Below, piece after piece: positions 1 through 64,000 of a DNA stretch of 64,000 nt. Source of the stretch: Pseudaquabacterium terrae (GTDB lineage: Bacteria > Pseudomonadota > Gammaproteobacteria > Burkholderiales > Burkholderiaceae_C); contig NZ_JABRWJ010000003.1 in assembly GCF_013266755.1 (NCBI RefSeq), positions 1 to 64,000 on the forward strand. The letters are read 5' to 3'. Made by a program: the position numbers and the translations under genes. Below the pieces are notes generated by a model. It had not been told where the DNA came from. It searched no databases and saw only the letters and a program-made list of their open reading frames with translations. Position 1 is the stretch's first letter. Every line of letters begins with the position of its first letter.

Positions 1-44
1 TGAAGGAGGCGGCCGCGCGCTTGGCCATCGCCGCCGAAGCATGA
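1..44 (+). CDS. 3' end of an unidentified gene (partial)
   Basis: The third frame reads 13 residues, KEAAARLAIAAEA, and stops at TGA 42-44. The alanine-rich helical composition and GC-rich third positions look like the C-terminus of a real protein that begins before the window. Too little is present to name it. Confidence 0.35.
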   Translation, partial: KEAAARLAIAAEA

Positions 45-95
45 CCGATCAATAATCCGACCACGTCCTGCCTGGAGGAGTTTGGGTGTCTACAG

Positions 96-545
96 GTGGG
101 GGAATTTGAAGTGTCGATCGGGGACGTCGCGCACCTCGCGTTTCACTCGCCCGCTCCGGAAGCAGGGCACGGGTACTTGACGACTCTCATCGAAGCGGAC
201 TCGATCGACGCCGCGATCAGCGGCACACGCGATCACCTGCGACGCCTGCAGGACGAGCGCGCTCTGTTCCGGCCCGGGACCGAGATCGTTGTAGCCAGCT
301 GCGTCGAGATCCACAGGCCGTCCCGGGACGGGTTCGTCATGCAGCTCTGGGGGCTGCACAAGTCTGACTTCATCGAGGTGTCGACAACCCTGCCGGACGC
401 GGACGCGTCGCAGGCGATCGCGTTCCAGTGGTGCGAGGATGGCGCTTTGCGTGACGTGGCGGAGCCAGCGGTCCTGTTCGCGGTGTCGGAATCCGGGACG
501 GTCAACACGGCGGTCACGAACCACCCCAGAGATGGCCCCACGTAG
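96..545 (+). CDS. hypothetical protein, 149 aa
   Basis: A GTG-started frame of 149 residues with GC-rich third positions typical of real genes here. A GGAGGAG sequence at 74-80 lies about 15 bases before the GTG at 96; a second GTG at 111 would also be possible. The protein is soluble and acidic, with no signal peptide or membrane segment and no motif I recognise. A short basic stretch near residue 45 (RDHLRRLQDER) is probably helical. It sits in the mobile block, convergent with the DUF3883 gene. I give it no function. Confidence 0.5.
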   Translation: MGEFEVSIGDVAHLAFHSPAPEAGHGYLTTLIEADSIDAAISGTRDHLRRLQDERALFRPGTEIVVASCVEIHRPSRDGFVMQLWGLHKSDFIEVSTTLPDADASQAIAFQWCEDGALRDVAEPAVLFAVSESGTVNTAVTNHPRDGPT

Positions 546-825
546 CGAGGCTGGCACGGGGAGCAGCCGCGCTGAGCGTGCGCCGTACGCGCCATCGCGG
601 CGCCCTCGTTGCTGATCCACCAGGCGCTCGAGCTGCGAGCTGCGGCAGAAGCAGTAGATGCGACGGCGACCTTCAGCGCATCAGCGTCGATGCGTCCACT
701 CGGGCGCGCCGCCGTCAACCCGATGCCCATCCCTGCCCATCGCCCTATAAGAGAAATCCCGGCAGAGCGGCCCAGGACAAAACGAGGGCCTACGGCTCCT
801 CGGCCTGCTTCTAGGACCCCGGGGT

Positions 826-1833
826 TCACACATGTGTTGGAGGCACTGCGTAGCGGAACTGCAGAGGGTCCAAGTCTCGATCGTCTACGGTCCATGGCAT
901 CAGCAGCGCAGCGGTACCACCGAAGGCAACGACGCCTGAAGGCTCCGATCGAACCTCCACCCCAGACAGCACGAACAGGACCGCTTTGTCCGGATTCGCC
1001 TTCGCGTGCTGCACCTCGTTCCGGGTTAGGAAGACCGCCGAGCCGGTGCCGGTTGTGCCTTTCACTTCTACGTGCAGCTCTTCCTGGGCCCGGGTCGCGT
1101 GCAGGTCGTACGGCATCGTTCTGGACACGTCTACGACCACGTAGCCAAGCTCTTCGAAGTGACCTGTGGCCGCCCTCATGGCGCGCTGCTCGATAGCGGC
1201 TCGGAGTACGCCATCTGTCAGGTATTGCTGCCCTTCAGCACCGGGTTCCTGAGCGACAACAGCAGTTGATCGGAGCAACGGCCCGGCGAGGTCGGCGAAG
1301 GGAGCAAGTTCCGGCACTCCGAGGACGAAGTCCCTCGGCAACTTGAACCCGTACCCCTGGAGCATCCGCACCGGCCGATCAGCTACCTCGAAGGGAAGGT
1401 ACGCTGGCTTGCCGTATCGAGCTTCAACTTCGGCCCGGAGATCGATGAGCCATTGCTTGAGCGATCGAAGTCGGTCCAGCGTCAGCGGCGCCGGAAGCAA
1501 GGTGAACTGCGCGAGCGGCACGACGATGCCCGGCCGCAGGTAGGGCTGCACGCCCTTGGCGCGAGCGAACGTTCCTCGCGCGCCCCACGTGATCGGCTTC
1601 GGCCTCCAGGTGCCTGCGACCACCGAGACGGCGACGATCGCGTCGCGGGCCTTGTGGTAATGGAACACGACGTCGCCAGGCTGGGTCTCCTTGATGATGA
1701 GGTAGTGCCAGTCCGGTTCGCCCGACTCGTTGGTCTCCGGTGCTCGCAGGTCGGCACCCAGGTCGTCCCGATCTGTCAGTTCAAGCCAGTACCGCTCAGT
1801 CGGCTCCCTCTTCCACCAGCTCTTGATTTCCAT
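826..1833 (-). CDS. EVE-like/DUF3883 putative modification-dependent nuclease
   Basis: 335 residues in two parts. Residues 1-110 resemble the EVE/PUA-like fold that reads modified bases: an aromatic start (SWWKRE), then DWHYLIIKETQPGD, then a strand with HYHKARDAIVAVS. Residues 205-310 match DUF3883, a PD-(D/E)XK-type nuclease relative: E215/R217 region, D243, and E256-x-K258 in HVEVKG, followed by FLTRNEVQHAKA, the conserved tail of that family. EVE fused to DUF3883 suggests a type IV-like enzyme that cuts modified foreign DNA; this is inference from architecture. The gene is alone on the minus strand, converging with the 149-aa gene. No strong ribosome binding site precedes the ATG at 1833. 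Confidence 0.75.
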   Translation of the reverse strand: MEIKSWWKREPTERYWLELTDRDDLGADLRAPETNESGEPDWHYLIIKETQPGDVVFHYHKARDAIVAVSVVAGTWRPKPITWGARGTFARAKGVQPYLRPGIVVPLAQFTLLPAPLTLDRLRSLKQWLIDLRAEVEARYGKPAYLPFEVADRPVRMLQGYGFKLPRDFVLGVPELAPFADLAGPLLRSTAVVAQEPGAEGQQYLTDGVLRAAIEQRAMRAATGHFEELGYVVVDVSRTMPYDLHATRAQEELHVEVKGTTGTGSAVFLTRNEVQHAKANPDKAVLFVLSGVEVRSEPSGVVAFGGTAALLMPWTVDDRDLDPLQFRYAVPPTHV

Positions 1834-2264
1834 AGGGCAAAGCTACTCGTTGACGATTCTTTGAGCTCCCATTGACCTTTATCCCGAGGCCGGGGGCGCA
1901 TACATCACCGGGCCACCGATTGACGATTTTGGACGACATCGCTCGTCCGGGACGCGATCAACGATCGCCGCGAACTTCTCGCCACAGGTCAGGTGATCGC
2001 TTCGTCCCTGGTCGCACTGGCCCTCGTGCCCATCCTTCCGACTGGTGATGGTGGTTGCGGTGCTACCACCCTCGCGCTGCTACCGCCCTCGATCTCCATC
2101 GGCAATTGCTTATATAAAGGACGCGTATGGTAGTTAATAGGCGCTGCCCCTTGCCGGAGCCGCGAATCCTTAGTCATCAATGACTTACGCACGCTCCTCG
2201 GTGGCTCGTCTGCCCGAATTTCTGTCGTGGGCAGCGGCAGCGCCTCGCCGGACGGCGAGCGCGG
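1834..2264. other. 431-bp gap without a supported gene
   Basis: No frame here has a credible start or codon pattern. It contains an imperfect 14-bp direct repeat (2061-2074 and 2078-2091, one mismatch), an AT-rich patch around 2105-2135 that could hold a promoter, and a small palindrome with 6-bp arms (2172-2185). It separates the DUF3883 gene from the replication-like gene. Confidence 0.5.
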
Positions 2265-3146
2265 CTAGCTCATGCGACGTGTCAGCCCACGTAGAGCGTT
2301 GCGCGCCTTTTCGTTCAGCTCCCGATCCGCCATGAGCTCTGGGTCGAACTTGCGCCGCCCGAACTTCCCAGGCAGCCCCCGGGTCGGCTTGATGGCCCGC
2401 GCGAACGAGGTCATCCGGTGCTCGACAGCAGGAAGGTCCTTGGGAAGGCGGAAGCGGAAGCCAAGCTTGGTGAGCGTCTCGAACTTGAACCCTCGGGCTT
2501 CCTCGATGGTACTGAAGGGCAGCCCCCCATCCATGGCACGCAGCGTGACTTCCATTCGTGCACGCCATTCGGAAGGCCGAAGCTTCAGGTCGCCCCCCTT
2601 GTCCGTGGTCTTCAGGTAGTAGCGTTGGCCCACAGGTTCGTCATCGTCGCCCACATAGAGGGTACCGCCCTCCTTGAGGAGCCTGTTTACCTCCGGTGCA
2701 AACTTGTGTTCAGCGCCAATCGGCCAGCGCCTCGTCGCCGGGTCGCTCTTGTCGTACTGCGGCTGCAACCGCTTGTTGTGACTGGGATGGTGTGTGGTGT
2801 ACCGGAAGAAGTCGTGCGTCAGCTGGCCCAGCCGCTCCCGGTTGCCGACCCCGTCGAACGCATCGAAGGCGACTTCCATCTCGGCGACCTGCGGCTCTCG
2901 CGCAAGGCCGTAGGTTGCCGAGATCTTGTCCAGGCTCGCCTGAACCTCGGACCAGGACTTCGGGCAGTTGTACGTCATGAGGAACTTCGTGGCTGCCCCA
3001 CCCGGTCCCTTGTCCTTTGGATCGGCGTATTGCGCTCCGACGTGCTCCTGCAGGGTCCACCCCTGAGTCGTACGAGGAAGCTCGACGTTCACGCGCAGGA
3101 AGTCGACGACGCAGCTGAACCTCAGCCCGTCAAATCTGGCGGTCAT
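2265..3146 (-). CDS. possible rolling-circle replication initiation protein
   Basis: 293 residues from ATG 3146 (MTARFDG). The open frame continues upstream to 3350, but that part is arginine-rich and unlike protein. Several stretches follow the pattern of Rep_trans/phage replication-initiation proteins: VAEMEVAFDAFD near residue 95, TLYVGDDDEPVGQRYYLKT near 170, then EWRARMEVTLR. In that family a glutamate-rich strand is followed by a catalytic tyrosine and a basic strand. I cannot place a clear HUH metal site, so the identification is weak. The gene follows the resolvase by 130 bp on the same strand, as expected for a small plasmid-derived or integrative-element module. Confidence 0.45.
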   Translation of the reverse strand: MTARFDGLRFSCVVDFLRVNVELPRTTQGWTLQEHVGAQYADPKDKGPGGAATKFLMTYNCPKSWSEVQASLDKISATYGLAREPQVAEMEVAFDAFDGVGNRERLGQLTHDFFRYTTHHPSHNKRLQPQYDKSDPATRRWPIGAEHKFAPEVNRLLKEGGTLYVGDDDEPVGQRYYLKTTDKGGDLKLRPSEWRARMEVTLRAMDGGLPFSTIEEARGFKFETLTKLGFRFRLPKDLPAVEHRMTSFARAIKPTRGLPGKFGRRKFDPELMADRELNEKARNALRGLTRRMS

Positions 3147-3276
3147 GGATCGGTGTCTCCGGGGGTGTCCAGCGGCCTGCGAGGGCTGAGCCTGCAGCGC
3201 CGATGTAGTGGCTTGGGCGCGAGTGCGCCCTTCTCGGCCCAGTATAGCCAGCGCCCTCTGGCGATCCCCCCGCGCC

Positions 3277-3843
3277 TCAGCTCTCTCTGATGGCAATGAT
3301 CGTGGCGCGTGAAACAGCGTACTGCCGAGCCGTGGCCGCGACCGTTGCACCTGCGGCCAAGGCGGCGCGGATCTCTTGATGCTGCTGCGGACTCGTCTTT
3401 CTGGGACGTCCTAGTCGCTTGCCTTCAGCCTTCGCCCTGGCAAGTCCAGCCTGAGTGCGTTCGACCAGTAGGTCGCGCTCCATCTCGGCCACCGCCGAGA
3501 GCATCGCCAGCATCAGCTTCCCGGCGGGCGCCGTGAGATCTTGACCGCTGAGGGCGAGTACCACGGTCTTGATGCTCCGGTCTGCCAAGCCCCGGACCAC
3601 CTGCATGATGTCGATCGCATCCCTGCCCAGTCGATCGAGCTTCGCGACGACCAGCGTCTCGCCGTCCCGGATCTTGTCGAGCATCGCCGCGAACTGTGGT
3701 CGCTGCGCTGCGGGCACCTTGCCCGACACACCGCGATCCTCGAACCAGTAGTCGACTTGGTGGCCCGCCTGCTCGATCTCGATTCGCTGGTTCTCCGTGT
3801 GCTGCTGGTCCGTGCTGACCCTGCCGTACCCGAACGTAGCCAT
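3277..3843 (-). CDS. serine recombinase, Tn3-type resolvase/invertase family
   Basis: 188 residues. The N-terminal catalytic domain starts MATFGYGRVSTDQQ with nucleophile Ser10 and the conserved Arg8. KLDRLGRDAIDIMQ and the AEMERDLLVERTQAG long helix follow, then GRPRK and a C-terminal helix-turn-helix (ATARQYAVSRATIIAI). Length and order match small resolvases and invertases. ATG 3843 is chosen over the in-frame TTG at 3846 because AGGAGG (3852-3857) is spaced 8 bases before it. It probably resolves or inverts DNA at a res site in the 160-bp gap to the divergent gene at 4007, but I could not define subsites. It marks the region as mobile. Confidence 0.93.
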   Translation of the reverse strand: MATFGYGRVSTDQQHTENQRIEIEQAGHQVDYWFEDRGVSGKVPAAQRPQFAAMLDKIRDGETLVVAKLDRLGRDAIDIMQVVRGLADRSIKTVVLALSGQDLTAPAGKLMLAMLSAVAEMERDLLVERTQAGLARAKAEGKRLGRPRKTSPQQHQEIRAALAAGATVAATARQYAVSRATIIAIRES

Positions 3844-4006
3844 CAACCGCTCCTCCTGTTGGAAAACGCTGTCAGCCTAGCGGAATCGTCGGAAATGCGG
3901 AAGGCTATTTTTCTAACATCCGAGGCGCGGAGCCGCGCATGCGTCAGAAACCGGTCGGTTCTCAACAGCCAGTAGAGTACCGTTACCGATTGAAGCGCGA
4001 GCAGAC

Positions 4007-7000
4007 ATGACCCTTCTAGTTTTGCACCTGAGCGACATTCACATCCTGCACCAGACTGACCGCATTCTGAAGCGACCTCAGCAAACCGCGGCTGCGACCT
4101 TTCAGCATCTTCCTGATGCGTCTTGCGTGGCGGTCGTGATAAGTGGCGACATCGCGCAAGCCGGCAGCAAAGCGGAATACAAACTTGCCGAGCAGTTCAT
4201 ACTAGAAGTTGTACGAGCCATTCGGACTGAGAAGCGCCTCCCTGTTCACGTAATATTGGCACCAGGAAATCATGACTGCGATTTCACCGGTGAGCAAGAT
4301 GCAAGGCTCGCAGTTATCGACAATATTCCAAAGAAGTCCGGCAATATACCCATCACCTATGTGCGGACCGCGACAAAAGTCCAACGGGAATTCTTCGCGC
4401 TAAAGCGCAAACTGGAGAATAAGGACATCCTATCCTTTGATAACCAGCTCTGGTGGACTTATACCTTCAATGTCGACGAGCTGAAAGTATCGATCGACGT
4501 GCTAAACGCTTCCTGGATGTCGACGAAACATGAACAACAAGGGAACCTACTCTTCCCTTATGAGCAGTTCAAGGATATCGACGCCAACTGCGATCTAAGA
4601 ATCGGAGTGCTGCACCATCCTCTTAACTGGTACAGCCAAAACAACTACTTAGCCTTCCGTTCATTCCTGCATCGCCTGGAAGATCTGATCGTTACGGGTC
4701 ACGAACACAAGAGCGCCAGCCGCCTGATCGATGACAAGGAAGACGGAGAGTGTTTGTATATCGAAGGGGCCTGCCTTCAATCCCGCAGCTCAGCGGAGTC
4801 AGCATTCAACATCGCCATCATCGATCTGAAGCTCAGGAGATTCAAGACCGAGCGGTACGCCTGGACGACAAACAGGTATACGTCGACGGCAGACGGATCG
4901 AAGGACTGGGCAGACTACCGGCCGCTGCCGAAACGCAACCCAGCGGAACTGTCGCTGAGCGACGCGTTTACGACTGAACTACATGATCCTGGTGCAACGC
5001 TAAAGCACCCATCGGGGCGGCCATTGATACTGCAGGACTTCTACGTCTTTCCCGATTTCGACGAAGAGGCGAAGGCGACCGCGGGCGGAGAAGCCAAGAC
5101 CACCCAGAAAATCAATTCCTCGACCCTGCTGAAAGTGTCGGACCTCGATACAGACATACTGATTCAGGGCGACGACGAAGCAGGCAAGACTCGGCTGCTC
5201 TACCGATTGATGGAGGCGTACCATCAATCTGGCCGGCTACCCCTCTTGTTCAGAGGCGAGAAAGTCAAACCCAGTCACGCGTCAGATGTTGCCCCACTTG
5301 TAAAGAGCGCCGTCTGCGAACAATACGGCGAGATTAATCTCGCCGCCTATCTTCAAGCGCCAAACGACCGGAAGGTCTTTCTCTTTGATGATTTCGATCG
5401 CGTCAATCTCAACGCCGAACGAAAGAATAAGTTCCTGCTAGGATTAAGGTTGCGCTGCTCCAGGATAATCACGACGGTCGGAGAAAACTTCGCGGTCAGA
5501 GAACTGTTCGGCGGAGGCGATCTTTTGGAAGCGCAAGCGTATAAGTTCTACAAACTGCTTCCGCTAGGTCACGCCCGTAGGCATGAGCTGATCAAGAAGT
5601 GGATTCGCATTGGTGGTGTCGAATCGACTGATCACAATGAGTTTCTTAGAGCCTGCGACGAAGCTGAGCAACTGATAGAGAGTACAAAGTTGCAGTATGT
5701 CGCAACGACCGTTCCTATCTTTGTGCTGTCTCTTCTCCAGGCTAACTCTTCTGGTGTAGCAGCCGAGGCGCACAACTCCGCATTCGCCCACTACTATTAC
5801 TTTCTCATCATTGGGGCGTTGGACTCTGCTCAAGTGCCAAAATCTGATTTTGGACTAATTCTGTCAGTCTGCAATCACCTTAGTTGGTTTATCAAAAAGT
5901 TTGGGCACGATCAGCAGTCGATCACAGTTGCCGAGTTTAGGAAGTTCGTGAAGAAGTATTCCGCAGAATGGTCAACGATTAGCGAAAAGGATATACTGCA
6001 AATACTACTTCGCTCCAGATTGATGACGCAAGACGGCGAAACGATAGCATTCACTTACCCTTACACGTACTACTACTTCCTTGGAAAGTACGCAGCAATC
6101 GCCATAAAAGACCAAGACGTCATTGACTACATTCAGTACTGTCTGAAAAATCTTTACGCGCGAGAATGCGCAAATGCCCTGCTCTTTCTCGCACATCACA
6201 CAGGCGATAGTACAATATTGACCCAGTTGGTCAGTGCTGTTAACGGTCATTTCCAGAAGGTTGCTCCCTTATCGCTCACAAAGGCCGACGTCGGCAATAT
6301 ATCTGATCTATTGGCCCAAGCCCCCCAGATAACCTATCAGGAGCGCAAACCGGATCAGTTTAGGCAAACACGAGCCGAGGCGCGCGATCGATATGACAAC
6401 ACCGACGGACTGGAAAGCAAGCCCGTTGAAGGCGAGCGGGATACCTTTCACGACATCATTAGCCTTTTGAAAGCCATCGAGATGACAGGCATTCTACTTA
6501 CGCATCAATTCTCAAATTACTCCCGCGGAGTAAAGAACGAATCCATTCGAGCGATATTTGACAGCTCTATGAGGGCTGTGCAGGATCTTTTCAATCACTT
6601 CCGAGACTCCGCGGATCTCGTCGACACGATAATCGCTAGAGTTCAATCCAAGACAAAGGACGTTAATGCCGAAGAAGCCGAGAAGATCATTCGAAACGGC
6701 ATAGCGTTCTTACTGCGAATGATGACAACTTCGTTCGTCATGAAGGCTGGCTCAGCGGTAAAGTCATTGGATCTCGTGGACAACGTCCAATCTGTGGTAG
6801 AAGACAATCCAACCCCGGCTTACCGACTTATTAAGCTCGGGCAGGAATTGCAGCGCCCCGGTCGGCTTCCCCGAATCGAAATCAGTCGCCTAATGCGCGA
6901 GGAAGCAGGTAACCCAGCAGTGATGGGTGTTTTGCAGTTGCTGATCCTCTTCCGGCTATACATGTACGAAACTTCGTACGACGATAAGGATTGGGCCATC

Positions 7001-7088
7001 TCACTCTTCCATTTGGGGGGGGCAGCGTACGCGCGTCGAGGTCGGCCGCACGAACAAATACCCAGTTGCCAAGCGCCTAGTTCGCTGA
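4007..7088 (+). CDS. calcineurin-like phosphoesterase fused to a P-loop NTPase (candidate defence protein), frameshifted near its end
   Basis: About 1,027 residues if one base of a G8 run at 7015-7022 is removed; the frame then closes KRLVR-stop at 7086-7088. As written, it instead runs on through a spacer into the next gene. Residues 1-290 are a metallophosphoesterase with every metal motif: D10-x-H12, GDI (47-49), GNHD (87-90), HH (203-204), GHEH (231-234). Residues 380-560 are a STAND-like NTPase: Walker A GDDEAGKT (388-395), Walker B FLFDD (458-462). The remaining 450 residues are helical with no known repeat. A nuclease or phosphodiesterase effector before an NTPase and a helical sensor is the layout of Avs-like antiviral proteins; that role is inferred. 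Codon use is clearly AT-richer than in the neighbours, a sign of transfer. Confidence 0.8.
7015..7022 (+). repeat. run of eight G at a frame break
   Basis: With eight G the phosphoesterase-NTPase frame continues as GAAYARRGRP and reads through non-coding DNA. With seven G it continues QRTRVEVGRTNKYPV and stops 22 codons later. The seven-G reading looks more like protein. This is either a base-calling or assembly insertion or a real slippage site. Confidence 0.7.
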
Positions 7089-7273
7089 GGGAACGATGCA
7101 CGTCGCCGGTTGCACCAACTGAATGCGCAGCTCCGGGTGCACAATCCAGTAACCCAATCTCTGACCTTGGGACACCGCTGCAAACCAGGCGAATCAATGG
7201 CTTAGCTGGCAGATGGTGGAGACGAGCGATCCTCCTCGTCTCTATCAATAATCCTGGCCGTGCAGCCATCGCG

Positions 7274-8395
7274 ATGCCGGACAACAAGAAGCACCACTTC
7301 GTCCCGAGGTTCTACCTGCGGCGCTTTTCGGCGAACGGGACGAGCATCAACCTCTTCAACATCCCGGGGCAGAAGGACATCCTCAACGCCAAGCTGAAAA
7401 CGCAGTGCTACCGCGACTACTTCTACGGCAAGGAGTCCGAGACCGAGAAGGCGCTTTCAGTCGCTGAAGGCAAGGTCGCGGAGTACATCGAGCGCATCCA
7501 CGCTGAGCGGGCGCTAGCGGCGCGCTTCTCCGAGGAGCACCTTACCCTTTGCTTCCACGTCGTCACGCAGGCGTACCGCACGCAGCACGCCGCCGACACG
7601 CTCAACGAGATGACGGACGGGTTCTGGAAGCAGGTGCTCAAGGATGACCCGCGCGTCCCGCCAGGCAGCATGGATAAGGTGCTCATTGGGTTCGACGAGG
7701 CGGTGCGCTTGTCCCTCGGCATCGCTGCAGAGCACTTTCCCGTCATCATGGACCTCGACTGGCGCCTTTTGGTCGCTGGGCCCGGAAGCGAGTTCATCGC
7801 GTCAGACACGCCCGTCGTCAGCGCCAATCAGCTCATGAGCTTCGTCAAGTTCGGCAGCACCACCGGGTTGAGCTGGAAGGGGCTGCAGATGTTCCTTCCT
7901 TTGTCGCCCACGCTGTTGTTGTTCCTGTTCGACAAGGACTCCTACGTCGTGGGCGATCACGGCGAGCAGGTGATCGAGGTAGCTCAACCTGGAGATGTGG
8001 ACAAACTCAACGTGCTGCAGGCGGCGAGCGCCGCCGAGAACGTGTACTACCTCTCGACTGCAGCGAGGGTCGACGGCGTCGTACGGGCGGCGATGCGTTT
8101 CCGTCGACCACAGAAGGCGAAGACCAGCGCGGGGCCGATGGAGGAGACAGCCAAGGGCTTCAGCCAGGTCATCGCAACGTCGATCACTGAGCCGAAGACC
8201 GACCTTGAACTGTCCTTCATTCGGTTGCGCAAGAGCGCCACCAGGTGGCGAGATGTCACGGCCCGCGAGCAGGTGCAGCGCGGGATCTACGTGCGCAATG
8301 AAATGCTCTACCTGCGACACAAGGAGCACATCGAGCTGGTCAGGCAGGGGCGCGCTCGTTCGGAGGACCTCGTCTTCTACCTCTACAACAACTGA
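7274..8395 (+). CDS. DUF4238 domain protein
   Basis: 373 residues from ATG 7274. The start carries the DUF4238 signature: MPDNKKHHFVPRFYLRRFS, with paired histidines 7-8 and an aromatic-arginine strand. The frame is open upstream only because of the G8 run in the previous gene. The 185-bp spacer (7089-7273) has no protein-like content and holds a hairpin (arms 7219-7226 and 7235-7242). GC-rich codons contrast with the AT-richer gene before it, so the two may have different origins. DUF4238 proteins are common in accessory islands and their function is unknown. A role together with the preceding gene is possible but unsupported. Confidence 0.85.
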   Translation: MPDNKKHHFVPRFYLRRFSANGTSINLFNIPGQKDILNAKLKTQCYRDYFYGKESETEKALSVAEGKVAEYIERIHAERALAARFSEEHLTLCFHVVTQAYRTQHAADTLNEMTDGFWKQVLKDDPRVPPGSMDKVLIGFDEAVRLSLGIAAEHFPVIMDLDWRLLVAGPGSEFIASDTPVVSANQLMSFVKFGSTTGLSWKGLQMFLPLSPTLLLFLFDKDSYVVGDHGEQVIEVAQPGDVDKLNVLQAASAAENVYYLSTAARVDGVVRAAMRFRRPQKAKTSAGPMEETAKGFSQVIATSITEPKTDLELSFIRLRKSATRWRDVTAREQVQRGIYVRNEMLYLRHKEHIELVRQGRARSEDLVFYLYNN

Positions 8396-8516
8396 ACCCG
8401 GGCCGCAGACGGAGGAACGAGACTGCTACGATCCAGTGCTACGATTTGTCGCTCAAGAACGCCCTTTAGCCCCGGCTACGGGGGTGCGATCGGGGTGCTG
8501 CAAATGTGGGTCGTAA

Positions 8517-8533
8517 TCCCTTCACCCGCTCCA
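8517..8533 (+). other. 3' end of tRNA-Gly(UCC): attachment-site remnant
   Basis: TCCCTTCACCCGCTCCA is the last 17 bases of bacterial tRNA-Gly(UCC), including the acceptor strand and CCA. The upstream sequence does not fold as a tRNA, so this is only the 3' end. Tyrosine-integrase elements leave such a copy at one edge. It falls exactly where accessory genes give way to backbone genes. The intact tRNA and the integrase would lie left of the window. Confidence 0.65.
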
Positions 8534-8542
8534 GGAATGTCG

Positions 8543-8562
8543 AGGGCCCCGAACGGGGCCCT
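8543..8562. terminator. strong GC hairpin, possible terminator
   Basis: AGGGCCCC-GAAC-GGGGCCCT is a perfect 8-bp stem with a four-base loop, 10 bases after the tRNA 3' end and 26 bases beyond the stop of the convergent dacB. The following T stretch is short on both strands, so efficiency is uncertain. Confidence 0.55.
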
Positions 8563-8588
8563 TCGCATGTCCGGTCGAGCTTCGCGCG

Positions 8589-10109
8589 TCAGCCGTTGCG
8601 TGCCACCCACTCGACCAGCGCGTCCAGCGAGGGTGTCGCCCGTTGCGCTTCGGGGTGGTTGACGAGCGCGGCCAGCGCATAGGTGCGCCCGCTGGTGGTC
8701 TTGACATAGCCGGCGAGCGCCCGGGTATCGAGCAGCGTGCCGGTCTTCAGGAAGGCCGAGCCGGTGGCCTTGCCGCTGGTCATGCGGTGGGCGAGCGTGC
8801 CGTCGACGCCAGCGATCGGCAGCGAATCGATGAAGGCCTGCGCCTGGTTCGACGCCCAGGCGCGACGCAGCAGCTGCACCAGTGCGCGCGGCTTGCCGCG
8901 CTCGCCGCGCGACAGGCCGGAGCCGTTCTCCAGCGAGATGTCGCCCGGTTGAAGGCCCTGGCGCAACAGCCATTCGTCGACGCGCTGGCGCGCCTCGGCC
9001 AGCGTCGCGGCGCGCATCGGGAAGCCGCGCACCAATGACAGCATCAGGTTGCGCGCGCCCAGGTTGTCGCTGGACTTGTTGATCTCGCGGATCACCTGCG
9101 GCAGCGGCTCCGACAGGTGGACCGAATGCGGCAGCACCGCCTCGCCGTCGGCGCCCAGCGGCAGCAGCGAAGCGCGATCCGGCAGTCGCTTGTCGATCAC
9201 GCGACCGCGCAGCCGGCCGCCGGCCTGCTGCCACAGGCCCTCGACGGCTCGCACCGTGAATTCATCGTGCGACAGCGGCGCCAGCGTCAGCGCGCGCGAG
9301 CCGCAGCCGGCGGACCAGCGGCCGCGCAGCGCCAGCGTCGGCGCGACGCCGGGCGCCGACGCCGCCTGCGCCCACACGGCGCAGCCGGCTTCGGCGCTCA
9401 GCTCGTTGACCAGTTTCAGCCCGGCCAGCGGCGGCGTCAGCTGCACCAGCGGCTTGCCGCGTGCGACGGCCTGGACGTTGACGTGCAGCACGCCTTCGTC
9501 GAGCGTCAGCGCATCGGGCCGCACGTGATGCGGCCGGTCCGTCGCCGGCGGCGGGGTGTTCGAGTGGTCGTCCTCGCGCAGCCGGAAAGCGAAGCGGTCG
9601 AGCACGACATTGCCCCAGATCTCGCGCAGCCCCTGGCGCTGCATGCGCTCGAACCAGGCCAGCAGATCCGTCGAACGCAGCCGCGAATCACCGCCGCCGA
9701 CGATCAGCAGGTCGCCGAGCAGGCGGCCATCGGAGGACAGCGGCCCGCCGAGGAAAGCGTAGGTGCGCCAGCGGTAGTGCGCGCCCAGCAGATCGAGTGC
9801 CGCGAGCGCGGTGATCACCTTGGCCGTCGAGGCGAGCTGATACGGCTCGTCGGCATTCAGCGAGGCGAGCGGCTGGCCGCGGCCGCTGACCTCCTCGATC
9901 TGAACGCCGAAGCTGCTGGCCGGCAGCCCCGCGCCGGCGATCAGCGCGCGCAGCGCCGGCGGCAGGTCGCTCCAGTCGCCCGTCTTCTTCTGGGGTGCGA
10001 TGGCCGCTTCCGCAGCCATCGGGACACCGGCCGCGGCCCACGCCGCGGCGTGCCGCAGCCAGCGGCGGCGGCCGTGATCGGGATCAGCACTCGCAGAACG
10101 GCATGACAC
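8589..10109 (-). CDS. dacB: D-alanyl-D-alanine carboxypeptidase/endopeptidase (PBP4 type, peptidase S13)
   Basis: Trims or cleaves peptidoglycan peptide cross-links in the periplasm. 506 residues from a GTG start, with the three active-site boxes in S13 order: STAK (94-97), SDN (347-349) and KTG (455-457). The insert between the first two boxes is about 250 residues, typical of PBP4 and much longer than in other penicillin-binding proteins. The N-terminus has GRRRWLRH followed by an alanine-rich stretch ending MAAEA, a secretion signal that might be Tat-dependent. It is a single gene whose 3' end faces the terminator hairpin at 8543-8562. Confidence 0.93.
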   Translation of the reverse strand: MSCRSASADPDHGRRRWLRHAAAWAAAGVPMAAEAAIAPQKKTGDWSDLPPALRALIAGAGLPASSFGVQIEEVSGRGQPLASLNADEPYQLASTAKVITALAALDLLGAHYRWRTYAFLGGPLSSDGRLLGDLLIVGGGDSRLRSTDLLAWFERMQRQGLREIWGNVVLDRFAFRLREDDHSNTPPPATDRPHHVRPDALTLDEGVLHVNVQAVARGKPLVQLTPPLAGLKLVNELSAEAGCAVWAQAASAPGVAPTLALRGRWSAGCGSRALTLAPLSHDEFTVRAVEGLWQQAGGRLRGRVIDKRLPDRASLLPLGADGEAVLPHSVHLSEPLPQVIREINKSSDNLGARNLMLSLVRGFPMRAATLAEARQRVDEWLLRQGLQPGDISLENGSGLSRGERGKPRALVQLLRRAWASNQAQAFIDSLPIAGVDGTLAHRMTSGKATGSAFLKTGTLLDTRALAGYVKTTSGRTYALAALVNHPEAQRATPSLDALVEWVARNG

Positions 10110-10223
10110 CCCTCGAGACTAGGGGCGCAGGGCGGCGGCGCTCAATGGAACAAAGCCACGTCGCGCCCGCTATTCGCGGCGCCCCCCTAGGAGGAAGGCG
10201 CCGCGCAGCCCAGCTCGGACTAC

Positions 10224-11330
10224 TCAGCCGGCCCGCTTGCGCCGGCGCGCGCCCAGCAGCGCGGCCGCGGCGACGCCCACCAGCGCCAGCGAGCCCGGCT
10301 CCGGGATGATCTGGATCGCGCCGTTGGTGACCTGTTCGAGGTAGTCGGCATACGACGCCAGCACGATGCCGCCGCTGAAGGTGCCGAAACTGCCGGCGAT
10401 CTGGCCGTCGAAGAGCGTGCCGCCGAAGGTGTTGTTGGCGTACAGGAAGTATTCGCCGTCCATGAAGACGAAGCTCGGCCCGCCGGAGTCGCCACCGCCC
10501 AGGCCCGCTTCCTTGTCGTTCGGCAGGACCTGCGTGCAGGTGCCGAAGAAGTCGCAGAACACGTCCAGGCCATTGCCATCGAAGTCCGCATACCAGACCT
10601 CCTGCGGGCCGGCGACGAATCCCTGCTCGTCATCCAGGTCGTACAGGTCCATCACGTTCATGCCGACCCGCTTGATGCGGAAGTTCGGACCGACCGTGAA
10701 GCCATCAGGACCGGTGCCGGAGGTGCCGTAGCCGACCATCGTGATCAGCTGGCCGTTGTTGACCGTGTCCGGGTTCAACATGCGGTAGATCGCCGCCGTG
10801 TCGGGCGCATCCGCGTTCATGTGGACGACGGCGACGTCGTCGTTGACGCAGAAGCTGTTGACGCCCGGAGGGCAGTTGCCGAAGCCCTTGTAGTTCGGGT
10901 TGATCGACACCTTGTCGGCGGTGACGATGGCCCGGCCCGGGTCGCCCGGATTGGGCTGCGAATTGAACACCACGCGCACGTCGTTGCCGGGCGCATTGAT
11001 GTCGATCACCGTGCCGTTGCCGTCGCTGTCCACGCAGTGGCCGGCGGTGACGACGTCACGCTTCGAGACCAGCGCTCCGGAGCAGATGAACGAGTCGCCG
11101 TTGGCGTAGCGGATGTTGATGCTGACGACGCCGGAGAAGGGCGAGGTCGGCAGGTTGGCATCGACGCGCGCTGCGGGCGAATCCGGCGGCGCGCCGGCGA
11201 CGATCAGCGGCGTGTACGACGCACCGGGAAGCAGGCCCGCGTGAGCGGGCCCGGATGCAAAGGCCCCGAGCATCCACGGCAACACCGCCGCGGCAACACG
11301 GGTGACTTGGACCAGCAGCTTGCGTTTCAT
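10224..11330 (-). CDS. trypsin-like serine protease with PEP-CTERM anchor
   Basis: 368 residues from ATG 11330 (MKRKLL); the frame stays open upstream to 11453, but the signal peptide starts here. Signal peptide 1-31 ends PAHA. The S1 catalytic triad is visible: H98 in TAGHC, D164 or D165 in NDDVAVV, S282 in GDSGGP. Cysteines 83/99 and 153/161 could form disulfides. The last 27 residues are a PEP-CTERM signal (IPEPGSLALV, hydrophobic helix, RRRKR), so an exosortase should process it and deliver it to the surface or matrix. No exosortase is in the window. The gene is divergent from trmB. Confidence 0.9.
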   Translation of the reverse strand: MKRKLLVQVTRVAAAVLPWMLGAFASGPAHAGLLPGASYTPLIVAGAPPDSPAARVDANLPTSPFSGVVSINIRYANGDSFICSGALVSKRDVVTAGHCVDSDGNGTVIDINAPGNDVRVVFNSQPNPGDPGRAIVTADKVSINPNYKGFGNCPPGVNSFCVNDDVAVVHMNADAPDTAAIYRMLNPDTVNNGQLITMVGYGTSGTGPDGFTVGPNFRIKRVGMNVMDLYDLDDEQGFVAGPQEVWYADFDGNGLDVFCDFFGTCTQVLPNDKEAGLGGGDSGGPSFVFMDGEYFLYANNTFGGTLFDGQIAGSFGTFSGGIVLASYADYLEQVTNGAIQIIPEPGSLALVGVAAAALLGARRRKRAG

Positions 11331-11527
11331 CTGGAAGACCCCAAAAAGATTTAGTAACGAGTGCAATCTCGTGCCCGGCTTCAAGCAGGTTCTGTTCCTC
11401 GGCGCTAAGTCCTTGATGGGCTTGAGTGTTGGTCGTGTCTGGGCGTGGTGCAAGGGGCGCCTGTGTATGCACCCCCGACACCGGGTTCTTACTTAATCGA
11501 TGGAACCAGAATGCACAATTCCGAGCC

Positions 11528-12226
11528 ATGAATGCCGAACATCCCTCGAGCCCCGAGCGCCCGCAGCGACCGATCCGCAGCTTCGTGCTGCGCGCCGGCC
11601 GCATGGGCACCGGCCAGCAGCGCGCGCTGCTCGAGCTCGGTCCCCGCTTCGTGCTGCCGTTCGAACCGCGGCCGCTGGACGCACCAGCGGCGTTCGGCCG
11701 CCGCGCCCCCTTGGTGCTGGAGATCGGCTTCGGCATGGGCGATGCGACGGCGCAAATCGCCGCGGCCCAGCCGCAGACGGACTTCCTCGGCGTCGAAGTC
11801 CACGAGCCCGGTGTCGGCGCGCTGCTCAAGCAGATCGGCGACCGCGGGCTGAGCAATCTGCGCATCGTCCAACACGACGCGGTCGAGGTGCTGCAGCAGA
11901 TGATCGCCCCCGCGACGCTGGCCGGCGTGCACGTCTACTTCCCCGATCCCTGGCACAAGAAGCGGCATCACAAGCGACGGCTGATCCAGCCGGCGTTCGT
12001 CGACCTGCTGGCATCACGCCTGGCGCCCGGCGCCTACCTGCACTGCGCGACCGACTGGCAGGACTATGCGCAGCAGATGCTCGAAGTGCTGAGCGCCTGC
12101 CCGGCGCTGGCCAACACGGCAACGGCCTATGCCGAGCGCCCGGACTGGCGGCCGCTGACCAAGTTCGAGGCCCGCGGCCAGCGCCTGGGCCACGGCGTGT
12201 GGGACCTGCTCTTCACCCGGCGCTGA
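11528..12226 (+). CDS. trmB: tRNA (guanine-N7)-methyltransferase
   Basis: Makes m7G46 in tRNA using S-adenosylmethionine. 232 residues from ATG 11528 (MNAEHP); upstream in-frame codons to 11426 fall in a leader that does not look coding. The SAM-binding motif [10 protein letters not shown] lies at 63-72, and the family signature [14 protein letters not shown] follows near 145. The C-terminal [17 protein letters not shown] is the conserved TrmB ending. The gene converges with uppP with 16 bases between stop codons. Confidence 0.95.
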
Positions 12227-12242
12227 GGCGCCGCGGATCGGA

Positions 12243-13070
12243 TCAATCCGCCCACTGCACCCAGCCGCCGAGCCAGGTCACCAGCACCACGGCGCCGAAG
12301 GCGATGCGGTACCAGGCGAAGGGCACAAAATCGTGGCTGGAGATGTAGCGCAGCAGCCAGCGCACGCAGGCCCAGGCCGACAGGAACGAGACGATGAAGC
12401 CGACCGTGAACACCGGCAGGTCGGTCAGCGCCAGCGCGTCGCGTTCCTTGTAGAGGCTGTAGGCCCCGGCGCCGACCAGCGTCGGAATTGCCAGGAAGAA
12501 GCTGAAGTCGGTCGCCGCCTTGCGCGACAGGCCGAGCAGCATGCCGCCGATGATCGTCGCGCCCGAGCGGCTGGTGCCGGGGATCATCGCCAGGCATTGC
12601 ACCAGGCCGACCTTCAGCGCATCGATGGCGCGCATGTCGTCGGCCTCGACCAGGCGCGGCGCGGCAGCCGCCGGGCGCCGCTCGGCCCACAGGATCACCA
12701 GGCCACCGAGGATGAAGGTGCTGGCGACGACCGGCGCGTTGAACAGGTGCGCCTTGATCAGCTTGCCGAACAACAGCCCGAGCGCCACCGCGGGCAGGAA
12801 GCCGATCGCCACGTTGGCGACCAGGCGCCGCGCCGCCTCGCTGCGCTGCACTTGCGTCAGCGCATCGCGCAGGCGCTGCCAGTAGACGATGATCACCGCA
12901 ACGATCGCGCCGGTCTGGATCGCGATGTCGAAGACCTTGGCCTTGGCGTCGGCGAAATCCAACAGGGAACCGGCGAGGATCAGGTGCCCGGTCGACGAGA
13001 TCGGCAGGAACTCGGTCAGGCCCTCGACCAGGCCCATGATCGCGGCCTTCAGCAACAACACGAGGTCCAC
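12243..13070 (-). CDS. uppP: undecaprenyl-diphosphatase (BacA/UppP)
   Basis: Recycles the undecaprenyl lipid carrier for cell-wall synthesis and gives bacitracin tolerance. About 275 residues with 7-8 membrane helices. The active-site motifs are present: [15 protein letters not shown] near the start and [10 protein letters not shown] in the middle. I chose GTG 13070 ([17 protein letters not shown]), because family members start at this point and GGGAGGG lies just before it. An upstream TTG at 13085 is the alternative. It is a stand-alone gene, divergent from the tetR promoter. Confidence 0.94.
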
Positions 13071-13152
13071 CGACCCTCCCGGCAATCAAAGCCGCGCATG
13101 ATACCGACGGGGCATGACGGTCCCCGGCGGTGACGCGCTCGGGTTGTCGAGG

Positions 13153-13182
13153 TTGACCGCCGTACCCGTCGCGGGCTATATT
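13153..13182 (+). promoter_or_regulatory. sigma70-type promoter of the TetR gene
   Basis: TTGACC (13153-13158), an 18-bp spacer and TATATT (13177-13182) are close to consensus. The expected start is only about 15 bases before the ATG at 13206, giving a very short leader. Confidence 0.6.
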
Positions 13183-13196
13183 ACTGACCGGTCAGT
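13183..13196 (+). promoter_or_regulatory. 14-bp palindromic operator
   Basis: ACTGACCGGTCAGT is a perfect palindrome directly downstream of the -10 box. TetR-family dimers bind palindromes of this kind, and a bound dimer here would block initiation, so the gene at 13206 is probably autorepressed. Confidence 0.65.
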
Positions 13197-13205
13197 CATT
13201 AATTT

Positions 13206-13931
13206 ATGGATCCCAGCGACAACCCCATCCGCCGCCGGCGCAAGGACGCCCGCCCGCAGGAGCTGCTCGACGCGGCGCTCGAGCTCTTCGTCGAGAAAGG
13301 CTTCGCCGCCACGCGCGCCGAGGAAGTCGCCATCCGTGCCGGCGTCTCGAAGGGCACCCTGTACCTGTACTACCCGAGCAAGGAAGACCTGCTGAAGGCG
13401 GCGATCGCGCAGAACCTGTCCGAACGCCTCGCCGCCGGTGCTGCCGAGGCCGCCACGTTCCCCGGCACGCCGGGCGAGTTGCTGCGCCACATCCTCGTGC
13501 GCTGGTGGACGCAGGTCTACGACAGCCCGGCGTCGGCGGTCTTCAAGCTGGTGGTCACCGAGGTGCGCAACTTCCCGGAGATCGGCGACTACTACATCCA
13601 CGAAGTGGTCGAGCCGGCGCATGCGCTGCTCGGCGGCATCATCCAGCGCGGCATCGACAGCGGCGAGTTCCGGCCGGTCGACGTCGGCGTGGCGGTGCAC
13701 TCGCTGGTGCTGCCGATGATCATGGTCTGCCTGCACAAGCATTCGCTCGGCGCCTGCGCCGTCGAAGAGCACCACATCGACGGCCGCGACTTCATCCGCC
13801 AGCACGTCGACCTGGTGCTCAGCGGGCTGTGCCGGCATGCCACCGTCGAAGCACCGGCGCTGACATGCAATGAGAGCGGCCCGGGCAGCGGCGCACCAGC
13901 CGCAGCTCGCAGGGCCAAGGCCGCGAAATAG
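13206..13931 (+). CDS. TetR/AcrR-family transcriptional repressor
   Basis: 241 residues. Residues 14-64 are the TetR DNA-binding domain: ELLDAALELFVEKGFAAT, then AIRAGVSKGTLYLYYPSKEDL with the helix-turn-helix. The rest is a helical ligand and dimer domain (WTQVYDSPASAVFKLVVTEV) ending in an alanine-rich tail. The palindrome at 13183-13196 is its likely operator. A PCMT-like methyltransferase and a TolC-type channel follow on the same strand, which makes efflux control possible. However, no pump membrane subunit is adjacent, so the target set is unknown. Confidence 0.92.
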   Translation: MDPSDNPIRRRRKDARPQELLDAALELFVEKGFAATRAEEVAIRAGVSKGTLYLYYPSKEDLLKAAIAQNLSERLAAGAAEAATFPGTPGELLRHILVRWWTQVYDSPASAVFKLVVTEVRNFPEIGDYYIHEVVEPAHALLGGIIQRGIDSGEFRPVDVGVAVHSLVLPMIMVCLHKHSLGACAVEEHHIDGRDFIRQHVDLVLSGLCRHATVEAPALTCNESGPGSGAPAAARRAKAAK

Positions 13932-13973
13932 AATCGCCGCTTTTCGAATTTGCACTCGCAGGACACCCGCGCC

Positions 13974-14630
13974 ATGAACGTCGAACAGGCCCGCTTCAAC
14001 ATGATCGAGCAGCAGATCCGTCCGTGGGACGTGCTGGACGCCGGCGTGCTGTCGCTGCTGGCGACGCTGAAGCGCGAGGAATTCGTGCCCGCCGCCTACC
14101 GCGCGCTGGCGTTCGTCGATGCGGAAGTGCCGCTGCCCGAAGGCCAGTGCATGCTGGCGCCGAAGGTCGAGGCACGCCTGCTGCAGGAGGCGCAGGTCCT
14201 GCGCCACGAGCGTGTGCTGGAGGTCGGCACCGGCTCGGGCTTCATGGCCGCGCTGCTCGCGCACCGTGCGCAATCGGTGATCTCGCTCGAGCTGCGCCCG
14301 GCGCTGGTGCAGCTCGCGCAGGACAACCTGCGGCGGGCAGCGATCAGCAACGCCAGCGTGCGCCAGGCCGATGGCGCCGCCGGACTGGCCGCCGAAGCGC
14401 CGTTCGACGTCATCGTGCTGTCCGGCTCGGTCGAGGTGCTGCCGCAGGCGCTGCTCGACCAGCTGCGCGTCAATGGCGGCCGGCTGATCGGCATCGTCGG
14501 CACCGAGCCGGTGATGCGGGCGGTGCGCGTGACACGCCTGGGCGAGACCTCGTTCCAGACCGTCGAGCTGTTCGACACTGTCGCCGGCCGGCTGCAAGGC
14601 TTCGAAGCGCCGACGCGCTTCACGTTCTGA
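13974..14630 (+). CDS. protein-L-isoaspartate O-methyltransferase family protein
   Basis: 218 residues from ATG 13974 (MNVEQARFNM); an in-frame start at 13950 is less likely. The SAM site VLEVGTGSGF is at 81-90, and the downstream motif FDVIVLSGSVEVLP occupies the place of the usual GAA/APE box. The N-terminal MIEQQIRPWDVLD is characteristic of a PCMT-like group often found beside tolC in Burkholderiales. The canonical substrate loop is altered (PEGQCMLAPKV), so true isoaspartate repair is not certain. It lies 42 bases after the TetR gene and 146 before tolC. Confidence 0.82.
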   Translation: MNVEQARFNMIEQQIRPWDVLDAGVLSLLATLKREEFVPAAYRALAFVDAEVPLPEGQCMLAPKVEARLLQEAQVLRHERVLEVGTGSGFMAALLAHRAQSVISLELRPALVQLAQDNLRRAAISNASVRQADGAAGLAAEAPFDVIVLSGSVEVLPQALLDQLRVNGGRLIGIVGTEPVMRAVRVTRLGETSFQTVELFDTVAGRLQGFEAPTRFTF

Positions 14631-14776
14631 CGCGGCCGATGGGCCTGCAGACGCCGCAGTTCATCGCAGCCCCGACGCAGCCCGTCGCATTTCCGTTGGC
14701 GCGGATGCGGTCCTGGCCCTAAAAACGCGCCCTTGCGCCCACTCTCCCAACAACGCTTCCAATTCGAGGACCTTCG

Positions 14777-16123
14777 ATGCCCAGCCAGCACCAGCGACCC
14801 CCAGCCCCGCGCCTGCGCACGATCATCCTGGCGCTCGGCATGCTGGCGGCAGCCACGGCCCAGGCGCAAAGCCTGAAGGAGCTGTACGACGCGGCGCATG
14901 CCTATGACGCGACGTACCTGGCGGCGAAGGCGCTGGCAGATTCGGCGCAGTACAAGGCGGCGCAAGCGGAAGCGCTGCGTCGGCCGGTCGTTGCATTGGC
15001 CGGGTCGGCGACGCGAACCGAGATCGACCCGGTCGCCGGTTCGAACCTCAGCGCCAACACGGGCAAGGTCGAAGTCAACGCCAGGCATCCCTTGTTCAAC
15101 CGCGCCAACGCCGCGACGATCGACCAGGCATATCGCGCACTCGACGTGGCAAAGGCCGATCTCGAAATCGCCGAACAGGACCTGATCGTGCGCGTCTCCC
15201 AGGGCTATTTCGACGTGCTGGCGGCCCAGGACACGCTGGCCACGGCCCGGGCCAACCGCACCGGCATCAGCGAGCAACTGGCGTCCGCGAAGCGCAATTT
15301 CGAAGTCGGCACCGCGACGATCACCGACACGCGCGAAGCGCAGGCCCGCTTCGACCTGGCCACCGCGCAGGAAATCGCGGCCGATAACGACTTGCGCACC
15401 AAGCGCATCGCGTTGGACCAACTGGTCGGCCGCACCGGCATCGCGCCCAAGCCGCTGGCAGTGCCGGTCGCGCTGCCGCCGCTCGGGGCGCCCGATCCGG
15501 AGGAGTGGGTGCTTCGCGCTGACACACAGCATCCGCTGGTACGCAAGGCACGGCTCGGCCTCGACATCGCCAAGCTGGAGACCGCCAAGGCGCGCGCTGG
15601 CCACTTGCCGACGGTGGACCTGATCGGCTCCGTCGGGAATACACGCGAGACCGGCTCGGCAGCATCGATCGGCGGCGGTCGGCCCGGCACGACCCGCAAT
15701 GCGACGGTTGGCGTCCAGCTGAACTACACGCTGTATGCGGGCAACTCGATTCAGAACCGCGTCAGCGAAACGACGATCCTGGAAGAGAAGGCCCGCAACG
15801 ATCTCGAAGCGTCGCGCCGTGGTGTCGCCCAGGCCACGCGCCAGACCTTTTACGGCGCTCAATCGCTGCAAGCGCAGGTCAAGGCGCTCGAAGCCGCCGA
15901 GTCGTCGAGCAAGCTGGCGCTCGAAGCGACCCAGCTCGGCTACCGCGTCGGCGTGCGCGTGAACCTCGACGTGCTGAACGCGCAGACCCAGCTCTTCACG
16001 ACGCAGCGCGACCTGGCCAAGGCGCGCTACGACACGGTCATGACCAGCCTTCGCCTGCGCCAGGCCGCCGGCCAGCTGAACCCGCAGGACGTGCAGGCGG
16101 TCGACGCGTTGCTCGCGCGCTGA
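14777..16123 (+). CDS. tolC: TolC-family outer membrane efflux channel
   Basis: 448 residues with a signal peptide ending AQAQ (about 31). SLKELYDAAHAYDATYLAAKA is the typical first helix of TolC proteins. Two internally similar halves of long amphipathic helices follow, each with an aromatic beta-barrel strand (LIVRVSQGYFDVL; VQLNYTLYAGN). It would form the trimeric outer-membrane exit duct for RND, ABC or type I secretion pumps. No partner pump is adjacent, so it probably serves several. A rho-independent terminator follows the stop codon. Confidence 0.93.
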   Translation: MPSQHQRPPAPRLRTIILALGMLAAATAQAQSLKELYDAAHAYDATYLAAKALADSAQYKAAQAEALRRPVVALAGSATRTEIDPVAGSNLSANTGKVEVNARHPLFNRANAATIDQAYRALDVAKADLEIAEQDLIVRVSQGYFDVLAAQDTLATARANRTGISEQLASAKRNFEVGTATITDTREAQARFDLATAQEIAADNDLRTKRIALDQLVGRTGIAPKPLAVPVALPPLGAPDPEEWVLRADTQHPLVRKARLGLDIAKLETAKARAGHLPTVDLIGSVGNTRETGSAASIGGGRPGTTRNATVGVQLNYTLYAGNSIQNRVSETTILEEKARNDLEASRRGVAQATRQTFYGAQSLQAQVKALEAAESSSKLALEATQLGYRVGVRVNLDVLNAQTQLFTTQRDLAKARYDTVMTSLRLRQAAGQLNPQDVQAVDALLAR

Positions 16124-16142
16124 CCCGCTCTCGCTCCAAGCG

Positions 16143-16168
16143 AAGCGCCCGCCTCGGCGGGCGCTTTT
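16143..16168 (+). terminator. rho-independent terminator of tolC
   Basis: An 11-bp perfect stem, AAGCGCCCGCC / GGCGGGCGCTT, with a two-base turn runs into TTTT, 20 bases after the tolC stop. Confidence 0.85.
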
Positions 16169-16248
16169 CATTTCTTTGCGCTTGATCCCGATGGCGCTGC
16201 ACGATCCGACGCCGATACTGGATTCATCGGCTTCACGAGGATCCGCGC

Positions 16249-17619
16249 ATGTCCGTGAACCTGCAGGCCGCGCTCGCGGCGCATCGCTTCGGCCTCGGCG
16301 AAGCCGAGCTCGGCAGCATCGGCCGCGATGCCCGCGACTGGCTGCGCGCACAGATCGGTCCGGCCGACGTGCAGGCCGCACGCGCCGGCGACACGCTGGT
16401 CGACAGCGCCGAAGGCCTGAAGCTGCAGGTCGCGGCGCGCCGCCAAACCGACGACGGACCGCGCGCGCTGCGCGACAGCATCGCCGCGGACCTGCGCGCC
16501 CGCCTGGCCACCGCGGCGAGCACGCGGCGCCCGTTTGCCGAGCGCCTGGCACTGTTCTGGACCAACCACTTCACCGTGTCGCTCGGCAAGGGCAGCGTGC
16601 GCGGCCTCGTCGGCGCGTTCGAGCGCGAGGCGATCCGGCCGCACATCGGCGGCCGCTTCACCGAGCTGCTCAAGGCCAGCACGACCCATCCGGCGATGCT
16701 GCGCTACCTCGACAACCACCTGTCCGCCGGACCGCAGTCGCGCGTGGTGCAGCGGGTCGCGCGGCGCAGCCGCGACATGGGCGAAGGCAACACGCCGCGG
16801 CTGACCGGCCTGAACGAGAACCTCGCGCGTGAGGTGCTGGAGCTGCACACGCTGGGCGCGGCGCATGGCGCCGGCCGCTACGGCCCGTGGGGCGGCTATT
16901 CACAGGCCGACGTCACCGCGCTGGCCGCACTGCTGACCGGCTGGCGCGGCGGCCTGCCGTCGGGCCCGGTCTTCGATCCGAACTGGCATGAGCCGGGTGC
17001 CAAGACGGTGCTCGGCCGGCGCTTCGACGAAGGGCCGCAGGCGCTCGACGAGGTGCTGGCGATGCTGGTGCGCCAGCCGTCGACCGCGCGCTTCATCGCC
17101 ACCAAGCTCGCGCGCCACTTCGTCGCCGACGAACCACCGCCGGCATTGGTCGACCGCCTGGCCGAAGCCTTTGGCCGCAGCGAAGGCGATCTGCCGCGCG
17201 TCTACCAGGCCCTGCTCGATGCGCCCGAGGCCTGGACACCGCAGCCGGCGAAGCTGAAGACGCCGGAGGAATTCGTCGTCTCGGCCGCGCGCACGTTGAA
17301 GCTCGGCGAGCGCCTGGTCGCCCGCGCGCCGGACGCCGGCCTGGCCGCACTCGGCCAGCGCCTTCACAACGCGCCCTCGCCCGCCGGTTGGCCCGATCGT
17401 GCCGAGGAGTGGCTGGGCCCGGAAGCGGTGTGGCAGCGCGTCGAGTGGTCGGCGCGCCTGGGCGAGCGGCTCGGCGCGCAGGTCGATGCGCGCCAGCTCG
17501 CCGAGGCCAGCCTCGGGCCGCTGCTCGGCGCCGCGACGCGCCAGCAGATCGAACGCGCGTCCGACAGCGGCCAGGCCCTGGCGCTGCTGCTGATGGCGCC
17601 CGAGTTCCAGCGTCGATGA
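16249..17619 (+). CDS. DUF1800 family protein
   Basis: 456 residues. It matches DUF1800 by the start AALAAHRFGLGEAELGSIG, the ERLALFWTNHFTVSLGKG block, and LNENLAREVLELHTLG near 190, followed by VTALAALLTGWR. Family members are usually secreted and paired with a DUF1501 protein, as here with 13 bases between the genes. No signal peptide is visible on this one. The function is unknown; the pair is found widely in proteobacteria and planctomycetes. GAGGAT lies before the ATG. Confidence 0.92.
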   Translation: MSVNLQAALAAHRFGLGEAELGSIGRDARDWLRAQIGPADVQAARAGDTLVDSAEGLKLQVAARRQTDDGPRALRDSIAADLRARLATAASTRRPFAERLALFWTNHFTVSLGKGSVRGLVGAFEREAIRPHIGGRFTELLKASTTHPAMLRYLDNHLSAGPQSRVVQRVARRSRDMGEGNTPRLTGLNENLAREVLELHTLGAAHGAGRYGPWGGYSQADVTALAALLTGWRGGLPSGPVFDPNWHEPGAKTVLGRRFDEGPQALDEVLAMLVRQPSTARFIATKLARHFVADEPPPALVDRLAEAFGRSEGDLPRVYQALLDAPEAWTPQPAKLKTPEEFVVSAARTLKLGERLVARAPDAGLAALGQRLHNAPSPAGWPDRAEEWLGPEAVWQRVEWSARLGERLGAQVDARQLAEASLGPLLGAATRQQIERASDSGQALALLLMAPEFQRR

Positions 17620-17632
17620 ACGAGGTTCCCCC

Positions 17633-18835
17633 ATGAGCCCCCTGATGAGCACCCGCCGCGGCCTGCTGGCCGCCGCCGCGTTGACAAGCCTCGCGCCGCT
17701 GTCGCTCGCTTTGGCCGGCAGCGGCCGCCCCGACGGTCCGCGCCTGGTGCTGGTGATCCTGCGCGGCGGGCTCGACGGCCTGTCGGCGGTGCCGGTGCCG
17801 GGCGACCCGGCGTTTGCCGCGGCGCGCGGCGCGCTGGCCCAGTTCGCCGAGGCCCCGCGGCCGCTCGACGGTCCGTTCGCGCTGCATCCGGCGCTCGAGC
17901 AGCTGCACGCGATGTACCAGCGGCGCGAGCTGGCCGTCGTGCATGCCACCGGGCTGCCGTACAAGGAGCGCTCGCACTTCGAGGCGCAGCAGCTGCTCGA
18001 ATCCGGTGGCCAGCGGCCTTACGAGTTATCAAGCGGCTGGCTCGGCCGCGCGCTCGGCGCCGCGCCGGGTGCCAAGGGGCTGGCCTTGCAGACCGCCGTG
18101 CCGCTGGTGCTGCGGGGTCCCGCCGCCGTCGACAGCTGGGCGCCGTCGGCCCTGCCCGACCCGTCGCCCGACCTGCTGCAGCGGCTGGCACGGCTGTACG
18201 AATCCGACCCGGCACTGGCCCAGGCGCTCGAACGGGCGCGCGCGCTGCGCGCCGATCATCCGGACATGGCGAGCTCACCGATGGCCGGGCCCGCCGGCGC
18301 GCGGCCGCAGCAGCAGAACGGCGTGCTGCTGGCGCAGCGCGCCGCTGAGTTCCTCGCCCGCGCCGATGGCCCGCAAGCGGCGGTGCTCGAGCTCGGCGGC
18401 TGGGACACGCATGCGAACCAGGCGGCGGCGCAGGGGCCGCTGGACGCGAACCTGCGGCGGCTGGATGCGATGCTCGCGGCGTTGCGCGAAGGACTGGCGG
18501 CGACACCGGGGCTCTGGCAGCGCAGCGTCGTGCTGGTGGTGACCGAATTCGGTCGTGAGGTTGCCAGCAACGGCACCCAGGGCACCGACCACGGCAGCGG
18601 CGGCGCGGCCTTCGTGCTCGGCGGCGGTGTGCGCGGCGGCCGGGTGCTCGCCGACTGGCCGGGCCTCGCGACCCAGGAGCGCTTCGAAGGCCGCGACCTG
18701 CGCATCACGACCGACCTGCGGGCGCTGCTGAGGACGGTGCTGCACGAGCATCTGCGCACGCCGGCGGCCGCACTGGACAGGGAGGTCCTGCCCGGGACGC
18801 GTGGGCTGGCCAGCCTGCCGCTGTGGCGGGCTTGA
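17633..18835 (+). CDS. DUF1501 family protein, likely exported
   Basis: 400 residues. The N-terminus STRRGLLAAAALTSLAP is a Tat-like signal with paired arginines. LVLVILRGGLDGLSAV is the DUF1501 signature and resembles the metal site of alkaline-phosphatase-fold enzymes; later blocks are ELGGWDTHANQ and VVTEFGREVASNGTQGTDHG, which carry the conserved aspartate and histidines of the family. It forms an operon with the DUF1800 gene upstream. A sulfatase- or phosphatase-like hydrolase is plausible but the substrate is unknown. Confidence 0.92.
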   Translation: MSPLMSTRRGLLAAAALTSLAPLSLALAGSGRPDGPRLVLVILRGGLDGLSAVPVPGDPAFAAARGALAQFAEAPRPLDGPFALHPALEQLHAMYQRRELAVVHATGLPYKERSHFEAQQLLESGGQRPYELSSGWLGRALGAAPGAKGLALQTAVPLVLRGPAAVDSWAPSALPDPSPDLLQRLARLYESDPALAQALERARALRADHPDMASSPMAGPAGARPQQQNGVLLAQRAAEFLARADGPQAAVLELGGWDTHANQAAAQGPLDANLRRLDAMLAALREGLAATPGLWQRSVVLVVTEFGREVASNGTQGTDHGSGGAAFVLGGGVRGGRVLADWPGLATQERFEGRDLRITTDLRALLRTVLHEHLRTPAAALDREVLPGTRGLASLPLWRA

Positions 18836-18933
18836 AGAACGCGCGAGGTCGGCCCGGCGCGGCGCCGGGTTGGCCTGCCCAGGTGTAGCGTGACGCAGGC
18901 AGACAGGACATAGGTCGGGTTAGCCTCGCGCCC

Positions 18934-20178
18934 ATGGACTCTCTGACCAATGCCGCGGCGCGAGCGCTCGCCGCCGGCGATGCGCTGGGCGCGCTCAAGC
19001 GGATCGCGCTGCGCGACGATGCGCCGGCCCTGGCCTTGCGCGGCATCGCGATGGCGCAGCTCGGCGAGCATGCGCGCGCGCGGGAGCTGCTGCGTCGCGC
19101 CGCGCGCGGCTTTGGACCGCACGAGGCGCTGGCGCGGGCGCGTTGCGTCGTCGCGCAGGCCGAGGTGGCGCTGGCGATGCGCGATTTCGGCGGCGGGTCG
19201 CGCGTGCTGCTCGCCGCGGCGGCGACGCTCGAGGCGCATGCCGATCGCGCCAACGCGACGCAGGCGCGGCTGATCGCGGCGCGGCGGCTGGTGCTGCTGG
19301 GCCGGCTGGCCGACGCCGGCACCGCGCTGGCGCAGATCGACGCGCGAGGGCTGCCGCCGGCGCTCGCCGCGGTGGCCGAGCTGGCCGCTGCCGAGCTGGC
19401 GCTGCGCGCGCTGTGCGTGGACGCGACGCCCGCCGCGCTCGCGCGGGCGCAGGTCGCGCTCGCGCGGGCACACGACGCGGCCGCCCGCGCACGCGTGCCG
19501 GCGCTGCAGGCCGAAGTGGCCGAAGCGTGCGCCGCGCTCGATCGGCCCGCCGCGCGGCGCCGCGTCGCCGGGCTCGAGCAGTTGCTGCGGCTCGACGAAG
19601 TCGCCGCCGTGCTCGATGCCGATGCGCTGGTGGTCGATGCCTGCCGGCGCAGCCTGCGCGCCGGTGCCGCACGGCAATCGCTGGCCCGGCGTCCGCTGCT
19701 GTTCGCGCTGGCGCAGGCGCTGGCCGAAGGCTGGCCCGGCGACGTCGATCGCAACGCGCTGATCGCCTCGGCCTTTCGCATGCAGCGGCCCGACGAGACG
19801 CACCGCGCGCGGCTGCGCGTCGAGATCGGCCGCCTGCGCGCGCTGCTGGCGCCGCTGGCACGCATCGACGCCACCGCGCGCGGCTTCGCGCTGCGCCCGC
19901 ACGACCCCACGCGCGATGTCGTCGTGCTGGTACCGCCGATCGACGGCGAGACGGCCTCGCTGCTTGCGCTGCTGGCTGACGGCGCGGCGTGGTCGACATC
20001 GGCGCTGGCGGTCGCGCTGGGGGCGAGCCAGCGCACGGTGCAGCGTGCGCTGGTCGAGCTCGAAGCCGCAGGCCGCGTGCGCGCCATCGGCCGCGCGCGC
20101 GCGCAGCGCTGGCTCGCGCCGCCGCTGGCCGGATTCACGACGATCTTGTTACTCCCCGCTGCGCTGCCGCCTGCGTAG
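18934..20178 (+). CDS. putative helix-turn-helix regulator with helical repeat domain
   Basis: 414 residues, extremely rich in Ala and Arg. Residues 1-225 are TPR-like helical repeats. Residues 235-325 (LFALAQALAEGWPGDVDRNAL ending RLRVEIGRLRALLAP) look like a winged-helix domain of the OmpR/SARP sort. Residues 350-405 are a second helix-turn-helix (WSTSALAVALGASQRTVQRALVELEAAGRVRAIG). The last half is therefore probably DNA-binding and the first half sensory. It starts a same-strand cluster with a propeller protein, DUF899 and a membrane protein, so it may control them. The identification rests on fold-like patterns only. Confidence 0.6.
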   Translation: MDSLTNAAARALAAGDALGALKRIALRDDAPALALRGIAMAQLGEHARARELLRRAARGFGPHEALARARCVVAQAEVALAMRDFGGGSRVLLAAAATLEAHADRANATQARLIAARRLVLLGRLADAGTALAQIDARGLPPALAAVAELAAAELALRALCVDATPAALARAQVALARAHDAAARARVPALQAEVAEACAALDRPAARRRVAGLEQLLRLDEVAAVLDADALVVDACRRSLRAGAARQSLARRPLLFALAQALAEGWPGDVDRNALIASAFRMQRPDETHRARLRVEIGRLRALLAPLARIDATARGFALRPHDPTRDVVVLVPPIDGETASLLALLADGAAWSTSALAVALGASQRTVQRALVELEAAGRVRAIGRARAQRWLAPPLAGFTTILLLPAALPPA

Positions 20179-20225
20179 AGTGACCTCACCGCGCCGATGT
20201 GACGGCGCCTTCGAGGAACCCCGCC

Positions 20226-20903
20226 ATGACCAGCACCTTGAACAAGAACGCAGCACCCCCTTCGGCGCAACCCGCCGAGATCGTGCGCGAATACGGCCCC
20301 TTCCCGGGCGCCGAGCGCATCAACGGCGTCACGCACGACGGCCGCCGCGTCTGGGCCGCCACCGGCACCAAGCTGATCGCGATCGATCCCGCCAGCGGCG
20401 AGCCGGTCGACTCGCTGGCCTGCGCCTGCGACGCCGGCACCGCCTTCGACGGCCGGTTCCTGTACCAGATCGCCGAGTCGCGCATCGACAAGATCGACCC
20501 GGTCAGCGCACGGGTGGTCGCATCGATCCCGACGCCCGGCGGCGGCAGCGCCTCCGGCCTGACGTGGGCCGAGGGCAGCCTGTGGGTCGGCCAGTACCGC
20601 GACCGCCGCATCCATCGCATCGATCCGCAGACCGGCGCGGTCATGCGCACGGTCGAGTTGAACAGCTTCGTCACCGGCGTGACCTGGATCGACGGCGAGC
20701 TGTGGCACGGCACCTGGGACGGCGACGACAGCGAGCTGCGCCGCGTCGATCCGCACGACGGCGCCGTGCTCGAGCGCCTGCAGATGCCCGCCGGCACCGG
20801 CGTCAGCGGGCTGGAGTCCGACGGCGCCGCGCTGCTGTACTGCGGCGGCGGCACGAGCGGCAAGGTCCGCGCCGTGCGGCGCCCGCAGCGCACGCGCCCC
20901 TGA
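20226..20903 (+). CDS. beta-propeller protein, glutaminyl-cyclase/Vgb-like fold
   Basis: 225 residues from ATG 20226, preceded by GAGGAA; the frame is open to 20199. Four to five propeller blades are evident from repeats of the type LIAIDPASGEPVDSL, IDKIDPVSARVVASI, IHRIDPQTGAVMRTV and LRRVDPHDGAVLERL. There is no signal peptide, so it is cytoplasmic. The spacing of blades resembles SMP-30/NHL and glutamine-cyclotransferase-like propellers, but no catalytic residue can be assigned. It is followed by a DUF899 gene, and this pairing may indicate a shared small-molecule or redox function. Confidence 0.7.
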   Translation: MTSTLNKNAAPPSAQPAEIVREYGPFPGAERINGVTHDGRRVWAATGTKLIAIDPASGEPVDSLACACDAGTAFDGRFLYQIAESRIDKIDPVSARVVASIPTPGGGSASGLTWAEGSLWVGQYRDRRIHRIDPQTGAVMRTVELNSFVTGVTWIDGELWHGTWDGDDSELRRVDPHDGAVLERLQMPAGTGVSGLESDGAALLYCGGGTSGKVRAVRRPQRTRP

Positions 20904-21025
20904 GCATCCACCCCTAGGCCGCCAAGTCAGCGGCCACGCGCGACGGCCGCTCGCCGAAAGCGGGCGGCCTGGCCGCGGCATTGCCCACCACCCCCGAACG
21001 GCTCGATGAGCCCAGGAGAAATTCG

Positions 21026-21838
21026 ATGAGCACCCCGATTGCAGACCACCCCACCGCAGCGCACCCGGTCGTCTCGCGCGACCACTGGCTGGCCGAGCGC
21101 AAGGCGCTGCTGGCAAGCGAGAAGGCCTTGACGCGGCAGCGCGACGAGCTCGCGCGCCAGCGCCGTGCACTGCCGTGGGTGCGGCTGGACAAGGACTACG
21201 TCTTCGACACGCCCGACGGTCCGCGCACGCTGGCCGAGCTGTTCGGCGGCCAGCGCCAGCTCGTCGTGCAGCACTTCATGTTCGGCCCCGGCTGGGAGGC
21301 CGGCTGCGCGAGCTGCTCGTTCATGGCCGACCACATCGACGGCGCGCTGCCGCACCTGGCGCAGCGCGACCTGGCGCTGGCGGTGGTTTCGCGCGCGCCG
21401 CTGGCCGAGATCGAGCGCTTCCGCCGGCGCATGGGCTGGCGCTTCCCGTGGGTGTCGTCGTTCGGCAACCACTTCAACCGCGATTTCGGCGTCAGCTTCA
21501 CGCCGGACGAACGCGCGCTGGGCCCGGTGCTCTACAACTACGCGCTGCAGCCGTTCCCGGTCGACGAGGCGCCCGGCATCAGTGCGTTCTACAAGGACGA
21601 TGCAGGCACCGTGTTCCACACCTACTCGACCTACGGCCGCGGCGTCGAGCTGATGATGGGCGCGTACGAGCTGCTCGACATCGCGCCCAAGGGCCGCGAC
21701 GAGGACGGCTTGAGCCACACCATGGCGTGGGTGCGGCATCACGACCGCTATGAGCCGGCGCTGCGCGAGCAGGCCGCGCCGGCCAGGCACGAACGCGCCG
21801 CGCCGGCCGACGGTGCGTGCTGCAGCGAGCACGCCTGA
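21026..21838 (+). CDS. DUF899 family thioredoxin-like protein
   Basis: 270 residues from ATG 21026 with AGGAG at 21014-21018. It matches DUF899: SRDHWLAERKALLASEK, then LPWVRLDKDYVFDTPDG, then FMFGPGWEAGCASCSFMADH with a CxxC, and VVSRAPLAEIERFRRRMGW. The family has a thioredoxin fold and an aromatic-rich tail. The C-terminus ends DGACCSEHA, an added paired cysteine. It follows the propeller gene and precedes a membrane protein, suggesting one transcription unit. The biochemical activity of the family is not established. Confidence 0.9.
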   Translation: MSTPIADHPTAAHPVVSRDHWLAERKALLASEKALTRQRDELARQRRALPWVRLDKDYVFDTPDGPRTLAELFGGQRQLVVQHFMFGPGWEAGCASCSFMADHIDGALPHLAQRDLALAVVSRAPLAEIERFRRRMGWRFPWVSSFGNHFNRDFGVSFTPDERALGPVLYNYALQPFPVDEAPGISAFYKDDAGTVFHTYSTYGRGVELMMGAYELLDIAPKGRDEDGLSHTMAWVRHHDRYEPALREQAAPARHERAAPADGACCSEHA

Positions 21839-21856
21839 GTCCCGCGGGGTCACGTG

Positions 21857-22441
21857 ATGGCAGATCTCTGGCCCTGGCTCGCCGTGGCCGCGCTCGGCGC
21901 GCTGCACGGCTTGCACCCGGCCACCGGCTGGGCGCTGGCCGCAGCATGGGGACTGCGCACGCAGGACCCCGCCCAGGCGCTGCGCGCGCTGCTGCCGATC
22001 GCGATCGGCCATGCCAGCTCGATCGGCCTGGTGGCCGGCGTCGTCGCGCTCGGGCTCGCGATCGACCGCGATTGGCTGCAGGCCGTCGCCGCCGGGCTGC
22101 TCGTCGGCGTGGTGATCGTGCACCTCGCGGGCCGGCCGGCACCGCGGCTGCGCGTGCCGAGCGGCCATGCGGGGCTCGCGTTGTGGTCGTTCATGATGGC
22201 CACCGCGCACGGCACCGGGCTGATGCTGGTGCCGGCGCTGGTGCCGCTGTGCCTGGCCGGCACGCCGGCGCGCGAGATCACCGCATCGGGCTCGCTGCTG
22301 CTGGCACTCGCCGCCGTCGGCGTTCATCTGGCGACGATGCTCGTCATCACCGCCGTCGTCGCCAGCGGCGTGTGCCGTGCCTTCAGGTCCTGGCGCGGCC
22401 GCACGCGCCGTTCGGACTCCGCGCGCGCTGGCGCTGCTTAG
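21857..22441 (+). CDS. six-helix membrane protein, NicO/cation-exporter-like
   Basis: 194 residues with about six hydrophobic helices. GALHGLHPATGW near residue 15 and IGHASSIGLV near 50 put His/Gly motifs at the ends of helices, similar to the metal-binding helices of NicO/RcnA-type exporters; MMATAHGTGLML is a third such segment. I take ATG 21857 in preference to the GTG three bases upstream. It is 18 bases after DUF899 and its stop overlaps the stop of the convergent waaA by four bases. Metal transport is a suggestion only. Confidence 0.65.
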   Translation: MADLWPWLAVAALGALHGLHPATGWALAAAWGLRTQDPAQALRALLPIAIGHASSIGLVAGVVALGLAIDRDWLQAVAAGLLVGVVIVHLAGRPAPRLRVPSGHAGLALWSFMMATAHGTGLMLVPALVPLCLAGTPAREITASGSLLLALAAVGVHLATMLVITAVVASGVCRAFRSWRGRTRRSDSARAGAA

Positions 22442-23721
22442 TCCTCGCGCTGCAACGCCAGCACGCGCTGCGCCATCCACTGCGCCGCGCCGCGGTGCGA
22501 GGCGGCGAAGGCGAACGCGCGCTCGACCCAGACGCGGCGCTGCGGATCGGCCGCCAGTTTCAACGCCGCGTCGACTCCGGCGGCCAGATCCGGCACGCGC
22601 AACGCGGCGCCGGCGGCGAGCGACAGCTCGGCCGCCTGCGCGAAATTGAAGGTGTGCGGCCCCATCACCAGCGGGCAACCACAGGCAGCGGCCTCGATCA
22701 GGTTCTGCCCGCCGAGCGGCGCGAAGCTGCCGCCGAGCAGCGCGACATCGGCGCAGGCGTAGTACAGCGGCATCTCGCCCAGGCTGTCGCCGAGCCAGAC
22801 ATCGGCTTGGCGCGCGTCGGCCGGCGGCGTCTCGGTCCACGAGCGGCGCCGTGCCAATGTCAGGCCGGATGCCTGCACCAGCGCCGCCACCTCGTCGAAG
22901 CGCTGCGGATGGCGCGGCACGATGACGAGCAAAGGACGCGGCAACGGCAGCCCGCGCCACAACTCGAGCAGCGGCTTTTCTTCGCCCTCGCGCGTGACGG
23001 CGGCCAGCACCACCGGCCGCGCCAGCGCCTGGCGCCATTGCAGGCCCTGCGCCAGCAGGCGCGGCGGCGGCGTCATGTCGTACTTCAGGTTGCCGCCGAC
23101 CATCACCTGCGGCGCGCCGGCGGCCGACAGGCGCCCGCCGTCGTCGTGCGTCTGCGCCAGCACCAGCGTCAGCCGGCGCGCGGCCGGGTGCATCAGCGCC
23201 GCGAGCCGGCGGCCGCGCCGCGCGCTGCGCTCGGACAGCCGCGCGTTGGCCAGCACCATCGGCACATCCAGGCGCTCGGCCTCGCGCATCAGGCTCGGCC
23301 ACAGCTCGGTTTCCATCAGCACCCCGACACCCGGCCGGAAGTGGCGCAGGAAGCGCCGCGCGGCGCCCGGCATGTCGTAGGGCAGCCAGGCCTGCAGATC
23401 GCCTTCGCGCAGCAGCGCGCGGCCGGCGTGGCGGCCGGTGGCGGTGCCGTGCGTCAGCAGCAGCCGCAGGCCCGGCTGCTGCGCGCGCAGCGCGTCGATC
23501 AAGGGCACGGCGGCCCGCGTCTCGCCGAGCGACACCGCATGCAGCCACAGCGCTCCCGGCGCGACCTGGCCGCGGTAGAGCCCGAGCCGCTCGCTCCAGG
23601 CGCGCCGATACCACGGCTCGCGCGCGCCACGCCGCCACAGCCGCCACAGGTACAGCGGCAAGCCGAGCCGCAACAACAGCGCATACAGCGCGCGCGCGAG
23701 CCGGTGGACCAGGGGGGTCAT
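22438..23721 (-). CDS. waaA: 3-deoxy-D-manno-octulosonic acid transferase
   Basis: Adds Kdo to lipid IV-A at the inner membrane, the first core step of lipopolysaccharide synthesis. About 427 residues from ATG 23721 (MTPLVHRLARALYALLLRL); a TTG at 23757 overlapping the upstream stop is an alternative. A membrane-anchoring first helix is followed by WLHAVSLGETRAAVPL with the catalytic glutamate, then LMETELWPSLM, and in the second GT-B domain GGSFAPLGGQNLIEAAACGCPLV. It lies directly behind the phosphohexomutase gene on the same strand and converges with the membrane protein gene. Confidence 0.94.
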   Translation of the reverse strand: MTPLVHRLARALYALLLRLGLPLYLWRLWRRGAREPWYRRAWSERLGLYRGQVAPGALWLHAVSLGETRAAVPLIDALRAQQPGLRLLLTHGTATGRHAGRALLREGDLQAWLPYDMPGAARRFLRHFRPGVGVLMETELWPSLMREAERLDVPMVLANARLSERSARRGRRLAALMHPAARRLTLVLAQTHDDGGRLSAAGAPQVMVGGNLKYDMTPPPRLLAQGLQWRQALARPVVLAAVTREGEEKPLLELWRGLPLPRPLLVIVPRHPQRFDEVAALVQASGLTLARRRSWTETPPADARQADVWLGDSLGEMPLYYACADVALLGGSFAPLGGQNLIEAAACGCPLVMGPHTFNFAQAAELSLAAGAALRVPDLAAGVDAALKLAADPQRRVWVERAFAFAASHRGAAQWMAQRVLALQRED

Positions 23722-23753
23722 GCCCAGCAGCGCCGGCGCGCGCGCGGTGTCGG

Positions 23754-25145
23754 TCAATGCGCCGCCAGCGCGATCTGCGCGTCGGGCTTCACGGCCCGCA
23801 GCGCGCTCATGAACTCGTGCTCGATGCGCTCGAGCGCCTCGGGCGTGTGGCCCTCGAAGCGCAGCACCAGCACCGGCGTGGTGTTCGACGCGCGCACCAG
23901 GCCGAAGCCGTCGTCATAGTCGACGCGCAGGCCGTCGATCGTGATGATCTCCTTCGCGCCGGGGAACGTCGCCTGCGCCTTCAGCGCCTCGACGACCTGC
24001 GCCGGCTCGCCCTCGGCACAGGGCACGTTCAGCTCGGGCGTGTTGAAGGCGGTGGGCAGGGCGTTGAGCATCGCGCTCGGATCGTCGGTGCGCGACAGGA
24101 TCTCGAGCATGCGCGCCGCGGTGTACATCGCGTCGTCGAAGCCGTACCAGCGGTCGGCGATGAAGATGTGGCCGCTCATTTCGCCGCCTATGGGCGCGCC
24201 GATCTCGGCCAGCTTGGCCTTCATCAGCGAGTGGCCGGTCTTGTACATCAGCGGCACGCCGCCGGCTTCGCGGATCATCGGCGCCAGGCGCGTGCTGCAC
24301 TTGACGTCGTAGAGGATCGTCTCGCCCGGGTGGCGCGACAGCACCTCCTTGGCCAGCAGCATCAGCTGGCGGTCCGGGTAGATGATGGTGCCTTCCTTGG
24401 TGACGATGCCGAGCCGGTCGCCGTCGCCGTCGAAGGCCATGCCGAGCTCGGCCTCGGTGGCATGCACCACCTTGATCAGGTCGTTCAGGTTCTCGGGCTT
24501 GCTCGGATCGGGATGGTGGTTGGGGAAGTCGCCGTCGACGCGCGAGTACAGGTCGATCACCTCGCAGCCGAGCGCACGCAGGATCTGCGGCGCCGAGGCA
24601 CCCGGGATGCCGTTGCCCGAGTCGACGACGATCTTCATCGGCCGCGCGAGCTTCGCGTCGCGGGTGATGCGGTGGCTGTACTCGGCGAAGATGTCCATCG
24701 TCGCGCTGCGGCCGCGGCCGGGCGTGTAGTCCTCGGCCTCGATGCGGCGCTTCAGCGCCTGGATCGCCTCGCCATAGATCGCCTTGCCGGCGAGCACCAT
24801 CTTGAAGCCGTTGTAGTTCTTCGGGTTGTGGCTGCCGGTGACCTGGATGCCGCTGTGGCAGCCATGCTTGCCGCGCGTCGCGGCGACGTAGTAGAGCATC
24901 GGCGTCGTCACGGCCCCGATGTCGACGACATCGAGCCCGGTCGACGTGAGCCCGCGGATCAGCGCGGCGACGAGACCCGGGCCGGAAATGCGCCCGTCGC
25001 GGCCGACGACCACCGCCTTCTCGCCGGCGGCGACCGCCTCGCTGCCGAAGGCGCGGCCCAGGTGCTCGGCGAATGTCTCGTCGATGCCCTGCCCGACGAT
25101 GCCGCGGATGTCATAGGCCTTGAAGGCCGAGGCTTGTACCTGCAT
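23754..25145 (-). CDS. algC: phosphomannomutase/phosphoglucomutase
   Basis: Interconverts hexose 1- and 6-phosphates for polysaccharide and LPS precursors. 463 residues with all alpha-D-phosphohexomutase boxes: KAYDIRG at 9-15, the phosphoserine loop TGSHNP with Ser105, the metal loop DGDGDR (239-244), a sugar loop GGEMSGH, and the C-terminal phosphate-binding RASNTTP. Length and order match AlgC/ManB-type enzymes rather than GlmM, which has a different sugar loop. The next gene downstream, waaA, also serves envelope glycan synthesis. Confidence 0.93.
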   Translation of the reverse strand: MQVQASAFKAYDIRGIVGQGIDETFAEHLGRAFGSEAVAAGEKAVVVGRDGRISGPGLVAALIRGLTSTGLDVVDIGAVTTPMLYYVAATRGKHGCHSGIQVTGSHNPKNYNGFKMVLAGKAIYGEAIQALKRRIEAEDYTPGRGRSATMDIFAEYSHRITRDAKLARPMKIVVDSGNGIPGASAPQILRALGCEVIDLYSRVDGDFPNHHPDPSKPENLNDLIKVVHATEAELGMAFDGDGDRLGIVTKEGTIIYPDRQLMLLAKEVLSRHPGETILYDVKCSTRLAPMIREAGGVPLMYKTGHSLMKAKLAEIGAPIGGEMSGHIFIADRWYGFDDAMYTAARMLEILSRTDDPSAMLNALPTAFNTPELNVPCAEGEPAQVVEALKAQATFPGAKEIITIDGLRVDYDDGFGLVRASNTTPVLVLRFEGHTPEALERIEHEFMSALRAVKPDAQIALAAH

Positions 25146-25262
25146 GGGATCCCCGTATCTGGAGTGGGCGCGATTCTAAGGACGGACGCTGGCCTGCCGG
25201 GCGCCACAGGGACAGGTCCGAAAACGGCTAGTGCGGACCGCCCCGGCGCCTACCATCGCGCC

Positions 25263-26717
25263 ATGACCCTGCATGACGACGCTGCCTACCGCGCGCTGAC
25301 GACGCACGATGCCCGCTTCGACGGGCGGCTCTTCGTCGGCGTGACGTCGACCGGCATCTACTGCCGCCCGGTGTGCCGCGTGCGCACGCCGCGGCGCGAG
25401 AACTGCCGCTTCTTCCCGAACGCGGCGCAGGCCGAGTCGAACGGCTTCCGGCCCTGCCTGCGCTGCCGGCCCGAGCTGGCGCCGGGGCTGTCGCTGACCG
25501 ATTCGTCGCAGGTGCTGGCGCAGCAGGCGGCGCTGATGCTCGAAAGCGCGGCGCACGAAGGGCTGGACCCGCCGCTGCCCGCGGTCGCCGCGCGGCTGGG
25601 CGTCACGGACCGCCATCTGCGCCGCATCTTTGCGCAGGCCCATGGCGTGACGCCGATCGACTACCTGACGACGCAACGGCTGCTGCTGGCCAAGCGGCTG
25701 CTGACCGACACCGTCCTGCCCGTGACGCAGGTCGCACTGGCCAGCGGCTTCGCGAGCCTGCGCCGCTTCAATGCCGCGTTCGTCGAGCGCTATCGCATGA
25801 GCCCGAGCGCGCTGCGGCGCGACCGCGGCGAAGCGGCGCCCCCACCGGCACCGGCCGGCCCGACGAGCCTGCGCCTGGCCTACCGGCCGCCCTACGACAT
25901 CGATGGCGTGGTGCGCTTCTTCGCCAACCGCGCGATTGCCGGCGTCGAAGCGGTCGACGGGCTCGCGCTGCGGCGCACGCTGGCGGTCGAGCATCGCGCT
26001 CAGGCACTCACCGGCTGGGTCGAGGCGCGCTTCGTGCCGGCACGGCACGAAGTGCAGCTGGTCATTGCGCCGGCGCTGCTGCCGGCGCTCGGCGCCGTCG
26101 TGCAGCGCATGCGGCAGTGCCTGGACCTGGATGCCGATCCGGCGCAGATCGATCCGGTGCTCGCCGCCGTGCCGGGCGCACTGCGCGAAGGCATTCGACT
26201 GCCCGGTGCGGCCGACGCCTTCGAGAGCGCGGTGCGCGTGATCCTCGGCCAGCAGGTGACGGTGGCCGCGGCGCGCACGCTGACGCGGCGGCTGGTCGAG
26301 CGCTTCGGGATGCCGGTCGAGACGCCGTTCGCCGGGCTCGACCGCCTGTTCCCGTCGGCGCGCATCGTCGCCGAAGCCGACCCGGAAGTGATCGGCAAGC
26401 TCGGCATCGTGCGCCAGCGCGTGCGCGCCTTGCAGGCGCTGGCCGCGGCCGTCGCCGAGGGCCGGATCGAACTGCACCGCGCGGCGCCGCTGCAGCCGAC
26501 GCTGGAAGCGCTGCAGGCGCTGCCCGGCATCGGCGACTGGAGCGCCCAGCTGATCGCGATGCGCGCGCTGGCCTGGCCCGATGCCTGGCCGGCGACCGAC
26601 ATCGGCATCCTGAATGCGCTTGGCACCCGCGATGCGCGGCTCGCGGCGCAACAGTCCGAGGCCTGGCGGCCGTGGCGGGCCTACGCGGTGATGAAACTGT
26701 GGCTGAACCTGGAGTGA
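25263..26717 (+). CDS. alkA: DNA-3-methyladenine glycosylase II with Ada-like and AraC domains
   Basis: 484 residues with four parts. Residues 10-75 are an Ada-type zinc domain (C34, C38, C65, C68). Residues 85-185 are an AraC helix-turn-helix pair (VAARLGVTDRHLRRIF; VALASGFASLRRFNAAF). AlkA_N follows, then an HhH-GPD glycosylase domain with LPGIGDWSAQLIAMRAL and the catalytic Asp in ATDIG. The protein could both sense alkylation and excise alkylated bases. This Ada/AlkA fusion is common in beta- and gamma-proteobacteria. The ogt gene follows four bases later, forming an alkylation-repair operon. Confidence 0.95.
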   Translation: MTLHDDAAYRALTTHDARFDGRLFVGVTSTGIYCRPVCRVRTPRRENCRFFPNAAQAESNGFRPCLRCRPELAPGLSLTDSSQVLAQQAALMLESAAHEGLDPPLPAVAARLGVTDRHLRRIFAQAHGVTPIDYLTTQRLLLAKRLLTDTVLPVTQVALASGFASLRRFNAAFVERYRMSPSALRRDRGEAAPPPAPAGPTSLRLAYRPPYDIDGVVRFFANRAIAGVEAVDGLALRRTLAVEHRAQALTGWVEARFVPARHEVQLVIAPALLPALGAVVQRMRQCLDLDADPAQIDPVLAAVPGALREGIRLPGAADAFESAVRVILGQQVTVAAARTLTRRLVERFGMPVETPFAGLDRLFPSARIVAEADPEVIGKLGIVRQRVRALQALAAAVAEGRIELHRAAPLQPTLEALQALPGIGDWSAQLIAMRALAWPDAWPATDIGILNALGTRDARLAAQQSEAWRPWRAYAVMKLWLNLE

Positions 26718-26721
26718 CCCG

Positions 26722-28999
<2,278 letters not shown>

Positions 29000-29012
29000 C
29001 CGTCACCCGAGC

Positions 29013-29052
29013 GCCGCATTCGGTTTCCGGCTCGCCGAATTCCGAATGCGGC
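29013..29052. repeat. 11-bp inverted repeat after argG
   Basis: GCCGCATTCGG (29013-29023) and CCGAATGCGGC (29042-29052) are perfect arms around an 18-base loop, 13 bases past the argG stop. There is no T run, so it may act as an RNA 3' stabiliser or a rho-dependent end rather than an intrinsic terminator. Confidence 0.5.
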
Positions 29053-29114
29053 AGGACCGGGCGGTGCTCGCCCGGCACGCTGGCGTCTCGTTGCCACTCC
29101 GCTCACGAGACCCC

Positions 29115-30527
29115 ATGCGCCCCACCCTGTTCGCCCTGGCCGCCACCGCTTCGATCGCCGGCTGCAGCCTGACACCGCTCGACCAGCCGCTGACGGTTGC
29201 TTCGGGCCTGACCAGCCACCTGATGTGCTCCGGCCACCTGATCACGGGCCGACCGGCCGACGTGGTCTACCGCCAGTCGGTCGAAGTGCACGGCGCAATG
29301 CCGCTGCTGCGGCCGTTCGTGCAGGTCGACGTCGATGCCGAGCGCCAGCAGGTGCGCACGCAGATCGGCGGCGGCTACCGGACGCGGGCGATCCACCGCC
29401 CCGGCGAAGGCTGCCTGCTGTTGCACGACAACGATGCCCCGCCGCGGCCGGATCCGCCGCTGGCTTGGGGCGACACGCCGCCGCTGCTGCCGGAGATCGC
29501 CGGACCGGCACCGGTGCCCGCGAGTGATCCGCGCCTCGCCGCAGCGCTCGACCAAGCCTTCGCCGAGCCGCCGGGCGATGCCTACCGCCACACGCAGGCG
29601 GTCGTGATCGTGCACCGCGGCCGGGTCATCGCCGAGCGTTATGCGCCCGGCATCGGCGTGCGCACGCCGATGCTGAGCTTCTCGGTCGCCAAGACGCTGA
29701 CCAATGCGCTGGTCGGCACGCTGGTGCAGCGCGGGCAGCTGGCGCTCGACCGCGGCGCTCTTCTTCCGCAGTGGAGCGACCCCGATGATCCGCGCCGCGC
29801 CATCACGATCGACCACCTGCTGCGTCAGACCGCGGGGCTGGCGGTGCCGGAGCAGAATAACAGCGGCTTCGACCTCGATTCGCGCATCAAGTACGTCGAG
29901 CGTGATCCGGTCGCCGCAATCGCCGCGCTGCCGCCGGGGGAGGCACCCGGCACGCGCTGGGCGTATTCCGATGCCAACTTCCTGACCATCGGCCGCGTGC
30001 TGCGCGACACGCTCGGCGGCAGCGCGGCCGGCGTGCGGCGCCATGCGCAGCAGGCGCTGTTCGCGCCGCTCGGCATGCGCGACGTGCAGATCGACGCCGA
30101 TGCCACCGGCACCCCGCTGATCTCGCACTCGACCTACGCCCCGGCGCGCGACTGGGCGCGGCTCGGCCTGCTGTTCCTGAACGATGGCGTGGTCGGCGGT
30201 GAGCGCCTGCTGCCGCCGGGCTGGGTGCGCGACAGCACGACGCCGACGCCGGGCACCGGCTATGGCGCCGGGCTGTGGACCAATGCGCTGCCCGGCACGA
30301 TGGGGCAGTGGGGCATCCCCTGGGGCCTGCCGTCGCTGCCGAAGGACACCTACTTCGCGCGCGGCTACACCGGCCAGTTCATCGTCATCGTGCCGTCGCA
30401 GCAGCTGGTCGTCGTGCGCATGGGCCCGGCGAAGATCCGCCGCGCGGTGATCGACGACATCGACCGGTTGGTCGCGCAGGTGATCGAGGCGCTGCCGGCG
30501 CCGGTGGCGGCCCTTTCGACGCCGTAG
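29115..30527 (+). CDS. lipoprotein of the beta-lactamase/6-aminohexanoate hydrolase family (S12)
   Basis: 470 residues from ATG 29115. A lipobox (SIAGC, Cys17) predicts a membrane-anchored lipoprotein. Residues 25-105 form a small N-terminal domain. The serine-hydrolase part begins about residue 135 with the SxxK box SVAK (Ser190, Lys193) and the tyrosine box YSDAN (Tyr284), as in NylB-like enzymes and class C beta-lactamase relatives; GYTGQF near the end stands where KTG would be. A periplasmic esterase or amidase activity is likely; substrate unknown. It converges with the zeta-like toxin gene with two bases between stop codons. Confidence 0.88.
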   Translation: MRPTLFALAATASIAGCSLTPLDQPLTVASGLTSHLMCSGHLITGRPADVVYRQSVEVHGAMPLLRPFVQVDVDAERQQVRTQIGGGYRTRAIHRPGEGCLLLHDNDAPPRPDPPLAWGDTPPLLPEIAGPAPVPASDPRLAAALDQAFAEPPGDAYRHTQAVVIVHRGRVIAERYAPGIGVRTPMLSFSVAKTLTNALVGTLVQRGQLALDRGALLPQWSDPDDPRRAITIDHLLRQTAGLAVPEQNNSGFDLDSRIKYVERDPVAAIAALPPGEAPGTRWAYSDANFLTIGRVLRDTLGGSAAGVRRHAQQALFAPLGMRDVQIDADATGTPLISHSTYAPARDWARLGLLFLNDGVVGGERLLPPGWVRDSTTPTPGTGYGAGLWTNALPGTMGQWGIPWGLPSLPKDTYFARGYTGQFIVIVPSQQLVVVRMGPAKIRRAVIDDIDRLVAQVIEALPAPVAALSTP

Positions 30528-30529
30528 CC

Positions 30530-31183
30530 TCAGGCCACCGGCGGCGCCAGCTCGAACGCCGCCTGCAGGATCGGCCGCGCCCAGGGCGGCGTCGCCCGCA
30601 GCGCCGCCGCATCACCGGGCGCCGGAAAGCCGACGCGGCCGCCGGCCATCTCCAGCACCAGCCGCGGATCGGGGATGTCCTCGCCGGGCGCGACGTCGAT
30701 GCTGTTGTCGAACACCTGCAGGCGCGCGAGCACCGGCAGCAGCCGCACCAGGTTGGCCCGCGAGCTCAGCCAGCGTTCGCGGATCTTGGCCTCCGGGATG
30801 TCGTGGCCGCCCTGCACCACACGCTGGCGCACGCGCTCCAGGTGCTGTTCGAGCGAGCCCAGCCCGCAGTACAGCATCACGACGTCGTGGCTGCGCGAGG
30901 CCTGCTCGAGCAGCTCCGGAATCGTCGTCGCACCCAGCGTCGTCTCGAACGCGTGGTTCAGGCCACCGGCGATCGCCGCCTCGAGCCGCTGGCGGCCGAA
31001 GGTCCAGGCGCGCGCGTTCGCATCGGCCGGCGCGAGGCCGTGCGAGGCGATCAGCTCGCGCGCCAGGCTGTCGGGGTTGAACCAGGTCAGGCCATGCTCG
31101 GCCAGCAGCGCACCGCCGACCGAGCTCTTGCCGGCGCCGTTGACGCCGGCCAGCACCAGGATGAACGGACGCAACGCCGGCAC
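30530..31183 (-). CDS. zeta-toxin-like P-loop kinase
   Basis: 217 residues from a GTG start. Walker A GVNGAGKS at 14-21, NPDSLARELI as in zeta/UDP-N-acetylglucosamine kinases, FETTLG near 80, and a basic helix with RERWLSSRANL near 135. Zeta toxins phosphorylate a nucleotide-sugar and block wall synthesis, but small zeta-like kinases in cells often have other substrates. The gene follows a Phd/YefM-like gene by 16 bases, and the two look like a toxin-antitoxin operon. The partner differs from the classical epsilon antitoxin, so function is inferred from context. Confidence 0.75.
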   Translation of the reverse strand: MPALRPFILVLAGVNGAGKSSVGGALLAEHGLTWFNPDSLARELIASHGLAPADANARAWTFGRQRLEAAIAGGLNHAFETTLGATTIPELLEQASRSHDVVMLYCGLGSLEQHLERVRQRVVQGGHDIPEAKIRERWLSSRANLVRLLPVLARLQVFDNSIDVAPGEDIPDPRLVLEMAGGRVGFPAPGDAAALRATPPWARPILQAAFELAPPVA

Positions 31184-31199
31184 GTGGCCACCGGCGGCA

Positions 31200-31547
31200 T
31201 CAGAAGGTGGCGCCCGCCTTCGGACGCCGCGTCAGCTTGCCGCGCGCGGCGAGCAAGGCATCCAGCTGCTGCGGCGCGGCCGCGTGCTGCAGCCCGGCCA
31301 GCCGCGCCTCGAAGCGCTGCGCCAGCTCCTCCAGCTGCGACTGCTGCTGCGCCTTCAGCGTCTGCAGCTCACGCGCCACCTGCTCGTAGACGGCGGCCGG
31401 CACCAGCACCATCTCGACGTTGGCATGGTGGGTGATCGCGACGCTGCCGCTTTGCCGCACCAGCCGCACCACCTCGCCCCAGCGGTTCTTGACCTGCGTC
31501 GCGTTCTGGCGCGGCAGGTCGTTCAGCGCACGCAGTTCGGTCGTCAT
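31200..31547 (-). CDS. Phd/YefM-like antitoxin
   Basis: 115 residues from ATG 31547; the frame is open much further upstream but that part overlaps the GGDEF gene out of frame. The N-terminus matches Phd/YefM: LNDLPRQNATQVKNRWGEVVRLVRQSGSVAITHHANVEMVLVPAAVYEQV. The C-terminal half is a glutamine-rich coiled coil (LKAQQQSQLEELAQRFEARL), which would neutralise the neighbouring toxin. A promoter and palindrome upstream (31576-31617) fit autorepression, as is usual for this family. Confidence 0.8.
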   Translation of the reverse strand: MTTELRALNDLPRQNATQVKNRWGEVVRLVRQSGSVAITHHANVEMVLVPAAVYEQVARELQTLKAQQQSQLEELAQRFEARLAGLQHAAAPQQLDALLAARGKLTRRPKAGATF

Positions 31548-31575
31548 GGAGCCGCCCCCGGGATGGAATGGCGCG

Positions 31576-31617
31576 ATTGTACGGAGCGCCGATCCATTCT
31601 GGCCAAAATGGCCATTT
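31576..31617 (-). promoter_or_regulatory. promoter and palindrome before the Phd/zeta-like pair
   Basis: On the minus strand TTGGCC (31606-31601), a 19-base spacer and TACAAT (31581-31576) resemble a sigma70 promoter. A perfect 12-bp palindrome AAATGGCCATTT (31606-31617) abuts the -35 box and is a candidate antitoxin operator. Confidence 0.5.
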
Positions 31618-31657
31618 CGACCGAAGTGGCCTGCCGTGCCGGCGAGCCGGCGCGCGT

Positions 31658-32578
31658 TCAGTGATCGACGCGGTTGCGTCCGCCCCGCTTGGCGCGGTAG
31701 AGCGCAGCGTCCGCCGCTTCCAGCAGCTCGGGCGACTCCTGCATCGGCTCGCCGAGCTGCGCGACGCCGAGCGAGATCGTCTGTCGATGCGTCACGCTGC
31801 GCCGGCCGAGCTGGGTCTGGAACGCAAGCACGAAGTCGTGCGCCTCGACCGCGGCGCGCATGCGCTCGGCCAGCTCCGCGGCCACCGCCAGCACGGTGTT
31901 CGGCAGCACGACGACGAATTCCTCGCCGCCGAGCCGGCCCAGCAGGTCGTCCTTGCGCACGACCGTCTTGATCACCCCCGCACTTTCCTTCAGCACCTGG
32001 TCGCCGGCGCCGTGGCCGTAGTTGTCGTTGACGCTCTTGAAGAAATCGAGGTCGTAGTAGACGACCGACAAGGGCCGGCCGGTCAGCTTGGCGAGCTTGA
32101 ACTCGCCCTTCAGGAACTCGACCAGGTACTGCCGGTTGAAGATCTCGGTGCCGGCATCGACCGTCGCCATGCGGTAGATGCGGTCGTGCAGCAGCACGTC
32201 GAGGTTTTCCTGCTCGTAGTACTTCAGGAACACCTTGCCGAGGCGGATCAGGTCGCCGTCCTTCAGCGCCTGCGGCGCCGGCAGCCGGATGTCGTTGACC
32301 CAGGTGCCGTTCGCCGAGCCGAGGTCGCGGATCATCATCACGTCGCCGGCGAGCTCGAGCTCGGCATGGCGCCGGCTGACGCTCGGGTGGTCGATGAAGA
32401 CGCCCATGTCGGCAAGGCGGCCGATGGTGGTGGCGCGGCCGTCGAGCACGTAGCGCTTGCCGGTCTCGGCGCCGCTGTAGACGATCAGGCAGGAGCGGCG
32501 CTGCGCCGAGGGCCCGAGGCTGAGCACCAGCGAGTGATCGCCGGTCTTCATGATGACGGTGGTGTCCTCGGTGCCCAT
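31658..32578 (-). CDS. FHA-domain diguanylate cyclase
   Basis: 306 residues. Residues 30-120 are an FHA phosphothreonine-binding domain (TIGRLADMGV, SVSRRHAEL, GSANGTWVND). Residues 140-306 are a GGDEF domain with an intact active site GGEEF (217-221), the metal Asp in YYDLDFFKSVND, and an RxxD inhibitory site (RKDD, 208-211) at the right spacing. It should make cyclic di-GMP, with product inhibition, and be controlled through phosphothreonine recognition. There is no membrane segment. The gene is single, between metC and the toxin-antitoxin pair. Confidence 0.94.
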   Translation of the reverse strand: MGTEDTTVIMKTGDHSLVLSLGPSAQRRSCLIVYSGAETGKRYVLDGRATTIGRLADMGVFIDHPSVSRRHAELELAGDVMMIRDLGSANGTWVNDIRLPAPQALKDGDLIRLGKVFLKYYEQENLDVLLHDRIYRMATVDAGTEIFNRQYLVEFLKGEFKLAKLTGRPLSVVYYDLDFFKSVNDNYGHGAGDQVLKESAGVIKTVVRKDDLLGRLGGEEFVVVLPNTVLAVAAELAERMRAAVEAHDFVLAFQTQLGRRSVTHRQTISLGVAQLGEPMQESPELLEAADAALYRAKRGGRNRVDH

Positions 32579-32604
32579 CGTTGCCGTTGCCGTCAGTCGT
32601 GCGG

Positions 32605-33807
32605 TCAGTCGAGTTGGCGCAGCGCCTGCGCCAGGTCGGCCTGCAGGTCGCCGACCGCTTCGAGGCCGACCGAGAAGCGCACCAGGGGGCCCTGCAGCGC
32701 GCCGGCGGCATCGTCGCGAATCAAACGCAGATCGTAGGGCACCGCCAGGCTGACCGGGCCGCCCCAGGAGTAACCGATGCGGAACAGGCGCAAGGCGTCG
32801 ATGAAGGCATCGACACGCTCGATCGGCAGGCCCGGGTCGAGCAGCACCGAGAACAGGCCCGCCGCCGCGCCGCAGCTCTCGCGCCAGAAGGCATGGCCGG
32901 GCGAGCCGTCGAAGGCCGGATGCAGCAGCCGCTTGATCGCCGGCTGCTGCGCGAGGAAGGCGGCCAGCGTGCGCGCCGCCGCGTCCTGTGCGCGGTAGCG
33001 CAGCGCAATCGTCGGCAGCGAGCGCAGCACCAGCTCGGCATCGTTGGCGGCGACGCCGATCCCGAGGCGCATGTGCGCCTGCAGGATGCGGTGGTGCAGC
33101 GCCTCGTCGTTGCAGACGACCGAGCCCATCAGCACATCGGCGCCGCCCGACGGGTACTTGGTCAGCGCCTGCATCACCAGGTCGACGCCCAGGCCGTCGG
33201 CCAGCTCGAAGGCACGGAACGCCAGGCCGGCGCCCCAGGTGTTGTCCAGCGCCGTCAGCACGCCGCGCGCCCTGGCCGCGGCGATCAATCCGCGCAGATC
33301 CGGAAACTCCATCGTCACCGAGCCGGGCGCTTCGAGCCAGACCAGCTTGGTGCGCTCGCCGATCGCCGCGGCCAGCGAGGCGGCCGCCAGCGGGTCGTAG
33401 AAGCGGTGCGTGATGCCCCAGTCGGTGAGCAGCGTGCGCGCCATCTCGCGCGAGGGGCCGTACACATTGGAGGGCAGCAGCAGCTCGTCGCCCTGCTTCA
33501 GCAGCGCGATGTTGGTCATCACGATCGCGCCCAGCCCGCTCGGCGCCAGCGCGCAGAAGCGGCCGCCTTCGAGCGCGGCGATGCGCTCTTCGAGCGTGAA
33601 GGTGGTCGGCGTGCCGTGCAGGCCGTAGGTGTAGCCCTGCTTGCTCTTCCAGCTGCGCGAACGCATCGCGGCGGTGTTCGGGAAGGTCACCGTCGAGGCC
33701 TTGTGCACGCCGGGCATCACGGCGCCGAAGCCGGCCGGCGGCTCGTACGGGTGGTGAACGAGGCCGGTGATCAGGTCCTGCGTGGTTTTCAAGCCGTTCG
33801 CGCCCAT
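32605..33807 (-). CDS. metC: cystathionine beta-lyase
   Basis: PLP enzyme cleaving cystathionine to homocysteine, pyruvate and ammonia. 400 residues from ATG 33807 (MGANGLKTTQ); the open frame upstream overlaps rimO and is not coding. Cys/Met metabolism family motifs: YTYGLHGTPTTFTLEERIAALE, the cofactor-phosphate loop APSGLGAI, Asp188 in ALDNTW, and the PLP lysine K217 in ALTKYPSGGADVLMG. The sequence around K217 matches MetC-type lyases more than gamma-synthases. The gene starts three bases after the rimO stop and is probably co-transcribed with rimO. Confidence 0.92.
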   Translation of the reverse strand: MGANGLKTTQDLITGLVHHPYEPPAGFGAVMPGVHKASTVTFPNTAAMRSRSWKSKQGYTYGLHGTPTTFTLEERIAALEGGRFCALAPSGLGAIVMTNIALLKQGDELLLPSNVYGPSREMARTLLTDWGITHRFYDPLAAASLAAAIGERTKLVWLEAPGSVTMEFPDLRGLIAAARARGVLTALDNTWGAGLAFRAFELADGLGVDLVMQALTKYPSGGADVLMGSVVCNDEALHHRILQAHMRLGIGVAANDAELVLRSLPTIALRYRAQDAAARTLAAFLAQQPAIKRLLHPAFDGSPGHAFWRESCGAAAGLFSVLLDPGLPIERVDAFIDALRLFRIGYSWGGPVSLAVPYDLRLIRDDAAGALQGPLVRFSVGLEAVGDLQADLAQALRQLD

Positions 33808-33809
33808 GG

Positions 33810-35225
33810 TCACAGCGGCACGCCGATCAGGTCGTGCCCTTCGGTCGCGACGATGCGCGCCCGCGTGAACTCGCCCACCTTCAGCGTCTTCGAGGCCTTC
33901 TCCGGCGGCAGCAGCCGCACCGTGCCGTCGATCTCCGGCGCATCGGCATAACTGCGGCCGACGCCGCCCTTGCGGCCGAGCGCTGGCGCGCGGTCGACCA
34001 GCACCTGCATCGTCGCGCCGATGCGGCGCTTCAGTCGTTCGATCGAGACTTCCTCGGCCACCGCCATGAAGCGCGCGCGGCGCTCCTCGCGCAGCTCGGC
34101 CGGCACCGGATCGGGCAGCGCATTGGCCGCCGCACCGTCGACCGGCGAGTAGGCGAAGCAGCCGGCGCGGTCGATCTGCGCCTCGCGCACGAAATCGAGC
34201 AGCATCTGGAACTCGGCCTCGGTCTCGCCGGGGAAGCCGGCGATGAAGGTCGAGCGCACGATCAGCTCCGGGCAGGCCTCGCGCCATTTCAGCAGGCGCT
34301 CGAGGTTGCGTTCACCGCTGGCCGGGCGCTTCATGCGCCTGAGCACGTCGGGGTGCGCATGCTGGAACGGCACGTCGAGGTAGGGCAGCACATGGCCCGC
34401 GGCCATCATCGGCAGCACCTCGTCGACATGCGGATACGGGTAGACGTAGTGCAGCCGCACCCAGGCGCCGTGCGCGGCGGCCAGCTCACCGAGCTGCTGG
34501 CACAGCTCGACCATGCGCGTCTTGACCGGCTTGCCGTCGAAGAAACCGGTGCGGTACTTGACGTCGACGCCGTAGGCGCTGGTGTCCTGGCTGACGACGA
34601 GCAGCTCCTTGACGCCGGATTCGAACAGAGCGCGCGCCTCGGCCAGCACGTCGCCGACCGGCCGCGAGACCAGGTCGCCGCGCATGCTGGGGATGATGCA
34701 GAAGGTGCAGCGGTGGTTGCAGCCTTCGCTGATCTTCAGGTAGGCGTAGTGCTTCGGCGTCAGCTTGATGCCGGCGATGCCGCGCGCCTCGGGCACCAGG
34801 TCGATGAACGGGTCGTGCGGCTTAGGCGCGTGCAGGTGCACGGCGTCCATCACTTCCTGCGTCGCGTGCGGGCCGGTCACGGCCAGCACCTTCGGATGCA
34901 CCTGGCGCACCAGGTTCGCGCCGTCGGACGCGGCGCGCGCGCCCAGGCAGCCGGTGACGATCACGCGGCCGTTCTCGGCCAGCGCTTCACCGATAGTGTC
35001 CAGGCTTTCCTTGACGGCGTCGTCGATGAAGCCGCAGGTGTTGACGATGACGAGATCGGCGCCGGCGAAGGTCTTGCTGGTCTCGTAGCCCTCGGCGGAG
35101 AGCTGGGTCAGGATCAGTTCGGAATCGGTCAGCGCCTTCGGGCAGCCGAGCGAGACGAAGCCGACCTTGGGCGGCTTGGCCGGGGTGGTGGCGGCCGCCG
35201 GGGTGGGCAGGGAGAGGTCATGCAT
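33810..35225 (-). CDS. rimO: ribosomal protein S12 methylthiotransferase
   Basis: Adds a methylthio group to Asp89 of ribosomal protein S12. 471 residues: N-terminal UPF0004 domain with iron-sulfur cysteines 28, 64 and 93, radical-SAM motif CNHRCTFC (cysteines 169, 173, 176), and a C-terminal TRAM domain ending [15 protein letters not shown]. The opening [16 protein letters not shown] separates it from MiaB. It precedes metC on the same strand. Confidence 0.95.
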
Positions 35226-35275
35226 AGGCCGCGATTGTCTCGCGACTGCCCGCTGCCCGGGCCGGCGAGTGAAAT

Positions 35276-35851
35276 TCAGCGCTTGCCGACGCCGGGGAAG
35301 CCCGGCAGGCCCGGGAAGGACTTCATCTGCTCCTGCATCTGCTCGAACAGCGTCTTGCTCTGCTCGAGGTAGGTGCCCATCAAGCCCTGCATCAGCGGCG
35401 CCTGGCCGGTCATGAACTGGGCCCAGGTCTCCGGCGTGAAGGTCTTCGGGTCGTACAGGCCCTTGGTCTGGTCGGAGAAACGCGTCTGCACGTCGACGAA
35501 GGCCTGCAGGTTCTTCTCGAGGTACGAGCCCATCAGCCCCTGCATCGCATGGCCGTAGAAGCGGATGATCTGCGCCAGCATCTGCGTGCTGAACATCGGC
35601 ACGCCGCCGGTTTCCTCCTCGAGGATGATCTGCAGCAGGATGCTGCGCGTCAGGTCGTCGGAGGTCTTGGCGTCGCGCACCTCGAAGTGCTCGCCGTCGA
35701 GCACCATGCGCTTGACGTCGACCAAGGTGATGTAGCTGCTGGTCCGGGTGTCGTAGAGGCGACGGTTCGGGTACTTCTTCAGAACGCGCGGTCCGCTGGA
35801 CGGGGACGCTTCAGCGCCGCTGTCGGCAGCGCCGCGTCGATGGGAAGGCAT
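35276..35851 (-). CDS. phaR: polyhydroxyalkanoate synthesis repressor
   Basis: 191 residues from ATG 35851, with AGGAG upstream. The N-terminal DNA-binding domain is [21 protein letters not shown]; two PHB-accumulation regulatory repeats follow ([21 protein letters not shown] and [21 protein letters not shown]), then a Phe/Gly/Pro tail. PhaR represses phasin genes and binds polyhydroxybutyrate granules. It indicates a PHA-storing Burkholderiales cell. No pha synthesis genes are adjacent. Confidence 0.94.
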
Positions 35852-35917
35852 CGGGGACAACTCCTCAGGCAATTCGAAAAGATTCTACGGAGGCCCCGCG
35901 GGCGCTTCCGGCAGGGC

Positions 35918-36874
35918 TTACCCGCCCGGCGCCGGCCCACCGGTGCGGCCCTTCGCGGCGCGGCGCAGGCACTCGATCAGCTGCTCGGTGGCCGGCGTGG
36001 GCCGGCGCTGGCGCATCGTGATCAGGCCGACCGGCGGCAGCTCGATCGGCACCTTCAGTTTCACGGTCGCGGCCAGGCCCTCGCGTTCGAGAAAGCGCGC
36101 GACGCCGCGGGCGACGAAGGCGATCGCCGCGCGCTCGCGCAGGAAGCTGAGTGTGACGAGGAACGAGGCCGACTCGATCACGTCCACCGGCGGATCGAGC
36201 GCGTGCTTGTAGAACATCTGGTTCAGCTTGATGCGCGACGAGGCCCACGCGGGCGGCATCACCCAGGGCAACCCGGCCAGGTCGTTCCAGCTCGGTCTGG
36301 CCTTGCGCGCCAGCGCATGGTCGGGCCGGCAGACCACGCACATCGGCTCGTCGTACAGCGCCTCGGTCGCCAGGTCGGGCGCTGCGTAGCCGGGCTCGAG
36401 CCGGCCGACGAAGAGATCGAGCTCGCCGACGCGCAGCCGCGGCAGCAACCGCGTCAGGTCGCCCTCCTCGACCGAGACCGTGGTCTGCGCCGAGCGCGCC
36501 TTCAAGAGCTCGACCGCGCGCGCCAGCAGCGAGGGCGTCGCGACAACCATCGCGCCGACGTTGACCCGGCCGGCGGCGCCGCTGGCCACCGCGGCGATCT
36601 CGTCGCGCGTGCGGTCGAAGTCGGCGAGCACCGAACGCGCGAAACGCACGACGGTCGAACCGTAGGGCGTCGGCTCGGTGCCGCGGGACGAACGCACGAA
36701 CAGGTCGAGGCCGAACATGCGCTCGATCTCGACCAGCGACTTCGACACCGCCGGCTGCGTCAGCGACAGGAACTCCGCGGCGCGACCGAGGTGGCGGAAC
36801 TGGTCGAGCGCGACCACCAGCTGCAGATGGCGCAGCTTCAGGTTCGAGCGCAGCACGCGGTCGATGTCGCTCAT
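35918..36874 (-). CDS. LysR-family transcriptional regulator
   Basis: 318 residues from ATG 36874 (MSDIDRVL). Helix-turn-helix at 15-75 (LRHLQLVVALDQFRHLGRAAEFLSLTQPAVSKSLVEIE), then the two-lobed effector domain. The DRxLRxNLKLRHLQ opening is typical of GbpR/CbpR-like regulators of sugar-acid genes. It is divergent from the receptor/dehydratase operon starting at 36996, with 121 bp between the two starts, and very probably controls that operon. Confidence 0.93.
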   Translation of the reverse strand: MSDIDRVLRSNLKLRHLQLVVALDQFRHLGRAAEFLSLTQPAVSKSLVEIERMFGLDLFVRSSRGTEPTPYGSTVVRFARSVLADFDRTRDEIAAVASGAAGRVNVGAMVVATPSLLARAVELLKARSAQTTVSVEEGDLTRLLPRLRVGELDLFVGRLEPGYAAPDLATEALYDEPMCVVCRPDHALARKARPSWNDLAGLPWVMPPAWASSRIKLNQMFYKHALDPPVDVIESASFLVTLSFLRERAAIAFVARGVARFLEREGLAATVKLKVPIELPPVGLITMRQRRPTPATEQLIECLRRAAKGRTGGPAPGG

Positions 36875-36995
36875 CGCCGGACCATAACCCAAACGGAATG
36901 AAGAGAGTCCACATCTTCATTGGATCGGAATGGTGCTGCTGCCGACAATCCGGCCCATCGGGAAGCCCCGCATCGACATCCAGGAGACAAAGCAG

Positions 36996-37982
36996 ATGAA
37001 CACCACCCGCCGCCAGTTGATCCTCGGCAGCCTCGGCTCCGCCGCCACGCTGGCGCTCGCGCCGCGCGCCGCCTTCGCCAATGCCTATCCCGAGCGCCCG
37101 ATCACCTTCATCTGCCCCTGGCCGGCCGGCGGCACCGCCGACCTGACGATGCGCGCGCTGTGCGGCGCCGCGGCCAAGGTGCTGGGCCAGACCATCGTCG
37201 TCGACAACAAGGCCGGCGCCTCCGGCATGCTCGGCCTGAAGGCGATGGCCACCGCCAAGGCGGACGGCTACACGATCGGCCAGATCCCGATCTCGGTCGC
37301 CCGCTTCTCGCAGCTGGGCACCGTGCAGATCGATCCGCTGAAGGACCTGACCTACATCGCCCGAACGTCGGGACAGACCTTCGGCATCGCCGTGCGCGCC
37401 GACGCGCCGTGGAAGACGCTGAAGGACTTCGTCGCCGCCGCCAAGGCCGCGCCCGGCCGGCTGACCTACGGCAGCGCCGGCATCGGTGGTGCGACGCACG
37501 TCGGCATGGAGGAGTTCGCGCTCGCCGCCGGCGCGCAGTTCAACCACATCCCGTACAAGGGCGGCGCACCGGCGCTGCAGGACCTGATCGGCGGCCAGAT
37601 CGATGCGCTGGCCGACTCCAGCTCGTGGGCGCCGCACGTCAAGGCCGGCAAGCTGCGCCTGCTGGCCACCTGGGGCGAGAAGCGCACGCAGGACTTTCCG
37701 GACGTGCCGACCCTGCGCGAGCAGGGCTTCGACGTCGTCGTCGATGCGCCCAACGGCATCGGCGCGCCCAAGGGGCTCGATCCGGCGATCGTCAGGAAGC
37801 TGCGTGAGGCCTTCAAGCTCGCCGCCGCCAGCCCCGAGTTCCTCGCCGCCTGCGACAAGATCGATTCGCCGCCGATGTACCTCGACGGGCCGGACTACGA
37901 GAAGTACGTCGCCGCGACCTATAGGAAGGAGACCGTGCTGATCGAGCGCCTGAAGCTCAAGGAACTGATGGCCAAGGGCTGA
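36996..37982 (+). CDS. tripartite tricarboxylate transporter receptor (Bug family)
   Basis: 328 residues from ATG 36996; CAGGAGAC lies upstream. Signal peptide with paired arginines (TTRRQLILGSLGS) ends AFANA near 31. The mature protein begins YPERPITFICPWPAGGTADLTMR, the Bug signature, and keeps the ligand loops DNKAGASGMLG and VPTLREQGFDVVVDAPNG. It would bind a carboxylate in the periplasm, probably the sugar acid handled by the genes behind it. The TctA/TctB membrane subunits are absent here, as for most Bug proteins. Confidence 0.94.
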   Translation: MNTTRRQLILGSLGSAATLALAPRAAFANAYPERPITFICPWPAGGTADLTMRALCGAAAKVLGQTIVVDNKAGASGMLGLKAMATAKADGYTIGQIPISVARFSQLGTVQIDPLKDLTYIARTSGQTFGIAVRADAPWKTLKDFVAAAKAAPGRLTYGSAGIGGATHVGMEEFALAAGAQFNHIPYKGGAPALQDLIGGQIDALADSSSWAPHVKAGKLRLLATWGEKRTQDFPDVPTLREQGFDVVVDAPNGIGAPKGLDPAIVRKLREAFKLAAASPEFLAACDKIDSPPMYLDGPDYEKYVAATYRKETVLIERLKLKELMAKG

Positions 37983-37987
37983 ACGAG

Positions 37988-39514
37988 ATGGCCACTCCCA
38001 CCCCGCTGATCCGGCTGCACGCGGCCGACAACGTGCTGATCGCGCGTGAAGCGCTGGCCCTCGGGCAGCAGCTGCCCGAGCTCGGCCTGCGCATCCGCGC
38101 GCAGGTGCCGGCCGGCCACAAGATCGCCGCGCGCCGCATCGCCGCCGGCGAGACGGTGAAGAAGTACGACGCGGTGATCGGCGTCGCCTCGCGCGACATC
38201 GAGGCCGGCGAGCACGTGCACGGCCACAACCTGGCACTGGTCGATTTCGACCGCGATCCCGGCTTCGGCGAGGACGTGCGGCCGGTCGACTACCTGCCCG
38301 AAGACCAGCGCGCCAAGTTCCTCGGCATCGTGCGACCCGACGGCCGCGTCGCGACACGCAACTTCATCGGAATCCTGTCGTCGGTCAATTGCTCGTCGAC
38401 GGTGATCAAGCAGATCGCCGCGCACTTCACGCCCGAGCGGCTGGCCGCGTACCCGAACGTCGACGGCGTCGTCGCCTTCGCGCAGACCAGCGGCTGCGGC
38501 ATGTCCTCGCCCAGCCTGCACTTCGACGTGCTCAGGCGCACCATCGCCGGCTACGCGCGCCATCCGAACCTGGCTGGCGTGCTGATCGTCGGCCTCGGCT
38601 GCGAGCGCAACCAGGTGGCCGACCTGGTCAGCTCGCAAGGGCTCGAACCGGGCGGCCACCTGCACACGCTGGTGATGCAGGACACCGGTGGCACGCGCGC
38701 GACGATCGCCGCCGGCATCGCGGCGATCGAATCGATGCTGCCGCGCGCCAACGACGTCAAGCGCGTGCCGGTGTCCGCCAGCCACCTGAAGATCGGCCTC
38801 GAATGCGGCGGCTCCGACGGCTTTTCCGGCATCAGCGCGAACCCGGCGCTCGGCGCGGCGATGGACATCCTGGTGCGCCACGGCGGCACCGCGATCCTGT
38901 CGGAAACACCCGAGATCCACGGCGTCGAATACCTGCTGACGCGGCGCGCGGTGACGCCCGCGGTCGGCCAGAAGCTGCTCGACCGCCTGGCCTGGTGGGA
39001 GGAGTACACGCGCGGCCACAACGGCCAGTTCAACGGCGTCGTCGGCCCCGGCAACCAGGCCGGCGGGCTGGCCAACATCTTCGAGAAGTCGCTCGGCTCG
39101 GCGATGAAGGGTGGCACCACGCCGCTGCAGGCGGTCTACGAATACGCCGAACCGATCACGCAGGCGGGCTTCGTGTTCATGGACTCGCCGGGCTACGACC
39201 CGGTGGCCTCGACCGGCCAGATCGCCAGCGGCGCGAACCTGATCTGCTTCACCACCGGCCGCGGCTCGATGTTCGGCTCCAAGCCGGCGCCGACGATCAA
39301 GCTGGCCAGCAACACACCGATGTTCACCCGCCTCGAGGAGGACATGGACATCAACTGCGGCCTGGTGCTGGACGGCGAACTGAGCGTCCCGCAGATGGGT
39401 CAGCGCATCTTCGAGCACATCCTGCGCGCTGCGTCCGGCCACCCGACCAAGAGTGAATTGCTGGGCCTGGGCGACCACGAATTCGTGCCCTGGCACCTGG
39501 GCATCGTCAGCTGA
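37988..39514 (+). CDS. galactarate/altronate dehydratase family (UxaA/GarD)
   Basis: 508 residues: an N-terminal SAF domain (RLHAADNVLIAREALALGQQL, about 1-75), then the UxaA catalytic domain with NCSSTVIKQIA, QTSGCGMSS, GLGCERNQV, LECGGSDGFSGISANPALG and GSKPAPTIKLASN. The family removes water from galactarate, altronate or related acids with Fe2+. Combined with a downstream HpcH aldolase, the predicted route is acid to keto-deoxy acid to pyruvate plus an aldehyde. It starts six bases after the receptor gene. I cannot tell galactarate, altronate and other acids apart from sequence. Confidence 0.9.
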   Translation: MATPTPLIRLHAADNVLIAREALALGQQLPELGLRIRAQVPAGHKIAARRIAAGETVKKYDAVIGVASRDIEAGEHVHGHNLALVDFDRDPGFGEDVRPVDYLPEDQRAKFLGIVRPDGRVATRNFIGILSSVNCSSTVIKQIAAHFTPERLAAYPNVDGVVAFAQTSGCGMSSPSLHFDVLRRTIAGYARHPNLAGVLIVGLGCERNQVADLVSSQGLEPGGHLHTLVMQDTGGTRATIAAGIAAIESMLPRANDVKRVPVSASHLKIGLECGGSDGFSGISANPALGAAMDILVRHGGTAILSETPEIHGVEYLLTRRAVTPAVGQKLLDRLAWWEEYTRGHNGQFNGVVGPGNQAGGLANIFEKSLGSAMKGGTTPLQAVYEYAEPITQAGFVFMDSPGYDPVASTGQIASGANLICFTTGRGSMFGSKPAPTIKLASNTPMFTRLEEDMDINCGLVLDGELSVPQMGQRIFEHILRAASGHPTKSELLGLGDHEFVPWHLGIVS

Positions 39515-39522
39515 AAGATCCC

Positions 39523-41004
39523 ATGACCCAGAACCCGAGCCGCGCGCAGTGGATGCGCACGCAGAACTTCATCGCCGGCCGCTGGTGCGATGCCGACCGG
39601 CAGGACGTGTTCGCCGTGCTGAACCCGGCCGACGACAGCCTGATCGCGCAGGTGCCCGACAGTGGCCCGGCCGACGCCGCCGCCGCGGTGGACGCGGCGC
39701 ACGCCGCCTTCGCCGCCTGGCGCGCAACGCCGGCCAAGCAGCGCGCGCAGGTGCTCAAGCGCTGGTTCGCGGCGATCACCGCGCAGCAGGAAGAGCTTGG
39801 CCGGCTGATCTCGCTCGAGCAGGGCAAGCCGCTCGCCGAGGGCCGCGCCGAGGTCGCGTATGCCGCGAGTTATGTCGAGTGGTTCGCCGAGGAAGCCGTG
39901 CGCGCGCATGGCGATGTGATCCCGGCGCCGGTGACCGGCCGCCGCATGTGGACGGTCAAGGAGCCGGTCGGCGTCGTCGCGGTGATCACGCCGTGGAACT
40001 TCCCGGCGGCGATGATCGCCCGCAAGATCGCGCCGGCGCTGGCCGCCGGCTGCACCGTCGTCGGCAAGCCGGCCGAGGACACGCCGCTGACCGCGCTGGC
40101 GCTGGTGGCACTGGCGGAAGCGGCCGGCCTGCCGCCGGGCGTGCTGAACATCGTCTGCGCATCGCGCGAGCACACGCCGGCGGTGATCGGCGCGTGGCTC
40201 GCCGATGCGCGCGTGCGCAAGATCAGCTTCACCGGCTCGACGCCGGTCGGCAAGCTGCTGGCGCGTGAATCGGCGGCAACGCTGAAGAAGCTGTCGCTCG
40301 AGCTCGGCGGAAACGCGCCCTTCATCGTCTTCGACGACGCCGACATTCACGCCGCCGTCGAGGGCCTGATTGTGGCCAAGTTCCGCAACGGCGGCCAGAC
40401 CTGCGTCTGCCCGAACCGCGTCTACGTGCAGGCCGGCGTGCACGATCGCTTCGTCGAATTGCTCGCCGCGCGCGTCGGCGCGCTGAAAGTCGGCCCGGCG
40501 CAGCGCGAGGACTCGCAGATCGGCCCGATGATCAATGCGCGCGCGGTCGAGAAGATCGAGCGCCATGTCGACGATGCCGTGCGGCACGGCGCGCGCGTCG
40601 TCGTCGGCGGCCGGCGCGTGCGCGATGGCGTCGTCCACGGCCCGAACTACTACGCGCCGACGGTGCTGACCGGCGCGACGCCGGCGATGGCGCTGGCCCA
40701 GGAAGAGACCTTCGGCCCCGTGGTGCCGGTGTTCCGCTTTCACAGCGAGGCCGAGGTCATCGCGCAGGCCAATGACACGCCCTTCGGCCTCGCCGGCTAC
40801 TTCTACACCCGTGACATCGCGCGCGCCTGGCGTGTCGCCGATGCGCTGGAAACCGGCATCGTCGGCATCAACGAGGGCGCGCTCGCTGCGGAAGCCGCCC
40901 CCTTCGGCGGCGTCAAGGAATCAGGCTATGGTCGGGAGGGCTCGCGCCACGGGCTCGACGACTACATGCACCTGAAATACGTCTGCGAAGGGAATCTCTC
41001 ATGA
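39523..41004 (+). CDS. NAD(P)-dependent semialdehyde dehydrogenase (GabD-like)
   Basis: 493 residues with the aldehyde dehydrogenase layout: [33 protein letters not shown] for cofactor binding, [11 protein letters not shown], catalytic Glu260 in LELGGNAP and catalytic Cys294 in GQTCVCPNR. The CxC at the active site and overall sequence fit succinate-semialdehyde or 2,5-dioxovalerate dehydrogenases. It probably oxidises the aldehyde made in this pathway. Its last four bases overlap the start of the aldolase gene (ATGA), a sign of translational coupling. Confidence 0.92.
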
Positions 41005-41807
41005 CGACGCGCAATCCGTTCAAGGCCGCGCTGGAACGCAAGGAACGGCAGATCGGCCTGTGGCTGTCGCTGGCCCATCCGTACCCGGCGGAGGTCTGCG
41101 CCAGCGCCGGCTACCAGTGGCTGCTGATCGACGGCGAGCATGCGCCGAACGACGTGCCCAGCATGCTGGCGCAATTGCAGGCGGTCGCCGGCTACCCGGT
41201 GCATCCGGTGGTGCGCTCGGTCAACGGCGACCCGGCGCTGATCAAGCAGCTGCTCGACATCGGCGCGCAGACGCTGCTGGTGCCGATGGTCGACACGGCC
41301 GCGCAGGCCGCCGCGCTGGCCGCGGCGACGCGCTATCCGCCGCGCGGCATCCGCGGCGTCGGCGCCGGCGGCGCGCGTGCCTCGCGCTGGGGCGCGCGGC
41401 GCGACTATGTGCACGTGGCCGACGACGAGGTCTGCCTGATCGTGCAGGCCGAGACGGTGACGGCGCTGAAGAACCTGGAAGCGATCTGCGCGGTCGACGG
41501 CGTGCACGGGGTGTTCATCGGACCGTCGGACCTGGCGGCATCGATGGGGCATCGCGGCAATCCCGCGCACTCCGAAGTGCAGGCAGCCATCGAAGGTGCC
41601 ATCAAGACCATCGTCGCCAGCGGCAAGGCTGCCGGCACGATGACCGTCGATGTCGCTCAGGCGCGGCGTTATCTCGACTACGGCGCGCACTTCGTCGCCG
41701 TCGGCATCGACATCACGCTGCTCGCGCAGGCGGCGCGCAAGCTGGCCGAGGAATTCGGCCTCGGCACCGATGCGGCCATGGGCGCCGCCGGCGCCTCCGC
41801 CTACTGA
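41001..41807 (+). CDS. HpcH/HpaI family aldolase
   Basis: 268 residues. The class II (metal-dependent) pyruvate aldolase motifs are present: [79 protein letters not shown]. Relatives include 2-keto-3-deoxy-glucarate aldolase (GarL) and HpaI. In this operon it most likely splits the keto-deoxy acid produced by the dehydratase. It is translationally coupled to the preceding dehydrogenase. Confidence 0.93.
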
Positions 41808-41829
41808 ACACACGAAGGATGAGACAACG

Positions 41830-42894
41830 ATGAGCACCCCGTTCAAGATCGCCGCGATCCCCGGCGACGGCATCGGCAAGGAAGTGATGCCCGAGGGCCT
41901 GCGTGTGCTCGAAGCCGCCGCGCGCCGCTTCGACATCCCACTGGAGTTCACCCAGATCGACTGGGCCAGCTGCGACCACTACGCGAAGACCGGCCAGATG
42001 ATGCCGGACGACTGGAAGGCGCAGCTCCAAGGCCACGACGCGATCTACTTCGGCGCGGTCGGCTGGCCGGCGACGGTGCCCGACCACGTGTCCCTGTGGG
42101 GCTCGCTGCTGAAGTTCCGGCGCGAGTTCGACCAGTACATCAACCTGCGCCCGGCGCGCCTGTTCGAGGGAGTGCCCTGCCCCCTGGCCGGGCGCAAGGC
42201 CGGCGACATCGATTTCATGATCGTGCGCGAGAACACCGAGGGTGAATACACCAACCTCGGCGGCGTGATGTACGAGGGCACCGAGCGCGAGATCGTGATC
42301 CAGGAGTCGGTGTTCAGCCGCTTCGGCGCCGACCGCGTGCTGAAGTACGCCTTCGAGCTCGCGCAATCGCGCCAGCGCAAGCACCTGACGGTGGCCACCA
42401 AGTCCAACGGCATCGCGATCAGCATGCCGTGGTGGGACAAGCGGGCCGATGCGGTCGGCGCAGACTTCCCCGAGGTCACCGTCGACAAGCAGCACATCGA
42501 CATCCTGTCGGCGCGCTTCGTGCTGCAGCCCTCGCGTTTCGACGTCGTCGTCGCGTCGAACCTGTTCGGCGACATCCTGTCGGACCTGGGGCCCGCCTGC
42601 ACCGGCACGATCGGCCTGGCGCCTTCCGCCAACCTGAACCCCGAGCGCCGCTTCCCCTCGCTGTTCGAGCCGGTGCACGGCTCGGCGCCGGACATCTACG
42701 GCAAGAACATCGCCAATCCCGTGGCGATGATCTGGTCGGGCGCGCTGATGCTTCATTTCCTCGGCCGCCGCGATGCGCACGATGCGATCGTGAAAGCGAT
42801 CGAACGCGTGCTGATCGAAGGCCCGCGCACGGGCGACCTCGGCGGCAGCGCATCGACAACCGAGATGGGAAAAGCGATCGCGGCGCTGATCTGA
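41830..42894 (+). CDS. ttuC: tartrate dehydrogenase/decarboxylase family
   Basis: 354 residues from ATG 41830. Isocitrate/isopropylmalate dehydrogenase fold: IAAIPGDGIGKEVMPEGLRVLE, then the tartrate-type IDWASCDHYAKTG, LWGSLLKFRREFDQYINLRPARL, VRENTEGEYTNLGG, and SNLFGDILSDLGP, with metal-binding aspartates in the last. The long match to TtuC/YeaU enzymes supports tartrate or D-malate as substrate. It is the last gene of the operon, 22 bases after the aldolase. Tartronate or tartrate metabolism fits a sugar-acid breakdown pathway. Confidence 0.92.
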   Translation: MSTPFKIAAIPGDGIGKEVMPEGLRVLEAAARRFDIPLEFTQIDWASCDHYAKTGQMMPDDWKAQLQGHDAIYFGAVGWPATVPDHVSLWGSLLKFRREFDQYINLRPARLFEGVPCPLAGRKAGDIDFMIVRENTEGEYTNLGGVMYEGTEREIVIQESVFSRFGADRVLKYAFELAQSRQRKHLTVATKSNGIAISMPWWDKRADAVGADFPEVTVDKQHIDILSARFVLQPSRFDVVVASNLFGDILSDLGPACTGTIGLAPSANLNPERRFPSLFEPVHGSAPDIYGKNIANPVAMIWSGALMLHFLGRRDAHDAIVKAIERVLIEGPRTGDLGGSASTTEMGKAIAALI

Positions 42895-42951
42895 GCCGCA
42901 TGCCGGCCCGGCAGGGCGCCACAATCGCCGGACCTTTCTCCGGTCGGCGTC

Positions 42952-44556
42952 GTGCCCTGCAAGCTCCCCTCCTCCGCACTCGCGTGGGGCCTCGCCGCCC
43001 TCGCCCCGCTGTGCGCGGCGCAGCAGCCCGCGCCGGAGGCTGAATCCTTCCGGCTGCCGCCGCTGCGCGAGGCGGGCCGGGCGCTCGGCCCGATCGAGAC
43101 CTTCGTCTTCGAGGGCGCCACCGTCGTCGGCGACGCCGACCTGCAAGCACTCGCGCGGCCCTACACGCAGCGTCCCGTCACGACGGCGGATCTCGAAGAG
43201 CTGCGGCTGGCGATCACGCGCCTGCTGATCGAACGCGGCTTCGTCACCTCCGGCGCGGTGATTCCGGAAGGCGCCTGGCGCGACGGCCGCTTCCGCTTCG
43301 TCATCGTCGAGGGCCGCCTGCTGGCCGTGCGGGTGCAGGGGCAGGAGCGCCTGCGCGAGGGCTATGTCGCCGAGCGGCTGGTGCACGGGCCGAACGAGGT
43401 GCTGAACATCAACCTGCTGCAGGACCGCTTCCAGCGCCTGCTCGAGGACCCGCTGATCGCGCGTTTGAATGCGCGCATCGTGCCGGGTGCCGCGCTGGGC
43501 GAGGCGGCGCTGGAAGTCGAGGTGACGCGCGCCCGCCCGTACAAGCTGGCCCTCTTCGCCAACAACCACCGGCCGCCGTCGGTCGGCGAAGGCGCCGGCG
43601 GCGTGACCGGCGCGCTGTGGAACCTGACCGGCCTGGGCGACGTCGTCGACGCGACCGCGCTGGCGAGCCGCGGCTCCGAGCGAACCAACGTCGGATGGAG
43701 CGTGCCGCTGCCGCTCGTTGGTGGCAGCTTCGGCCTGCGCCATGACCAGGGCGACGCCAGCGTGATCGAGGAGCCGGTCGCCAGCATCGATATCGTCAGC
43801 CGGGTCAAGAGCCTGGACGTGAGCTTCACGCGCGCGTTCTTCGAGACACTCAACGATCGCCTGACGCTCGGCCTGGTGTGGACGCAGCGCGAGAACCGCA
43901 CGACCTTGCTCGGCGAGCCGTTCTCGTTCACGCCGGGCGAGCCGGACGGCGTGTCGCGGCTGCACGCGTGGCGCTTCTCGCAGGACTACACGCGGCGCCA
44001 GCCGGGTCAGGCGCTGGCGCTGCGTTCCACGTTCACCTGGGGCCGCACGAACATCGACACCAGCGTCGATCCGGCCGCTCCGGCACGGCGTTATGCGTTC
44101 TGGCTCGGCCAGGCCCAGTTCGCGCAGCGGCTCGGTGTGCTGCCGGGCGCGCAGCTGGTGCTGAAAGCCACCGTGCAGCACAGCCGCGACCGGCTGCTGC
44201 CGCTGGAGCGCCTGGCCGTCGGCGGCGTCGCCAGCGTGCGCGGCTATCGCGAGAACCAGCTGGTGCGCGACTCGGGCGCCATCGGCACGGTCGAGCTGCA
44301 GATGCCGGTGATCGGCACGGCCGAGTCCGAGCCGCGGGTGATCCTGGCGCCGTTCATCGATGCCGGCAGCGCACGCAACCGTGGCGAGCGCACCGAACGC
44401 ATCGCTTCCGCCGGCGTGGCACTCGATGCACGCTTCGGCGGCGGCTGGAGCGTCGAGCTCCAGGCGGCGAAGAAGCTGAAGACGCCGGCCGTCGCCAGCC
44501 ACGGCGCGCTGCAGGACCGCGGCGTTCACGTGCAGATTCGCTACGAGGTCTTCTAG
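42952..44556 (+). CDS. two-partner secretion transporter TpsB (ShlB/FhaC/HecB family)
   Basis: 534 residues from a GTG, with a signal peptide ending LCAAQ (about 24). A POTRA-type domain spans 48-125 (FVFEGATVVGDADLQALARPYTQ, then LRLAITRLLIERGFVTSGAVIP) and a second ends near 190. The rest is a 16-strand beta-barrel with the family VRGYREN motif (near 430). It would translocate the TpsA protein encoded at 46740 across the outer membrane. It is the first gene of a three-gene operon; the next start lies 15 bases after its stop, with AGGAGGG between. Confidence 0.93.
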   Translation: MPCKLPSSALAWGLAALAPLCAAQQPAPEAESFRLPPLREAGRALGPIETFVFEGATVVGDADLQALARPYTQRPVTTADLEELRLAITRLLIERGFVTSGAVIPEGAWRDGRFRFVIVEGRLLAVRVQGQERLREGYVAERLVHGPNEVLNINLLQDRFQRLLEDPLIARLNARIVPGAALGEAALEVEVTRARPYKLALFANNHRPPSVGEGAGGVTGALWNLTGLGDVVDATALASRGSERTNVGWSVPLPLVGGSFGLRHDQGDASVIEEPVASIDIVSRVKSLDVSFTRAFFETLNDRLTLGLVWTQRENRTTLLGEPFSFTPGEPDGVSRLHAWRFSQDYTRRQPGQALALRSTFTWGRTNIDTSVDPAAPARRYAFWLGQAQFAQRLGVLPGAQLVLKATVQHSRDRLLPLERLAVGGVASVRGYRENQLVRDSGAIGTVELQMPVIGTAESEPRVILAPFIDAGSARNRGERTERIASAGVALDARFGGGWSVELQAAKKLKTPAVASHGALQDRGVHVQIRYEVF

Positions 44557-44571
44557 CAGGAGGGCTCCACC

Positions 44572-46743
44572 ATGCGTTTGCGCCCGCTCACCCTCGTGAT
44601 GTGCGCCCTGCTCGCCGCGCTGCCCGCGCAGGCCAAGGACCCCGCCGCGCTGATCGACCACGGCACGCAGCTGCGCCGCAGCGGCGATCTGCAGCGCGCC
44701 AGCGAGCACCTGCGCGAGGCCCACGCCCGCGCGGCAGAGCCGGCACTGAAGGCGCGCGCCGCGGCCGCGCTCGGCCTCACGCTGTACCAGATGCGCCGCA
44801 CCAAGGAAGCCGAGCCGCTGCTGCGCGAGGCCTACGAGCGCGCCGGCACCCCGGCCGAACGCGCGCCACTGGCCAACGACCTCGGCAACGTGATGCTCGG
44901 CCTGCGCCACGACGACGAGGCGCGCCGCCTCTACCTCGAAGCCCAGCGGCTGGCGCCGGGCGACGCCTCGCTGCAACTGAGCACCGCCTTGAACCTGGCC
45001 CGCCTCACGGCGCCCGGCGCGCGCGGTGACGCCTTGCGCGCGGCCGCCACGCGGCTGCCCACGATCGCCGATGCGCGCGAGCGTGCCGGCTATGCCGCGA
45101 ACCTCGGCATGCAGGCACTCGGCCTCGGCGCCGCGGGCAAGCCGCTGGCGTACGAGTCGCTCGCACTCGCCCGCGCGCTGGCCGCCGGCCTGGCCGATGC
45201 GCGCCTCGAAGCCGAAGCGCTCGACGGCCTCGGCCAGCTCTACGAAGCGGAGCGGCGCATCGACGATGCGTTGCGCCTGACCGACGATGCCGTGTCACGC
45301 GCCCAGGCGGCCAACGCGCGCGACCTGTTGTTCCGCCTGGAATGGCGGCGCGGCCGCCTCTTCAAGGCCGCGGGCGACACCGATCGCGCCGTCGCCGCCT
45401 ATCGCCGCGCCGTCGAGCACATCGAGGCGGTGCGGCAGGACATCCCGATCGAGTACGAGGACGGCCGCTCGTCGTTCCGCGAGACGCTGGAGCCGATCTA
45501 CCTGGGCCTCGCCGAGCTGCTGCTCGCCAAGGCCGATGCCGCGGCCGGCGCGGCGGCACAGCAATACGCCCGCGAGGCGCGCAACGTGGTCGAGCTGGTC
45601 AAGCGCAGCGAGCTCGACGACTTCCTCGGCGAGCGCTGCACGGTGGAATCGGCGCGCTCGCTCGACGCCGGCGTGCTGCCCAAGGGCACGGCAGTGGTCT
45701 ATCCGATCATCTTCGCCGAGCGGCTGGAGATGCTGGTCGAGACGGCCGACGGGCTGCAGCGCCGCTCGCAGGCGATCGATGCCGACGACCTGCAGAAGCT
45801 GGTGCTGGGCTTTGCCGACAGCCTGCGCCGCCAGCGCCCCTACGAAGCCGCGGCCGGCGTGTTGTACGACCGACTGCTGCGCCCGCTGGATGCCCTGTTG
45901 GCGGAGCAGCAGATCGACACGCTGGTGATCGTGCCCGACGGCGTGCTGCGGCTGCTGCCCTATGGCGCGCTGCACGATGGCCAGCGCTTCGCGATCGAGA
46001 AGTACGCGGTGGTCACCGCGCCGGCACTGAGCCTGACGCGTGCCGCGCGCAACCGCCAGGCGAATCCGCGTTTGCTGCTCGCCGGCCTGTCCGAACCCGG
46101 CCCGGTGGTCGACCAGCTGCCGCGCTGGGTCCTGGAAGCCCTGGGCGGCACGGCCACCCGCACGCTGACGCGCCAGGAAACCCGCGAGGCGCTGGCGCTG
46201 CCCGGTGTGAAGCAGGAAATCGATAGCCTGCGCCAGCGCCTGCCGAGCGACGTGCTGCTCGACCAGGCCTTCACGCTGGCGCAGTTCGAGCAGCGCTTCG
46301 CGACCGGCGACTATTCACTCGTGCACATCGCCTCGCATGGCGTCTTCAGCAGCTCGGCCGCCGAGAGCTTCCTGCTGACCTACGACGGCCTGCTGACGAT
46401 CGACGGCCTGCAGCGCCTGCTGCGCTCCGAGAAGCTGCGCCGGCAACCGATCGACCTGCTCGCGCTGTCGGCCTGCCAGACCGCCGAGGGCGACGACCGC
46501 GCGCCGCTGGGGCTGTCGGGCGCGGCGCTGAAGGCGCGCGCCGGCAGCGCGCTCGGCACGCTGTGGCCGGTGTCCGACGCCGCGGCGATGCAGCTGATGT
46601 CGCGCTTCTATGCCCGCCTCGGCGAGCCGCAGATCAGCAAGGCCAAGGCCTTGCAGCAGGTGCAGCGATCGCTGATCGCCGAACCCGCGTTCAATCATCC
46701 GTTCCACTGGGGCGCCTTCATCCTCGTCGGGAGCTGGTTATGA
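44572..46743 (+). CDS. secreted TPR-CHAT protease
   Basis: 723 residues with a signal peptide ending PAQAK (about 21). Residues 25-345 contain TPR-like helical repeats. Residues 390-723 are a CHAT (caspase-like) domain with both catalytic residues: His589 in LVHIASHG and Cys635 in LSACQT. The last three bases overlap the tpsA start (ATGA). Lying between a TpsB transporter and its TpsA partner, it is well placed to cleave or regulate the exoprotein in the periplasm. CHAT proteases elsewhere serve as effectors or maturation enzymes; the role here is inferred. Confidence 0.92.
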   Translation: MRLRPLTLVMCALLAALPAQAKDPAALIDHGTQLRRSGDLQRASEHLREAHARAAEPALKARAAAALGLTLYQMRRTKEAEPLLREAYERAGTPAERAPLANDLGNVMLGLRHDDEARRLYLEAQRLAPGDASLQLSTALNLARLTAPGARGDALRAAATRLPTIADARERAGYAANLGMQALGLGAAGKPLAYESLALARALAAGLADARLEAEALDGLGQLYEAERRIDDALRLTDDAVSRAQAANARDLLFRLEWRRGRLFKAAGDTDRAVAAYRRAVEHIEAVRQDIPIEYEDGRSSFRETLEPIYLGLAELLLAKADAAAGAAAQQYAREARNVVELVKRSELDDFLGERCTVESARSLDAGVLPKGTAVVYPIIFAERLEMLVETADGLQRRSQAIDADDLQKLVLGFADSLRRQRPYEAAAGVLYDRLLRPLDALLAEQQIDTLVIVPDGVLRLLPYGALHDGQRFAIEKYAVVTAPALSLTRAARNRQANPRLLLAGLSEPGPVVDQLPRWVLEALGGTATRTLTRQETREALALPGVKQEIDSLRQRLPSDVLLDQAFTLAQFEQRFATGDYSLVHIASHGVFSSSAAESFLLTYDGLLTIDGLQRLLRSEKLRRQPIDLLALSACQTAEGDDRAPLGLSGAALKARAGSALGTLWPVSDAAAMQLMSRFYARLGEPQISKAKALQQVQRSLIAEPAFNHPFHWGAFILVGSWL

Positions 46744-49667
46744 GTGCTCGATCCGAGCGCCGCGGCCGCGTCACTGCGGCGTTGGCGGCGATGCTGTTCG
46801 CCGCGCTGCCCGGCGGCGCCGAGGCCGGCGCGCTGACGGACGGCAGCTGGGGCCGCACGCCGCAGGCCTTCAGCGGCCAGTTCACGATTCCCGAGAGCGT
46901 GGGCCGGCGCGCCGGCAGCAACCTCTTCCACAGCTTCCAGCGCTTCGGCATCGAGGCCGGTGAATCGGCGACCTTCACGACCGCCACGCCCGCGCTGAAC
47001 AACGTGATCGCGCGGGTCAGCGGCAGCGAGCCGTCGGGCCTGTACGGCACGCTGCGGCTGTCGGCGGCCTCCGGGAGCCGGCCGAACTTCTACCTGATCA
47101 ATCCGAACGGCGTGACCGTCGGGCCGGGCGCGCGCATCGACGTGCCCGCCGCCTTCCACTTGAGCACCGCCCACGAGCTGCGTTTCGCCGATGGCACGGT
47201 GTTCGGCGCCGGGCGGGGACCCGACAGCACGCTGACGGTGGCCGCGCCCGCGGCGTTCGGATTCCTGGGCGCCGCCGCCGCGGGCGCGGTGCGCCTGCTG
47301 CCGGGCGCGCGGGTGAATGCTTTCCTCGACGACCGCGACATCGACATCACCGCCGGATCGATCGAGTTGGACCGCGCCGCCATCCACACCGAAACCGGCG
47401 TGCTGCGGCTGCTCGCCGCCGGCGCTGAAGGCGCAGCGATACCGGTCGATCCGCGCCAGGCGGCGCCCGAGCGCAGCCTCGGCGGCAGCATCACGCTGCT
47501 GGGCTCGTTCGCCAGCACGGCAGAGGGCCGCGTCGCCGTGCAGGCCGGCACGCTCGAGCTTCAATTCGCAGCGATCACTGCGATCCCCGTGCTGCAGGCC
47601 GCCGGCGCGGTCGACGTGCTGGTGCGCGACGCGCTGCGCCTGCAGGACTCGCGCATCGCTTCGCACATGGCCTTCGACAGCGCGGCCGCGGGGCCGCCGG
47701 TGCGCGTGCGCAGCCTGGGCTCGATTGCCATCGGTGGCGAGGTCGGCGGCATCCTGACGACGACCTCGTCGGCAGCGCCGGCCGGCGACATCAGCGTCAG
47801 CGCCGCGTCGATGAGCGTGAGCGGCCAGACCGCCATCGCCAGCTTCACCCAGGCCCTCGGCAACGCCGGCAACATCGCCGTCGACGTCCAGGGGCCGCTG
47901 CGGATGACAGACAGCGGCGGCGTGTTCTCGCAGGCCCTGGCCGGCGTCGATGCGCCGGACCTGACGCGCTTCGGCGCCTCCGGATCGGTGCAGGTGAAGG
48001 CCGGCGCGCTGACGCTGGACGGCACCGGCGCGACCCTGCCGCCCAGCATTTCCAGCGACTCCACCTTCGTCGCGACACCGGCCGGCGCGGTGACCGTGCT
48101 CGTCGACGGGCCGCTCGTGCTGCGCGGCGGCGGCAACATCACCAGCTCGGCCACCGCCCATCCGGGGTTCGCGCCGATCGCCACGCAGCGGGCGGGCTCG
48201 GTGTCGGTCAAGGCGCAATCGATCCTGATCGACACCGCGAGTGACGACGCTTTCCCCTCCGGGATCTACAGCGACTCGCTGGGATCGATGGAGCCCGGTT
48301 CACTGGCGCACGGCCCGGGCGGACCGGCGGGTCGGGTGCAAGTGGAAGCGCGCGACATCACGATCCTCGGCGGTGGGCCCGCCGGCATCTCCGCCAACAC
48401 CTCGGGCCCCGGCGCGGGCGGCACCGTCTCGGTCACCGCCGAACGGATGCTGCTCGACGGGCGCGAGCAATGGCCGGCGTCGATCTCCAGCACGACGCTG
48501 GGCGCCGGCGACGGCGGGGTCGTGACGGTGCAGGTCGCGGAGCGCCTGACGATGGTTCGCGGCGGCCTGATCCAGGCGCTGTCGGCCGGAACCGGCCGCG
48601 GCGGCGCGATCACGGTCGAGGCCAGGACCCTCCTGATCGAGGGCAGCGGCCCGCAAGGCCTGACGACCGGCATCCTCGGCACCTCCGTCGGCCCGGGCGC
48701 GGCGGGCGACATCACGGTCCGGCGCGCGGAGCAGGTCTCGCTGCTGCGCGGCGGCGTGATCAGTGCCAACGCCCATGCCGAAGGCCGTTCGGGCGCGATC
48801 CGCATCGAGACGCGCGATTTGTTGATCGACGGCCAGGGTGATCCGCTGACCGGCATCCGCAGCCGCGCGACAGCCACCTCCACCGGCAAGGTCGGGCAGA
48901 TCGTGGTGGCCGCCAGCGGCGCGGTGCTGCTGACCGACGCGCCTCAGGCGATGACGATCAAGAACGAATCGCTGGAACCGGACCTGACCGCCTTGACGCC
49001 GCAATCGATCAGCGTCAGCGCGCAGCGCCTGCAGATGGACGGTGCGAGCCTGATCGCCTCGTCCAGTGGCAGCGCCCCCGGCAATGCCATCGACGTGCAG
49101 GTGCGCGAGGACATGATCATGCGCAACGACGCGCGCATCCTCACATCCGCGCAGAACGGCAACGGCGGGCCGATCAGCGTCTCGGCGCAGCGCTATCTGC
49201 TGATACGCGACGCGCAGATCGAGAGCTCGGTGCTCGGCGCCTTCAACGGCAATGGCGGCAACATCCGCGTCAGCACGCCCGTGCTGGTGCTGGACAACGG
49301 CTCGATCCAGGCCAATACCGCCGCACCGCGCGCCAGTGGCGGCGACATTCGCATCGAGGTTCAGGCGCTGCTGTCCAGCGGCAGCGCGCTGCGCGTCGGC
49401 GGCACGGAACTGATTCCGTTCGATCCGCGCGGCGCGGGCAGCAACGTGATCCAGGCCGCGGCGCCGGAAGGCCTGTCCGGCAACATCCAGATCGCCAGCC
49501 CCGCGCTCGACCTGGCCGGCAGCCTGAAGACGCTGGACGCCCAGGTGCTCGATGTCGGCCTGATCGGGCGCGACATGTGCGGCATCGGCTACGGCAGCTC
49601 GCTGGTGCGCGCCGGCCGCGGCGGCTTGCCGGGCTCTATCTCCGATGCGGTGCGGCCGGCGCGCTGA
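46740..49667 (+). CDS. filamentous haemagglutinin-type exoprotein TpsA
   Basis: 975 residues from ATG 46740, overlapping the CHAT stop. Signal peptide 1-30 (GGAEAG). Residues 35-260 are the TPS secretion domain: FTIPESVGRRAGSNLFHSF, GLYGTLRL, NFYLINPNGVTVGPGARIDV, and FHLSTAHELRFADG. The rest is a right-handed beta-helix rich in Gly, Ala, Ser and Thr, and the end DMCGIGYGSSLVRAGRGGLPG is the conserved tail seen in the cyanobacterial-type TpsA group. Only one cysteine is obvious (in that tail). It is predicted to be surface-exposed or released, possibly adhesive. Confidence 0.92.
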   Translation: MSARSERRGRVTAALAAMLFAALPGGAEAGALTDGSWGRTPQAFSGQFTIPESVGRRAGSNLFHSFQRFGIEAGESATFTTATPALNNVIARVSGSEPSGLYGTLRLSAASGSRPNFYLINPNGVTVGPGARIDVPAAFHLSTAHELRFADGTVFGAGRGPDSTLTVAAPAAFGFLGAAAAGAVRLLPGARVNAFLDDRDIDITAGSIELDRAAIHTETGVLRLLAAGAEGAAIPVDPRQAAPERSLGGSITLLGSFASTAEGRVAVQAGTLELQFAAITAIPVLQAAGAVDVLVRDALRLQDSRIASHMAFDSAAAGPPVRVRSLGSIAIGGEVGGILTTTSSAAPAGDISVSAASMSVSGQTAIASFTQALGNAGNIAVDVQGPLRMTDSGGVFSQALAGVDAPDLTRFGASGSVQVKAGALTLDGTGATLPPSISSDSTFVATPAGAVTVLVDGPLVLRGGGNITSSATAHPGFAPIATQRAGSVSVKAQSILIDTASDDAFPSGIYSDSLGSMEPGSLAHGPGGPAGRVQVEARDITILGGGPAGISANTSGPGAGGTVSVTAERMLLDGREQWPASISSTTLGAGDGGVVTVQVAERLTMVRGGLIQALSAGTGRGGAITVEARTLLIEGSGPQGLTTGILGTSVGPGAAGDITVRRAEQVSLLRGGVISANAHAEGRSGAIRIETRDLLIDGQGDPLTGIRSRATATSTGKVGQIVVAASGAVLLTDAPQAMTIKNESLEPDLTALTPQSISVSAQRLQMDGASLIASSSGSAPGNAIDVQVREDMIMRNDARILTSAQNGNGGPISVSAQRYLLIRDAQIESSVLGAFNGNGGNIRVSTPVLVLDNGSIQANTAAPRASGGDIRIEVQALLSSGSALRVGGTELIPFDPRGAGSNVIQAAAPEGLSGNIQIASPALDLAGSLKTLDAQVLDVGLIGRDMCGIGYGSSLVRAGRGGLPGSISDAVRPAR

Positions 49668-49682
49668 GCGGCGCCCGGCAGC

Positions 49683-50300
49683 TCACCCGCCGCGGAACTG
49701 CACGCGCCGGTTGTCGGGCGCGAACGGGTCGGCGCCTTCGATCGGCTGGCGCTCGCCCAGGCCGACCTCGCGCATGCGCTGCGCATCGATGCCGTGCCGC
49801 TGCACCAGGTACTGCTTGACGGCGGCTGCGCGGCGGCGTGACAGCTGCTGGTTGTAGTCGTCGCTGCCGCTGGCGTCGGTGTGGCCCTCGATGACCACGC
49901 GCCGGCCGGGCGGCAGCAGCTTGATGCCTTCGGCCAGCGCGTCGAGCTGGCCCCGCGCCTCGGGCAGGATGGCCGTCGAATCGAATTCGAACTGCACCGG
50001 CAGCGACAGCGCGCTGGCCGGCGCCGCCGACGCTTCGTAGTCGGCCGGTCCGGCCACCGGCGGGGCATCGCCCGCTGCGGCGTCCAGCAGCCGGATCGAG
50101 CGCGTGCGACCGCGCTTCGAGGCGTCGGTCGACAGGATCTCGCGCACCTGCTGCGGATCGACGCGCTGCCCTTCGCGGAAATGCAGCGTGGTCTGCGCCG
50201 ATGCGCCCATGGCGGCGGACAGGATCAGCGTGGCCAGCGCCAGCAGGCGCCAAGGCCCGCCGGCGCGGACGACATGAAGGACATTGGACGGACGCAGCAT
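49683..50300 (-). CDS. OmpA-family peptidoglycan-binding protein
   Basis: 205 residues from ATG 50300 (MLRPSNVL), with GGGGAG at 50307-50312; the open frame continues upstream but overlaps tagH. A signal peptide ends AMGASAQ near 38. A linker is followed by an OmpA C-terminal domain (FEFDSTAILPEARGQLDALAEGI, VVIEGHTDASGSDDYNQQLSRRRA) that would bind peptidoglycan. It is divergent from tagH, and the starts are 79 bases apart. It could anchor the type VI apparatus or the adjacent two-partner system, or be unrelated. Confidence 0.9.
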   Translation of the reverse strand: MLRPSNVLHVVRAGGPWRLLALATLILSAAMGASAQTTLHFREGQRVDPQQVREILSTDASKRGRTRSIRLLDAAAGDAPPVAGPADYEASAAPASALSLPVQFEFDSTAILPEARGQLDALAEGIKLLPPGRRVVIEGHTDASGSDDYNQQLSRRRAAAVKQYLVQRHGIDAQRMREVGLGERQPIEGADPFAPDNRRVQFRGG

Positions 50301-50379
50301 CCCGATCTCCCCAGAACCGACGTAACGGACGACGGGCATTGGGTTGCGGCGGGGCGCGATCCGGTTCAATCTTCCGCCC

Positions 50380-51639
50380 ATGTTCGCCTTGCGCATCCTC
50401 CGCCGGCCCGACAGCGCTCCCGGCGGGGTGGATCTGATCGCGGTCGGCCCGGCCGGCGCGACGATCGGCCGCGCGCAGAACTGCGAGGTCGTGCTGGAAG
50501 ATCCACTGCGGCTGGTTTCACGCCACCACGCGTGGATCGCCGCGGAAGCGCACGGCCAGGCGCTGCTGCGCTGCCTCAGCACGATCTCGCCGATGACGGT
50601 GAACGAGGAGCGGCTGATGCCGAACCACGAGCGGCTGGTGCGCCCCGGCGACCGGCTGCGGATCGGCGGCTTCGAGCTGGCGGTCGAGTGGGTGGGCATG
50701 CCGACGCTGGTGCCGCACAACGATCCGCTGGCGACGACGGTCGCCGCCGTTCCGAATCCCGGTCCGGTGCCGTACGCGCCGCCCGCGCCACCCGCGCCGC
50801 CGCCGGCGCGCCTGGACCGCTGGTTCGACCTGGAAACCGTGCCCGACCCGCTCGGCCCCGAGTCGCCGCTGCCGGCGCTGCGCGATCCCTCGCTGCCACC
50901 CGGCGCGGCGGGGCGCCCCGGGCCACAGCAGGACGCGGTCTGGCCGCCGACGCTGCTGATGCAGCGCCCACCTCCGGAGAGCCTCGCGGCGGAGGCGGCC
51001 GCTGCCGCGAGCGCCGACTACCAGGCGCTGCGGCAGGCCTTCCTGCACGGCGCCGGGCTGGACCCGGCGACGCCGTTCACGCTCGATGCCGTGACCCTCG
51101 CGCACCTCGGCGCGCTGCTGCGCGCCTCGACCGAAGGCACGCTGGAGCTGCTGCGCGCCCGCGCGCTGACCAAGCGCAACCTGCGTGCCAAGGGCACCGG
51201 CGTCACGGCACGCGAGAACAACCTGCTGAAGTTCGCGCCCGACGTCGGCGAGGCGCTGAAGCTGCTGCTCGAGCCCGCCGGCCGGCCGGGCTTCCTCGGC
51301 CCGGTGGAAGCCGTGCGCGCGGCCAACCACGACCTGCAGGTGCACCAGCTGGCGATGGCCGCGGGCATGCGGGCGGCCATGCTCGACCTGATCACGCAGC
51401 TCGGCCCGGCCGCGATCGAAGCCTCCGCCGATCCGCCGCAGGGCGCCGCCCGCGTGATGCCCGCGCTGCGCGAGGCGCAGCTGTGGCAGCGCCTGCAGCA
51501 GGCGCACGCGCGCCTGGTCGAGCACCTGGACGACACCTTCGACAGCGCGTTCGGGCGCGAATTCGTGCGGGCGTACGAGGCGTTTGCGGCGCAGGCGGGC
51601 GGCGAGCCGCCGGCGGAGGGGGAGTCGGCGCGGCACTAG
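50380..51639 (+). CDS. tagH: type VI secretion FHA-domain protein TagH
   Basis: 419 residues from ATG 50380. Residues 25-115 form an FHA domain (GRAQNCEVVLEDPLRLVSRHHAWI), followed by a proline-rich linker (120-190). The C-terminal 230 residues are the TagH/ImpI domain: LHGAGLDPATPFTL, LGALLRASTEGTLELLRARAL, NNLLKFAPDVGEAL. TagH acts with the PpkA kinase and PppA phosphatase to switch on type VI assembly, and TagF at 56934 is its usual antagonist. It is convergent with the RTX protein gene. Confidence 0.92.
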   Translation: MFALRILRRPDSAPGGVDLIAVGPAGATIGRAQNCEVVLEDPLRLVSRHHAWIAAEAHGQALLRCLSTISPMTVNEERLMPNHERLVRPGDRLRIGGFELAVEWVGMPTLVPHNDPLATTVAAVPNPGPVPYAPPAPPAPPPARLDRWFDLETVPDPLGPESPLPALRDPSLPPGAAGRPGPQQDAVWPPTLLMQRPPPESLAAEAAAAASADYQALRQAFLHGAGLDPATPFTLDAVTLAHLGALLRASTEGTLELLRARALTKRNLRAKGTGVTARENNLLKFAPDVGEALKLLLEPAGRPGFLGPVEAVRAANHDLQVHQLAMAAGMRAAMLDLITQLGPAAIEASADPPQGAARVMPALREAQLWQRLQQAHARLVEHLDDTFDSAFGREFVRAYEAFAAQAGGEPPAEGESARH

Positions 51640-51671
51640 GCGAAGCGCCGGCGGCACCGGGTCCCGCTACG

Positions 51672-54600
51672 TCAGAACAATCCGCCCGCGCCAGATCCCG
51701 CCGAATCCCAAGCCAGGATCCCGACCAATCCAACGGCTCCAGCGCCAGCGGGCTGCACCTGAACATCCGACAGCACCGTGCCGTCGGCAAACTTGAATTG
51801 CTCGACACGATGCGCGCTGCCGAGGTACCAGTCCTTGATCAATAGCGTGTCGGTGGTGCCATTGATCGTTGCCTGCAAGTCGTTGCCGACGCGAGAGAAG
51901 GCGATGTCGCTCGTTGCGATGTTGGCGCCGAAGAGCACCGAATCGACGATGCCGGCGGTGGCATCGTTCTCCTGGACGGTGTCGACCTGGTTCCCGCGCT
52001 GGAAGGCATACGTGTCGGCGCCGGTACCGCCCGCCAAAGTGTCGTTGCCGGCCGCGCCGTCCAGCGTGTCATTGCCCGCCCCACCGCTCAGGACGTTCGC
52101 CGCGACGTTGCCCAGCAATGTGTTGTTCAACGCATTGCCGGTGCCATTCACCAGGCTCGAACCGATCAGGGTGAGGTTCTCGAGGTGATTTCCGAGCGTC
52201 CAGGCAACGGCCGATAGAACGACATCGATTCCTTCGTCGGCGTTCTCCGTTACCACGTCAGTCGCCACATTAACGACAAAGGTGTCGTCGCCAGTGCCAC
52301 CCAGCATCGTGTCGTTGCCTGCAGCTCCGTCGAGCATGTCATTGCCGGAACCACCATTGAGCGTGTTGTTTCCACTGTTGCCCGTCAACATGTTGTCGAG
52401 CGCATTGCCAGTGCCATTGATCACCGACGTGCCGGTCAAGGTCAGGCGCTCGACGTGGTTCGCGAGCGTCCACGTGATGGCCGATTGCACGAGGTCGATT
52501 CCTTCGTCGGCAACTTCGACCGTCGTGTCGGCTGCGTTGTCGACGACGTAGATATCGTCACCCGTGCCGCCCGTCATCGCGTCGGCCCCGGTCCCGCCGT
52601 TGAGCGTGTTGGCGCCGGCATTGCCCCGGAGCACATTGTTCAGCGTATTGCCGGTGCCGTTGAGCGGCGCACTTCCCGTCAGCGTCAGGTTCTCGACGTT
52701 CGTCGCGAGCGTCAGCGTGACGCTGGACTCGATCGTGTCGTTGCCCGCGCTCGCCGCCTCGGTCACGACGTCGGCGCTGATGTCGACGATGTAGGTGTCG
52801 TTGCCGGCCCCGCCGATCATCGTATCGTTGCCTGCACCGCCGTTGAGCACGTTGTCGCCTGCATTGCCGGTCAGCTTGTTTGCGAGTCCATTGCCCGTGC
52901 CGTTGACCGCCGCCGTGCCGGTCAGGGTCAGGTTCTCGAGCTCGGCGCCGAGCGTCCAGCCGAGGCTTGTCGTGACGAGGTCGACACCGCCACCGGCCGC
53001 TTCGATGATCGAGTCGCCTGACGCATCGACGACGTAGCTGTCGTTGCCTGTCCCGCCACTGAGCACATCGTTGCCGGTGCCGCCATCCAGCACGTTGGCG
53101 CCACCGTTGCCGGTGATCGTGTTGTCGAGCGCATTGCCCGTGCCATTGGATGACCGAACGGTGTCCGTACCGGCGCTGCTGCCCTCGATGGCCTGGTCGG
53201 CCGTGGCGTCGATGACGTACGCGTCGTTGCCTGCTCCGCCCGTCATGCGATCGTTGCCGCTACCTCCATCCAGCGTGTCCGCGGCCGCGGACCCATTGAG
53301 CGTGTCGTTGCCGGCCAAGCCCCGCACAAGTCCGCCGTTGGCAGACGCTTGAAGAACGTCGTCGCCCTCGGTGCCGAGCACCCCAGCGATGGCAGACTGG
53401 ATCGCCGCCAGATTCCATACCGTAGCGTCAGCGAACTCGAACTTCAGGCCTGTCGGATCCCAACCGCCGTGAAAGCCGTCCAGCGTCGCCGTCGAGGCAG
53501 TCGCGGAGTGCTCGATGCGCAAATTGGGGCCCACGGTCCACAAGGTGAGGTCCGTCGGCGCAATGCCGGTTCCGAAACGCAAGGTGTCGCCGCCGACGAG
53601 CCAGAAGTACGCATCCTGACCCCAGCCGGGGGACAGCAGAATCAGCTCCGGGTCCGAGGTGGCGTTGACGACATCGTTGCCCGGGCCTGCATCGACGGTA
53701 TCGCCGCCGCCTTCGACGTAGATCGTGTCGTCGCCGATACCGCCGCGGACCACATCGGCGCCCGGGCCATCGCGCAACTCATCGTTGCCGGCGCCACCAT
53801 CGACAACGTCGTCGTCTCCGTCGCCGAACAGCCGGTCGTTGCCGGCGCTTCCGGACAGGGTGTCGTTGCCGGCACCGCCACGCACCAGATCGTCGCCGCC
53901 CAGCGCATCGATCACGTCCGGACCGGCTGTGCCGAGCAGCTCGTCCGGACCTTCGGACGCGGCAGTCGACACCCGGCTTGCCACGTCGTCGTAGGTCCAG
54001 ACGGTGCCGTCCATGAAGCGCACGCCCGTCAGCGGCCGCTGCGACGAAGTGAACTCTTCCACCAGCACGCTGTTCTCGGTGCCGGACACGGCCAGGCGGA
54101 TGACGCCGCCTGGGATGGCACTGACCTGGATATTGGCCGGCGTGACGCCGGTGCCAAATTCGATGACGGCGTTCCTTGCGGCGACGCGGTCGCTCGAAAA
54201 CTTGATGGCGTCGTTGCCAAAGTCACCTTCGAAGCGGTAGACGACATGACCATTGCCGGCATACAGCTCGTCGTTGCCGGCGCCGCCAATCAGGATGTCG
54301 GAGTCGCCCCCGGAGCTGATGCCGTTCTGGGTGGACGACGAACCGCCCACGGCGTAGAGCTTGTCGTTGCCGTCGCCACCGAGCAGTGTGTCGGACCCGG
54401 CAAGGCCGCAGATTTCGTCGTCACCCGCGCCACCTGTCACTCAACGCCGTCTCGAACCTCGAGCCTGAACGAAGCGTCACCGAACATGTGATCCCCGCCG
54501 TCGCCACCGAACAGGATGTCGTCGCCTCCATCGCCGTCGACGAGATCGTCGCCATCGCCACCATCGATGACGTCGTTGCCGTGGTCCGCCGAAAACACGA

Positions 54601-55824
54601 AGTTATCGGCGATGGGCGGGTCCGCGTAGGTGTACTGCTCCGGCGAAAGGAACAGGAGACTGAGGTAGTTGTCGCCCGAGAGTTCGTCGTTTCCAGCACC
54701 CCCTGGGCCGTGGCGTCAAGCTGCAGCTGCTGGGAACTGCTTGCCGTCGTCGTGGGCGACCAGTTCTTAACGATGATCGAGTTGCCCTTGTTGGCGCCCG
54801 AGAAGGTGATGACGAGCGTGTCGCTGGTGCCTTCCCGGATCAACTGGTACCGCACGCTTCCGTCATCGCTCTTCCAGACGCCGCCAAGCCCCGGCGCCTT
54901 CCGGCCGATGGGTAGGCCTCCTTGAAACCCGGCGACCTCGAACTGGCCAACACCATCCCCGTCGCGAACCGTGTCGACACCCCATCCAGTGGAGAACACG
55001 TACGTGTCGGCGCCGTTCCCGCCGTCGAGGAAGTCATTCCCCTTCCCGCCATCGATGCGATTCGCACCGCTTCCACCGAAGACGTAGTCGTCGCCTTCTC
55101 CAGCCTCGACGTTCCCGTTTGCGGAAACAATGAAGTCGGCGCCTTTGTGCACATTACCGGCGTTGTCGGTCGTCTGGCCGGTACCCCGGACCGTGCCACC
55201 ACCGCTGAAGTCGTAGATCAGCGTGTCTGCAAGGATCTGCCCACCCACGAACTCCTTCTCCCACACCTTCACGCCGGCAAGTGCCGCCTGCTGTCTCGGC
55301 GCGGGGTCGTCCTTGGCGATTCCGCCAGGGGAAAGATTGGCCGTGAAGATGTCCGTGAGCTGCGTAACACCCGCACGATTCATGCACTCGGCAACGAATC
55401 CCACGCAGTTGAATACGATCTTCCCGGGTAGCGTGATCAGTGCGCCGGGCGCGGCATAGTATCTGAGCGTCGTCTGGTCGAAAGGCTTGCTGGCATCCGC
55501 GGCGTCGATCGCATTGAGTTGCGTGACGTAGGCGCGCAGAGCAGCAACCTGGGCTTCGCTCACGGATATTCGTTTCTCGAACGTCCACTCATGGTCACTT
55601 TGATCCATGGAGACATGGCCGCCGACCGGAAGTACATCGCCGGCTCCCTTTGTCCCATCCGGCATCCAGCCGAACACCTCGGTGTTGCCGCTCGGGTCCG
55701 TGATGGTGACCATCGCGTGCCCGAAGTTCCGGAGAATGACCGGACTCTGGCCATTCAGGAGATTGTCGAAGTCGAACTCGACTTTGCTGTCTTCGACCCG
55801 GATTCCAATGTACCAATCTGCCAC
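51672..55824 (-). pseudogene. large RTX protein with papain-like N-terminus (candidate T6SS effector), two frameshifts
   Basis: Adding one base to the C5 run at 54699-54703 and one near 54441 restores a single frame of about 1,384 residues. The GTG start at 55824 has AAGGTGA before it. Residues 1-210: His36 in FGHAMVTITDPSG and Cys140 in FNCVGFVAECMNRAG, the order of a circularly permuted NlpC/P60-type cysteine hydrolase. About 1,100 residues of calcium-binding RTX nonapeptides follow (GGxGxDxLx; more than ten arrays) with units containing [17 protein letters not shown]. There is no signal peptide. It follows a secreted small protein gene by one base and lies in a type VI locus. Export by type I secretion is the alternative. 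Confidence 0.7.
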
Positions 55825-55825
55825 T

Positions 55826-56353
55826 TCAATTCACCTTTGTACTTGGTGTAGAAATTCTGGATTCCAGCGCAAGGTCGCCGGGACTGCTGGGCTTCGACTT
55901 CTCTTCTAGAGTCGAGCCTGGCTCGGCATCTCGGACTTCTCCCGACAGAAGCGCGTTCATTGCGCATAGCTGCCTCAACGCCTTCGCCCTGGATGCATGA
56001 ATGACCTTGGACGACGGAGCACGTGCCAGGGTCTTCTCAATGCCGACACACGGATTCAGCATGAGGTCTCGCACCGCCTTGCGCTCTCCGGCGTCGAGAA
56101 TCGATGCGTTCCTGATGAGTAGGTATCCGCACTCCTGCCAGACACCTCCCCACTTGCACGCCACGCGACGCTCGACGATCGGCTGGAGCTGACGCAGCCT
56201 TTCCGGCCCGATCTGTTCGCCGAGAGCGACGCTGTATGGGGTGTAGGCCCGTTGCAGCTTGTCATTGTGGGCTGCGGCCAGTTGAACACTCATCGGTTGC
56301 GCACTGGCGCCGACCGTCAGAACGCACGCGAACGCAATGACCACGACTCTCAT
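55826..56353 (-). CDS. small secreted protein, candidate immunity protein
   Basis: 175 residues from ATG 56353 with GAAGGAGC 8 bases before it. A signal peptide (MRVVVIAFACVLTVGASAQ) predicts periplasmic location. Four mature-region cysteines (CKWGG, ECGYLL, NPCVGIE, RQLCAMN) could form two disulfides. No domain is recognised. It lies one base upstream of the RTX/hydrolase gene on the same strand, and a periplasmic partner is what a peptidoglycan-targeting effector would need. Its immunity role is inferred from position and export only. Confidence 0.65.
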   Translation of the reverse strand: MRVVVIAFACVLTVGASAQPMSVQLAAAHNDKLQRAYTPYSVALGEQIGPERLRQLQPIVERRVACKWGGVWQECGYLLIRNASILDAGERKAVRDLMLNPCVGIEKTLARAPSSKVIHASRAKALRQLCAMNALLSGEVRDAEPGSTLEEKSKPSSPGDLALESRISTPSTKVN

Positions 56354-56933
56354 GGAATCCGCTCCTTCGAACAATGGGTTGTCGCCGTCGGCACGTGCCG
56401 GGTGCGACGCGGTGCACTGTGCCAGCGCCTGCGCAAGGCGCTGGCTACTGACGCGTCGGTACTAAGCGCCTAGACGCTTGGTAGCTTCTTGCTGTGCGTT
56501 GACATGCTCGCCGGGCAGCCGGCAGCGCCCGCATCGTCGTGGAGGCGAGGCAATGAGCAATGTCCTGAGGTTGCAAAATTCCGCCTCACCGAGGTTCCCT
56601 CTCTTGTACGGCGAAGCTTCGCCTTGGTTGTTGCAGCCTACGCTGGCGCGCTGGCACTCCCTATCCCGTCTACTTTACGGCGCCTGAGGCGCGTTGTCGC
56701 CCCGGGGGTGGGAGACGATGCGGCCCCTGGCACATGCGGGGCGGCCTATGCGGCTCCGTCGTGCAGAAGCGTTGTGATGAATCAGCGCAGCGTACAGAGC
56801 GCGCGCACTCCCCAAGCGGCGCAATGTAGAGCATTCGTGCTGCACCGGCCACACCCCTGATCCGGGGTTACCCCGGATTGTGTGCAGAAGTAGCGGGAGG
56901 GGTGGGCGCCGCGCGTGTCCGCCCTAGCCGTCC
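56354..56933. other. 580-bp gap with hairpins, no supported gene
   Basis: No frame looks coding. It contains GCCAGCGCC-(7)-GGCGCTGGC (56421-56445), AAGCG-CCTAGA-CGCTT (56464-56479), and ATCCGGGG-TTA-CCCCGGAT (56860-56878). The last is a strong stem without a T run, downstream of tagF on the minus strand. Codon composition and GC are lower and mixed, as at a recombination boundary. Confidence 0.6.
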
Positions 56934-57557
56934 TTACCCCAACATGCGCAGCAGCAGTCCGTCCGACGGCGGCCAGGATTCGGCGATCGGCTGCCGCACA
57001 TCGGGCACCGGCTCGGTGGGCCACCAGAACGACGCCGCGCCAGGACAACTGCGGCGCAGGTCGGCCACGCGGTCGACTACCACGCCAGCGCCGCCCGGCG
57101 CCTCGGTGACCTGCGGCCAGTCACTCCCCGCCCACGCCGCGGCCCCCTGCTCGAACTCCTCCACCGACTCGAAACGGGCCGCATCCCACAACCAGTCGCT
57201 CAATCCCAGCATGCGGGCCTGCAGCCGCACCAGCGGCACGGCGTCCAATGCGGCCCGCGGCACCCCCTCCGCCAATAGCAGCGGAAAGACGCGGCCGACG
57301 CGGTCTCGCGAGCCGGCGACGATGCCGCACCAGCCCATACCCTGACCGTCCGCCGGCAGCAGCAGGCCCTGCCAGGGCGCCATGCCGCGAACGCAGTTGC
57401 GCAGCGCGGCGCTGCCGAGCGTGGCCTCGGCCGCCGGCAGGCCGCGCTGCAGCCACTCGTCCCACAGGCGCTGCCACGGCAGGCCCTGGCCGACGAAGTC
57501 GCCGACCCAGGGCAGCTTGCCGTACCAGCCGATCGAGCGCGTCAGCACGTCGTGCAT
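56934..57557 (-). CDS. tagF: type VI secretion-associated protein TagF
   Basis: 207 residues. Matches the TagF/DUF2094 family: GWYGKLPWVGDFVGQGLPWQRLWDEWLQRGL, WQGLLLPADGQGMGWCGIVAGSRDRVGRVFPLLL, DWLWDAARF. TagF represses type VI firing after translation, opposing the TagH pathway. It begins six bases after the tssM stop, so it is in the tssL-tssM-tagF direction. Confidence 0.94.
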   Translation of the reverse strand: MHDVLTRSIGWYGKLPWVGDFVGQGLPWQRLWDEWLQRGLPAAEATLGSAALRNCVRGMAPWQGLLLPADGQGMGWCGIVAGSRDRVGRVFPLLLAEGVPRAALDAVPLVRLQARMLGLSDWLWDAARFESVEEFEQGAAAWAGSDWPQVTEAPGGAGVVVDRVADLRRSCPGAASFWWPTEPVPDVRQPIAESWPPSDGLLLRMLG

Positions 57558-57563
57558 GTCACC

Positions 57564-60500
57564 TCACCAGGGTTCGGGGCAGCGGAAGCGGCCCAGCTCG
57601 CCGAGCAGCGCGGCGCTCGCCGGCCCACCCGCCCCGGCTTCGGCCTGGACGTCGAGCTGCAGGGCGCGGCCGTCGACCTCGATCCGCGCGAGCACCGTGC
57701 GCGCCGCGCCGCCACGCGTCAGCCCGTGGCGCTGCAGCACGCGCAGCAGCGCCCAGGGGCCTTCGTGCACTTCGGCGCCGATGCCGTTCGGTCCGGCCGG
57801 CAGGATGCGCAGCACCACCTTCTGCGTCGCCGCCGGCCCCGGCCACTGCAGCGCCTTCGGCCGGCGCGGGCCGTTCTCGTAACGCAGCAACTGGCCGTCG
57901 ACGTCGAGGCTGAACAGCAGCAGCTCCGGATCCATCGCCTGCGGCGTCAGCTCGAGCCGCAGCTGCGGCAGGCCGCGCCCGCCGGGGAAGAACAGGCGCC
58001 GGATGTCCTCGGCACTCTCGAAAGCGCGCAGCGCGGCGACCGCCTGCGGCGGCGCATCCGCATCGTCGAGCAGGCGCCAGGGCCGTTGCCGGCTGTCGAT
58101 GCGCGGCGCGATGTGCTGGCGAAAGACGCTGTCGAACAGGCCCTGCGGGCCGAACAGGCGCGCGAAGTCGGCATACGGCAGGTCGCGCGTCGCGCCGGCG
58201 GCGAACGGGAAGCGCTCGGCCGTCAGGCGGCGGCAGGCCTGCGCCAGCTCGGCCAGGCTGCCGCCGAGGCGGCGCTCCAGCGCACGTTTCTGCGCGGCGG
58301 CCAGCGCCTCGGCCAGCGCGAGCCACATCGCGCGCACCGGCGGCGGCGCCGCGGCGCTCTCGGCGCGCAGCTCGCGCACCAGCTCGCCGGCGCGTGCGCC
58401 GGCCGGATCCTGCAGCGCGGCGGCCAGCGGCACCAGCAGGCGGTCGAGCGCACCGGCCGCGGCACCGCCCGTCGCGCGGTCGGCCACCGCCTTGGCGGCA
58501 TAGTCACGCAAACCTTCAAAATGAGCGGCCAGCGTCGCATCGCGCGCCTGCGCGGCGGGCGATACAGACGCCCCCCCAATCTCCGGCACCGCGAACTCGG
58601 CGGCCACGCGGCGCAGCAGCTGGCGCAGCGCGGAGTCCGGTGCCGCCAGCTCGGTGGCGAAACGCGCCAGCGCCTCGGTGTCGGCCGGCGCCTGCAGCGC
58701 CAGCGTGCCGAGCAGGCGGTCCCAGGCGGCGATCGTCGCCTGCGCGTGCCGTTGGCCGACGCCGCGCGCCACCGGCACGCGTGTCTCGCGATCGGTCAGC
58801 AGGCGCCGCAGCGCCGGCGAGCGCTCGCCGAGCACCCATTCAGCCTCGTCGGCCATCTCGGCGATCGTCGGCTCCACCGCCGGCTCGATCACGCTGCGCC
58901 AGGCCTCGCGCGTCAGCGGCGCGGCAATCGCCGGCGGTGCCACGGCCGCATCGGCGGGCGCGAAGGCCAGCACCGCCGCCGGGCCGGCCAGCTCGGCCAG
59001 CGCCTGCGCGCCGCCCAGGCGCTCGCGCGCGCGGCGCAGCAGCCGGTCGTGCACGCGCTGCTCCAGCGGAACGGCGGACAGCGCGGTGCGTGCGGCCTGC
59101 AGCGTGGTTTCGTCGAGCCGCATCGCCTCGAGCACGGCGTTGCGTTCGAGCAGTGCATCGAAATGACGCAGCCACTCTTCCTGCTCGCCCGCGCCGGGGG
59201 CGACGGTGGCCGCACCCGGCGCGGCATAGGCATGCGCCGCCCAGCGCTGCACCTCGCCGCGCTGCAGGCGGCCCGGCGTCACCAGCATCAGCGCCACGCG
59301 CAGCGCCTCGTAGCGCGTGGCGGCATCCTGCTCCTGGCGCACCGCCTGCGTCAGCCGCTCGACGACCAGCGGCGCGAAACTGCGGTCCAGCACGCGGTGG
59401 TAGGTCTGGTCGGCCGAGCGGGCCAGCCGCGGGCCTTGGAACAGGCCGAAGCCGAGGCCCCAGGGCACATCGTCAGGACTGTCGGGGTCGACCGAGCCGC
59501 TCGACGCCAGCTGGTGCAGCAGCGCATACAGCGGCAGCAGCCGGTCGATGCGCCCGTCCCGCGCCGGCCCGACTTCCTGCGTCACGCGCTGCACGCGCTC
59601 GCGCACCGCGGCCACGTACTCGCTGTTCTGGCGGTAGCTGTGCAGCCACGCGACGCAGGCCAGCAGCATCAGCAGCGCCGCGGTGGCGCCGGCGGTCGCC
59701 TCCAGCCAGCGCCGGCGCCGCCGCCGCGCGAGGCTGAAGCCGGCCAGCGGCGCCTCGGCGATCACCAGCCGCGTCAGCCAGCCGGCGAGGAAGAAGGCCT
59801 TGCCGCGGCCGGGCTCGACTTCGCGCGGCGTCAGTCCGAAACCGTAGCTGCGGCTCAAGTCGCCGATCACGCGGTCGATCGGGTTGCCTTCCTGCGTGCC
59901 GCTGCTGAAGTGGATGCCGCGCAGCGGCTGCGCCGGCGCATCGGCGGCGTGGCGGAAGGCGCGCCGCGCGAAGCCGTCCAGCGCCGGCAGCAGGGCTTCG
60001 ATCTGCGCCGGGAAATGGAAGATCGCCGAGCGCCGCTCCGGCAGCGGCTCGGCCTGCAGGCGTTGCGGCACCGCGGCGGCCAGGCGCGCCGGCAGCTCGG
60101 CCAGCCGCACGGCCAGGTCGTCCGGCACGTCCGCGCCGCGGTCGCCGAGCTCGCAGGTGATGCCCCAGGGCTGCTCGCGCTGCGCCGGGTCGAAGTCGCC
60201 GAAGCTCTCGATGAAGCCGGCGAGCAGGTCGGCCTTGGTCACCAGCAGGTAGACCGGGAAGCTCAGGCCCAGCTGCGTGCGCAGCTCCTGCAGCCGGCGA
60301 TCGACCGCCGCCGCCTGGTGCGCCAGCTCCGCGCCGCCCTGCAGCAGGTCGGGCGCGCTGACGGTGACGATCACGCCGTTGATCGGCTGCACCGCGCGGT
60401 GGCGCCGCAGCAGCTGCAGGAACAGCCGCCACTCCGACGCATCCTGGTCGCCGCGGCTGTCCTGCGTCGTGTAGCGGCCGGCGGTGTCGATGAACACCGC

Positions 60501-61070
60501 CTGGTCGGTGAACCACCAGTCGCACTGCCGCGTGCCGCCGATGCCGGCGACCGGCGCGGCCCCGAGCCGCTCCGCCAGCGGAAAGCGCAACCCGGCGTTC
60601 AACAAGGCCGTGGTCTTGCCCGCACCGGGCGCGCCGATGAACAGGTACCACGGCAGTTGGTACACCTGCCGCCGCCGCTGCCACCAGTGCGCCGGCGCGC
60701 CGCCCCCGCGCGCGCCGAGGCCCGCGCGCAACAGCTGCATCGCACTGGCGAAGCGCTGCGTCAGAGCCTGCGACGCGTCATCGCTCGCCTGCAGCTGTGC
60801 GAACAGCTGCGCATTGCGCCGCTGCCGCAGCCAGCGCCGCACCAGCCCAGCCAGCACCAGCGCGCCGGCCAGGGCCAGCAAGAGCGCGAGCCGCGCGCCG
60901 CGCCCGTCGAACGGATGGCGCCCGCCGATCGACAGCAGCGGCGCCGACAGCCAGATGAGCAGCGCCGCCCCGGCAACATTCGCCAGGCCCTGCAGCCGCG
61001 CCTTGGTCGCGCCGTCCGCAGCGTTGCGCGCGGGCTCGGCGGCGGCTTGGCGCTCGGGATGTGCGGTCAC
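57564..61070 (-). CDS. tssM: type VI secretion membrane subunit TssM (IcmF)
   Basis: 1,168 residues from GTG 61070. Two N-terminal membrane helices (about 35-80), then a cytoplasmic NTPase-like domain with Walker A GAPGAGKT (146-153) and FIDTAGRY (193-200), a third helix near 455-475 and a long periplasmic part with conserved IcmF blocks. It forms the trans-envelope core complex with TssL and TssJ. Walker A is intact, so this is the nucleotide-binding variant. Repeat element B separates it from tssL. Confidence 0.95.
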   Translation of the reverse strand: MTAHPERQAAAEPARNAADGATKARLQGLANVAGAALLIWLSAPLLSIGGRHPFDGRGARLALLLALAGALVLAGLVRRWLRQRRNAQLFAQLQASDDASQALTQRFASAMQLLRAGLGARGGGAPAHWWQRRRQVYQLPWYLFIGAPGAGKTTALLNAGLRFPLAERLGAAPVAGIGGTRQCDWWFTDQAVFIDTAGRYTTQDSRGDQDASEWRLFLQLLRRHRAVQPINGVIVTVSAPDLLQGGAELAHQAAAVDRRLQELRTQLGLSFPVYLLVTKADLLAGFIESFGDFDPAQREQPWGITCELGDRGADVPDDLAVRLAELPARLAAAVPQRLQAEPLPERRSAIFHFPAQIEALLPALDGFARRAFRHAADAPAQPLRGIHFSSGTQEGNPIDRVIGDLSRSYGFGLTPREVEPGRGKAFFLAGWLTRLVIAEAPLAGFSLARRRRRRWLEATAGATAALLMLLACVAWLHSYRQNSEYVAAVRERVQRVTQEVGPARDGRIDRLLPLYALLHQLASSGSVDPDSPDDVPWGLGFGLFQGPRLARSADQTYHRVLDRSFAPLVVERLTQAVRQEQDAATRYEALRVALMLVTPGRLQRGEVQRWAAHAYAAPGAATVAPGAGEQEEWLRHFDALLERNAVLEAMRLDETTLQAARTALSAVPLEQRVHDRLLRRARERLGGAQALAELAGPAAVLAFAPADAAVAPPAIAAPLTREAWRSVIEPAVEPTIAEMADEAEWVLGERSPALRRLLTDRETRVPVARGVGQRHAQATIAAWDRLLGTLALQAPADTEALARFATELAAPDSALRQLLRRVAAEFAVPEIGGASVSPAAQARDATLAAHFEGLRDYAAKAVADRATGGAAAGALDRLLVPLAAALQDPAGARAGELVRELRAESAAAPPPVRAMWLALAEALAAAQKRALERRLGGSLAELAQACRRLTAERFPFAAGATRDLPYADFARLFGPQGLFDSVFRQHIAPRIDSRQRPWRLLDDADAPPQAVAALRAFESAEDIRRLFFPGGRGLPQLRLELTPQAMDPELLLFSLDVDGQLLRYENGPRRPKALQWPGPAATQKVVLRILPAGPNGIGAEVHEGPWALLRVLQRHGLTRGGAARTVLARIEVDGRALQLDVQAEAGAGGPASAALLGELGRFRCPEPW

Positions 61071-61189
61071 CTCAATGCCTCCCCGGCGCTTCTCGCGAGG
61101 GCGGTGTGCTCGCGTGCTCGCTGGCGAACGGCTAGTTGCGGCCCGTTGCGGTCGTGCATGCGGGGACTGCGCATGCGGGCACCGAACGC

Positions 61190-61487
61190 GCCAAGGCCAC
61201 TGGGTGCCCGGCTCCGCTCATGTCCCCCGGGCCGGGCTGCGCTTCTATGTCTCAGGCTAGATCTCGGCCGGCCCTCCTCCTTGACTTCGCTACGCCGGGC
61301 ACCCAGCGCCCTTGGCTGTGGCGACACCGTGGCATGCGATGGCCTGCCAGGGCGCAGCGGATCAGGACGGCGGGGCGCTCTGTGGAGCGAAGTCAAGGAG
61401 GAGGGCCGGCCGGGCACCGCCCGGGGCGCATCAACGCCGCCCGGCCCGGGGGACATGAGCGGAACAGAGCGCCCCGCCGGCCTGATC
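61190..61487 (+). repeat. structured intergenic element, copy B (plus orientation)
   Basis: Lies in the 510-bp gap between tssL and tssM. Stem P1: 61190-61211 with 61295-61316. Its loop holds block X (61266-61291). Stem P2: 61360-61383 with 61464-61487. Its loop holds X' (61386-61411), a perfect 26-base complement of X. Element-flanking arms GCCCGTTGCGG (61141-61151) and CCGCAACGGGC (61523-61533) are perfect. Layout, order and spacing match copy A at 27266-27574, with compensatory differences in each stem. Confidence 0.85.
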
Positions 61488-61580
61488 GTGTGCGGTGCAG
61501 GCACGCAGCGCACGACGAACGTCCGCAACGGGCGGTGATCGGACGGTCGAGCGAGTCTCATGCCAACCACTCCATGCCGA

Positions 61581-62792
61581 TCAGGGATACAGCACGATGT
61601 CGACCCGCCGCGGCGGCAGCGCCGGCCCGGGCCCGGGGCGGTCCTGGTCGGCGGCGCCCTCGACGGCCAGGCGGTGAGCGGGCAGCGTGCGCTCCAGCGC
61701 GTTTGCGGCCTCGCGCGCCCATTCGTAGGACTGGTGCCAGGCCGAGGGCAGGCGCGCCGTGCGGCGGTCGCTGCCGTCGGTGTGGCCGATCACGACCACC
61801 TTGCCGCCGTGCGCGGCCAGCGCCGAGCCGATGCGCGCGAGCAGCGGCGCGGCCGACGACGCGAGCTGCGTGCCGCTGCCCTCGAACAACTGGCCCGCGG
61901 CGATGGACACCGTGCTGCGATGGGCCTCGTCGCGCACCGTGATGCGACCGGCGCTGACCTCGGCGGCCAGCGGCGGCGCCAGGCGCGCGGGTCCGTTTGC
62001 CGGCGTGATGGCGGCGGTGGCCGCGGTCGGCGGCGGATCGGCGGCCAGCCGCTGCATCGAAACGAATACTTCATCGACCTGCGCCGCCAGCAGCAGGTGG
62101 CTGCTGGTGTAGACGCCGAGCGTGGCCAGCGCGAGCAGCAGCAGCGCGCCCAGCGTCAGCCGGCGCCGCCACAACGGCACACCGGGCTTGACGGCAGGGT
62201 GCCACGGCGGCGACAGCGCAGTCTCATCACGCGGCAGCGTCAGAAAGACGCGGGTGCGCAACTGTTCGAGCTGGCGGGTGCCCGACGGCCCGGCCGGCAC
62301 GTGGCCGTGCAGGCCCAGGCTCAGGCAGGCGTGGAACAGCGCCAGCAGCGCGCGGTTCTCCTGCGGCCGCTCGGCCAGCCGCGACAGCAGGCGCAGCACC
62401 CGATCGCTGCCGCTGCTTTCGCCATGGAAACGCTCGAGCAATCCGGCGCCGCCCGCTCCCCATGGCGTGTCGGCAACGACCTCGTCGACCCAGGCGCACA
62501 ACAGGTAGCTGGCCGCGGACAGCCCGCGCTCGTCCCAGCCGGCGCCTGCGAGCTCGCGCTCGAATCGCTCGACCGCATCGGCCAGCGCCGGCTTCAGGCC
62601 CTCGGGCGCATCGACCACCGCGCGGCGCAGCTGGCTCGCCAGCGCGATCAACGGCCGGGCACTGTCGTGCAGCGCACGCGCCAGCCGATCGGCATCGGCC
62701 ACCTCGGGCGGCTCGAACCCGGGCGCGGGGACCGACGGCGGCGCCAACCCAGGCTCACGCCGGATCGTTGCGGCGGCGCCCATCTTGGCCAT
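61581..62792 (-). CDS. tssL: type VI secretion subunit TssL with OmpA-like domain
   Basis: 403 residues. The DotU domain lies at about 30-205 (LSAASYLLCAWVDEVVADTPWG, LLERFHGE, RPQENRALLALFHACLSLG), followed by one membrane helix near 215-235 and a periplasmic OmpA-like domain (VVVIGHTDGSDRRTARLPSA) that would bind peptidoglycan. This evolved TssL carries its own wall anchor. It sits between the caspase-TssJ gene and tssM, the usual tssJ-L-M order, with element B interrupting the spacing before tssM. Confidence 0.94.
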   Translation of the reverse strand: MAKMGAAATIRREPGLAPPSVPAPGFEPPEVADADRLARALHDSARPLIALASQLRRAVVDAPEGLKPALADAVERFERELAGAGWDERGLSAASYLLCAWVDEVVADTPWGAGGAGLLERFHGESSGSDRVLRLLSRLAERPQENRALLALFHACLSLGLHGHVPAGPSGTRQLEQLRTRVFLTLPRDETALSPPWHPAVKPGVPLWRRRLTLGALLLLALATLGVYTSSHLLLAAQVDEVFVSMQRLAADPPPTAATAAITPANGPARLAPPLAAEVSAGRITVRDEAHRSTVSIAAGQLFEGSGTQLASSAAPLLARIGSALAAHGGKVVVIGHTDGSDRRTARLPSAWHQSYEWAREAANALERTLPAHRLAVEGAADQDRPGPGPALPPRRVDIVLYP

Positions 62793-62835
62793 GCGGGGTG
62801 GCGTGCTTCAGCGTTGCGACCGGGGGGCGGTCATC

Positions 62836-64000
62836 TCAACGCACCCAGGCCAGCTGGACTTGCCGCGCCTGCGCATCCAGGCGCGCCGGCGGCATCGCGT
62901 CGTCGGCGGGCAGCGGCAGCACGCTGCGCCATTGGTTGCGCTCGAGCTCGCGGTAGGCAGCGAACACGGCGACCAGGCGCGCGTCGTCGCCCAGGCTCAG
63001 CACCAGCTCGCGCGATTCGCCGGGGCGCAGGTGCAGGCTTTCGCGCTTCAGCAGCGCGCTGCCGAGCGTGGCCTCGTCGTGCTCGTACAGCGCATCGAAG
63101 CTGGCGCGCTGGAAGGCCACCGCGTCGCGCAGCAGGTACACCCGCAGCGCGAGCGAGGCCGGCGTCTGCGCGCGATCGGTGTTCAGGCTGCGTTCGGCGC
63201 GGATCGCCAGGCGCAATGTCCGGCGGCCGGCACTGGCCTCGACGACCGGCCCGCCGGGGACGGAAGCCGGCGCGCGCGGGGCCGGGCTGCGCACCGCGGC
63301 CGCGGCCAGCGCACCGGCGCCGGGGTTGAACACGAAGTTCACGACCATCGAGGTGTTGACCCACGGGATCTGCCGCTCCTGCGTGTCGCGCAACACCTTC
63401 ACGCGCACGTTCTTCAGCATCTCCTCGACCTCGATGCCCTCGCCGCGCATCTCCTGCGCGAGGTGGCGGCTGTAGATGCTGTTGCTGCCGGGCGGGCCGT
63501 CCTCGGCGGTGCGGCCCGGCGCCGCCGAGAACGCGATCAACGCGCCCGGCGCCGCCATCTCGGCCAGTCCGCTGCCGACGCGGATGCTGCGCGTGCGGCC
63601 GCTGGTGAACGGGTTGTCGCGGCAGGCGTCGATGATGAAGATGCGCGCGCGCGGCCGCACGCGGTCGATGCGCGCCAGCAGCGCGTCCTCGATGTCGATC
63701 GATTCGTCCTTGATCTCGCCTTCGTCGCGCAGGTTGAGGTCGACCGGCAGCAGGTAGTTGCGGCGGTCGATCTGCATGCCGTGGCCGGCGTAGAAGAAGA
63801 CCAGCGCGCTGTCGTCGTCGTCCATGCGGCGGCCGAAGTCGCGCAGCACGCGCTTGAACTCGCGCGCCTTCAGGTTCAGGTGCTGGTCGACCTCGAAGCC
63901 GAGCGCCTTCAGCGTGCTGCCGATCAGCCGCGCATCGTTCTCGGGATTGGCGAGCGGCGCCTGCGCGTACTGCGCGTTGCCGATCACCAGCGCGACGCGG
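62836..64000 (-). CDS. caspase-like (C14) domain fused to a TssJ-like domain (5' end beyond window)
   Basis: At least 388 residues; the reading frame enters from the right edge as RVALVIGNAQYAQ. The N-terminal part is a C14 caspase fold with both catalytic residues: His in FFYAGHGM (63781-63783) and Cys in IIDACRDNPF (63622-63624). The C-terminal 130 residues follow the TssJ pattern: LNTDRAQTPASLALRVYLLRD, AFQRASFDALYEHDEATLG, LHLRPGESRELVLSL, and VFAAYRELERNQWRSVLPLP. Gene order is tssJ-tssL-tssM and no other tssJ is in the window, so this fusion may supply it. Whether the protein keeps a lipoprotein signal cannot be seen here. Confidence 0.82.
   Translation of the reverse strand, partial: RVALVIGNAQYAQAPLANPENDARLIGSTLKALGFEVDQHLNLKAREFKRVLRDFGRRMDDDDSALVFFYAGHGMQIDRRNYLLPVDLNLRDEGEIKDESIDIEDALLARIDRVRPRARIFIIDACRDNPFTSGRTRSIRVGSGLAEMAAPGALIAFSAAPGRTAEDGPPGSNSIYSRHLAQEMRGEGIEVEEMLKNVRVKVLRDTQERQIPWVNTSMVVNFVFNPGAGALAAAAVRSPAPRAPASVPGGPVVEASAGRRTLRLAIRAERSLNTDRAQTPASLALRVYLLRDAVAFQRASFDALYEHDEATLGSALLKRESLHLRPGESRELVLSLGDDARLVAVFAAYRELERNQWRSVLPLPADDAMPPARLDAQARQVQLAWVR

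Follow-up and report, generated by a model that had tools for sequence, protein, structure and literature searches.

A rare caspase–TssJ fusion in a type VI membrane-complex locus in which no tail genes were found

We describe a gene that joins, in one open reading frame, a caspase-like protease domain and a TssJ domain, the latter being a component of the membrane complex of type VI secretion systems. Judging from sequence comparison, this caspase–TssJ fusion is real, conserved, and rare, and it sits in a type VI membrane-complex locus in which no tail genes were found. Its carriers are a few environmental bacteria. The gene was detected at the end of the window, that is, the whole stretch of 64,000 nucleotides that was analyzed, corresponding to bases 1-64,000 of contig C23 (788,610 bases) in a genome of 8.04 Mb (G000, the window genome).

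The fusion gene and its carriers

The frame of the fusion gene is open at the window end; its 5′ end, which the original prediction had placed beyond the window, was recovered from the same contig, 119 bases further. In the protein, a Tat-like signal is followed by the caspase domain, which a Pro/Ala-rich linker connects to a C-terminal TssJ domain:

62836..64000 in the window (62836-64119 in the contig), minus strand: caspase–TssJ fusion gene, 427 aa (P0001), with its ATG at 64119
63343..64000 in the window (to 64002), minus strand: caspase domain (Peptidase_C14, PF00656; Pfam 1.5e-39)
62896..63219, minus strand: TssJ domain (PF12790, T6SS-SciN; Pfam 2.2e-31) without a lipobox

The identification of the C-terminus as TssJ, originally proposed from the letters of the window, was upheld by every profile used. 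The fusion scored 108.6 bits with PF12790 (cut-off 27) and 88.1 bits (4.5e-25; cut-off 31.6) with the NCBIfam model TIGR03352 “TssJ”, and a PDB profile search, the query of which was a profile of three fusion proteins, retrieved five solved TssJ structures (3zhn, 1.7e-19; 4a1r, 2.7e-14; 3rx9, 2.1e-13; 6ixh, 3.1e-13; 6hs7, 3.5e-13). In the same search, the best solved-structure match to the caspase domain was the MALT1 paracaspase (7.6e-7). The predicted intact His/Cys pair of C14 peptidases was recovered in all five fusion proteins (motifs YAGHG and DAC); in the window, the codons of His113 and Cys166, computed from the start at 64119, occupy positions 63781-63783 and 63622-63624, respectively. 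Both Pfam families were matched in one frame, above their curated cut-offs, in each of the five proteins (the window protein being searched as a 442-aa frame with an earlier start). Since these proteins come from five separate assemblies, an assembly or frame artefact is excluded, and the anticipated fusion of a protease to TssJ is confirmed. The caspase domain shares up to 47% identity with other caspase-like proteins of the same bacterial family. The domain and the His/Cys pair are those of the bacterial orthocaspases and of Peptidase C14 in general, from which the fusion differs in its C-terminal TssJ domain and in belonging to an operon with TssL and TssM.

Five genomes carry the fusion. 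Besides the window genome, two of them were found among 150 family genomes, namely Aquabacterium humicola RJY3 (G143), of the same genus as the window genome (91% identity), and a representative of another genus (G133; 69% identity). The remaining two, Variovorax sp. JS1663 and Variovorax WDL1, were retrieved by scanning GTDB genomes with two strict peptide patterns, and their best segments share 63% identity, so that the identity over the five carrier genomes ranges from 63 to 91%. At E <=1e-60, the fusion was found in one of the 399 genomes of an order sample and in one of the 369 genomes of a class sample, in both cases the window genome itself, with the best candidates (at most four) scored per genome. 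In a phylum sample of 397 genomes, 100 TssJ matches were obtained in 76 genomes (rows summed), and a single caspase–TssJ, the window's own, was present among them; as about 350 aa is the frame length required for such a fusion, this count covers open frames longer than 330 aa. Two of the 100 matches lie in frames of this length, the window fusion and a spurious one: the 673-aa open frame of G1106:C4 was rejected as a second long TssJ because it contains an ordinary-looking lipoprotein start immediately ahead of its TssJ domain. As for plasmid carriage, 268 plasmid records matched the fusion and none covered at least 80% of it.

The original prediction knew of no described system of this form, and, in agreement with this, no description linking a caspase to TssJ or to type VI secretion was found in a full-text literature search, most subscription papers and all bioRxiv preprints being outside its scope. 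In the portions available, two papers combining metacaspases or peptidase C14 with type VI secretion (PMC9612521, PMC10328246) deal with matters unrelated to a caspase–TssJ fusion.

Both domains look to be under purifying selection between close pairs of fusion proteins. Nei-Gojobori estimates of dN/dS, which are rough on GC-rich DNA such as this, were 0.12 and 0.11 for the caspase domain and 0.23 and 0.13 for the TssJ domain in the two close pairs, and 0.26 and 0.57 (caspase) and 0.44 and 0.72 (TssJ) in the two distant ones. From the low values of the close pairs, the constraint on the protease half appears no weaker than that on the TssJ half.

The membrane-complex locus

The predicted order tssJ-tssL-tssM was confirmed at the window locus, in the extended form fusion-tssL-tssM-tagF. 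The genes surrounding the fusion are the following:

61581..62792, minus strand: TssL/DotU (PF09850, 1.1e-40)
57564..61070, minus strand: TssM/IcmF, matching TIGR03348 over its full length (model positions 5-1168 of 1168)
56934..57557, minus strand: TagF (PF09867, 7.4e-21)
50344..51639, plus strand: type VI secretion FHA protein TagH (TIGR03354, 202.7 bits, cut-off 120.25)
contig C23 ~64199-65035, just past the window end: second Tat-like caspase
contig C23 ~65043-65668 (L007:10044-10670), minus strand: anti-sigma-like protein, with a sub-threshold zinc-finger anti-sigma match
contig C23 ~65666-66259, past the window end and upstream of the fusion: ECF-type sigma factor

TssL, TssM, TagF, and the FHA protein were found by tblastn at the fusion locus of all five genomes; Pfam confirmed the FHA domain at all five loci and TagF at both loci tested (window and JS1663). 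This partner set stays with the fusion down to about 50% TssM identity. The TssL and TssM genes, next to the fusion gene, are diverged. The window TssM possesses a Walker A motif (GAPGAGKT) and, according to Pfam, an IcmF_C domain, and the C-terminus of the window TssL is weakly OmpA-like (19.9 bits, cut-off 27.2), a domain that Pfam did not detect in the TssL of three relatives. A phosphothreonine site was sought by eye in TssL and none looked conserved. In a TssM tree of 12 rows, which left out the TssM of WDL1, all four fusion-locus TssM sequences fell into one clade (100/100). A long-branch warning was issued by the tree program (the C53 TssM of the window genome and its relative meeting the fusion-locus group); therefore, only the unity of this clade is used here. 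TssM proteins of the fusion-locus type (at least 61% identity) were found in three of 399 family genomes, which are the three harboring the fusion.

No tail gene was found at any of these loci. Twenty queries (VgrG, TssA, B, C, E, F, G, H, K, Hcp, and a TssB-TssC fusion, some of them partial), taken from two conventional clusters, one in G133 and one on contig C53 of the window genome, were run by tblastn (E 1e-4) against C23:1-94000 of the window genome, 51.5 kb of G143, 81 kb of G133, and 20 kb of each Variovorax, and none of the 20 matched, leaving sheath, baseplate, Hcp, VgrG, ClpV, and TssA undetected in these stretches. As controls, all nine C53 queries matched the G133 cluster and 10 of the 11 G133 queries matched the C53 cluster (TssE was missed). 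Compared with a type VI secretion system, the fusion locus has the genes for TssJ, TssL, and TssM, and sheath, Hcp, VgrG, baseplate, and ClpV were not found there. The proposal that the protein is a type VI subunit thus stands as far as the membrane-complex genes and the type VI post-translational regulators are concerned; it does not extend to an ordinary complete locus, as neither a tail gene nor a lipobox was found.

The regulators recall the threonine phosphorylation pathway (PpkA, PppA, Fha, TagF): in addition to FHA and TagF at all five loci, a Ser/Thr kinase and a PP2C phosphatase were found by tblastn at both Variovorax loci. Here, however, these genes flank a membrane complex without a tail, and the kinase and the phosphatase have no counterpart (tblastn) in C23:1-94000 of the window genome. 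In G143, L072 gave a weak match to the kinase (26%, 2.6e-9), about 15 kb from the fusion.

The second caspase, the anti-sigma-like protein, and the sigma factor are located just upstream of the fusion in three of the five genomes (G000, G143, and G133; tblastn). The sigma factor was confirmed by Pfam in both genomes tested (window and G143), and the anti-sigma-like protein of G133 gave no Pfam match. None of the three was found by tblastn in the 20 kb of either Variovorax locus, where the second-caspase query matched the fusion itself only. The conserved C-terminal part of the anti-sigma-like protein resembles, by eye, a protease prodomain, which could link it to the caspases.

Other features were observed around the fusion. 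The interval between tssL and tssM in the window genome contains a palindromic element (window 61190-61494; about 300 bases, arms of 23-43 nt), which may disturb the operon; it is missing from G143, where only 6 bases separate the end of the TssL frame from the TssM frame. An RTX (haemolysin-type calcium-binding) protein (window 51672-55824, minus strand) is divided between two overlapping frames (54421-55824 and 51672-54440), apparently by a frameshift or sequencing error, and a two-partner secretion pair (ShlB/FhaC-type transporter and TPS secretion domain protein) is encoded on the plus strand (42952-44556 and 46563-49667). DUF4384 proteins with a lipoprotein-like start occur beside or near an OmpA-like protein at the loci of G133 (L059:4592-5974) and JS1663 (L075:3124-4731). 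The G133 locus (C1, L059:1618-3582, L069) also adjoins genes that, by eye, resemble those of a type III secretion operon, an SctV-like gene among them; a link between the fusion and type III secretion was dropped, no such genes having been noticed among those listed around the other loci.

A proposed docked protease and its alternatives

All five fusion proteins have an arginine pair preceding a hydrophobic stretch at the N-terminus (by eye; the JS1663 start was chosen within a longer frame), and in none of them was a recognisable lipobox seen by eye. In four of the five, the catalytic cysteine is the sole cysteine of the stretch read; the WDL1 protein has two extra ones towards its N-terminus, which by eye do not fit the usual lipobox pattern. 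At the other TssJ loci of the carrier genomes, a lipobox-like cysteine was found in frame in six of six cases (pattern match). In the TssJ of enteroaggregative E. coli (EAEC), Cys1 is described as the acylated residue (PMC3213119). From the lack of a recognisable lipobox, the lipid anchor of TssJ appears to have been lost in the fusions and, this anchor being a defining feature of TssJ, the fusion does not fully qualify as one. It shares with TssJ (SciN, VasD, Lip) of the type VI membrane complex the profiles, the tssL and tssM neighbors, and an L1-2 loop stretch that aligns without gaps to 3rx9 and 6ixh; it differs from that outer-membrane lipoprotein in the lipobox, in the Tat-like signal, in the position behind a caspase domain, and in the tail genes not found at its locus. 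The L1-2 loop is reported to be required for TssM binding in EAEC and to be poorly conserved among TssJ proteins generally (PMC3213119); because of the latter, its retention is weak evidence of TssM binding.

On these grounds we tentatively favor the idea that the fusion is part of a device of the cell envelope based on a type VI membrane complex, in which the TssJ domain acts as a docking handle and attaches a periplasmic protease to the TssM ring. Of the explanations considered, it is the most likely one that the fusion works like a docked protease, and the arrangement of domains and genes suggests that the protease is switched by the assembly of the envelope complex. Activation on assembly had been put forward in the original prediction and is kept here as a hypothesis; none of the observations points to the other trigger named there, an attack from a neighbour. 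The fusion would be exported folded through Tat, and its TssJ domain would bind the periplasmic C-terminal domain of the TssM encoded at the same locus. The canonical complex is reported to contain 15 TssJ and 10 TssM (PMC10433429), and PDB entries 6ixh and 6hs7 have 15 TssJ chains each. With a ring of 15 copies, assembly would bring many caspase domains close together and, by analogy, this crowding probably activates the docked protease through proximity. Proximity activates many caspases, initiator caspases and paracaspases among them. In the MALT1 paracaspase, a beta-sandwich domain placed after the caspase domain controls the protease; the fusion also has a beta-sandwich domain in that position, which is TssJ rather than Ig, in a protein that is bacterial and looks exported.

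Control of the assembly might come from the cytoplasmic side, through FHA and TagF and, in Variovorax, also through the kinase and the phosphatase. In Agrobacterium, the binding of Fha to phosphorylated TssL is reported to activate secretion (PMC3953482), and TagF is described as repressing type VI secretion through Fha (PMC5995506). In the apparent absence of the lipid anchor, TssJ would not give this complex its customary tether to the outer membrane. A possible substrate is an envelope or periplasmic protein, or the linker of the fusion itself. The predicted structure of the fusion (mean pLDDT 39.5, from an alignment of four sequences) is too poor to argue any packing of the domains.

A more elaborate form of this idea, which we regard as rather doubtful, is that a sheathless type VI-like membrane complex serves as a periplasmic protease-activation platform with a logic like that of the apoptosome or the inflammasome; cytoplasmic phospho-signalling (FHA, TagF, kinase, phosphatase) would drive the assembly of the TssM ring, which would gather the caspase–TssJ proteins and switch them on by proximity.

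It is possible, if rather unlikely, that the fusion locus provides a spare or swapped-in TssJLM set to a type VI sheath and baseplate encoded elsewhere in the same genome, the caspase being an accessory for the insertion or removal of the complex. A TssC-bearing locus exists elsewhere in all three carriers tested; in the window genome, the three TssC-like genes and two other TssM genes are all on C12 and C53. In G133, a single contig rated 100% complete, the fusion is the only TssJ match at E <=0.1. The conventional cluster of this genome comprises, by Pfam, TssK, TssA, TssB, Hcp, TssE, TssF, TssG, a ClpV-like AAA/Clp ATPase, and VgrG, together with TssC, TssL, and TssM, and has no tssJ; of the five TssM-bearing genomes among G133 and its relatives (40 genomes), the other four all have TssJ. 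The fusion may, thus, serve the conventional system in G133. Nevertheless, TssL and TssM are encoded in that cluster too, a recognisable TssJ is reported to be lacking from some type VI systems, for example in Acinetobacter (PMC6838775), and the TssJ of the fusion appears to have no lipid anchor. Moreover, the fusion is not needed in the other carriers, as further TssJ proteins over the cut-off occur in G143 (two) and in both Variovorax (one each), and the window genome has two further tssJ genes (C12:66553 and C53:323870). The latter bear out one half of a reservation in the original prediction, that a conventional tssJ might exist elsewhere with the present C-terminus unrelated to it; the other half fails, the C-terminus being TssJ-related. 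We also observed in G133 (L061:8547-10082; C1 ~1788546-1790081) one protein matching both VipA (TssB, 1.5e-11) and VipB (TssC, 4.7e-38), adjoining a DUF4123 protein; TssC-like genes of similarly low score are present in the window genome (C12:636100) and in G143 (C1:1375115).

According to another explanation, which appears distinctly unlikely, the fusion is a self-processing precursor: the caspase would cut after a basic residue at the end of the linker and free a soluble TssJ, the protease being a maturation switch only. Just before the first TssJ strand, a basic residue is found in all five proteins (GRR-T, GRR-T, GQR-S, PKR-S, and AKR-N), and orthocaspases have been described as cutting after positively charged residues (PMC6426788). 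However, ordinary TssJ proteins also show basic residues near this place (by eye), and the linker is poorly conserved and variable in length among the fusion proteins.

The genes upstream of the fusion could instead point to a cell-death or defence device, in which the caspase would be a death effector released by envelope damage, as in the bacterial gasdermin/caspase defence; we consider this improbable. In favor of it are the second caspase, the anti-sigma-like protein, and the sigma factor of three loci and a weak PADLOC caspase match (4.3e-08), but these three genes are absent from the 20 kb of either Variovorax locus, and PADLOC, run on four proteins only, gave a weak caspase match in three of them and no other family. 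Furthermore, known caspase defence acts in the cytoplasm, whereas the caspases described here look exported.

Finally, a functionless, decaying remnant of a type VI cluster from which the tail genes were lost and to which a caspase was added by gene fusion would agree with the patchy spread of the locus (four of the six same-genus genomes listed, the window genome included, have no fusion-type TssM at E <=1e-170) and with the palindromic element inside the window-genome operon, but it is highly improbable in view of the same four partner genes accompanying the fusion in all five genomes and of the low dN/dS of the close pairs.

What a caspase on a type VI complex would mean

If the docked-protease reading holds, a piece of the type VI machinery would have been separated from the syringe and would serve to position a caspase-like protease within the periplasm. 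It would offer a handle on what exported bacterial caspases do and on whether TssJLM complexes have roles besides injection; the protease-activation platform, if true, would be a case of a type VI membrane complex used otherwise than for injection. The fusion also represents a natural TssJ that apparently lacks a lipid anchor and, since it is the sole TssJ found in the complete genome of G133, it makes the need for anchoring testable.
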